Source of the DNA: Syntrophaceae bacterium
GTDB lineage: Bacteria; Desulfobacterota; Syntrophia; Syntrophales; Smithellaceae
Assembly (NCBI GenBank): GCA_003141615.1
Contig: PLMV01000168.1
Coordinates: 10,734-47,149, forward strand
Length of the DNA: 36,416 bases
Reading direction: 5' to 3'
In this document: positions 1-36,416 of the stretch, piece by piece
How positions within the stretch are numbered: position 1 is the stretch's first letter
How the letters are laid out: every line of letters begins with the position of its first letter
Translations under genes and position numbers: made by a program
Notes under the pieces: generated by a model
Database searches by the model: none
Seen by the model: the letters and a program-made list of their open reading frames with translations, nothing else
What the model was told of the DNA's origin: nothing

Positions 1-1371
1 CTATATGATTTCTCTATATATTTTCCATTCGTTGTTTATTTTTCTTAACTCCAATTTCTTTTTACTTTTACTGTTGATTATCGAGGACCTGTAATATTGA
101 GTAAATACTGCCGTGGCAATATTTACTTCCGCTGATATTTGCAAATTATCAATACGGATATTTATATTTTTACTGTTCTGGCGCACATCGGCTTTATGAG
201 AAACCCAGGCATCTAAATTCATTCCTTTTGATTGAAAATTTGAAGCATAACAACCGCGATAAGTTTTCATATTGCCTGATTGCCAACTGGTTGCCCATTT
301 GTTCACCAGATTTCGGATATCTTCTTCGGGAATAGATTTTGTCTCTTTTTGTGTATTTTTAACTTGAGCTAATTGTTTATCGGGTCCGGCTGGAGCTGTC
401 GCATCATCGACAACATACCATTTATTGTTAATCTTTTCTAAAATCAGTTTATTATAGAATCCTTGAAAAGAATTATTATTGACGGCAAAAATTTGATCAA
501 AAATAATGACGGCGCTATTATCTTCCTGTAAAATTGATATGTCCCGTGGTTGTAAAATAAAATGCTTGTTTAAATTTTTTGAATATTTAACTTTATTATT
601 AAGTTCTTCACGTCTTTTACCCTTAATTTCTGAACCTTGAAGGTATAAAGAATCAATTGTTTTAATATCATTTTCGATAAAAGCCTTATTCCATGATGTT
701 AAAATTCTTTCCAATTCATTTTTTGCAGGCGAAACATAACTTTGGGGAACCCATTTTAAAAACTCAGCAATAATAACAGGTGTTTTATTAAAATAGATAA
801 AATTGGCAAGGCGCTTAAGGTCGTTGTCGTGCAAAACCACACAACCTTTTGATTGCGTAGGTAACAGTGTTTTGGTAGTGCCATGAATCCAGATGTTATT
901 ACCATTTCGACCAGCTCTTTTATCGGAAATGGTTGGATAATCCAAAGGAAAGGCCATAGAGCCATAAATTTCAGGATGGCCGGGGTTGGGTAAAATCTTT
1001 GTTACAAAAAAAATCCCGTTGGGAGTTTTTGCATCTCCGGCAATTTGTTTAGAGCCGGGATTTTTTCCTGTGGAACAAGAAGCTTCAAATACTTTAGAAA
1101 AGATACCATTTTTGTGAAAAACGTATAACTTTTGATACTGCTTATCAACAACGATAATATAACCGGAAGATAGAGAAACTATCGAATCTGGTATTTTCTC
1201 GGAGCCGGGAGAAATGCTCGATGATGCTTCTATAGGATTGAAAAAAAATAAAAAAGATAATATAATAATATAATAAATAGGAAATTTTTTTTTAATAATC
1301 ATAACAAAATTAGCGACCTTAATATTTTTACTGAAAAAGTAGAGTTTCCATAGCAAAAACTTAACAATCAT
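1..1371 (-). CDS. L,D-transpeptidase (YkuD fold) with two C-terminal NTF2/SnoaL-like modules
   Basis: Periplasmic enzyme expected to make or edit L,D cross-links in peptidoglycan, or to attach proteins to it. After a hydrophobic N-terminal signal (residues about 30-46) the YkuD domain spans about 62-208. The catalytic signature is visible: His163-Gly, then Ser174-Lys-Gly-Cys177, with Cys177 as nucleophile. Residues about 220-325 and 350-456 look like two NTF2/SnoaL-type modules, each with an alpha-helical start and a beta-rich end. The start at 1371 has a good ribosome site (AAAGGG, 5-6 nt upstream). A second ATG at 1302 would give a more conventional signal peptide but has only a distant AAGG, so the start is not settled. 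The gene points away from the pilus operon across a 271-bp spacer. The stop codon lies exactly at the window edge. Confidence 0.85.
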   Translation of the reverse strand: MIVKFLLWKLYFFSKNIKVANFVMIIKKKFPIYYIIILSFLFFFNPIEASSSISPGSEKIPDSIVSLSSGYIIVVDKQYQKLYVFHKNGIFSKVFEASCSTGKNPGSKQIAGDAKTPNGIFFVTKILPNPGHPEIYGSMAFPLDYPTISDKRAGRNGNNIWIHGTTKTLLPTQSKGCVVLHDNDLKRLANFIYFNKTPVIIAEFLKWVPQSYVSPAKNELERILTSWNKAFIENDIKTIDSLYLQGSEIKGKRREELNNKVKYSKNLNKHFILQPRDISILQEDNSAVIIFDQIFAVNNNSFQGFYNKLILEKINNKWYVVDDATAPAGPDKQLAQVKNTQKETKSIPEEDIRNLVNKWATSWQSGNMKTYRGCYASNFQSKGMNLDAWVSHKADVRQNSKNINIRIDNLQISAEVNIATAVFTQYYRSSIINSKSKKKLELRKINNEWKIYREII

Positions 1372-1511
1372 TCAAGCCCTTTAATTGAAAAATTGGCAAG
1401 TTCTTAAAAGTTATACATAGGTGTCACGTAGCACTTTTTAAAAAAATTGGGGGAAAAAAATAAATATTTTGCATATCAGTAATGGCTGATTATGAAAAAA
1501 TAATTAAAAAT

Positions 1512-1538
1512 ATTATTGCATTATTGTGTTGCAATAAT
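1512..1538. repeat. Inverted repeat upstream of the pilus operon
   Basis: A perfect 9-bp inverted repeat (ATTATTGCA at 1512-1520, TGCAATAAT at 1530-1538) with a 9-nt loop lies about 105 bp before the start of the first pilus gene. It is not followed by a T-run, so it does not read as a terminator. It may be an operator or an mRNA leader hairpin; the function is unknown. Confidence 0.4.
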
Positions 1539-1645
1539 TAAAAAAGATTGATAATATATGAAATATGAGGAGATTTTCTTTTACAATGTTGTATTGCAAT
1601 AAATAAAAAAGATTGAAATATGATAAAAATAAGGAGATTTTCTTG
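1523..1645 (+). repeat. Imperfect tandem duplication of the leader and ribosome site
   Basis: Two imperfect copies (1523-1582 and 1588-1645) share the order TTGCAAT, AAAAAAGATTGA, a purine-rich Shine-Dalgarno (GAGGAG or AAGGAG) and ATTTTCTT. Only the second copy ends in a usable start codon, the TTG at 1643. The first copy therefore carries a decoy ribosome site about 65 nt upstream. Confidence 0.6.
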
Positions 1646-3484
1646 TCCAGCATAAATAACGATATAAACTCAACAGAAAAACTTCTTAATGTTATACGCG
1701 GAAAAGATAAAGAATCTTTCCATGCATTAGGAAAACAAAAAGTTTCTTTGTCTGGAAAAAAGCCGGCAAAAAAAATCAATATTATCTTACCTAAACGTTT
1801 TTTCGATAAAAAAGTTTACACTGTCGGAGTGGATATTGACCGGGAATTTATTCTTTTGGTTAAGACTGCTAAAGATTCTGACGATAGGCCGATTTTAGTT
1901 GACCAAAAGGTCATTAAATACAGTCAACAACCATCTAACGGCTTATCAGAATTCAATACATTATTAAAATCTTCTTTGGTTGCCTTTTGTGGTTCAGTTG
2001 CCAGTTGTAATATCTGGACAAAAATATCTGCAAACGATGTTAACGTCTATTTCCTTAAAGTTCCGCGTGTGCCTAAAAAGCAACTGGAAAATGTGATCTA
2101 TTGGACAGCGAAAAAAGAAGGTTTCATTGACGAAACAAAATCAATTTTTGATTTTGAATTGCAAGGTGAAATTGTAGATCAGGATAAACCCAAGTACTCC
2201 GTCATGGTCTATACAGCCCCTAAAACTTCAATTGAAGAAATTAAAACCTTATTTTCGGATATGGGAATAACTCTTGCCGGAATTACAACAGTTCCCTTTG
2301 CTATTCAGAATATTTTTCGGTCAAAATGGATACCGGCAACTGAAGAAATCTTTGCCAGCTTATTTATCGGTAATAATTTTTCCCGCATTGATCTTTACAA
2401 GAAAGAAAATTTGGTAATGTCCCGCGGCTTTAAGACTGGCAGCAGCAACAGCATGCTGGAAGCAATTACCGCTTCTGTTTTGGAGAAAACAGGCAATTTA
2501 AAACTGAAAAATGATGAAGCAAAAAAAATTCTTTTAAGTCTCAGCCCTGATTCAGAAAAATTAAGAGATACAGATGCCGGTTACGATTTTAAAAAAGAAG
2601 AAATACTGGAGATGATCTCTCCGGTATGGGAAAGATTAGCTCGTCAGGTTGATTTGACTTTAAAAACATCCACGATCGGATACCAAAAAGTTGAAAAGAT
2701 ATACATTCTATCTTCAGTGAATGTCGATAATTCTATTTTGGATTTCATGAGTGATCAGTTAGGGGCAAAAACAGAAATATTTGATCCTTTTAAACAACAT
2801 ACGGTTTCTACCTCTACCGAGTCTATCAGCCTTTCCGAGAGAATGCTTCTGTCTACGGCTTTGGGTTTTGCCTTATCGGATAATAGTCGCACGCCTAACA
2901 TTATATTTACTTATCTCGAAAAAAACAGAGAAATGAACACAAAGCGAACGGATAGATTGGTTTTTTCCTCCTTTGCGGCAGCACTAATTATTTGCCTTAT
3001 CGCTTTAATTTATCAAGGTGTGGAAAAAAATATTCTTAACAAGAAACAGGTCAAATTAGAAAAAGAATTAGCCCTTTATAGTCCGCTTTTATCGATGGAT
3101 AAAGTTTCTAAAACGGCTGATGAAGTAAAGACGCAGAGGAAAATTACCCGTCAATATGCGCAGAGATATTTGGGACTTGCGGCGATTGGAGAAGTTTCGG
3201 ATCTTACACCCCAAAATATACGTCTGATCAGTTTTAAAATAACTGAAGGAAGTGTTTCGCCAAAGGCTAATGCCGATAAAACACCACAAGAAACAAGCGA
3301 TGGTGTTACAATAGAAGGAGTTATTTTTGGGGATAGAAATATGCTGGATTCACTTTTGGCGCAATATGTGATGAAGCTGGAAAATTCACCAATGTTGAGT
3401 AAGGTATCAATACAAAAAAACAACGTTGTCACTTTCAAAAAAAATGAAGTCCTACAATTTACTTTGAGCGCTAAAATAGGTTAG
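1643..3484 (+). CDS. Fused PilM-PilN (MshI/GspL-like) pilus assembly protein
   Basis: Inner-membrane assembly subcomplex protein of a type IV pilus. The first ~430 residues form a cytoplasmic actin-like PilM domain (strand-rich start with VGVDID near residue 60). One membrane helix follows at about 438-460. A periplasmic PilN-like part with a coiled segment and a ferredoxin-like end completes it. PilM and PilN are separate genes in most type IV pilus operons; joined they mimic GspL of type II secretion. The start is taken as TTG at 1643 because AAGGAG (1631-1636) sits 6 nt upstream; an earlier in-frame TTG at 1613 lacks such a site. It heads the assembly operon, with the next gene 2 nt downstream, and corresponds to the mshI position. 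Confidence 0.85.
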   Translation: MSSINNDINSTEKLLNVIRGKDKESFHALGKQKVSLSGKKPAKKINIILPKRFFDKKVYTVGVDIDREFILLVKTAKDSDDRPILVDQKVIKYSQQPSNGLSEFNTLLKSSLVAFCGSVASCNIWTKISANDVNVYFLKVPRVPKKQLENVIYWTAKKEGFIDETKSIFDFELQGEIVDQDKPKYSVMVYTAPKTSIEEIKTLFSDMGITLAGITTVPFAIQNIFRSKWIPATEEIFASLFIGNNFSRIDLYKKENLVMSRGFKTGSSNSMLEAITASVLEKTGNLKLKNDEAKKILLSLSPDSEKLRDTDAGYDFKKEEILEMISPVWERLARQVDLTLKTSTIGYQKVEKIYILSSVNVDNSILDFMSDQLGAKTEIFDPFKQHTVSTSTESISLSERMLLSTALGFALSDNSRTPNIIFTYLEKNREMNTKRTDRLVFSSFAAALIICLIALIYQGVEKNILNKKQVKLEKELALYSPLLSMDKVSKTADEVKTQRKITRQYAQRYLGLAAIGEVSDLTPQNIRLISFKITEGSVSPKANADKTPQETSDGVTIEGVIFGDRNMLDSLLAQYVMKLENSPMLSKVSIQKNNVVTFKKNEVLQFTLSAKIG

Positions 3485-3486
3485 CC

Positions 3487-4023
3487 ATGATGAATAAATT
3501 TAACATTAATATACACCAAAATAGTTTTTGGTATATAGTAACTTACAGCGGAATTATATTCCTTTTTGTGCTCGTAGGGATATTTCCTTTATATCACTAC
3601 AATTCCAATCTAATTGATAAGAATAAAAAATTAAAAAATCAAATCGAAGAGCAAAAGGAACTGGGGCCTGCCTATTTAACTTTGCTTAAGATTTTGAATA
3701 ATAAAGATTTACTTATTTTACCCAATCCCGAGAAAAAAACAATTCCCCGTGGAGAAACAGGAAAGTTTCAAGATGATATCCGGACGATAGCGGGGAGGGC
3801 CGGGTTAATGACGGTATCGCTTACGCCGGATTTGAGCACATTGGCGGGTTCCTCTACATCTCTTTTGCACAATGTTGTACTGAAAGGAGAATTTGCCAAT
3901 TTTCGAAAAATGTTGATCGGATTGGGAGCCGTTCCTTATTTGGATAGGATTGAGGAAATTAGTATCCTGCAAAATCCCGATTACATGGAGTTTAGAATGA
4001 AAATTTGGATAGCGCTTAAGTAG
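3487..4023 (+). CDS. PilO/MshJ-like inner-membrane protein
   Basis: 178 residues. A single N-terminal membrane helix (about 15-37) is followed by a charged coiled-coil stretch (about 41-60) and a small alpha/beta periplasmic domain. This is the PilO/GspM architecture, which pairs with PilN in the periplasm to align the platform with the secretin. Sequence identity to named families is too low for me to call from motifs alone, so the call rests on topology, size and position between the PilMN fusion and a PilP-like gene. Two adjacent ATGs (3487, 3490) are possible starts. Its order matches mshJ. Confidence 0.7.
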   Translation: MMNKFNINIHQNSFWYIVTYSGIIFLFVLVGIFPLYHYNSNLIDKNKKLKNQIEEQKELGPAYLTLLKILNNKDLLILPNPEKKTIPRGETGKFQDDIRTIAGRAGLMTVSLTPDLSTLAGSSTSLLHNVVLKGEFANFRKMLIGLGAVPYLDRIEEISILQNPDYMEFRMKIWIALK

Positions 4024-4043
4024 TTTATACGCAAAAGGTATTT

Positions 4044-4547
4044 ATGGCTAAGTTAAAAAAAAGAGAAATCATCATTTTAATAATTGCCGCTGTAGTTGTT
4101 TTCTATGCGGGTTATGAATACTTAATTGCCGCTCCGGCGAGTAAAAAAATTAAAACAAGTGCCGGTGCTGATTCTGTGAAAGTTGACACTTTTGCAAGCG
4201 GGATAATAAAAGATTTAGGTAAAGATAAAATCACCGATTTAGATGCATACGTGATCAGGCGAATGGAAACCGATTGGGGGAAAAATCCTTTCTGGAAAAA
4301 AGACTTGTATAAAGCATGGGTGAATAGAGAAGGGCTAGCCAAAAGCAGCGGTGCATTGGCTAAAATAATTTATTCCGGTTATGTAGATTCCGGGAAAAAT
4401 AAAATGGCTGTTATTAACGGTTTTGAATATAGGATAGGGGAACAATTAGAAATAGAAGGTTATGTGTTAAAGCAGATTACACCTTCTAGTGTTTTGATTT
4501 TCAATAAAAATACGGGAAACAAAGAAGAAATTCCCCTGCAAGAATAA
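4044..4547 (+). CDS. PilP/GspC-like (MshK position) periplasmic linker protein
   Basis: 167 residues: one membrane anchor (about 7-30), a variable linker, then a C-terminal beta domain of about 60 residues (from near 108). That domain has the PilP/GspC homology-region pattern: SGYVDSG, then an AVING strand, a GEQLEIEGY turn and a VLI strand. In type II secretion and type IV pili this domain bridges the inner-membrane platform and the N-domains of the secretin, which is encoded next. AAAAGG lies 5 nt before the ATG. Unlike PilP it shows no lipobox and keeps an uncleaved helix, as GspC does. Confidence 0.7.
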   Translation: MAKLKKREIIILIIAAVVVFYAGYEYLIAAPASKKIKTSAGADSVKVDTFASGIIKDLGKDKITDLDAYVIRRMETDWGKNPFWKKDLYKAWVNREGLAKSSGALAKIIYSGYVDSGKNKMAVINGFEYRIGEQLEIEGYVLKQITPSSVLIFNKNTGNKEEIPLQE

Positions 4548-4571
4548 AAATATCCATTGGAGGTTGTCGAT

Positions 4572-6155
4572 TTGAAATACTCTGCTAAAAATATCGTGAT
4601 GTTAGGTTTGGGTCTTTTCGTGCTGATATTTTTCTTCGGCTGTGCTGATGGACTTAAAAGCGAGAAAAAAGATCCTTTTTTTGAAAAATGGAATACTCTA
4701 GCCGAGAACTCGCAAGGTCACTCTCCTTCTGCCGTGCCGAAAAAAATTAATACATCAGCTTTAACGGCAAAACAAATTCCTTCTACTTCATTGGTAGGAC
4801 CAGAGATAAAAAAACTACCTGCCGAACGAATTAATTTGACCATGCGCCAGGCGGAGCTCAAAGCGGTATTGCGGGCAATGGCCAAATCTGTTGGTCTAAA
4901 CATTCTGGTGAAAAACGAGTTGAAAGCTGAAATTAACGTAGATTTCCGGGGTGTTCCCTGGGATAAAGCCTTTACCGGATTATTGCGCACCTATGGTTTA
5001 TCTTATATCTGGGAAGGCAATATAATCCGAGTGATGACTATCGATGACGTTGAACAGGACTTAAAGCGAAAAGTGCAATTGCGCGATATTCAATGGGTTG
5101 AGCCGCTTTTAGAGCCGGTAGTAATAAGCGTTAATTACTCCGACGCCGGAAAATTGAAGGATACGCTTTCGGCAATCCTGTCTAAAGATAAAGATGGAAA
5201 ACCGCGCGGATCGATTATAATTGATGAATACACCAATTCTCTGGTTGTTTCCGCTACGCGTGATGACCTGACCAGGATACTGCCGATTATTGAAAAACTA
5301 GATAAACCTACGCCGCAAATATTAATTAAAGCCAATATCGTGGAAACAACGAAAGGCGTAGCCCGGGATTTGGGAATTATGTGGGGAGGATACAATAAAG
5401 GTTCTAATATGTCTGGTAATAACGATCTTATTGTTACCGGTGGCAGTGTTTCTCCCTCGGGCAGTCTAGGAGCACAAGGATTAGGAGTGAATTTCCCCTC
5501 TCCCAATATATCATCATCTACTGCCTCTGCTTCTTTAGGTTTATTATTCGGAAAGGTTGGCGGAAATTTATTGGAAGTGCAATTGCAGGCCTTGCAGGCG
5601 GATAATAAGTTGAATATTCTCTCCAGTCCGTCAATAACAACTTTAGACAACATAAAAGCATATACGGAAAATGGTGAAAGAGTTCCCTTCGTTACACTTT
5701 CAACAACCACCAGCGGCGGCACACCTACTCAAACAACCACTTTTGTAGACGTTGTATTGCGTTTGGAAATTACGCCGCATGTAATTGACGGTAAAAGTTT
5801 AAAAATGGATATTTTAGTGAAAAAAGATGAAGTGGATACGACAAGGAAAGACAGCCTGGGAGATCCGTATATCATAAAGAAGCAAACTGAAACGAAGTTA
5901 GTTGTTCAAGATGGAGAAACAATAGTTATTTCCGGTTTAACTAAACAAACCAAATCAGCCGCTGGAAATGGTTTGCCGTGGTTAAAAGATATTCCCATTT
6001 TGGGCTGGGCTTTCAAGTCGGATAGTAAAAGTGACACTATGGAAGAAGTTCTTATATTTATTACTCCTCATATATTGCAAGTCGTTAATAATAACCAGAA
6101 TGCATCTCCGGTTGGACAAAATATTATACAAAAAAATGAAACTGACCAGAATTAA
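4572..6155 (+). CDS. mshL: Outer-membrane secretin, MshL/PilQ type
   Basis: Forms the outer-membrane channel through which the pilus emerges. The N-terminus is a lipoprotein-like signal ending in a Cys at about residue 23 (context FFFGC). An STN/secretin N-domain covers about 85-150, an N1-type domain about 165-250, and the C-terminal secretin barrel about 335-515. The barrel carries the family signature near 455-482: a GETIVISGL strand, then a LPWLKDIPILGWAFK turn. The start is taken as TTG at 4572, since GGAGG (4559-4563) lies about 8 nt upstream; an earlier TTG at 4557 overlaps that site. Product length (527 residues) suits MshL. No AMIN domains are present, which separates it from typical PilQ. 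Confidence 0.93.
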   Translation: MKYSAKNIVMLGLGLFVLIFFFGCADGLKSEKKDPFFEKWNTLAENSQGHSPSAVPKKINTSALTAKQIPSTSLVGPEIKKLPAERINLTMRQAELKAVLRAMAKSVGLNILVKNELKAEINVDFRGVPWDKAFTGLLRTYGLSYIWEGNIIRVMTIDDVEQDLKRKVQLRDIQWVEPLLEPVVISVNYSDAGKLKDTLSAILSKDKDGKPRGSIIIDEYTNSLVVSATRDDLTRILPIIEKLDKPTPQILIKANIVETTKGVARDLGIMWGGYNKGSNMSGNNDLIVTGGSVSPSGSLGAQGLGVNFPSPNISSSTASASLGLLFGKVGGNLLEVQLQALQADNKLNILSSPSITTLDNIKAYTENGERVPFVTLSTTTSGGTPTQTTTFVDVVLRLEITPHVIDGKSLKMDILVKKDEVDTTRKDSLGDPYIIKKQTETKLVVQDGETIVISGLTKQTKSAAGNGLPWLKDIPILGWAFKSDSKSDTMEEVLIFITPHILQVVNNNQNASPVGQNIIQKNETDQN

Positions 6156-6241
6156 AAGATTACCGGAACCACACAGAAAAACAAAACGGAATTGGACTCT
6201 AAGCAATAGCCGATGTTTAAACAGCAAGACGGCATTTAAAA

Positions 6242-7792
6242 ATGAATTATTACAATATTCTCCATTTTAAAAAAGAGCCATTTTCCAACTCACCGGAGCC
6301 GGAATTCCTTTTTCAATTGCCACAGCATACCGGTTGTTTACAAAAGCTGGAATTAGCTGTTCGACTGCGCCGTGGAATTAATGTGGTAATCGGAGACATC
6401 GGTACCGGAAAAACTACTTTATGTCGCAAGCTTATCCAGAACTTTTCTTCCACTCCGGCAGATTCTACGGAAATTGAAACTCACCTTTTGCTTGATCCGG
6501 CATTCAACAGCGCCGTTGAATTTTTGCAAACGGTCGCTTTGATGCTGGGAATTAAAGATTTAAATAATTGCGAAAGTGAATGGCATTTAAAAGAAAGAAT
6601 TAAGGATTATCTTTTTGATAAAGGTGTTGATGAAAAAAGAATAGTTGTCTTGATCATTGACGAAGGCCAAAAAATTCCCGAGAATTGCCTGGAGATTTTG
6701 CGTGAATTTCTTAATTACGAAACAAATAATTTTAAGTTGCTGCAAATAATAATCTTTGCTCAAAAAGAATTCCAAAAAATCCTTAAAAAACGCGCCAATC
6801 TTTTTGACCGGGTTAACCTTCTCTATCATCTCCGGCCTCTCAATTTTAAACAAATGCGGGCAATGATCAATTATCGTCTCAGTGTCGCCAGAGACTCTGA
6901 AATTGTGCCTTCGCTGTTTAGCTTTTGGGGGCTTGCGGCTATTTATCTGGCCACCGGCGGATATCCGCGCAAAGTTGTTTTTCTTTGCCATCAGGTAATT
7001 TTAAAGATGATCATTCGCGGCAAGAAAAAAGCCGGCTGGTTATTGGTCAGAAGTTGCATAAGAGGAATGGAGACGCCAGTATTTAGAAGATTAAGATGGG
7101 CGCTGGGGAGCGTATTAATTATCCTTGTTCTGGGTCTTTCGATAAGCGCAATTCTATTTCAGCATCGGGATGCTGACGCGCATAAACAATTACCGGCAGT
7201 TCCGGCGACCACTGTTGTTTCCGAAGTTAAACAAGCACCAGCGGCTTCCGTTTTACCTGATCCATTAATTATTCAGGAAGATAAAAATCAGGATATTAAA
7301 ATGCCTGAATATTTGGGAAAGTTAACAATGACAAAAAGAAGGACCATTTGGTGGACACTGCATAATATCTATGGCGCTGTCAGTCCCGAGATCATCAATG
7401 CGGTGACTACAGCTAATCCTCATATTAGAAATAAAGACATAATTTTGGAAGGAGATATAATAGTTCTTCCGTCAATTCCCGCAGATATAAAACCTGTAAA
7501 TAAAGGCGATATTATTGTTATTGTGGAAAATGGAAAAGATCTGGAAACCATGTATGATGTTTTTCGTGAAAATCCTGATCAGCAAAATATGCCTCCATTA
7601 GCTTTCTTTTCCTTCTGGAATAAGAAAGAAGGTATTAGCTTTGCGATTGTTATTGATAAATGTTTTAAAAATATTCGTGCTGCAGAAGAAGCAGTTGGCA
7701 AATTACCACCCATGACTGCCGCCAAAACAAAAATTTTATCTCAATGGAATGCGGATACAGTTTTTTTTAATCGCCGTGTATTGCAACATTGA
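6242..7792 (+). CDS. mshM: MshM/ExeA-type AAA+ ATPase with periplasmic LysM-like and SPOR-like tail
   Basis: Cytoplasmic ATPase domain (1-275) with Walker A GDIGTGKT at 51-58 and Walker B VVLIIDE at 135-141. The opening (PFSNSPEPEFLF) is typical of ExeA/MshM. One membrane helix lies at about 285-306. A Pro/Ala-rich linker, a LysM-like module (about 355-415) and a final ~90-residue SPOR-like segment would sit in the periplasm. ExeA relatives insert the secretin by combining ATP hydrolysis with peptidoglycan binding, so the tail fits secretin passage through the wall. Vibrio-type loci have mshN between mshM and mshE; here that gene is absent and the enlarged tail may take its place (inference). 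The ribosome site is weak, and an 86-bp gap separates the gene from the secretin. Confidence 0.85.
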   Translation: MNYYNILHFKKEPFSNSPEPEFLFQLPQHTGCLQKLELAVRLRRGINVVIGDIGTGKTTLCRKLIQNFSSTPADSTEIETHLLLDPAFNSAVEFLQTVALMLGIKDLNNCESEWHLKERIKDYLFDKGVDEKRIVVLIIDEGQKIPENCLEILREFLNYETNNFKLLQIIIFAQKEFQKILKKRANLFDRVNLLYHLRPLNFKQMRAMINYRLSVARDSEIVPSLFSFWGLAAIYLATGGYPRKVVFLCHQVILKMIIRGKKKAGWLLVRSCIRGMETPVFRRLRWALGSVLIILVLGLSISAILFQHRDADAHKQLPAVPATTVVSEVKQAPAASVLPDPLIIQEDKNQDIKMPEYLGKLTMTKRRTIWWTLHNIYGAVSPEIINAVTTANPHIRNKDIILEGDIIVLPSIPADIKPVNKGDIIVIVENGKDLETMYDVFRENPDQQNMPPLAFFSFWNKKEGISFAIVIDKCFKNIRAAEEAVGKLPPMTAAKTKILSQWNADTVFFNRRVLQH

Positions 7793-7815
7793 GGTGAGAG
7801 TTATCCGGAGGATAA

Positions 7816-9519
7816 ATGAAAATTAAAAAACGTCTTGGTGAAATACTTGTAAAAGAAGGACTTTTGACCGAAGAAATGCTCAAACAAGTTCTCATTGATC
7901 AAAAGAAAACTGATTTAAAGCTTGGCCAGTATTTAATCCGCAATGGAATCGTCCAGGAAAAACAAATAATAGAATTATTAAGCAAGCAACTCAATATTAA
8001 GAAATATCAAATGAACGATTTTCCCTTGGATCTGGATTTAGCGCGATACATACCAATTGAAATTGTACAAAAAAATCAAGTAGTTCCTCTAAAAATTAAC
8101 GGGAAGCTGTTGATGGTTGCAATTGTTGATCCTCTAGAAGTAACAATCTTGGATTCCATTGAAAAATTAAACAATATGGAGGTTGAACCGGTAATTTGTT
8201 CAGAGGCGGAAATCAATCAGCTCATCAGTAGTATGTACGGTATGCAATCCGATTTGGGCGAGATTATAGGAACAATGGAAGTAGACTCTAAGGTTGAGGA
8301 AGAGTCGGATAACAAAGATGAAGTCCAAGTCGCATCTCTACAGGATATGGCCGGAGAAGCGCTAGTTGTTCGTTTGACTAATTCTATTTTTGCTCAAGCT
8401 ATTCGCGATAAAGCAAGCGATATCCATATCAGTCCGCAACAAACTACTGTACAGTTGCGTTATCGCATTGATGGCAAGTTGATAGAAATGCCCTCACCTC
8501 CTAAATCTCTATTTTTGTCCGTAATTGCCCGTGTAAAGATTTTAGCCAATATGGACATTACTGTTTCCAGAATTCCTCAAGACGGCCGATTTACCCTCAA
8601 AATAGAAAAAAAAGAAATTAATGTCAGGGTCTCCTCAATTCCCACAATTCACGGAGAAAATATTGTCATGCGCCTGTTGGATATGGGCGCCGGTATTTAT
8701 ACACTAAATCGTTTGGGCATGAATGCCGAAGATATGGAAAAAATCGAAAACATATGCATTAAACCTTACGGTATGATTTTAAGTACCGGGCCCACGGGAA
8801 GCGGCAAAAGCACCAGTCTTTATGCAATCTTGAATTCAATAAACAAACCGGATATAAATATAATCACCTTGGAAGATCCCGTCGAATATAGAATCAATGA
8901 TATTCGCCAGGTGCAGTTAAACCGTAAAGCAGGAATGACATTCGCCAGTGGTTTGCGTTCAATTCTTCGTCAGGACCCTGATGTCATTATGGTTGGTGAA
9001 ATTAGAGATGCGGAAACTGCCGCAGTATCCGTGCAAGCGGCGCAGACGGGACATAGACTTTTGAGCACTGTGCATACTAATGATGCCGCAGGAGTTATCA
9101 CACGATTTATTGATATGGGCATTGAACCTTTCTTGATTTCTTCTGTTTTGATTGTTTCTTTTGCTCAACGATTAGTGCGCACCATTTGCCCCTATTGCAA
9201 AGAAAATTATAATCCGCCGGCAAGTGCTCTTGCTTCTTTTGGAATAACAACGGCAGAAGCAAATAACGCTAATTTTCAGCACGGTAAAGGCTGTAGTCAG
9301 TGCAAGAACACTGGTTACAAGGGAAGAACGGGTATTTTTGAGGTTTTAGTTAATGACGAGATAATTCAAGACATGATTATAAAACAAAGACCGAGCCCGG
9401 AAATTACACGCGCGGCAGTAGCTGCCGGAAAGTTAAAAACACTGAAAGAAGATGCGGCCCAAAAAGTAATTCAAGGGATTACAACTCTGGAAGAAGCGGC
9501 CTCCGCCGTAATGGCCTAG
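7816..9519 (+). CDS. mshE: MshE/PilB-type extension ATPase with a c-di-GMP-binding MshEN domain
   Basis: Hexameric ATPase powering pilus extension at the inner membrane. The N-terminus has the full MshEN signature: a 24-residue motif at 6-29 starting RLG, a 5-residue spacer at 30-34, and a second 24-residue motif at 35-58 starting KLG. This pattern defines the cyclic-di-GMP-binding domain of MshE. The second motif has Lys where Arg is usual. The motor part shows Walker A GPTGSGKS (325-332), Walker B IMVGEIRD (near 393-400), a His box (GHRLLSTVHTNDA) and a zinc tetracysteine (CPYC and CSQC) near the C-terminus. GGAGG precedes the ATG by about 4 nt. Retraction ATPase genes (pilT) are not in the window. 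Confidence 0.95.
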   Translation: MKIKKRLGEILVKEGLLTEEMLKQVLIDQKKTDLKLGQYLIRNGIVQEKQIIELLSKQLNIKKYQMNDFPLDLDLARYIPIEIVQKNQVVPLKINGKLLMVAIVDPLEVTILDSIEKLNNMEVEPVICSEAEINQLISSMYGMQSDLGEIIGTMEVDSKVEEESDNKDEVQVASLQDMAGEALVVRLTNSIFAQAIRDKASDIHISPQQTTVQLRYRIDGKLIEMPSPPKSLFLSVIARVKILANMDITVSRIPQDGRFTLKIEKKEINVRVSSIPTIHGENIVMRLLDMGAGIYTLNRLGMNAEDMEKIENICIKPYGMILSTGPTGSGKSTSLYAILNSINKPDINIITLEDPVEYRINDIRQVQLNRKAGMTFASGLRSILRQDPDVIMVGEIRDAETAAVSVQAAQTGHRLLSTVHTNDAAGVITRFIDMGIEPFLISSVLIVSFAQRLVRTICPYCKENYNPPASALASFGITTAEANNANFQHGKGCSQCKNTGYKGRTGIFEVLVNDEIIQDMIIKQRPSPEITRAAVAAGKLKTLKEDAAQKVIQGITTLEEAASAVMA

Positions 9520-9537
9520 GTTAAATAAGGATAAAAA

Positions 9538-10758
9538 ATGCCCAAATATATTTATCAAGCAATTAATGAAAGTGGAGATACAGCTTCAGGGACCTTAGAG
9601 GCTGAATCGGTTGAAGTAGCAAATTTCATGTTGATCTCACGCAATCTTATACCATCAAAGATTAAGGAACAGACTGAATCCGGAGATAATCATTGGTTGA
9701 AAGCTATTTTCGGCACAGGCACAGTTAAGGTGATGGATCTGATTATGTTTACAAAACAATTCCATTCTATGCTTGTTGCCGGTATACCGCTGTTAAGAAT
9801 TATGTCTATTTTAGAGGATCAGACAGAAAGTAAAGGTTTAAAGGACGCAATATCAAAAATTATTCAAGATATTAATCAAGGCTTGTCTCTTTCAGATGCA
9901 TTAGATAAACATCCCAAAATATTTTCACGCCTGTACTGCGATATGATCAAGGCAGGTGAAATGAGCGGAAATGTGCCCATCGTTTTAGATCGTTTAATCT
10001 ATATTATTGAACATGAAGCAAAAGTCAAATCAGATATCAAATCGGCATTCAGATATCCTCTAATAGTTGTTATCGCTTTAGGCATTGCTTTTATTGTTCT
10101 TTTAACTTTTGTAATACCTCAATTTGCTTCTATTTTCAACAGCGCCGGTTTGGTTTTACCGTGGCCGACAAAATTTGCCATGTTTTTATACGCTTTTCTG
10201 TCTAATTACTGGTATTTGATTATTGCTGTAATAGTAATAACTGTTTTTGGCATGATTTCCTATTTTAAAACAAGTAATGGCAAGTTCGTAAGGGATTCTT
10301 TTTTATTAGAAATGCCTATAATAGGGCCAGTATTCAAGAAGGCGGCATTATCGCGTTTTGCCAGTATTTTTGCTATCTTGCAAACCAGCGGTGTTCCTAT
10401 TATGCAATCATTGACTATTCTTTCTGCAACAATGGGCAACGAGGCTCTTACGCGATCTTTTGATCATATCCGTGAGCGCATTAAAGAAGGCGCCGGAATT
10501 TCGACGCCATTAAGATCGGCAAAATATTTTACCCCGATGGTTATTGATATGATCGCGATTGGTGAAGAGTCAGGAAATATTGATGAAATGTTGCGCGCAG
10601 TTGCCAAGCACTATGATGATGAAGTTGAGTATGCAATTAAAGGTCTTTCCGATGCAATAGGTCCAATTCTCATTGTTGGTTTAGCTGCAATTGTTGGCTT
10701 CTTTGCCCTGTGCATATTTTTACCCATGTGGGATCTTACAAAGCTGGCAAAACAATAA
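9538..10758 (+). CDS. mshG: MshG/PilC/GspF-type inner-membrane platform protein
   Basis: Polytopic platform protein that couples the extension ATPase to pilin assembly. 406 residues with two GspF-type repeats: the first covers about 70-190, the second about 270-390. Each has a cytoplasmic helical bundle (FTKQFHSMLVAGIPLLRIM; ASIFAILQTSGVPIMQSL) and each is followed by membrane helices near 170-190, 220-240 and 375-398. The small N-terminal domain opens with the usual PKYIYQAINESGD pattern. The gene starts 18 bp after mshE and ends the uninterrupted assembly operon. Confidence 0.93.
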   Translation: MPKYIYQAINESGDTASGTLEAESVEVANFMLISRNLIPSKIKEQTESGDNHWLKAIFGTGTVKVMDLIMFTKQFHSMLVAGIPLLRIMSILEDQTESKGLKDAISKIIQDINQGLSLSDALDKHPKIFSRLYCDMIKAGEMSGNVPIVLDRLIYIIEHEAKVKSDIKSAFRYPLIVVIALGIAFIVLLTFVIPQFASIFNSAGLVLPWPTKFAMFLYAFLSNYWYLIIAVIVITVFGMISYFKTSNGKFVRDSFLLEMPIIGPVFKKAALSRFASIFAILQTSGVPIMQSLTILSATMGNEALTRSFDHIRERIKEGAGISTPLRSAKYFTPMVIDMIAIGEESGNIDEMLRAVAKHYDDEVEYAIKGLSDAIGPILIVGLAAIVGFFALCIFLPMWDLTKLAKQ

Positions 10759-10790
10759 TGATGGAAACGTAACAATTAGACAACTTTTTA

Positions 10791-10820
10791 CGCGCCATGA
10801 AGAGCACGCGATGTGGCGCG
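10791..10820 (+). other. GC-rich hairpin between mshG and the sigma-54 activator
   Basis: CGCGCCA (10791-10797) pairs perfectly with TGGCGCG (10814-10820) around a 16-nt loop, in an otherwise AT-rich 145-bp spacer. No T-run follows, so it is not a clear intrinsic terminator. It could slow transcription or protect the upstream mRNA end. Confidence 0.45.
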
Positions 10821-10903
10821 AGGTCACACGAGGGCACAAGCGGGAAAAGTTAAAACAGGTAAAATCAGACTGTTTACGAATTCAGCATTAGATAGATAAA
10901 GGA

Positions 10904-12226
10904 ATGAAGAAAAAAAATATTTATATAAGCTTTTATATATTGATTCCGGCAATTTACACTGGAATATCAATGATTGGTATTATTGTAACATATCAATTAT
11001 TTAAACAACCCGAAAAAATCAACCAGATATCTTCCCTGAATTTCGTTTATTTGATCGCAGTAATGGCGTTTTTTACTCTTTCTATAAGTTTCCTTCTCCT
11101 GCGCTTTTTTTTAACACCCTTCATACGATTTGTTAATAAAACGCAGAAGATGTCCATTCTTGCCAATTCCCAGTTAGGAAAACAAGAAAGAATAACGGAC
11201 GATTTTGATCAAATTACCAAACTATTTGATAACGTAGCGAATATTCTGAGCAACGTTGAAGCAAAAGAATTATTTCCCCATATTATTGGTTCCAGCGCTT
11301 CTATGCGCAATATTTTTACACAAATAATAAAAGTCGCATCGACCGATTCCACAGTTCTTATTTCCGGTGAAAGCGGGACAGGCAAGGAATTAATCGCTTC
11401 GAGTATTTACGAACATAGCATGAGGAAAGGCAAGCCTTTTATAAAAATTAATTGTGTGGCCATTCCGGAAGGATTGCTGGAGAGCGAACTTTTTGGTCAT
11501 GAGAGAGGTTCATTTACCGGTGCCACCGAACAAAAAAAAGGAAAGTTTGAAATAGCCAATAACGGCACGATTTTTCTGGATGAAATTGGGGACATGCCCT
11601 TAGCTACGCAGGCGAAACTCTTACGTGTTTTACAGGAAAAAGAATTTGAAAGGGTAGGTGGAACAAACCTTATTCGGGTGGACATCCGTTTTATTGCGGC
11701 TACGAATAAAAAATTGCCCGAAATGATTAAGAAAGGAACATTTAGAGAAGACCTTTATTTTCGTTTAAATGTTTTTTCAATATCCATCCCTGCGCTCAGA
11801 GAGAGAAAAGAGGATATTCCTCTAATATCAAATTATTTTCTGGAGTCTTTGCCCAAGCCGGCAAAGTTGTCAACTTCAGCGCTGCAGGAATTAATTGGTT
11901 ACTCCTGGCCGGGAAATATCAGAGAGCTGAGAAATATTTTGGAGCAAGCTTCTATATTGAGTGAAAATGGTATTATTGAATTGCATCATTTACCGGGAGC
12001 ACTATTGAAGCAAAATTCACAAAGTGTGGTAAATAATTTAAGTGATGATATGGCTCTTGACGCTAAGCTCGAGTTAATGGAAAAAGAGATAATTATTGCC
12101 GCTTTGAAAAAAACAAGAGGAATTCAAGTAAAGGCAGCAAATATTTTAGGGATAAATCAGAGAAGCCTTTGGCATAGAATTAAGAAGTATAATATTGAAA
12201 TAAACACCTTTAGGAATCTACAATAA
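10904..12226 (+). CDS. Membrane-anchored sigma-54 enhancer-binding activator
   Basis: 440 residues. The N-terminus has two membrane helices (about 5-30 and 46-71) followed by a short HAMP-like linker (about 72-125). There is no CheY-type receiver and no recognisable PAS or GAF domain. The AAA+ sigma-54 interaction domain spans about 127-355, with Walker A GESGTGKE (155-162), the sigma-54 contact loop as GSFTGA (202-207, a tolerated variant of GAFTGA), and Walker B TIFLDEIGD. The C-terminus carries a Fis-type helix-turn-helix (about 400-430). It sits immediately before a -24/-12 promoter and the pilin gene, the natural target. Type IV pilins are commonly activated by PilS/PilR, but this protein merges membrane location and activator. 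Its AAAGGA abuts the ATG with no spacer, suggesting weak translation. Confidence 0.92.
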   Translation: MKKKNIYISFYILIPAIYTGISMIGIIVTYQLFKQPEKINQISSLNFVYLIAVMAFFTLSISFLLLRFFLTPFIRFVNKTQKMSILANSQLGKQERITDDFDQITKLFDNVANILSNVEAKELFPHIIGSSASMRNIFTQIIKVASTDSTVLISGESGTGKELIASSIYEHSMRKGKPFIKINCVAIPEGLLESELFGHERGSFTGATEQKKGKFEIANNGTIFLDEIGDMPLATQAKLLRVLQEKEFERVGGTNLIRVDIRFIAATNKKLPEMIKKGTFREDLYFRLNVFSISIPALRERKEDIPLISNYFLESLPKPAKLSTSALQELIGYSWPGNIRELRNILEQASILSENGIIELHHLPGALLKQNSQSVVNNLSDDMALDAKLELMEKEIIIAALKKTRGIQVKAANILGINQRSLWHRIKKYNIEINTFRNLQ

Positions 12227-12234
12227 TTGTAGAT
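12216..12234. promoter_or_regulatory. Palindrome at the activator stop codon, candidate enhancer site
   Basis: A perfect inverted repeat with 8-bp arms (ATCTACAA at 12216-12223, TTGTAGAT at 12227-12234) has the TAA stop codon of the activator gene as its 3-nt centre. No T-run follows. It lies about 180 bp upstream of the predicted sigma-54 start point, a usual distance for an activator binding site, and it has the dyad form expected for a Fis-type dimer. Use as an enhancer is inference. Confidence 0.45.
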
Positions 12235-12380
12235 AGTTCACTAAAAAATTGCATTTTACTGGTAAGTCAGGTAAGGTAGGTTGCAAGAAATAGAGTTGAC
12301 AAAAAATAAAAGTTAAGCTAATTAAACACATTAGAAAAACATCGGGTGAAAAGAGAAAAAAATGTTTATTGTCTTGGTAA

Positions 12381-12396
12381 TGGCATAGCTTTTGCT
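12381..12396 (+). promoter_or_regulatory. Sigma-54 (-24/-12) promoter of the pilin gene
   Basis: TGGCAT, five bases (AGCTT), then TTGCT: the GG and GC dinucleotides have the exact 10-bp spacing required by sigma-54 holoenzyme, and only the C of TGGCAC is changed. The predicted start is near 12407, leaving about 69 nt of leader before the ATG at 12476. An activator of the right class is encoded just upstream. Confidence 0.85.
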
Positions 12397-12475
12397 ATTA
12401 TATAATTGTTTTAGAAGAATTAAAAGAGAGTAATCATAATAAAAAAAATAACTAAAATTAAGAAAGGAGAAAAAA

Positions 12476-12844
12476 ATGTTAAGAAATGAGAAAGGTTTTA
12501 CGTTGATTGAAATCATAGCGGTCTTGGTTATTTTGGGAATTCTCGCCGCGGTGGCTATTCCGAAGTACTTCGATTTGATGTCGCAATCAAGATTGAATGC
12601 TGCACAAACTGCAGTTGCTGAAATGCAAGCTCGCGCGAGTAATACTTACGCCAAAAATCTTTTGCTAAGCGCGACGAATACTTGTACGGGTATTGCAGGC
12701 GCTGTAGGTACCAATCTTGGTGATTATACGGTCGCTGTACCTACGTGTGACGCCTCAAGCGTTATGACCATTGTAGTATCAGCAGTAAAAGGTGTTGCCT
12801 TAACCTCTAATATTACTGGAACTTGGACAATGCCAACTACATAA
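12476..12844 (+). CDS. Type IV pilin, probable major (MshA-like) subunit
   Basis: A class III-type prepilin of 122 residues. The short basic leader MLRNEKG is cut after Gly7; Phe8 would be methylated and Glu12 is the conserved +5 Glu of the mature helix. The hydrophobic helix runs about 8-31. Only two Cys (70 and 91) are present, so they can form one C-terminal disulfide loop. AAAGGAG sits 6 nt before the ATG, a strong site. With its own sigma-54 promoter and its own terminator the gene is a monocistronic, potentially highly expressed unit, as expected for the main pilus subunit. The Ser/Thr-rich C-terminal half offers possible O-glycosylation sites (inference). Prepilin peptidase is not encoded here. 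Confidence 0.92.
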   Translation: MLRNEKGFTLIEIIAVLVILGILAAVAIPKYFDLMSQSRLNAAQTAVAEMQARASNTYAKNLLLSATNTCTGIAGAVGTNLGDYTVAVPTCDASSVMTIVVSAVKGVALTSNITGTWTMPTT

Positions 12845-12873
12845 GATGAAAGAAAAGAAATACATTTAGGAGA

Positions 12874-12907
12874 AAATAGCGTGAGGCGACTCACGCTATT
12901 TTTTTAT
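12874..12907 (+). terminator. Strong intrinsic terminator after the pilin gene
   Basis: A perfect 12-bp stem (12874-12885 with 12890-12901) closes on a GCGA loop, a GNRA-type tetraloop, and runs into a T-rich tract ending TTTTTTTAT. It begins 30 bp after the pilin stop and should make the pilin transcript discrete and stable. Confidence 0.93.
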
Positions 12908-13001
12908 ATTAAGATAAATGCGCCAAGAATCGTCATTCCTGCCTTAGGACGCAGTCAAGGATTGATTACTTTTGTTTAATTAACACGGATATTTTCTATT
13001 C

Positions 13002-14687
13002 ATGAAGAAAAAATACATTTACCTCATCGTAATATTTTTAATTATTGCTTCTTTTATCGTTTATAGCCGGATTTTAGATAATGGTTTTATTAGTCTTGAT
13101 GACTACCAATACATTATCGAAAACAATCATATTAAATCAGGCATTAATCCGGAAAGTATTAAATGGGCGTTTAGTGCTACTGTCTGCAGTAACTGGCATC
13201 CGCTTACCTGGCTTTCTCATATGCTGGACTGGAGCCTGTTTGCTGATCATGCCGGCGGCCACCACTTAATCAGTTTGTTGTTACACATCGGCAGTGTTCT
13301 TTTTTTATTCTTCTTTTTAAGCAGAACGACAAATAATCTCTGGTCTTCGGCATTTGCTGCTGCTCTTTTTGCCCTGCATCCCTTGCGGGTGGAATCCCTG
13401 GCCTGGGCCGCCGAGCGCAAAGATGTTTTAAGTATGTTTTTCGGCTTAGCGTCTTTATACGTATATTCTCTTTATACCGAAAAGTATCAATCTTCTAAAT
13501 ATTTTCTTTGTTTATCATTATTTGCTTTGAGCTTGATGACCAAACCCATGCTGGTCACCCTGCCTTTTGTTTTGTTGCTTCTTGATTATTGGCCGCTGGG
13601 CCGCTGGCCAAAGGCCCTAAAACCTGTGAATATGCAAACTATTAATGCGCTTCCGCTAAAGAACGGAGGCAAACGGTGTGAAGTTGCTTCCTTTATAGAA
13701 AAAGAGATTCCAGTGCCGGTCAAAAGTCGCGGTCATCTGATTGGCAGGCTTTTATGGGAAAAGACACCTTTTATTTTTCTAACAATCGTTTCGAGTATTG
13801 TAACCCTCTGGGCTCAAAATAAAAGCGGTGCGTTTGATGCCATAGGAAATCTGTCTTTTCTTAAACGTATTGTCAATGCGATCATTTCTTATGTTTATTA
13901 TTTAGAAAAAACTTTCTCACCGGTTGATCTGGCCGTATTTTATCCCTATGAATATTCCTTTCCGTTATGGCAAGTTTTAGTTTCCGGCTTCATCTTGATC
14001 GGAATTACTATTATTGTTATTTATGCCCTTAAAAAAATGCCTTTTTTATTCGTGGGCTGGTTTTGGTACTTGGGAACGCTGATTCCCGTAATCGGGTTGG
14101 TGCAGGTCGGCAGACAAGCGATGGCCGACCGCTATACTTATCTGTCCTCTATCGGCATTGCCATTATGCTGGCTTGGGGCATTCCGCTTTTATTCCCACG
14201 AGAAGACATGCGTAAAAAGATTTTATTTCCGGCAGGAATAGCCTATCTGGCCATCCTGTCAGTTTTAATCTGGCAGCAATGTGGTTACTGGAAAAACAGC
14301 GCCACTCTCTTTAGCCACGCTTTGCAGGTGACGAAGAATAATTATCTGGCACACAATGCCCGAGGGATTACTTATGGTGAACGCGGCCAGTATCAACTGG
14401 CCATCGAGGACTTCAGTAAGGCTATTGGCATGAAACAAGATTATGCCGATGCCTACAGCAACAGGGGATTTGCCTATTATAACCTCGGCCAGTATCAACT
14501 GGCCATCGAGGACTTCACTAAGGCCATAAGCATGAAACAAGATTATATCGATGCCTACAACAACAGGGGAAATACTTATTTTAATCAGGGCAACAATAAG
14601 CTTGGCTGCATTGATGCGCGAAAAGCATGTGAATTAGGAAATTGCAAAACATTAGAAAAGGCTAAAGGTAAAGGATATTGCCGTTGA
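13002..14687 (+). CDS. GT-C-type membrane glycosyltransferase with TPR tail (TMTC/PMT-like)
   Basis: 561 residues. Multiple membrane helices fill residues 5-430. An Asp-Asp pair (33-34, context FISLDDYQYI) lies in the first external loop, as in GT-C protein glycosyltransferases that use polyprenyl-phosphate sugars. An HPLRVES loop and an ERKDVLS segment match the TMTC/DUF1736-like group. The C-terminus (about 445-560) carries three TPR units; two are nearly identical at DNA level. The ending LGCIDARKACELGNC is common in bacterial TPR glycosyltransferase-like proteins. It begins 157 bp after the pilin stop, beyond the terminator, so a role in pilin O-glycosylation is attractive but unproven. 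No clear Shine-Dalgarno is seen before the ATG. The gene opens the glycan island. Confidence 0.8.
   Translation: MKKKYIYLIVIFLIIASFIVYSRILDNGFISLDDYQYIIENNHIKSGINPESIKWAFSATVCSNWHPLTWLSHMLDWSLFADHAGGHHLISLLLHIGSVLFLFFFLSRTTNNLWSSAFAAALFALHPLRVESLAWAAERKDVLSMFFGLASLYVYSLYTEKYQSSKYFLCLSLFALSLMTKPMLVTLPFVLLLLDYWPLGRWPKALKPVNMQTINALPLKNGGKRCEVASFIEKEIPVPVKSRGHLIGRLLWEKTPFIFLTIVSSIVTLWAQNKSGAFDAIGNLSFLKRIVNAIISYVYYLEKTFSPVDLAVFYPYEYSFPLWQVLVSGFILIGITIIVIYALKKMPFLFVGWFWYLGTLIPVIGLVQVGRQAMADRYTYLSSIGIAIMLAWGIPLLFPREDMRKKILFPAGIAYLAILSVLIWQQCGYWKNSATLFSHALQVTKNNYLAHNARGITYGERGQYQLAIEDFSKAIGMKQDYADAYSNRGFAYYNLGQYQLAIEDFTKAISMKQDYIDAYNNRGNTYFNQGNNKLGCIDARKACELGNCKTLEKAKGKGYCR
14384..14587 (+). repeat. 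102-bp tandem duplication encoding TPR units
   Basis: Two consecutive 102-bp copies (14384-14485 and 14486-14587) encode 34-residue TPR units. Long identical blocks, such as CGGCCAGTATCAACTGGCCA, point to a recent unit duplication. Confidence 0.85.
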
Positions 14688-14732
14688 TTTAGGGTTGTCT
14701 TGATTGGCAATGTTTTACTTTCTTTTGATAAG

Positions 14733-14816
14733 CGTGCCATTGCGAAATTCAACGAAGCGATCCGCCTGCAACCGGATTACGAAGGAGTCCGCCAGGCATT
14801 GCGGCTAATGTTGTAG
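14733..14816 (+). pseudogene. Remnant of a TPR protein C-terminus
   Basis: An open stretch of 27 codons plus TAG reads RAIAKFNEAIRLQPDYEGVR and onward, an unmistakable second TPR helix and capping helix. It has no start codon, is only 84 bp long and is more GC-rich than its surroundings. It is best read as the surviving 3' end of another TPR glycosyltransferase-like gene, lost by recombination next to the present one. Confidence 0.7.
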
Positions 14817-14841
14817 ATAAAACAGTGAAAAAAAATTAATT

Positions 14842-14860
14842 ACTGTAGGTGACAGTTTTT
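14842..14860. terminator. Weak, possibly bidirectional terminator between convergent genes
   Basis: ACTGT (14842-14846) and ACAGT (14852-14856) form a 5-bp stem with a 5-nt loop. T residues follow on the + strand (14856-14860), and an A-run upstream gives a U-rich tract on the - strand. It lies between two convergent glycosyltransferase genes. Confidence 0.4.
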
Positions 14861-14880
14861 CAGTACGCAGATTTTTGTTG

Positions 14881-15054
14881 CTAAGTATAGGACATAGGGA
14901 TGGTATGAATCCTTGCGGCTGACTGGTAGACCCTCTCATTTACACAGATTAGTTTACAGTCTCTTGCTCTCCCTCCGTCAGACATTACGACACAATTCCG
15001 GTAGGTGGGAATCAAGTCTGGCGGATGTATTTCGCCTTTTTGCGAAAGCGTCAG
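14881..15054 (-). other. Structured spacer with an unexplained open frame
   Basis: This spacer has no recognisable gene. It holds a nested inverted repeat: CCGTCAGAC (14975-14983) against GTCTGGCGG (15016-15024), enclosing ATTCC (14995-14999) against GGAAT (15008-15012). A small TTTCGC/GCGAAA hairpin lies at 15030-15047. On the minus strand 57 codons are open (14881-15054) without a well-placed start codon or ribosome site. It may be a degraded mobile or repeat element. Confidence 0.3.
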
Positions 15055-17123
15055 TTAATTTTATAACATTTTTTGGTAATAAATAAATAATTTTCCATCT
15101 TAGGAAGATAAATAATTAACTCTTCATCACTGGTTAATTTCTTAAAATATTCATTTAAATTTAAAGATCCCTGCAAATAAAATAAGAGACGGATTTCCTG
15201 ATCGAGCATTTTCGTGTCTTTAATTTTTGCGTATAATTCAATAAGCGCCAGATTGGCAAAAGCATTTTGGGGAGAAAGCGACCGGACAGATTTCCAATAA
15301 TAGATGGCGCCGGCATGGTTATTTTTCATGCGGCAGGTTTCGGCCATAATCGTGAGCGCAGGCAATGAATTTGCATTTTTTGCCAGGCATTTTCTGGCGA
15401 AATATTGAGCCTCATTAATCTTTCCATCTTTCAATAAAATAAAACTGTATAGTTCTAATACCACAGGTTCAGATCTATATTTATTCAATTTATCTTCGAC
15501 TATTTGTCTTGCCTCTTTAATTTTATTTTGCCGGAGTTTTATTTTAGCTATATGTATATAATTTTGTATATGTGTAGGTATTATTTTAGAAGATTTTACG
15601 AAATAGCGCATTGCCAGGTCATTGTTCATTTCTTCAAAATAAAAGAGACCCAGATTATATTCTTGAGCAGCTAACATAAAAGATGGTCCAAAATTATTTA
15701 ACATTATCGCTTTATCGTATTCCTGGAGCGCTTTTTCTTTTTCATTATAATTAAAGTAGATATTGCCCAGGTTAGCATGAGGTCTGCTCAACCCGGGAGA
15801 TTTATCAATGTTATCAAACCATAAGAGAAAATCGTCAGAAAATATTTTATTGCGGTTATAAGTAATGTCGCCTTCGCCAACTAATACTATCACTATGCCC
15901 AAAGCAACAATAAACTGAATAATTTTTTTATAAGAAAAGTAATCGAGAGCATAAATCATGAACTCCGCAATAGGAACAAATAATAAAATTGATGGCAAAT
16001 AGTTGCGATGTTCGTAAATTAATTCCAGAGAAAAAAAAGAGCCTTCAATGATATGATTTAAAAAATAAAAAATAATGCAGAAAGAAACTAACGGGCGCTT
16101 TCTGGCCATATAAAAGGCAAAACTAATTATAAATAATATCAATATAATTGACGGAATTGTAGTCCAAGGTTGGAACAGGGAACGAGAAACATCTATATCA
16201 TAAAGAAAAGTTAAGCGGGAACTGATAGGATAAAACAATAGGGAAAGATAAAATAAGATGACACGAGGTTCGGTCAAAAGTCTTTGCTTCATCGAGAAGT
16301 CACGAATATCATATCCCCCGAAAGCATTGGAAAACCCACCTGTATAAATAAATCCGATAATTAAAATCAACAAAAGAGGCAAAAATAAAAACTTGCTGAA
16401 TTTCTTAATTCTTTCTTTAGTGACGCCCTGAATTAAAAATAAATCAAATAATAAAATGCTGACCGGAAGCATGGCCGCATTTTCTTTGGAAAGCACCGAT
16501 GCCAACCCGGCAATGAAGCAAAGAATAAAAAAGACGATAGACAGAGATAATTTTTCCGCTGTCCGTCCTTTGAGATACAAATACATGGACATGATGTAAA
16601 ATAATCCCGCCATTGAAGCCATTCTTTGTACAATATATGTAACAGAAGTTACGTGAACGGGATTTAATGCCCAGAAAAAAGTTGAAAGCAGCGCGACTGG
16701 ATAAGCGATCAGGGAATATTTTTCCCGAAGCAGAGGAAGTTCAAGTGTGTTATAAATAAATAGAAAAAGAAAAACAGCCGCCAGGTAATGGATGATGAAA
16801 TTAACCACATGATACCCATAAACATCCATTCCATTAAATTGATAATTCAATGCAAAGCTTAAGTAAGACAAGGGTCGCGATAGTCTCTCTTGAGAAAAGC
16901 CATATAAGCAATTCTTTATTTCCGGCCAGGAAAATGATTTTATTTGAATATATGGATTGTTGAAAATATTGGCAGAATCGTCAAAATGCCACGCGCCATA
17001 AAAACTGTTAGAGTAAACAGCTATCAAAATAATTAATAGTGAAATGAAGGTAAAGGCATATTTGTTTGCGTCTGGAAAGTTCAAGTTGATATTTAATTTA
17101 AATCCATTATCTTTAGTTAGCAT
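15051..17123 (-). CDS. Second GT-C-type membrane glycosyltransferase with TPR domain (TMTC-like)
   Basis: 690 residues. About ten or more membrane helices occupy 22-430, with an Asp-Asp pair (48-49, context WHFDDSANIF) in the first external loop. A NPVHVTSVTYIVQRM stretch near 180 matches the TMTC/DUF1736-like group. The C-terminal 250 residues consist of TPR-type helices, expected on the periplasmic side, where they could hold the acceptor protein. It is a distant paralogue of the gene at 13002 and faces it. Having two such enzymes beside a pilin suggests two linkage sugars, two acceptors, or initiation plus elongation. The stop codon overlaps a small hairpin in the spacer. No operon partner is contiguous on this strand. 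Confidence 0.8.
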   Translation of the reverse strand: MLTKDNGFKLNINLNFPDANKYAFTFISLLIILIAVYSNSFYGAWHFDDSANIFNNPYIQIKSFSWPEIKNCLYGFSQERLSRPLSYLSFALNYQFNGMDVYGYHVVNFIIHYLAAVFLFLFIYNTLELPLLREKYSLIAYPVALLSTFFWALNPVHVTSVTYIVQRMASMAGLFYIMSMYLYLKGRTAEKLSLSIVFFILCFIAGLASVLSKENAAMLPVSILLFDLFLIQGVTKERIKKFSKFLFLPLLLILIIGFIYTGGFSNAFGGYDIRDFSMKQRLLTEPRVILFYLSLLFYPISSRLTFLYDIDVSRSLFQPWTTIPSIILILFIISFAFYMARKRPLVSFCIIFYFLNHIIEGSFFSLELIYEHRNYLPSILLFVPIAEFMIYALDYFSYKKIIQFIVALGIVIVLVGEGDITYNRNKIFSDDFLLWFDNIDKSPGLSRPHANLGNIYFNYNEKEKALQEYDKAIMLNNFGPSFMLAAQEYNLGLFYFEEMNNDLAMRYFVKSSKIIPTHIQNYIHIAKIKLRQNKIKEARQIVEDKLNKYRSEPVVLELYSFILLKDGKINEAQYFARKCLAKNANSLPALTIMAETCRMKNNHAGAIYYWKSVRSLSPQNAFANLALIELYAKIKDTKMLDQEIRLLFYLQGSLNLNEYFKKLTSDEELIIYLPKMENYLFITKKCYKIN

Positions 17124-17242
17124 TTTTCATCTTCTTAGGGTAATATTAACAAAATTTGATTTGTAATAATTATCAATGTAATATCAATATCAAAAAATTA
17201 GTTTTTTTAATACAAAAATATGAAGACATTATTATAGAAAAA

Positions 17243-18205
17243 ATGAAAAGTAAAAGTTTAATTAAATACGTTATCGGATTTCTTATTGTTGCCGGAGCGA
17301 GCTATTTTTTTATTCGGGAATTTTATGCCAACTATGATTCAATTTCAAAGTTTGATTTTAAAATTAATTGGTTTTATCTGCTAGTATCACAATTTTTACT
17401 GATTTTGGTATCGATTGCAGGAACGTATTTTTGGCAGTGGTTATTGAAAATAATTACGTCACAACAGATAAGCTTCAGAGAAAGTTTAGCCATTGTCAAC
17501 ACATCTCAATTGACAAAATATCTGCCGGGAAAAGTCTGGTCATATGCCTTTCAAATGATGCTGTTGTCAAAAAAAGGCATTCCCAAGACAGTTGTGCTTT
17601 ACGCTAATTTGTTTTTGACTGTTACATCTTTGTTTGCTTCCGCTTTGTTAGGTTTGTTATATTTTATCTGTTTTAGTCCTGACCAAAATAAACTATGGCT
17701 GTCGCTGTTCTTTGTTTTTTTAATCATTTATTTTGGATTTATTTTTTTAAATCAGCCCTGCCTGAAATTGTTAGTAAAAATAGTCCAGAAACTATTTAAG
17801 AAAACGATAAATTATACTCATATTGATGTTAAATGGATTATCATATTTCAATTGGTGTATTTGCTGGCAAATGCTATCTTTGGGATCACCGGATACTTAT
17901 TGGCGCTGGGTTTAGGATTTACTGTATCGGTTCAAGATATATTCGCTGTCGCGGCATCCTTAATCATTGCCGATATGATCGGCTTTATTGTTCTTATTGC
18001 TCCGGGAGGATTAGGTGTCCGTGAAGGAATAATGTTAGCATTGCTGGGAGTTTTAGGGGACAAGAGCATAGCATTGATTCTGCCAATTGGAACAAGGATT
18101 GAGGGAATGATTTCTGACCTGTTACTGGGAGGAGTGGGATTCATATTTTTAAAAAAATACTATTCCGGCAAAGATAATCAGGTAAACAATAAAAAATTGG
18201 TATAA
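17243..18205 (+). CDS. YbhN/UPF0104-type (lysyl-PG synthetase membrane-domain-like) protein
   Basis: About 320 residues with roughly eight membrane helices. The family hallmarks are visible: an SQLTKYLPGKVWSYAFQ segment near residue 90 and an APGGLGVREG loop near 255. This is the membrane part seen in MprF and in AglD-like or YbhN proteins, often found in glycan loci and suspected of lipid or lipid-linked sugar flipping. No aminoacyl-transferase domain is present. The ATG at 17243 is preferred, giving a basic MKSKSLIKY start before the first helix. An earlier TTG at 17156 is open in frame but would add 29 unlikely residues; neither has a strong ribosome site. It is divergent from the GT-C gene at 17123. 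Confidence 0.75.
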   Translation: MKSKSLIKYVIGFLIVAGASYFFIREFYANYDSISKFDFKINWFYLLVSQFLLILVSIAGTYFWQWLLKIITSQQISFRESLAIVNTSQLTKYLPGKVWSYAFQMMLLSKKGIPKTVVLYANLFLTVTSLFASALLGLLYFICFSPDQNKLWLSLFFVFLIIYFGFIFLNQPCLKLLVKIVQKLFKKTINYTHIDVKWIIIFQLVYLLANAIFGITGYLLALGLGFTVSVQDIFAVAASLIIADMIGFIVLIAPGGLGVREGIMLALLGVLGDKSIALILPIGTRIEGMISDLLLGGVGFIFLKKYYSGKDNQVNNKKLV

Positions 18206-18297
18206 TTATCTGCTATCGGGAACTGAGAGGGAATGCCATGCCATGGAACAATATACTCAATACCCAGTATAAAAGGAATCTTTCAGAAGCTGCTTGA

Positions 18298-18423
18298 TCA
18301 TGTGTCCTCATCACCAGAAGCAAATTGAACAAACATCTCTTCCAATTCCGGTTTATCGGATAGGCATAACGATTTTCTTCCCCCTGTTTTCAGGAAAGCG
18401 GCGATTATAATTTTTGCATGCAT
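18298..18423 (-). CDS. Possible 41-residue ORF after the methyltransferase gene
   Basis: Begins with ATG one base after the stop of the upstream methyltransferase gene on the same strand. It encodes a basic first half and an acidic end (ELEEMF, ASGDEDT). There is no Shine-Dalgarno, so it would rely on coupled translation. I recognise no family. It may equally be a leftover of a longer gene. The remainder of the 18206-18424 spacer shows nothing else clear. Confidence 0.3.
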   Translation of the reverse strand: MHAKIIIAAFLKTGGRKSLCLSDKPELEEMFVQFASGDEDT

Positions 18424-18424
18424 A

Positions 18425-19243
18425 TTATTTTCTTTCGATCAAATAAAATGCCCATAAGGTGGGCAGTTTTGTTCTTTTTAATAAACCATCTACGAAAGAT
18501 ATACTGCGGAAAATAATGTATGTCAAATTCTGCGGAAGAGTTTTGGTCATTAGATAAATTAAGAGAAAGAAGAAAGTTGTTGCCGGAATGCGCTGCTCTT
18601 GGATTACGATACCACCGGCGTCATGAACTAAATTAGGAATTTCTGTGGAGGAGAAACATGTGCCGCCGGTATTTATACTGTTATCTTTGTGCAATAATTT
18701 CGCCAGTCCGAAACCGGTTTGCAATATTATTCCGGATTGGGCTGGTTCGATAATAATGATTTTTCCATTTTTATTCAAATGACTAAATAAGTTAGGGAAA
18801 ACTTCTTTTAAATTATTTTTGGGTAGATACATAAGAACAGTAACGACAATAATATAATCAAATGTTCCTATTTCTGATGGCAGCGATTCTAAGGTGCCGA
18901 CAAAGGCATCTCTTCCGGTATTTTCCTTATAGAGATTTACATAATTCGCGCTAATATCCAATCCGATTATTTGCGCCTGAGGTAGCTTTTGGATAATGGG
19001 CAGGGACAATCTTCCATATCCGCAGCCAATATCAAGAATCCGGATGTCATCCTTATTGCTTTTTATACATTCCAAAATAAAGTTAATATGGCAGGAATGG
19101 AAATGTTCATTGGCCAGATCAGGCATGCCCTTGAAAAGAACACTTTTCCAAGAGGCACCATAATTAATACTGCGTTTTTCCCATTCAATCGCATTATCCC
19201 GTGCGGGATAATTATTATTTTCCTGATTTTGTTTTAAAGCCAC
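18425..19243 (-). CDS. Class I SAM-dependent methyltransferase
   Basis: About 272 residues. Motif I (RILDIGCGYGRL) lies near residues 67-78, followed by the acidic end of strand 2 (IIGLDIS) and a motif IV region (FDYIIVVTVLMYLP). A hydrophobic segment near the C-terminus (FFFLLIYLMTK) may associate with the membrane. Start choice: GTG at 19243 has AGGAG 9 nt upstream. The earlier in-frame TTGs lie too close to or before that site and would overlap the preceding gene. It is the last recognisable gene of the minus-strand sugar-nucleotide operon, so methylation of a sugar or lipid-linked glycan is likely. The acceptor cannot be told from sequence. Confidence 0.8.
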   Translation of the reverse strand: MALKQNQENNNYPARDNAIEWEKRSINYGASWKSVLFKGMPDLANEHFHSCHINFILECIKSNKDDIRILDIGCGYGRLSLPIIQKLPQAQIIGLDISANYVNLYKENTGRDAFVGTLESLPSEIGTFDYIIVVTVLMYLPKNNLKEVFPNLFSHLNKNGKIIIIEPAQSGIILQTGFGLAKLLHKDNSINTGGTCFSSTEIPNLVHDAGGIVIQEQRIPATTFFFLLIYLMTKTLPQNLTYIIFRSISFVDGLLKRTKLPTLWAFYLIERK

Positions 19244-19263
19244 TAACAATATCTCCTGATAAT

Positions 19264-20409
19264 TTAGGTGTTCTTGCAATAAGCACGCAACGCATCAATG
19301 ATGAAATCAATTTGCTCATTAGTGATGTCGGCATACATGGGCAATGTCAATTCATGACGGGCTACAAAATCAGTATTATGCAGAATTTGATCTCCCATCA
19401 TCGCCCTGTAATAACTAAACATGTGCACCGGCGGATAATGGATACTGGTCTGAATTCCTTTTTCCCGCAGAAAAACCATCAAACTGTTCCGGTTTATGCT
19501 TTTATCAAGAAGTATAGGAAAGATATGATAATTAGCGAGAAAACAATAATTACCAAATGGTATCTTGATTCTGTCAATCTTAGATAATGCATTTTTATAA
19601 CGAGTCGCTGCCAGGCGGCGACGTTCATTTCCATTTTCCAATTTCTTTAATTGACATCGGGCTAAAGCGGCGTGAATTTCATCAATACGGTAATTATAAC
19701 CCAGGTCAGTTACATCATAGCTATACGCATGGCCGTGATGGCGATCCAATGTTGCACTGGTCATCCCATGAGAACGAATTTTTTTTATGTAGTTTGCGTA
19801 ATCATCATTATTAGTGCAGATTATACCGCCTTCACCTGTAGAAATATTTTTATTGGAAAAAAAGGAAAAACAGGAGATATCTCCTATTGATCCAAGAAAT
19901 CTATCTTTATATATTGAGCCCGGTGCATGAGCCGCATCTTCGATTACCGGAATTTTGTAGCAATTTGCAATTTCAATGATTTCATCCATCTTACAGGCGA
20001 AACCGCCATAATGCATGACTATTATTGATCGAGTATTTTTGTTTATCTTTTTTTCGATTTCATGGGGAGAAATTGTCCAATCGTCCGTTGAAGTGATATC
20101 GGCAAAAACAGGAGTACCGCCGGCATAAATAACCGAATTAGATGTAGCGACAAAAGTAAGTGAAGGACAGATGACTTCGGTTCCCTGTTTTACGCCAACG
20201 GCCAGATTGGCCAAATGTAAAGCAGTAGTGCAACTGCTTACGGCTATGGCATGTTTTACTTTAAAATATTTGGCAAATTCGTGTTCCAGAGCTTCCGTTT
20301 CCGGACCCATGGTAAGCCATTTACTTCTCAGAACACGCAGGGTGGCGTCCTCTTCTTCTAATCCATAGTTCAGATCGAAAAGAGGAATTACCGGATTTGG
20401 ATTATTCAT
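19264..20409 (-). CDS. DegT/DnrJ/EryC1/StrS-family PLP sugar aminotransferase
   Basis: 381 residues. Transfers an amino group to a keto-sugar nucleotide. The fold type I pattern is complete: a SSCTTALHLA phosphate-binding loop near 58, an EDAAHAPGS block near 157, and the PLP lysine in SFFSNKNISTGEGG near 184. The C-terminal part (SIHYPPVHMF) is also typical. Its ATG overlaps the end of the nucleotidyltransferase gene by 4 nt (ATGA), with AAGGA 6 nt upstream, so the two are translationally coupled. Behind a LegB-type 4,6-dehydratase the likely job is C4 amination (LegC/PglE-like). A C3 role (WbpE-like) feeding the WbpB/WbpD fusion at 27172 is the alternative. Confidence 0.92.
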   Translation of the reverse strand: MNNPNPVIPLFDLNYGLEEEDATLRVLRSKWLTMGPETEALEHEFAKYFKVKHAIAVSSCTTALHLANLAVGVKQGTEVICPSLTFVATSNSVIYAGGTPVFADITSTDDWTISPHEIEKKINKNTRSIIVMHYGGFACKMDEIIEIANCYKIPVIEDAAHAPGSIYKDRFLGSIGDISCFSFFSNKNISTGEGGIICTNNDDYANYIKKIRSHGMTSATLDRHHGHAYSYDVTDLGYNYRIDEIHAALARCQLKKLENGNERRRLAATRYKNALSKIDRIKIPFGNYCFLANYHIFPILLDKSINRNSLMVFLREKGIQTSIHYPPVHMFSYYRAMMGDQILHNTDFVARHELTLPMYADITNEQIDFIIDALRAYCKNT

Positions 20410-21104
20410 AGTCGATCCTTAATATTTTCGTAATCGTCAATCGCCTGTTCATAATCTTCGGCACGGCCGATATCCATCCAGTAACCATCATAGGGGTGAC
20501 AATATACAGGCATTTTCTTTGCTAGTATTTTTTGAACTAAATCGGGAAAATCAAAGCGGCTCTTCTTAGGTATAAGACGTAATACACTTCGGGAAAGAAC
20601 ATAAACTCCCATGCTGACGCTGAAAGGGATTGATGGTTTTTCTATAAATTTAGTTAAAAATCCTTCATGATTATATTCCAATGTTCCGTAATTAATATCC
20701 TGTGTCCTTCGGTGAGTAGCAATAGTGAGATCCGCTTTTTTATTCTTGTGAATATTAAAGAGTTCCTTGAAATTGAGATCTGTCAATATGTCGCCGTTCA
20801 TCATTAAAAAATTATCATCCAGATTATCAATGTGACAAATTGCTCCGGCAGTACCCATGGGCTCTTTTTCCACATAATATTCAATTGTGACACCCCATTT
20901 ATTGCCATTTCCAAAAAAGGCGATGAAAAGATCATGTTGATGCCCGACAGCCATGGTAATATTTTTAAAACCATTTTTTTTGAGTTGTTTTATGACAACT
21001 TCCAAAATGGGAAAATCGCCTATCGGTAAAAGTGGTTTAGGTAAAACAGTAGTATAAGGTTTTAATCTCGTACCTTTGCCACCTGCCAGAATTATAGCCT
21101 GCAT
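20406..21104 (-). CDS. Sugar-1-phosphate nucleotidyltransferase
   Basis: 232 residues, the size of a single-domain RmlA/HddC/PtmE-like enzyme. The glycosyltransferase-A signature is at the start: LAGGKGTRLKPYTTVLPKPL (residues 6-25). The metal-site Asp appears in LMMNGDILTDLNF near 100, and an EKP motif in IEKPS near 154. It would activate a sugar-1-phosphate with an NTP for the dehydratase encoded 8 bp upstream. Paired with a LegB-type dehydratase, a GDP-GlcNAc-forming PtmE-like role is plausible. The nucleotide specificity is not readable from motifs. AGGTGA precedes the ATG. Confidence 0.88.
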   Translation of the reverse strand: MQAIILAGGKGTRLKPYTTVLPKPLLPIGDFPILEVVIKQLKKNGFKNITMAVGHQHDLFIAFFGNGNKWGVTIEYYVEKEPMGTAGAICHIDNLDDNFLMMNGDILTDLNFKELFNIHKNKKADLTIATHRRTQDINYGTLEYNHEGFLTKFIEKPSIPFSVSMGVYVLSRSVLRLIPKKSRFDFPDLVQKILAKKMPVYCHPYDGYWMDIGRAEDYEQAIDDYENIKDRL

Positions 21105-21112
21105 ATTATCAC

Positions 21113-22093
21113 CTATTTTATATAGATATCCGGTTTGTAGATATGAATATTATTTTTAATCCAATCAATGGTCTGTTGAAGACCCTGCTCAAGTGAATAT
21201 TGAGGACGCCATTTTGTATTTGTAATAATTTTATTATTATCACAAAAAAGGCGTTCGACTTCACTATTTTTCGGCCGCCGGCGTTCTGATGCCGTTTGAA
21301 AATCAATTTCTATATTTAAAAGCCGGGCAATTTTTATTGCCAAATCTTCTACGGATATCTCAAAACCACTGCCAATATTAGTGACTGCTCCGGTAAGGTT
21401 GTTGGTTTTAGCTATTTCAATAAAACCTTCGACAATGTCTTTTATAAAAGTTAAATCACGGGTAGGGGAGATATTGCCCAAAGTCAATTTTTTTTTGCCG
21501 GATAGTATCTGGCTTATCACAGTAGGAATTATCGCTCTTGATGATTGCCGAGGGCCATAAGTATTAAACGGCCGGACGATTTTTACCGGCAGTTGAAAAG
21601 AGAGCCAGTAACTCAAAGACAGTTGATCAGCGGAAATTTTTGATGCCGAATAAGGTGACTGGCCTACAAGAGGATGATTTTCAGAAATGGGTACGAATTG
21701 GGCTGTACCATATGTTTCACTCGTTGAAGTAATAACCACATTTTTAAGATTTCCAAGCCGGGCATTTTCTAATACATTATAGGTGCCTTCGATATTTGTC
21801 TTAATATATGCCAGTGGTGATTCGTAAGAATATGGTATTCCGATTAGCGCAGCCAGATGATAAACTTCCTGGCAGCCTTTCATTGCATTTCGGACTGAGT
21901 CATAATCACGAATATCTCCGGAATATATTTCCATGTCTTTCAAATATGAAGATTGTTCCAGCCAGCCCCAGTTGCTGTTGGAGTTATAGCGCACAAAAGC
22001 GCGTACAGAATACCCGAGTTCGGTGAGCCTTTCCGCAAGATGGCTGCCGATAAAGCCGCCGGCCCCTGTTACTAGAATTTTATTAGCACTCAT
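21113..22093 (-). CDS. LegB-type NAD-dependent nucleotide-sugar 4,6-dehydratase (SDR)
   Basis: 326 residues, extended SDR. The NAD loop is GAGGFIGSH (10-18) and the catalytic Tyr-x3-Lys is in PYSASKISAD near 151-155. An N-terminal NSNWGWLE stretch and the TSTSETYGTAQFVPI and FNTYGPRQSSRAIIP blocks closely resemble LegB, the GDP-GlcNAc 4,6-dehydratase of the legionaminic acid pathway. That would give a 4-keto-6-deoxy intermediate for the aminotransferase in the same operon. The later legionaminate genes (hydrolysing epimerase, NeuB-like synthase, CMP transferase) are not here, so the product is more likely a 4-amino-6-deoxy sugar. AAGAGGT lies 5 nt before the ATG. Confidence 0.85.
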   Translation of the reverse strand: MSANKILVTGAGGFIGSHLAERLTELGYSVRAFVRYNSNSNWGWLEQSSYLKDMEIYSGDIRDYDSVRNAMKGCQEVYHLAALIGIPYSYESPLAYIKTNIEGTYNVLENARLGNLKNVVITSTSETYGTAQFVPISENHPLVGQSPYSASKISADQLSLSYWLSFQLPVKIVRPFNTYGPRQSSRAIIPTVISQILSGKKKLTLGNISPTRDLTFIKDIVEGFIEIAKTNNLTGAVTNIGSGFEISVEDLAIKIARLLNIEIDFQTASERRRPKNSEVERLFCDNNKIITNTKWRPQYSLEQGLQQTIDWIKNNIHIYKPDIYIK

Positions 22094-22132
22094 AATTACC
22101 TCTTATTCCCTTTTCCTTATATACACTCATCA

Positions 22133-23701
22133 TTACCGATTCATGAATGGAATTTTGCTATAAGTTAACTTGAACACTAGAAATTCACTGTTTTTATAGA
22201 TGAGTAAGGCAGCTCGCTGTTTTAATAAGTCTTGCACCGTATCTGGAGACACTTGATCTCTTACTTGAGCAAGATACACACATAAATAGTCTCCGCGCGA
22301 AAGCTCCTCTTTATTTCTTAGCATGAGTGATTTTCGATCTGTCATCATTCTCATAAGCCGCGGTTTAAAGAAGACGATGGTGCTTTCTTTTTCCGTGTTT
22401 GATCTGATGAATGAAAACATGCCTTGAGAGGGTACGGTATATGGTCCGAAAGAGGTCTCACGATGGTGAATCATATTTGCGTATGCATTGCCCGTTGAGT
22501 TTATTACGAAGTATGTGAGGACAATAAGAATAGGGACAAGGCAAACCCATTTACGTAATTTTTGTTCTAAGTTCGTTTTACCGCCTTGAAAAATTTCCAA
22601 TCCGGTAATTACAAATGAAAAATAAAATGGAAGGATTGGAAATAAATACCGGAGTCCCGGAAACAACGGCCACCACGGAAACGAGATGTAAAGAGCAAAA
22701 GTCAGAATTATATATACAACAATATGATAATCGGACCGATACCTTCTAATGATTCCAGCGATAGCGATAGGAATGCTTGCAAAATAAAACAAGTAGTGGT
22801 GAGGCACACCGATAAAGAACTCAGCGGGCACATCAATAAAGTAGTCCAACTGGTGCTTAATGATATCTATAGAAGTGTTACTAAAGGTGGATAAGTTAGA
22901 GGCTCCCCCCTTAGGGAGAATCATTTCCAATAGAATAACAATACAAAAAAAAGAGGCATAAGGGATCAGATTTATCAATAACCTTTTCAAGAAAACGACT
23001 TTATCTGAAAACAGATTCCTGAAAGATATTGAAAATTGTCCATTGGAGAAATCGCCTCGCTGTAATTTTATGGCCAGGGTGATGAATTGAGTAATAGCGA
23101 GTGTTACGATAAGTAAAAAACCATTAGTTCGAATGAAAAACGCACCGGCTATAATGGCCCCTAGAATGATATAATCCCAGACAGGGGATATGAGATTACG
23201 TTTTTCGATGACCAATCTGCCAATAAATAAAACACTGGCGGTCGATACTAGAAGGAATGGCAAGTCAGAAAGAATTTGATCTGCAAACGAGAGCATGGTT
23301 GGATTCAGGGAAAAGAAGCATACTAGACAAAGTAACCAAACTGGTGAATGATACTTACGGAATCCCACCCAAAGCAAAAGGATAAAAATTAGAAAAGAGA
23401 TTACTACCAATAATTTTAAACCGATAATATTCTGGCCGAAGACAGCATAGAATGGTACCAGTAAGACAGGAAATCCCCAAGGGTAGGCAATCGGTCCAAA
23501 AGTAGAAGAGGAATATTCCACCGTAAAGCGGTTTGCTTCTATGAAGCTGCGGGGATTTAACTCAGTAATGCTTTTTGCCTGCATGATATAAGCTGAAAAG
23601 TCATCGCCCCAGTTATGGCCATTTGTAAGTGTGCAAAAAAGAATAAGGATTGTTATTCCCAGTAGAATGATAAAAAGAGTTGAGGGATTGATTTTTCTCA
23701 T
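22133..23701 (-). CDS. GT39/ArnT-like membrane glycosyltransferase
   Basis: 522 residues with about ten membrane helices. The first external loop carries the GT-C Asp-Asp pair (33-34, context NWGDDFSAYI), and a FGPIAYPWGFPVLLVPFY segment near 70-87 is typical of dolichyl- or undecaprenyl-phosphate-sugar dependent transferases (PMT_2/GT39-like). It would act on the periplasmic face. No TPR tail is present, unlike the two GT-C genes further left. Its ribosome site (AGGA) and start codon lie at the decayed end of a GT4 remnant just upstream. It leads the minus-strand operon that continues into the dehydratase, nucleotidyltransferase and aminotransferase genes. Confidence 0.8.
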   Translation of the reverse strand: MRKINPSTLFIILLGITILILFCTLTNGHNWGDDFSAYIMQAKSITELNPRSFIEANRFTVEYSSSTFGPIAYPWGFPVLLVPFYAVFGQNIIGLKLLVVISFLIFILLLWVGFRKYHSPVWLLCLVCFFSLNPTMLSFADQILSDLPFLLVSTASVLFIGRLVIEKRNLISPVWDYIILGAIIAGAFFIRTNGFLLIVTLAITQFITLAIKLQRGDFSNGQFSISFRNLFSDKVVFLKRLLINLIPYASFFCIVILLEMILPKGGASNLSTFSNTSIDIIKHQLDYFIDVPAEFFIGVPHHYLFYFASIPIAIAGIIRRYRSDYHIVVYIILTFALYISFPWWPLFPGLRYLFPILPFYFSFVITGLEIFQGGKTNLEQKLRKWVCLVPILIVLTYFVINSTGNAYANMIHHRETSFGPYTVPSQGMFSFIRSNTEKESTIVFFKPRLMRMMTDRKSLMLRNKEELSRGDYLCVYLAQVRDQVSPDTVQDLLKQRAALLIYKNSEFLVFKLTYSKIPFMNR

Positions 23702-23706
23702 TTCAT

Positions 23707-23795
23707 TCCTGTGATTTTTTCATAAATAGCTTTCGCCCCTGAATCCGGCAATAATATAACTTTGTTTATCATAATTATGCTTATCATACGTGTAG
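23707..23795 (-). pseudogene. Remnant of a GT4 glycosyltransferase C-terminus
   Basis: About 90 bp align at roughly 80 percent identity with the 3' end of the intact GT4 gene (26021-26115). Both share TATGATAAGCATAATTATGA and CCGGATTCAGGGGCGA. A 2-nt loss shifts the frame in the middle and no upstream part remains. The fragment directly precedes, and supplies the ribosome site of, the GT39-like gene. Confidence 0.75.
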
Positions 23796-24096
23796 TCCAT
23801 GTCCTGCATCGATGCTTATTGAAATTGATTTGAATTAATAGAATACTTAACTTCAATTTGTAAATAATATCACTTTATATCAATTATTTCCAACTGTAAT
23901 TTTAATTAATTTTTAGATAAGCCTATAAACAACTTTCGGAAGCCCTTACTGACGTCACTTACAATTAACCATTATTATGATTTGTCTGATGAAACAAAAT
24001 TCTATGACCTTGATTAGAAAAAGCAAGTTGCTGAATTGGTGCTTTCATGCTAAAAAACAATTCATTGTGTTGTTTAGCCTCAAAAAGGTTGTCATT
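23796..24096. other. AT-rich divergent intergenic region
   Basis: About 300 bp between the GT39-like operon (minus) and the methyltransferase/GT2 pair (plus). It is AT-rich and must hold both promoters, but I could not assign -35/-10 boxes with confidence. A short in-frame extension of the methyltransferase ORF (from 23977) is open but has no good ribosome site and reads as non-coding. No RNA gene or repeat is evident. Confidence 0.5.
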
Positions 24097-24654
24097 ATGA
24101 TGTTACTGGATAAGTATTTTAGATATCGGCGCGTGAAAGTTGCGCTAAAAAATCGACCTAAAATCATGGATAATGTATTCGACATTGGTTGTGATGATGG
24201 CTATTTGCTTCGGAAACTTATTCATATAACAAAAAGGCAGGACGGGATCGACCCATGCACGAATATTAGTCCTGTTAGTAATCATTCTGAAATAAAGAAT
24301 GGTTTCTTTCCATTAGCAATCAAAGATTATCAAATGCAGGCTTCTTATGATGCGATTTTCGCTTTAGCCGTATTTGAACATTTCTCAGAAAGCGATATTC
24401 GTCAATCTGCATCTGTTATAAATCGAATGCTTTCGCCTAAAGGACGGTTGATAATTACTATTCCACACCCTTTTGTCGACAAAATACTTGATGTTTTGAT
24501 TTCTCTTCACTTAATTGAAGGGATGAAATTAGATGAGCATCATGGCTTTGATCCGGATGTACTGATTACTTATTTTTCTGACTTTCTAAGGCTGGTAAAA
24601 CGCGAAAGATTCCAGTTTGGATTGAATAATATTTTTGTTTTTGAGAGGTTATAA
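24097..24654 (+). CDS. Small class I methyltransferase-like protein
   Basis: About 185 residues. Motif I is recognisable as VFDIGCDDGYLL near 24-35, with Cys-Asp-Asp-Gly where CGxG is usual, so SAM binding may be altered. A motif IV-like FALAVFEHFSESDI and a post-IV LSPKGRLIITIPHP follow in order. The ATG at 24097 is chosen because AAAAAGG (24082-24088) lies 8 nt upstream; the longer open frame from 23977 would add 40 residues without a ribosome site. The stop is immediately followed by the ATG of the GT2 gene, so the two form one unit. The acceptor is unknown, probably a glycan or lipid intermediate. Confidence 0.75.
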   Translation: MMLLDKYFRYRRVKVALKNRPKIMDNVFDIGCDDGYLLRKLIHITKRQDGIDPCTNISPVSNHSEIKNGFFPLAIKDYQMQASYDAIFALAVFEHFSESDIRQSASVINRMLSPKGRLIITIPHPFVDKILDVLISLHLIEGMKLDEHHGFDPDVLITYFSDFLRLVKRERFQFGLNNIFVFERL

Positions 24655-25809
24655 ATGCAATTAACGATTCTAATGCCATGTCTAAACGAAGCGGAAACTT
24701 TAGCTCTATGTATTAACAAGGCCAATGCCTGGGTCTTGAATTCGAGGATACAAACGGAAGTGCTAATAGCGGACAACGGCAGTACGGATGGTTCACAAGC
24801 AATTGCCGAATCTTTAGGGGCACGCGTTATCCATGTTTCGCAAAGGGGATATGGTTCGGCGTTGTTTCATGGCTGCATGGCTGCTAAAGGCGAATGGATT
24901 ATCATGGGTGATTCCGATGATTCCTATGATTTTAGCAATCTTGATCCATTTATTGAGAAGTTACAAGAAGGCTTTGACCTTGTAATGGGTAATCGATTTT
25001 TAGGCGGAATCGCTCTGGGAGCTATGCCATGGAAAAATCGATATATTGGCAATCCTATTCTTACGTGGGTTGGCCGATTGCTTTTTAAATGTCCGGCTAA
25101 AGACTTTCATTGCGGGCTAAGAGGATTCAGAAAAGATGCCTTTTTACGAATGGATTTGCGCACCACAGGAATGGAGTTCGCCTCAGAGATGGTGATCAAG
25201 GCAAATTTATTTGGTATGCGTATTGCGGAAGTACCGACTACTTTATCTAAGGATGGACGTTCTCGGCCACCACATCTTCGTCCTTGGCGAGACGGGTGGA
25301 GGCATCTTCGGTTCATGTTACTTTTCAGTCCACGCTGGCTTTTTTTTATACCTGGTTCTACTTTGTTTCTGATCAGCATGGTTAGTTATATAGCGTTACT
25401 ATATGGTCCTGTTAGGCTTGGTACAGTGATTTTTGATGTACATACTCTGTTTTTTTCTGAAGCCGGATTGGTGTTGGGTTTCTTGGCTGCAACACTTGGC
25501 ATTGTAATCAGGATGTTCGGAATCCGTGAGGGTTTAATGCAAGAGAATTCATTGCTCGAAAAACTGCGAACATCCCCTGTGCTTGAGACTGGGAGCGTAG
25601 TCGGCATTTTGATGATGTTTGGCGGGTTGTTTTTTGGATTTGACGCTTTGATGGTTTGGAACGCAGCCAATTTTGGTCCTCTTTCCCCGGGAGCATTGTT
25701 GCGAACAATCAGTTTTTCAACAACGCTGTTTATGCTGGGAGGTGTTACGCTGATGACTTCCCTCATTATGGGTTTTCTAGCTCTGCCTACACGTGAGCAA
25801 CGGTTTTGA
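24655..25809 (+). CDS. GT2 glycosyltransferase with membrane tail (polyprenyl-phosphate sugar synthase-like)
   Basis: 384 residues. The GT-A fold opens with TILMPCLNEAETL, then IADNGSTDGS, and the metal-binding acidic motif is MGDSDDSYDF (about 83-92). A GLRGFRKDAF block near 155 is typical of DPM/DPG-like enzymes. From about 222 four membrane helices follow. Such enzymes load a sugar onto polyprenyl phosphate on the cytoplasmic face, providing the donor for GT-C transferases like those elsewhere in this window. GAGAGG lies about 6 nt before the ATG, overlapping the end of the methyltransferase gene. Confidence 0.88.
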   Translation: MQLTILMPCLNEAETLALCINKANAWVLNSRIQTEVLIADNGSTDGSQAIAESLGARVIHVSQRGYGSALFHGCMAAKGEWIIMGDSDDSYDFSNLDPFIEKLQEGFDLVMGNRFLGGIALGAMPWKNRYIGNPILTWVGRLLFKCPAKDFHCGLRGFRKDAFLRMDLRTTGMEFASEMVIKANLFGMRIAEVPTTLSKDGRSRPPHLRPWRDGWRHLRFMLLFSPRWLFFIPGSTLFLISMVSYIALLYGPVRLGTVIFDVHTLFFSEAGLVLGFLAATLGIVIRMFGIREGLMQENSLLEKLRTSPVLETGSVVGILMMFGGLFFGFDALMVWNAANFGPLSPGALLRTISFSTTLFMLGGVTLMTSLIMGFLALPTREQRF

Positions 25810-25895
25810 GAATACTATTATTTAAAGCTTGGATCGTATGAGTATTTTAATCCCTATGGCTTTGTAGTTTGTAGAGTAAGTTATTAAAATTATTT

Positions 25896-25913
25896 AACAA
25901 GACATCGCTTGTT
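25896..25913. terminator. Weak hairpin between convergent genes
   Basis: AACAAG (25896-25901) and CTTGTT (25908-25913) form a 6-bp stem with a 6-nt loop between the GT2 (+) and GT4 (-) genes. The following bases are only mildly T-rich, so terminator function is uncertain. Confidence 0.3.
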
Positions 25914-26002
25914 CATCTTTAAAATATAGAAAACTCGGTCTTGTGTGTCAAAAATATTTTGGCTGCAAAATGTGAGGCGTGGCGCCAGCGACCAATACTT
26001 TT

Positions 26003-27172
26003 TTAGAGTTCACATTTTTTTTTTAATCCTTTGATTTTTTCGTAAATAGCCCTCGCCCCTGAATCCGGCGATAAGATTGAACTTAGTTCATCATAATTAT
26101 GCTTATCATAAAATGAAGATCTTATTTTTGCATTGCTCATTTTTATTAACGCTTCGGCCAGATCATTATAATTTTCTTTTTCCACAACATATCCTAATTT
26201 ATACTTTTCAGCAAGATAACCCATGTCACCGACATTTGTTACGATAAGAGGTTTATTTGCATTTACTCCTTCTGATAAAACCAGAGGGATGCTTTCGCTT
26301 AAAGACGGAATGACGATACAGTCAACGTGACGGAAGAGATCGCTGATATCACCATCTTCCAGTCTCCCGGTTAAAATTACTTTTCCATCCAGAGAGAAGC
26401 TATTTATTAAATACTTCAAGTTTTCTTTCTCCTCTCCCTCGCCCACGATATAGCATCTGAAATTTATTTTCTTACTTTCCAGAAGGGAACACGCTTTAAT
26501 TAAAAAATCAAATCCCTTAATTTTATGAAGCCGGCCCAAGCTGCAGAAAGTAAAAAGTCCGGTATCATCGAGGTGGAGGAAATCGGATTTCTTGTTTTCC
26601 AATTTCCTGGCCGTGGCCGCAAAATAACATTCTTTGCCGTCGGCAAGCGCCGACGTTTTCCGGCACAGGTCAAAACCATCGGCAAAAAGATATGTGCTGT
26701 TTCTGACAACATATTTAATAAAGGGACGTATTAATAAATTTTCAGATGATAAATAAACATCAGAACCCAAGCCCCGGCAGCAATACGGTATTTTTGTAAT
26801 TCCGGAAATAATTGCAGCTGTTAATCCTGAAGGGATAAGCCATTCGGCAAATATTATATCAGGCTGCCAATGACGACAGATGGTTTTTCCTGATAAATAT
26901 CCATTTGTGAAATATTGAAATGCTAAAGGTATTCCGGAAATCCGCCTCTTCATCAATTCAACGAGAGGTATATCTCCGCCGTGCCAGCCGAAATACGTGA
27001 TGGAACAACCATTCCATAATATTTTAGTAATAGAATCGGAGCCCTCACAATTTTGCGTTAAAACATGGACCTCTACACCCAAAGAATTGAGCGTTCTAAT
27101 GGTATCGGGAATAAATATGCCGCCGATGCTTTTATCATTTGGGAAACTGCTTGTAATCAGCAGCATTTTCAT
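26003..27172 (-). CDS. GT4-family (group 1) glycosyltransferase
   Basis: 389 residues, GT-B fold. The N-terminal domain begins LLITSSFPNDKSIGGIF and the C-terminal donor-binding domain holds FCSLGRLHKIKGFDFLIKA, GEGEEKENL and the E-x7-E motif in SLSESIPLVLSEGVNANKP (near 292-310). It is a retaining transferase acting on the cytoplasmic face, adding a sugar to a lipid-linked glycan. Its ATG shares one base with the stop of the preceding fused gene (TAATG), indicating translational coupling. A decayed copy of its 3' end lies at 23707-23795. Confidence 0.92.
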   Translation of the reverse strand: MKMLLITSSFPNDKSIGGIFIPDTIRTLNSLGVEVHVLTQNCEGSDSITKILWNGCSITYFGWHGGDIPLVELMKRRISGIPLAFQYFTNGYLSGKTICRHWQPDIIFAEWLIPSGLTAAIISGITKIPYCCRGLGSDVYLSSENLLIRPFIKYVVRNSTYLFADGFDLCRKTSALADGKECYFAATARKLENKKSDFLHLDDTGLFTFCSLGRLHKIKGFDFLIKACSLLESKKINFRCYIVGEGEEKENLKYLINSFSLDGKVILTGRLEDGDISDLFRHVDCIVIPSLSESIPLVLSEGVNANKPLIVTNVGDMGYLAEKYKLGYVVEKENYNDLAEALIKMSNAKIRSSFYDKHNYDELSSILSPDSGARAIYEKIKGLKKKCEL

Positions 27173-28761
27173 TATAATTTTTGCAACCCCTGTTTGGATT
27201 TTTTATATTTATTGCCGCATTGAGGACATTTGTATTTTCCACCTAGCTTATTGCCGCACTGGCACAGCCAGCCTTTTTGCCGAGCCGGGTTGCCGATCAT
27301 CAAGGCATAATCAGGGACATCTCTGGTAACCACCGCGCCCGCCGCGATGAATGCGTAACGCCCTATGGTATGACCGCAGACAATTGTGCAATTAGCGCCA
27401 AGCGAAGCTCCTTTTTTGATTAATGTCGGTTTAATCTCCGACATTCTCTTGATTTCGGCGCGTGGGTTTATTACATTGGTAAAAACAGCGGATGGGCCGC
27501 AAAAAACATAATCTTCAAAGGTAACACCTTTATAAACGGACACGTTGTTTTGTATTTTGCAGCCGTTGCCGACAGTAACGTCAGGGCCTATAACAACATT
27601 CTGGCCGATCGAACAGCTTTTTCCTATTTTGGATCCGGCGATTATATGTGAAAAATGCCATATCTTTGTTCCTGTTCCAATTTCGGCGCCCTCATCCACT
27701 TGTGATGTGGGGTGGATAGAATAGCTTTCTTTATCCTGTGAGCTTAAACCGGAATCACTTTTTAAATTGATTCTTAATCCATTTTCATTCAATGAATGTT
27801 CAGAAGCGTTTAAAACTTTGAGTACGCGCAATCCTTCCTCGCCATTAGTCAACGCCGGTTTTCTTTTTTCAATACAATCAAGAAAATGTTCGCATTCGAC
27901 TTTCAGCGGTTCGGCATAAGGAATAGAAACGCGTTCCGGAACTCCGCGAGCCGGCACGGGAACGTTATTTTCCCAATTTACATGGTGCGGGTAGATAAGC
28001 AGTTTTTCTTCCCAGGGCAGGGTATCGTCAAACACAGCCATTTTTTGATCACCGACGACAACCAGTTTTTGATCTTTAAACGGATGCAGCCAGGAAACAA
28101 ATACATGAGCTTTCAGGCCGGAGGAAAATTCCAGATGAGTTGTCGTGACATCGGCGATTTTTTTATGCAGATAATTGCCGCCGGTGGCAATGACGCTTTC
28201 CGGTTCTTCGCCGGCCAGAGCAAGAATCATCGAAATATCATGCGGGGCGAAAGACCACAAAATATTTTCTTCCCTTCTGATTTTTCCCAGGTTTAAGCGG
28301 TGAGAGTATATATAATTGATCCGGCCCAGTTCGCCTTCCAGCGCCAGTTGTTTCAATTTAATAAAAGCAGGATGATACTGCAGAAGATGGCCGACCATTA
28401 AAACTAGATTTTTCTTTTTAGCTAGATCAATCAGTTCCGCGGCGTCTTTTCCCGAAAGAGTAAGGGGTTTTTCCACAAAAACGTGTTTGCCGGAAAGCAA
28501 GACCTTCCGTGCCAGCATAAAATGAGTTTCCGCCGGCGTGGCAATAACAACCCCGGAAATGTAATCGCGGGAAAGCACATCCGTAAGCGAAGTACAAGAG
28601 TCACATGAAGGGTAAAGTTTCCGCATTTGTTTTAGTGACGATTCATCTTTATCGCAGATAACTTTCAGCGCATTTAATTCAAAAAAATTGCGGATTAAAT
28701 TTTTTCCCCAATTTCCCGCTCCCATTACGGCAATGGAAGGTTTCTTATTTATTTTTGTCAT
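27172..28761 (-). CDS. Fused Gfo/Idh/MocA dehydrogenase and hexapeptide acetyltransferase (WbpB-WbpD type)
   Basis: 529 residues. Domain 1 (1-330) is a Gfo/Idh/MocA oxidoreductase: Rossmann loop [10 protein letters not shown] near 12, the EKP motif ([11 protein letters not shown]) near 95, and an FAPHDISM block. Domain 2 (about 345-495) is a left-handed beta-helix acyltransferase with hexapeptide turns ([16 protein letters not shown]) and the usual GNPARQKGW end. A short zinc-ribbon (CxC and CPQC, about 497-515) closes it. In the 2,3-diacetamido-glucuronate pathway WbpB oxidises C3 of UDP-GlcNAcA, an aminotransferase acts, and WbpD acetylates; fusing the outer two steps fits channelling around a WbpE-like enzyme. 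The DegT aminotransferase at 19264 is the only candidate partner here. Confidence 0.9.
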
Positions 28762-28787
28762 AATTTATTTATTCTCCATAAAAGCCA

Positions 28788-29888
28788 TCATGTTTTATAA
28801 AGCCTTTCATTATCCTGAATATCCATCCACATCGCGAATAAAAGAGACTGGAAACTGCTGGTGAAGAGAAAGAAGAAAGCCAGCATGGTTGCAGATGAAA
28901 CGGAGCCGCCGGAGATAACAATAGACATTATTTTAAAAGCATAAGGCAAAGATAAAATGCCAACTAAGAAAGAGAAATGATAAAGAAGGAAAAGCGGGTG
29001 AAAATCACGAAATAGATACTTAACCCATAATCGCTTAAAAAAAGACTTAAAAAGCAACCAGGAAATGCGGGGGATAACCTTCATCACTTTCATTTTTGAG
29101 TTCTCCCCGATATTGTAAACAGGTTTAATTTTAACTTCCTTTATAGTGCAGAAAGCGATGTTCAATTTTACCAGCATATCATTAGGCATCCCGTAGCTTT
29201 TGTAAATATCATGAAGCTTGATCGCGCCCAAAGCGGAAAGAGAAATCGCTGTATAGCCTGTTTGAGTATCGGAGACATGCCAGTAACCGGAGGCAATTTT
29301 GGTTAATATCGATAAGATGGAATTACCAAAATAACGGGTTTTGGGAATGATGAGGCGGGCTCCGCCATGAATGAGGCGGTTGCCTTTGACGTAATCAATC
29401 TCTTCATTAAGAACAGGCAGACAGATTTTTTCCAGCTCCGCCGGATCCATCTGACCGTCGCCGGCCATGACAGCAGTACAGTCGATATTATTATCCAGAC
29501 ACCATTTATAACCACGGGCGATTGCGGCCCCCACGCCGCCGTTTCTTAAATTGTTGATTAGAATTACACGGTCGGATTCAGGATTGGCATTGGCTACTTC
29601 CGAGGAGATAAAATATTCCATGTCCGTTTGTTGTTTTTCTTTGAGCAAATGTTCAGCACGGTTATATTTATTATCGCGCGGACCGATGACGTTATTTTTT
29701 ATGGTTGGTTGAATTGATTTTTGCCTGCTGATATAATCCAGGACGGCGGCGGCTGTATTATCCGTGGAACAATCGTTGACAACGATAATGCAATCAACGA
29801 AATCAGGCATGGTTTCCAAAACCTGCCTGATTTGTCTCTCTTCGTTATATGCAGGAACAACAACGGCAATAGTTTTATCGAATAACAT
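28788..29888 (-). CDS. GT2 glycosyltransferase with C-terminal membrane helices
   Basis: About 366 residues. GT-A start VVVPAYNEERQIRQVL, then VVNDCSTDNT and the acidic metal motif VMAGDGQMDP (near 140). A DTQTGYTAIS block follows. Two or more membrane helices lie in the last 90 residues. An insert of about 50 residues between the second and third strand (near 60-110) is longer than usual. The start is taken at 29888 because GGAGG lies 9 nt upstream; an ATG at 29906 would itself contain that ribosome site. First gene of the three-gene minus-strand operon. It probably makes or extends a polyprenyl-linked sugar. Confidence 0.88.
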   Translation of the reverse strand: MLFDKTIAVVVPAYNEERQIRQVLETMPDFVDCIIVVNDCSTDNTAAAVLDYISRQKSIQPTIKNNVIGPRDNKYNRAEHLLKEKQQTDMEYFISSEVANANPESDRVILINNLRNGGVGAAIARGYKWCLDNNIDCTAVMAGDGQMDPAELEKICLPVLNEEIDYVKGNRLIHGGARLIIPKTRYFGNSILSILTKIASGYWHVSDTQTGYTAISLSALGAIKLHDIYKSYGMPNDMLVKLNIAFCTIKEVKIKPVYNIGENSKMKVMKVIPRISWLLFKSFFKRLWVKYLFRDFHPLFLLYHFSFLVGILSLPYAFKIMSIVISGGSVSSATMLAFFFLFTSSFQSLLFAMWMDIQDNERLYKT

Positions 29889-30128
29889 AAAGGAGCGCCT
29901 CCACATTTTGCGAACTAACCGTACTATTTTTAATTTATTTTGTCCAAAATTATTTCATCATAATATTGGGACCGGTTGATTATCTGTTTTGAGCTTTAAA
30001 AACTGAAATTAAGCCGAATTTACTTGATATTAGATTGTCAAGGTAATATTATTAAAAATATGTTTCATTATATTGCGGGCACGGCATGTTGCGGCAGTTA
30101 AACATTATCCCCGAATAGAAAAGTGACA

Positions 30129-30668
30129 ATGGATCAAAAAATTGAAGCAGACATTGTTGCCAGGGTTTTGAAGGGAGACAGGCAAGCTTATGCTTTGTTG
30201 GTTGAAGAGTATAAATCACCTATTTATAATTTAGCTTACCGCATGACCGGAAATTCAGAGGATGCCGATGATTTAACGCAGGAGACATTTATACACGCAT
30301 ATCAATACTTATGGCGATATGACACACACAGGAAATTCTTTACCTGGCTTTACACCTTGGCTTTAAATTTAATCAGAAGCCATTTTAAAAAAAATAAATA
30401 CAACAAATCTTCTGAAGAATTAAGTGCACATTTATTGTCCGATAAAAATCCTTCGCCGGAAACCGAATTAATAGAAACTCAAGAGATAAGTGTCTATCTC
30501 TTGCGGCTGGAGTATGAATCCAGAGCATTGCTAATTATGAAATTTCATCAGGGATTAACTTTTGAAGAAATTGCCCAGATTACCGGCAAATCGCTCAGTG
30601 CCGTTAAAATGCGCATATATCGCGGACTGGAAAAATTGAAAGAATTGCTGAGAGAATCACAGGTATAA
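30129..30668 (+). CDS. ECF-type (sigma-70 family) RNA polymerase sigma factor
   Basis: About 179 residues with only regions 2 and 4. Region 2 shows YNLAYRMTGNSEDADDLTQE, then FFTWLYTLALNLIRSHFKK. Region 4 shows LTFEEIAQITGKSLSAVKMRI followed by YRGLEKLKELL, the DNA-reading helix-turn-helix. The ATG at 30129 follows an AGAAAAG stretch at a suitable distance; a GTG at 30123 is possible. It lies upstream of the anti-sigma-like gene and the minor-pilin genes on the same strand, but a 477-bp hairpin-rich spacer intervenes. The promoter it recognises is not identified. Confidence 0.92.
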   Translation: MDQKIEADIVARVLKGDRQAYALLVEEYKSPIYNLAYRMTGNSEDADDLTQETFIHAYQYLWRYDTHRKFFTWLYTLALNLIRSHFKKNKYNKSSEELSAHLLSDKNPSPETELIETQEISVYLLRLEYESRALLIMKFHQGLTFEEIAQITGKSLSAVKMRIYRGLEKLKELLRESQV

Positions 30669-30711
30669 ACCCCAAAGCAAGCTGCGGGGTATTATGCCCC
30701 GCTTATGCGGG
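30669..30711 (+). terminator. Overlapping alternative hairpins after the ECF sigma gene
   Basis: Three mutually exclusive pairings overlap: ACCCC (30669-30673) with GGGGT (30686-30690), GCGGGG (30684-30689) with CCCCGC (30697-30702), and CCCGC (30698-30702) with GCGGG (30707-30711). They start right at the sigma stop codon. There is no T-run, so this may be a Rho-type or attenuator-like structure, or a REP-like element. Confidence 0.45.
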
Positions 30712-31145
30712 ATGAATTCAACTTACAAATATTACGGCACTACGTTTGTAATATTTGAGTTTCATCAATTCCATTTACGCTTCAAATTTCGTTTTACTCA
30801 TTTTCAGCGAATGTCATTGATTCGACCGGCAAGCTTCAGTCGCAGATGACCTTCAGGTTATACACTTTGTTTCTGAAGTTTGGGTCTCGTATATAGTCCC
30901 ACTTAGCTTCGCACGTGGGATATCCCCGCGTCGCTCCACTCTTGGGATAATTCGACTAACGCTTCAAACTTCACTTCGTTCGTTTTCATTGAGTCTAATT
31001 ACAACTTATAGATATTACTTCGCTGTGCTTGTAATATCTGAGTTTCATTAAATTGGAGTTTCAATAATAAAATTTGTGACTATTTGGCCTTTGGAGTTAT
31101 ATATATAGTATAAAGTATAAAAGAATAGATTTTAAAAAGGTATTT
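30712..31145. repeat. Palindrome-rich spacer with a duplicated 45-bp hairpin unit
   Basis: No gene is seen. Two 45-bp units (30721-30765 and 31004-31048, 36 of 45 identical) each form a hairpin with a 12-nt loop: CAAATATTAC (30726-30735) with GTAATATTTG (30748-30757), and AGATATTAC (31010-31018) with GTAATATCT (31031-31039). A third hairpin, TCCCAC (30897-30902) with GTGGGA (30915-30920), also has a 12-nt loop. A fourth pairs CTTCAG (30851-30856) with CTGAAG (30873-30878). Similar blocks starting CGCTTCAAA recur at about 30778 and 30960. It resembles a cluster of REP/BIME-like elements. Confidence 0.65.
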
Positions 31146-31715
31146 ATGGAAGAATATGATAAAATAACAAAGAAAATCAAAGAGATAAACACAGTAAAGC
31201 CTGGTTCCGATTTGACGCCGGCTATAATGCATAAAATTAGTCAAATCAATGAACGACGTTATGCCTGGATATGGAGAAGAGCATTTTTTTTGATTAAAGA
31301 CATATTCGCCACATCGCCAACAAAAGAGGAATGTGTTATGTCCTTTATATCGATGGGAGTATTTTATCTGATTTTTGGTTTGATGCTTTTATTTTTCATA
31401 AAAAGTGCACCAGCAAATTCAGAGATTAATAGCTGGTTAAAATTACAATCACCAGTTTTAATTCTCGTTGCTTTATGGCTTACTGTTCTGGGTAGCGCTG
31501 TATGGTTTATGGGAAGAAAGGCGGTTCGGTTTGCCCGCTGGGGATTATTTATATATATTTTAATATTTGTTGTTAGCACGGCGGTGATGTCATCGGATGG
31601 AAATTTTGCATTACTGTTGGGAACTGGTTTATCAATAGGTGCGGTACTTACAGGAATATCGCTTAATTTTTCCGTAGAAAAATATGGATGCGCGTCAAAT
31701 ATGAGCAGAGGGTAA
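31146..31715 (+). CDS. Four-helix membrane protein, anti-sigma-like N-terminus
   Basis: 189 residues. A cytoplasmic N-terminus of about 60 residues precedes four predicted membrane helices (about 66-86, 96-117, 126-146, 150-172). The stretch KPGSDLTPAIMHKISQINE resembles the Pro-Asp-Leu plus Met-x-Lys-Ile segment common in membrane anti-sigma factors of ECF sigmas, but no His-Cys-Cys zinc motif is present. Following the ECF sigma gene on the same strand, it is a candidate regulator of that sigma (inference). Its stop is 4 bp before the first minor-pilin ATG, so it heads the minor-pilin operon. AAAAAGG lies 5 nt before the ATG. Otherwise I recognise no named family. Confidence 0.6.
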   Translation: MEEYDKITKKIKEINTVKPGSDLTPAIMHKISQINERRYAWIWRRAFFLIKDIFATSPTKEECVMSFISMGVFYLIFGLMLLFFIKSAPANSEINSWLKLQSPVLILVALWLTVLGSAVWFMGRKAVRFARWGLFIYILIFVVSTAVMSSDGNFALLLGTGLSIGAVLTGISLNFSVEKYGCASNMSRG

Positions 31716-31719
31716 ATGC

Positions 31720-32247
31720 ATGAAAACATATAGTAACAGGAGTGGTTTTACTCTTATTGAAGTTATTGCGATTTTAGTTATTATTGGTATTATTACAGCG
31801 TTAGCCGTAACGAGGTTTTCCTCCAACCCAAATAATCTTATTTCCGCTAAGGATACACTAACTTCTCATTTGCGGTTGGCGCAAGCAAGAGCGATGAACA
31901 CTTCCGCAGATAACATAACTACCTTTAGTGTTTGGGGCGTGCGCTTTATCTCCACAACGCAGTATCATCTTTTTTACTGTGCTAATGCCAGCACCTGTGA
32001 TCCAACCATTGCCGCCAATCAGACTGCTTTCCTCGGTGCAGGCAGTACCATTATAGATCTTGCCCCAAAAGGAGTGCAGGTAACAAACGGCGCTTTAATT
32101 CTTGCGTTTGACCGCTTCGGTACGCCTTTTACTAATGCCGCTTTAACAACGAGTCTTGCCACTCAATTAACTCTTACTTTGCAAGATAACAAGGGCAACA
32201 CCAGGACAATTAATATTACACCGCAGACAGGGATGATAACATCATGA
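31720..32247 (+). CDS. Minor pilin/pseudopilin, GspH/MshC-like
   Basis: 175 residues. Prepilin leader MKTYSNRSG is cut after Gly9; Phe10 starts the mature helix and Glu14 is the +5 Glu. After the hydrophobic stretch a GspH-like pattern follows: helix SHLRLAQARAMNT, beta strands, and a late FDRFGTPF strand of the type found in FimT/GspH proteins. Two Cys near 87-95 may form a disulfide. GAGGG lies 7 nt before the ATG. It is first in the series of four pilin-like genes, matching the mshC position. The ATG of the next gene overlaps its stop by 4 nt. Confidence 0.85.
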   Translation: MKTYSNRSGFTLIEVIAILVIIGIITALAVTRFSSNPNNLISAKDTLTSHLRLAQARAMNTSADNITTFSVWGVRFISTTQYHLFYCANASTCDPTIAANQTAFLGAGSTIIDLAPKGVQVTNGALILAFDRFGTPFTNAALTTSLATQLTLTLQDNKGNTRTINITPQTGMITS

Positions 32248-32684
32248 AAAAAAGTAAACGAAGATGGACCCAGAAGGGGTTTACCCTTATTGAATTAATA
32301 ATTACGCTGGTATTGGTTTCCGTAATGGCAGTAATGCTTTCAACCTTTAGTCGACCGCTTTTCAGCAGACTTGGTGCTTTCAGCTGGTTTAATGACGAAC
32401 TTCTTTTGCAGCAAAACATGGAAAAAATTCTAGGCGACTATAAATATCAAAGAAATGATATCAATAATCCCTTCGATCCCGGCGTATTCCGGCAGTATGT
32501 TATCAGCAAATATTCTCCATTGGTTGATGCCAGCAGAACCGGATTTCTTACTTTTACTAACGTAGGAATGACCTATACAGCAGCATGGCCGCCACAGGCC
32601 AATATACCACCCGGCAGTGCACCGCCGGTGCTTATTATCACGGTCCACAGAAATAATATGACTCTTTCGATGATTGTTACTTGA
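32244..32684 (+). CDS. Minor pilin-like protein, MshD position
   Basis: 146 residues. Leader MKKSKRRWTQKG is cut after Gly12; the mature helix starts FTLIELIITLVLV with Glu17 as +5 Glu. The mature part is short, with helix NDELLLQQNMEKIL and a beta-rich C-terminus rich in Pro (PPQANIPPGSAPPV). Its start overlaps the previous stop (ATGA), indicating coupled translation. Beyond the prepilin signature the family cannot be named with certainty; order suggests an mshD equivalent. It would be a tip or priming subunit processed by the prepilin peptidase. Confidence 0.8.
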   Translation: MKKSKRRWTQKGFTLIELIITLVLVSVMAVMLSTFSRPLFSRLGAFSWFNDELLLQQNMEKILGDYKYQRNDINNPFDPGVFRQYVISKYSPLVDASRTGFLTFTNVGMTYTAAWPPQANIPPGSAPPVLIITVHRNNMTLSMIVT

Positions 32685-32698
32685 TGAAGGGGTGGATT

Positions 32699-33334
32699 AT
32701 GAAAGTTATGAAAAAAAGCAGCGCCGGATTTACCCTGATCGAAGTTATTGTCAGTCTGGTTTTAATGAGCATTGTGGGTGTCGTTGCCGCAATGGCCCTT
32801 GTGCAAGGCATAGAGGCATATGTGATAACACGGACTAGTTCCGAAACAGTACAACGGGCGGAGTATGCTCTTAACCGCATCAAACTGGAATTTATGAATA
32901 TGGATACTGTTACCGCTGCTGGTGCTGATACAATTACTTTTACTTCTGACAAAACTAATGGCAGAACCCAGGGGACTGTATACACATTTACGCGTACCGG
33001 CACTCAGATTAATTTAACTGTTACTTCACCCGCGGGAGCAGCATCAACGAACGCACTAATTACCGGTTTGGGTACTTATGGGACAGGATTATTTACTTAT
33101 TGGAACAATGCAGGCGGGGCATGGGCGCCAACTGATGGATTTGGTAGAACTGGTAGTACCCCCTCCACGTGTCCCTCCACTTCCTATTGTTGCTCCGGTT
33201 CCCTCCATGACATAACGATTAATCTAATTATTGCCCGGTCGGATGGCGGCGGTAACCTTACTTTTACCACATCCGTTAATCCCCGGAATAATGAATGTAC
33301 CGACGGACCGGAAGCGACAGCGGGAAGCCAATAA
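32699..33334 (+). CDS. Minor pilin-like protein, MshO position
   Basis: About 211 residues. Leader MKVMKKSSAG is cut after Gly10; mature helix FTLIEVIVSLVLMSIVG with Glu15 as +5 Glu. An AEYALNRIKLEF helix near 60-72 is typical of GspJ/PilW/MshO-like subunits. A Gly/Thr/Ser-rich beta domain follows, with a Cys cluster (PSTCPSTSYCCSG near 158-170) and a further Cys close to the C-terminus. The ATG at 32699 is chosen for its AAGGGG 6 nt upstream; in-frame starts at 32681-32684 overlap the previous stop without such spacing. The gap to the adhesin-like gene is 54 bp. Confidence 0.82.
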   Translation: MKVMKKSSAGFTLIEVIVSLVLMSIVGVVAAMALVQGIEAYVITRTSSETVQRAEYALNRIKLEFMNMDTVTAAGADTITFTSDKTNGRTQGTVYTFTRTGTQINLTVTSPAGAASTNALITGLGTYGTGLFTYWNNAGGAWAPTDGFGRTGSTPSTCPSTSYCCSGSLHDITINLIIARSDGGGNLTFTTSVNPRNNECTDGPEATAGSQ

Positions 33335-33366
33335 AAAAATATGTTATTCAGAGAGAACAAACAATT

Positions 33367-33402
33367 ATGAAAGTGGAAAGGTTGCAATATGAAACAAGAT
33401 AA
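33367..33402 (+). other. Short leader ORF overlapping the adhesin start
   Basis: ATG at 33367 opens an 11-codon frame that contains the ribosome site of the adhesin gene (AAAGG, 33377-33381) and ends 14 nt past its ATG in another frame. Translation of this leader could couple to or compete with adhesin initiation. It may also be chance. Confidence 0.25.
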
Positions 33403-36379
33403 CTCAATATCCAGTCTCGCAAGGTCTCAATGCAAATTATATCCGCACAGCGGTGGTTCGATGATGGTGAACATTATTATAATTATAGTTATTTTTGCCT
33501 CCATTCTCTCTGCAGTTGTTTATATGTCTTCATCGAGCCTGCGTCAGGCAGTATCATCCAATCAAGGCGCCAATGCCTGGAATATGGCGGAAGCAGGCTA
33601 CCGTTTTCTGTCCATAAATTATTTAAAGACGACTGATGGTACTTATCTCCCGGCAAATGGAACTGCAGATGATGATAAGGCTTACTTTCTCCAAAGTGTC
33701 GTCAATGGCCGGACTTATGTTATCCCCAACAACGGCTCATTTACGTTAACAGTTCAACCGTATTGGTTTTATAATGCAACCGCGACGGGCACGATAACCA
33801 ATGTCAGCGTGCAGCTTCCCGGAACCACGCCGAATAATTTTACGTCGATGCCGGCAACAGGGCAGATCAAATTATTAGATTCGCACGGTGTTGAAGGATT
33901 AACAAGCTATACATTCGGATCATTCAATAGCCTCACAGGAGTTTTTACGTGTACAATCAGTCCTTACCCACTTAGCCCTTCCCCTCCCCCTCCCGCTCCT
34001 CCTTACAGTGGTTACAGTGTTTATCTGGTGCTGAACCCGAAAGTAAATCAAGCTTTAACACAAGCGCCGGGCAATAATACTTTAACGCTTGATCTCAATA
34101 CTTTCTCCGCCTCCGCAGCTGCATTTCCTGCTAAAGATGGATTAATTGAAATAGGATCAACGGAGTTTCCTTCAGGAGAGACTAAACTATACCGTTACAG
34201 CACGGCTAAAGCAGTTGGCACGGTTCTGACACTGTATGGCCTGCGGCATTCAGACAACTCTGCTTTTAGTATCCACGTCACTACTACACCAGCATCAACA
34301 ATAACATTTAAAAAATATCTTATGGCTCAATCAATCGGTAAAGTAGGGTCGGAGCAGCGCACCTTGAGTTTTAGCCAGGCGATCTTGGACAGTTTCCCCC
34401 CAACATCCTTAGTTACAACCTTAGGTACGGCGGCGGAACTTACTGGCAATTTTTCTCGCAGTTCTTCGATAGGTGGTTATGAGGTTGCCAACCTTCAAAC
34501 GTCGGGTGGAGGATACGCCTATTTTTCCATTATCGACTCTCTTGCGACAACCGGCACCGGCGCCAGCGCCTATAACTGTGGAGCTTTTTGGTACAGTAAC
34601 ACCAGCTTGATCAACAAGGTATGGGCTCCTCCTCCGGTAGGTTCAGGTATATACTTGCTTTCTTATGATGTTCAAGTCAAACCGGCCACGGGTAATGCAT
34701 TAACGGCTGGAACAATAGGTTTGGCTATCCGCGCTAAAATGGTTACATCCACAACAGAGCCTGATACATATTTGGCTTTAACGTTCATGAAGTATGATCT
34801 GGCCAATTTATATTTTACCTTAGACCCGTTATTATTCTTCACTTTCACCAATGGTGGTACAACGGCTATTAGTTCTGGCAATACAGTAGTCGGAGCGAGT
34901 AGCGGCGCGACGGGAGTTGTCCAGGGAACTCCCGTGTTGACCTCCGGTTCGTGGGCGGGAGGCGATGCGGCAGGAATAATAATATTTGCTTCGGTGACCG
35001 GCACATTTTCCGCCGGTGAAGGGCTGATGGTTGGCGGTGTTAATAGAGCGAAAGTAAGCCCTTTATTATTCACCAATGGTGGTACAACGGCTATTAATTC
35101 TGGCGATACAGTAGTCGGAGCGAGTAGCCACGCGACCGGAGTTGTCCAGGGAACGCCTGTGTTGACCTCCGGTTCGTGGGCGGGCGGCTGTGCGGCAGGA
35201 AAAATCATATTTGCTTCAGTGACCGGCACATTTTCCGCCGGTGAATGGCTGAGTGTTGGCGGTGTTAATAGAGCGAAAGTAAGCTCTACAATTAACCTAT
35301 TTAACCCCGGCGATACTTTGACTGGAGCGAGTAGCGGCGCGATCGGAGTTGTCCAGGGAACGCCGGAGCTGACCTCCGGTTCGTGGGCGGCCGGCAAAGC
35401 GAATGGAAAAATCAGATTTGCCTCAGTGACCGGCACATTTTCCGCCAATGAACGGCTGAGTGTTGGCGGTGTTCCTAGAGTTCAAGTAAATGGCAGCAAC
35501 TATTTCCCCGCGGCAAATCCGACAGATTATATACCCCAAACAATTAAGCCCAAACCGTCTGATTTTGAGACTACCCTCGGTACCAGTAGTCCCTTTTATT
35601 GTTCCCGATATAATATCGGTCCTCTGCTGCTGGTTTTGTGGGAGCGTAAAGCAGATGGCACCTTCCGCTGGCTGGCCTTTAAAGATATTAGCAATGATGA
35701 CTATACCAAGGGACTTCAAGACTGGGTTGAACCAAATGGAAGTTGCACCAACCCCCCCAGCAATTGTCCTGGAAGTGACGGACAGATTATTGATGACAAT
35801 GCTTCTATTTACATCCGTATTCAGGAAAAGAGGGTAGTTCTTGGAGCTCCGCCGGCGGTTAAGGTAAACGATATCAATCTGTTTTACGGTGACGATTCTA
35901 CGCGTTATATAGCGCCGACGTGGCCGGCGCGGCCGGGCAATACAATACCTTATGATATAAAAGAGTTAAGACGGCTCTATATTGCCGGCGCTTCGCCGCT
36001 TGTATTGACCTGGGTGCCCGATTATATCGCTCAATGGGACGCAACAGTGGACTACTTTTCCCATATCGAGAGCGGAACTCCAAAGGGTTCTCAGCCGCAG
36101 TTTCAGTGGGATGCCGTTAATCCCAACGTGACGGATATAACTGTTCTCAAGATATGTGATGATGGTTCGGCAGCCTGTACCAGCGCGCCGAATGGCACAT
36201 TGCGTCTTACTGAATTGGTTACACCGGATTCAGGAACATATAATCAACCGGAAATCGGCATGCTCGCCTGCGGTAAAGTCACTACAAGTCCTTATTCAAC
36301 TGCCGGTTTTGCTGAATTTGGCTTCAAAACACCGGGAACTACCTCTGGCGGATTCACCGATACAACTTTATACTGGTAA
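33389..36379 (+). CDS. Large PilX/MshP-like tip protein with tandem repeats, putative adhesin
   Basis: 996 residues. The N-terminus lacks a G-FTLIE site but has the PilX/MshP form: SGGSMM, a hydrophobic helix (about 27-46), then NMAEAGYRF (65-73). The Ala-Glu-Ala-Gly element is typical of that family. The rest is a long extracellular Gly/Ser/Thr-rich beta region. Three tandem repeats of about 70-78 residues (481 to about 700) carry TVVGASSGATGVV, GSWAGG and GTFSAGE motifs. The C-terminal 300 residues match no domain I can name; an MshQ-type ending is not evident. Position after the MshO-like gene suggests it combines the MshP and MshQ roles as a pilus-tip adhesin. AAAGG lies 7 nt before the ATG. 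Confidence 0.8.
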   Translation: MKQDNSISSLARSQCKLYPHSGGSMMVNIIIIIVIFASILSAVVYMSSSSLRQAVSSNQGANAWNMAEAGYRFLSINYLKTTDGTYLPANGTADDDKAYFLQSVVNGRTYVIPNNGSFTLTVQPYWFYNATATGTITNVSVQLPGTTPNNFTSMPATGQIKLLDSHGVEGLTSYTFGSFNSLTGVFTCTISPYPLSPSPPPPAPPYSGYSVYLVLNPKVNQALTQAPGNNTLTLDLNTFSASAAAFPAKDGLIEIGSTEFPSGETKLYRYSTAKAVGTVLTLYGLRHSDNSAFSIHVTTTPASTITFKKYLMAQSIGKVGSEQRTLSFSQAILDSFPPTSLVTTLGTAAELTGNFSRSSSIGGYEVANLQTSGGGYAYFSIIDSLATTGTGASAYNCGAFWYSNTSLINKVWAPPPVGSGIYLLSYDVQVKPATGNALTAGTIGLAIRAKMVTSTTEPDTYLALTFMKYDLANLYFTLDPLLFFTFTNGGTTAISSGNTVVGASSGATGVVQGTPVLTSGSWAGGDAAGIIIFASVTGTFSAGEGLMVGGVNRAKVSPLLFTNGGTTAINSGDTVVGASSHATGVVQGTPVLTSGSWAGGCAAGKIIFASVTGTFSAGEWLSVGGVNRAKVSSTINLFNPGDTLTGASSGAIGVVQGTPELTSGSWAAGKANGKIRFASVTGTFSANERLSVGGVPRVQVNGSNYFPAANPTDYIPQTIKPKPSDFETTLGTSSPFYCSRYNIGPLLLVLWERKADGTFRWLAFKDISNDDYTKGLQDWVEPNGSCTNPPSNCPGSDGQIIDDNASIYIRIQEKRVVLGAPPAVKVNDINLFYGDDSTRYIAPTWPARPGNTIPYDIKELRRLYIAGASPLVLTWVPDYIAQWDATVDYFSHIESGTPKGSQPQFQWDAVNPNVTDITVLKICDDGSAACTSAPNGTLRLTELVTPDSGTYNQPEIGMLACGKVTTSPYSTAGFAEFGFKTPGTTSGGFTDTTLYW
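34829..35494 (+). repeat. Three tandem ~205-234-bp repeats inside the adhesin gene
   Basis: Units are about 34829-35062, 35063-35288 and 35289-35494. Units 1 and 2 are nearly identical, apart from a 9-bp insertion near the start of unit 1 and scattered changes. Unit 3 is more divergent at its beginning. Shared blocks include GGAGTTGTCCAGGGAAC and GTGACCGGCACATTTTCCGC. All are in frame. Confidence 0.9.
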
Positions 36380-36403
36380 CCCTTACTTCGATATGTTTTA
36401 TTG

Positions 36404-36416
36404 TGAAACTCCAATT
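36404..36416. repeat. Inverted copy of a 13-bp sequence found before the minor-pilin operon
   Basis: TGAAACTCCAATT at the window end is the exact reverse complement of AATTGGAGTTTCA at 31051-31063. The two copies flank the anti-sigma-like gene and all four minor-pilin genes. The window edge cuts the repeat, so its true length is unknown. Confidence 0.5.

Follow-up and report, generated by a model that had tools for sequence, protein, structure and literature searches.

The DNA analysed here, a window of 36,416 nucleotides from the metagenome-assembled genome of a Syntrophaceae bacterium, a syntroph of soil and sediment (contig label G000:C62), carries a gene for an ECF sigma factor (SIG) followed by a gene for a four-helix membrane protein (MEM), which heads a run of minor-prepilin genes that ends in a gene for a large protein (Table 1). 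The original prediction had read this layout from the sequence, and it is confirmed by Pfam and NCBIfam matches, by the helices of MEM and by the N_methyl motifs of the prepilins; the coordinates likewise bear out the claimed 4-bp gap between MEM (end 31715) and the first prepilin gene (start 31720). With Sigma70_r2 (E=4e-18) and Sigma70_r4_2 (E=7e-11) found by Pfam, SIG meets the criterion for an ECF (group 4) sigma factor, namely PF04542 and PF08281 over cut-off and no further domains in a protein of 179 aa. Its top NCBIfam model is SigW (E=3e-34, under that model's cut-off). The three proteins encoded after MEM possess the prepilin cleavage/methylation motif (N_methyl, PF07963) over cut-off and thus satisfy the criterion for type IV minor pilins, proteins that start pilus assembly and shape the tip. 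The 996-aa product of the last gene (33389-36379) matches no Pfam family; it is likely the tip protein of the pilus. In many relatives the last gene of the cassette specifies a 1,000-1,300-aa protein beginning with a prepilin motif.

A type IV pilus assembly set occupies positions 1613-12844 of the window and comprises a PilM-like protein, a secretin, an ExeA-like ATPase, a GspF-like platform protein, an extension ATPase bearing an MshE-type c-di-GMP domain, a sigma-54-type activator and the major pilin. The MSHA-type pilus locus of Vibrio and Shewanella shares with the window the PilM-like protein, secretin, ExeA-like ATPase, GspF-like platform, pilins and a large protein, and the extension ATPases of both have the MshE-type domain. 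Since the secretin falls below the cut-off of the MshL equivalog TIGR02519 (111 bits vs 250) and passes PilQ instead, we term the pilus of the window only MSHA-like. We know of no ECF/anti-sigma pair in the MSHA-type locus of Vibrio or Shewanella. An Rfam scan of the region returned no credible match.

Table 1. Features of the SIG-MEM cassette and its context, with positions in the window
Feature	Position	Strand	Basis or remark
Sigma-54-type activator (context)	10904..12226	+	adjoins major pilin gene 12476-12844
Sigma-70-like promoter of SIG, conserved flank TTTACTTGATATT	30017..30052	+	consensus scan, conservation
SIG (ECF sigma factor)	30129..30668	+	Pfam, NCBIfam, alignment A1, tree
Dispersed genomic repeat cluster, lineage-specific	30669..31060	+	matched 65 times in this genome
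Predicted SIG-dependent promoter TGTGACTATTTGGCCTTTGGAGTTATATAT; -35 TGTGACT, -10 [G/A]TATAT	31075..31104	+	PWM, conservation; no SIG-dependence data
MEM (four-TM, zinc-less, anti-sigma-like)	31146..31715	+	
Minor prepilin, GspH/FimT-like	31720..32247	+	N_methyl E=1e-6; TIGR01708 E=9e-10, under its cut-off
Minor prepilin	32244..32684	+	N_methyl E=3e-7, TIGR02532
Minor prepilin, PilV/PilW-like	32681..33334	+	N_methyl E=1e-7; TIGR02523 E=1e-5, under its cut-off
Large 996-aa protein, PilX/GspK-like N-terminus, three internal repeats	33389..36379	+	sequence, relatives

Recurrence of the cassette among relatives

A search with the single MEM sequence recovered homologues in 34 of 99 relatives, and a profile search in about 49 of the 155 genomes of the class, a count that leaves out three tail-only matches; the close homologues come from Syntrophaceae and Smithella. 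Where the contigs permit, the gene order is SIG, MEM, two or three prepilins and the large protein. Of 48 scored rows, 31 have SIG on the same strand at most 600 bp upstream of MEM, and 39 have it no more than about 5.5 kb away; for most of the MEM homologues that do not adjoin SIG the genome has a member of the SIG clade elsewhere. Class-wide, 44 of the 155 genomes have both genes, five MEM only and three SIG only. In a few genomes MEM occurs without a detected SIG-clade member, and for G117 and G138 a contig edge is no explanation; in G076 the SIG gene stands after a sigma-54-type activator. The recurrence across the order argues that the association of sigma factor, membrane protein and pilins is not due to chance. 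The original prediction would have been refuted if MEM homologues were never found near ECF sigmas; on checking, they usually adjoin this ECF clade.

The same loci could also be read as follows: MEM is a pilus-assembly or pilin-accessory protein, the sigma factor is a functionally unlinked neighbor and the operon is read by sigma-70. MEM is indeed linked more tightly to prepilins, one of which directly follows it in all 45 loci with enough downstream sequence, than to SIG (31 of 48 rows). Its co-occurrence with one ECF clade, along with features of its tail and promoter considered below, speaks against this reading, which we hold to be unlikely.

In the MSHA-like locus of G031, which has neither SIG nor MEM, the stretch from the pilus core to an aminopeptidase-like gene (elsewhere the cassette's next gene) also lacks the minor-pilin and large-protein genes. 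As SIG, MEM, minor-pilin and large-protein genes are all missing together at this locus, we infer from gene content that the cassette can be acquired or lost as one unit. The PilM marker is present with both SIG and MEM absent in 46 genomes; hence, a switch formed by the two proteins would be an accessory layer of the pilus system.

The MEM tail and the sigma-binding segment of anti-sigma factors

MEM has four hydrophobic helices, placed by AlphaFold at residues 60-87, 96-122, 125-148 and 153-188 (mean pLDDT 82), and no domain outside the membrane. Its N-terminal tail, modelled without a partner and with a pLDDT of about 70-78, forms a short helix (2-13) and then the alpha4 helix (23-55). Neither MEM nor its 27-member alignment matches anything over cut-off in Pfam or NCBIfam, and a fold search of the PDB with the MEM model yields no match at E<=0.001. 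The alignment shows that PPxx[LF]TxxVMxRI is kept in the tail. The original prediction had likened this cytoplasmic end to the PxDLxxxxMxKI segment of membrane anti-sigmas; the resemblance stands, but the tail reads K-PGSDLTPAIMHKI, so that the spacing is PxxDL and not PxDL. It had further held that the zinc motif is missing, and the HxxxCxxC signature of the zinc anti-sigmas (ZAS) is indeed absent from MEM and its homologues.

The sole significant PDB match of the MEM profile is RsiW, the anti-SigW factor, at residues 47-78 (E=0.003), such that MEM residues 2-35 are the counterpart of the C-terminal part of alpha3, the loop and alpha4 of the RsiW anti-sigma domain. This match rests on a single segment at that E-value, and the tail is short (about 35 residues). 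As a blind check on the tail, 20 tail-only matches in other genomes were inspected; of these partial matches from outside the family, 18 lie directly after an ECF sigma gene and 15 have HxxxCxxC just before the match. A tail-only profile retrieved 15 further loci, 14 of which adjoin a detected ECF, the remaining one being on a short contig. Judged from these sequence relationships, the MEM tail is related by homology to the end with which true anti-sigma factors bind sigma, and this counts against MEM as a mere accessory of pilus assembly.

Of the three binding motifs in the SigW-RsiW structure, the first is on alpha1; the others (1316 and 1805 A2), located on the C-terminal half of alpha3 and on alpha3/L4, fill the sigma4 and sigma2 grooves of SigW (PMC5358783). 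A coevolution study places helix 4 of the class I anti-sigma domain on sigma2, at the core RNA polymerase site (PMC7406223). MEM retains the stretch equivalent to the groove-filling part of RsiW without the preceding region: its tail begins at the equivalent of RsiW residue ~40, and it does not meet the class I criterion of a three-helix bundle alpha1-alpha3. It meets that of the class I sigma2-binding segment in alpha4 by homology only, with no binding data, and its model, which is not in complex, meets that of the two-helix zinc-less tail of class II (CnrY). In CnrY a short motif corresponds to RsiW alpha3 and alpha4 and binds in a similar mode (PMC5358783). No CnrY chains occur among the PDB matches of the MEM profile up to E=10.

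MEM could also bind SIG as a positive partner or membrane recruiter, with SIG inactive in its absence. A positive loop is formally possible in that MEM is made from a predicted SIG-dependent promoter. However, the corresponding RsiW segment fills both the sigma2 and sigma4 grooves (PMC5358783) and class I helix 4 covers the core RNA polymerase-binding region (PMC7406223); hence, inhibition is predicted for MEM, and we give a positive role very little credence.

Three known kinds of system are instructive in comparison. SIG scores best against models of SigW, which is paired in Bacillus subtilis with the class I zinc anti-sigma RsiW; the MEM tail aligns to the groove-filling residues 47-78 of RsiW and both proteins are membrane-anchored. 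In contrast to RsiW, MEM lacks the zinc core and alpha1-alpha2 and has four TM helices rather than one; the SIG system also differs in its promoter core TGTGAC/GTATA and in having a single pilin operon as its apparent target. The minimal class II pair CnrY/CnrH of Cupriavidus metallidurans is similar in its zinc-less two-helix tail equivalent to RsiW alpha3-alpha4 (PMC5358783, PMC7406223), whereas MEM has no CnrY sequence match and a different TM part, and no metal-sensing partner is seen. The zinc-type anti-sigmas of the same phylum with DUF2275 are likewise encoded directly after an ECF gene and have, following HxxxCxxC, a segment that matches the MEM tail; unlike MEM, they contain zf-HC2 and DUF2275; their sigmas form a group separate from SIG in the tree, and the GTGAC/GTATA element is absent at their loci.

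Promoter-like elements of SIG, MEM and related ECF loci

A consensus scan identified TTGATA-N17-TATTAT at 30024-30052 upstream of SIG, where a block, TTTACTTGATATT, about 100 bp 5' of the gene is kept in many relatives, occurring once in each of the nine genus genomes. Going by sequence, the block has the look of a sigma-70 promoter; its additional conservation may serve a regulator. We also considered TTACTTGATATT in this region as an ECF promoter and rejected it; TTGATA-17-TATTAT suits sigma-70 better, and the ECF-type element is found before MEM.

This second element, TGTGACT-N16/17-GTATAT at 31075-31104, lies 41 bp 5' of the MEM start and has the two-box consensus TGTGACTTTTT-N-GTTGTATAT, with 16 or 17 nt from GTGACT to GTATAT. 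With a PWM score of 29.7 it far exceeds the second-best site of the 36 kb window, which scores 15.4. Of 54 loci, 50 have it ahead of MEM or its operon, even where SIG is located elsewhere; three of the other four are cut by a contig end or Ns. With a strict pattern in 40 genomes, 21 of the 25 SIG-positive genomes have the element at MEM, and matches away from MEM number five, vs seven for a reversed-pattern control; at that stringency there is about one element per genome. We gave no independent weight to its absence from SIG-negative genomes, since the one SIG-negative locus read through lacks the cassette altogether. As the ECF-type promoter is situated 3' of SIG and 5' of MEM, SIG itself would not be transcribed from it in most genomes, including this one. 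In genus g12 and in G098 the element overlaps the SIG start codon, such that a transcript would begin inside SIG; this remains unexplained. In the f6 loci inspected, it overlaps the SIG start codon and is not positioned before MEM. SigW promoters have the form TGAAAC-N16-CGTATA, which the element resembles.

Zinc-less anti-sigma-like proteins with a MEM-like tail and juxtamembrane segment are also found at related ECF loci (L120, L122, L124 and L131), with one TM helix plus a CBM48 or TPR part. Their sigmas fall on the SIG side of the tree, apart from those of the zinc-type systems, though the exact branching is unresolved; further zinc-less examples are L263, L264 and L265 (CBM48) and L274 (TPR). 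These CBM48/AMPK1_CBM or TPR systems thus share with SIG and MEM the tail, the juxtamembrane segment, the side of the sigma tree and the promoter core, and differ in the single TM helix with an extra domain and in having no pilins. At four pilin-free related ECF loci, GTGAC-N17/18-GTATA occurs five times in 28.5 kb (0.02 expected), with three of the sites upstream of the sigma gene, vs no GTGAC/GTATA core in 90.5 kb of zinc-type loci. Newly retrieved loci repeat this pattern: four of the five zinc-less systems have the core, and all ten zinc-type ones lack it; the fifth zinc-less system, L272, is another cassette of SIG, a short 4-TM protein and a prepilin, with GTGACTTTTTTT upstream of SIG. 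That the element belongs with SIG is inferred from its core being common to related ECF loci without pilins. Together, these architectures suggest that, within one ECF clade, a shortened zinc-less tail has come to be joined to sensors of different kinds: four TM helices, CBM48 or TPR.

GTGACT resembles TTGACA, and the element could in principle be read by sigma-70. This 4/6 match is what a sigma-70-read operon with MEM as an accessory protein would draw upon, against which stands the recurrence of the same promoter core at related ECF operons without pilins. It is also conceivable that the element is an operator for some other regulator, given its very high conservation and the resemblance of TGTGA to a CRP half-site. 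Yet, two boxes with a spacer varying between 16 and 17 nt fit a promoter better than a rigid operator, there is no palindrome, and related ECF genes have the core upstream as well; we consider an operator scarcely credible. A predicted ECF-type promoter precedes MEM and the minor pilins, as against the sigma-54-type activator and near-consensus sigma-54 site (12381-12395) by the major pilin gene (12476-12844). This supports the original prediction of an ECF control layer distinct from the sigma-54 control of the major pilin, with the dependence on SIG being inferred.

A proposed switch for the minor-pilin operon

We consider it probable that SIG and MEM form an ECF sigma/anti-sigma pair that serves as a switch for one operon alone, that of the minor pilins of an MSHA-like type IV pilus. 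SIG would be transcribed from its own sigma-70-like promoter and kept at the inner membrane by the short N-terminal tail of MEM. This tail, in which a PP/PG linker joins a short helix to a second one, would represent the C-terminal half of alpha3 and L4/alpha4 of the RsiW domain but lack the zinc-binding core of three helices. A signal perceived through the four TM helices of MEM would free SIG, whose complex with RNA polymerase would then read a single promoter, TGTGACT-N16/17-GTATAT, for MEM, the minor pilins and the large tip-like protein. As the target operon also makes the anti-sigma, the additional MEM would provide negative feedback. Gene order, co-occurrence, tail homology and the promoter core shared with related ECFs are computed; binding and inhibition of SIG by MEM, the SIG-dependence of the promoter and the feedback are inferred. 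There are no binding data and no complex model, which weighs against this proposal, as do the shortness of the tail, the reliance of the RsiW match on one segment, the fold search without a significant match, the chance that sigma-70 reads the promoter, the position of the element in the f6 loci and the genomes with MEM but no detected SIG-clade member.

The switch appears to act on the genes for pilus tip proteins only. The signal can only be guessed at: it might be the membrane's supply of pilins or the state of their assembly. Pilin supply is also the signal proposed for the sensor kinase PilS, and an intramembrane signal of this kind is favoured because MEM has no domain outside the membrane. 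More speculatively, and at a level we regard as doubtful, the single-operon switch might monitor the pilus itself, with the four-helix anti-sigma sensing pilins or pilus assembly in the membrane and adjusting the amount of the tip and initiation proteins independently of that of the major pilin. If there is such a separate minor-pilin switch, pilus number or tip could be changed without altering the supply of major pilin. We found no paper on an ECF/anti-sigma pair devoted to minor pilins in the open-access literature searched. The mechanism is testable in E. coli, since the analysis supplies a precisely defined promoter, a candidate peptide of 35 residues for sigma binding and a set of related sigmas whose sensor parts are swapped.

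One further aspect of the locus, unmentioned in the original prediction, is the 477-bp gap between SIG and MEM. It was set aside as a candidate regulatory region; a cluster of dispersed repeats makes up most of it. The close relative G010 has 240 bp at this place, and in several other relatives the two genes are 44-70 bp apart.

Sequences around the sigma-factor gene

The block TTTACTTGATATT, which lies 5' of the ECF sigma gene and occurs just once in each of nine genomes, is conserved beyond what a plain sigma-70 promoter needs; it is possibly a regulator site. At seven loci from genus g12 and G098 (L039, L042, L044, L063, L140, L142 and L143), the ECF-type promoter element overlaps the sigma start codon, and therefore a transcript from this element would begin within the sigma gene. 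Inserted between the sigma gene and that of the four-TM, zinc-less anti-sigma-like protein (MEM) is a cluster of short dispersed repeats, with 65 matches in its own genome.

Positions of the features discussed
Feature	Sequence	Positions
Conserved block	window	30017-30052
Repeat cluster	window	30669-31060
Near-identical repeats in 996-aa protein	window	34850-35450
Extension ATPase with MshE-type domain	window	7816-9519
Pilus core to aminopeptidase-like gene	L258 (G031)	10474-15010

Variant and related loci

L146 and L147 (G115 and G116) carry paired, divergently oriented MEM genes, each followed by prepilins, with the promoter element at just one of the pair. The MSHA-like locus L258 lacks the sigma factor, MEM, minor pilins and large protein in the stretch from the pilus core to the aminopeptidase-like gene, and the cassette was apparently lost or gained as a block. 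A distant cassette of sigma factor, short four-TM protein and prepilin occurs in a different family of the same phylum (L272, G189). Further ECF systems with zinc-less anti-sigma-like proteins (L120, L122, L124, L131, L263, L264, L265 and L274) share the promoter core GTGAC-N17/18-GTATA, their anti-sigma-like proteins bearing CBM48/AMPK1_CBM or TPR parts.

Pilus and probable pilus proteins

The 996-aa protein contains three near-identical internal repeats of ~65 aa each (pattern TAI.SG.TVVGASS.ATGVVQGTP...), and the extension ATPase an MshE-type c-di-GMP-binding domain (NF053729).
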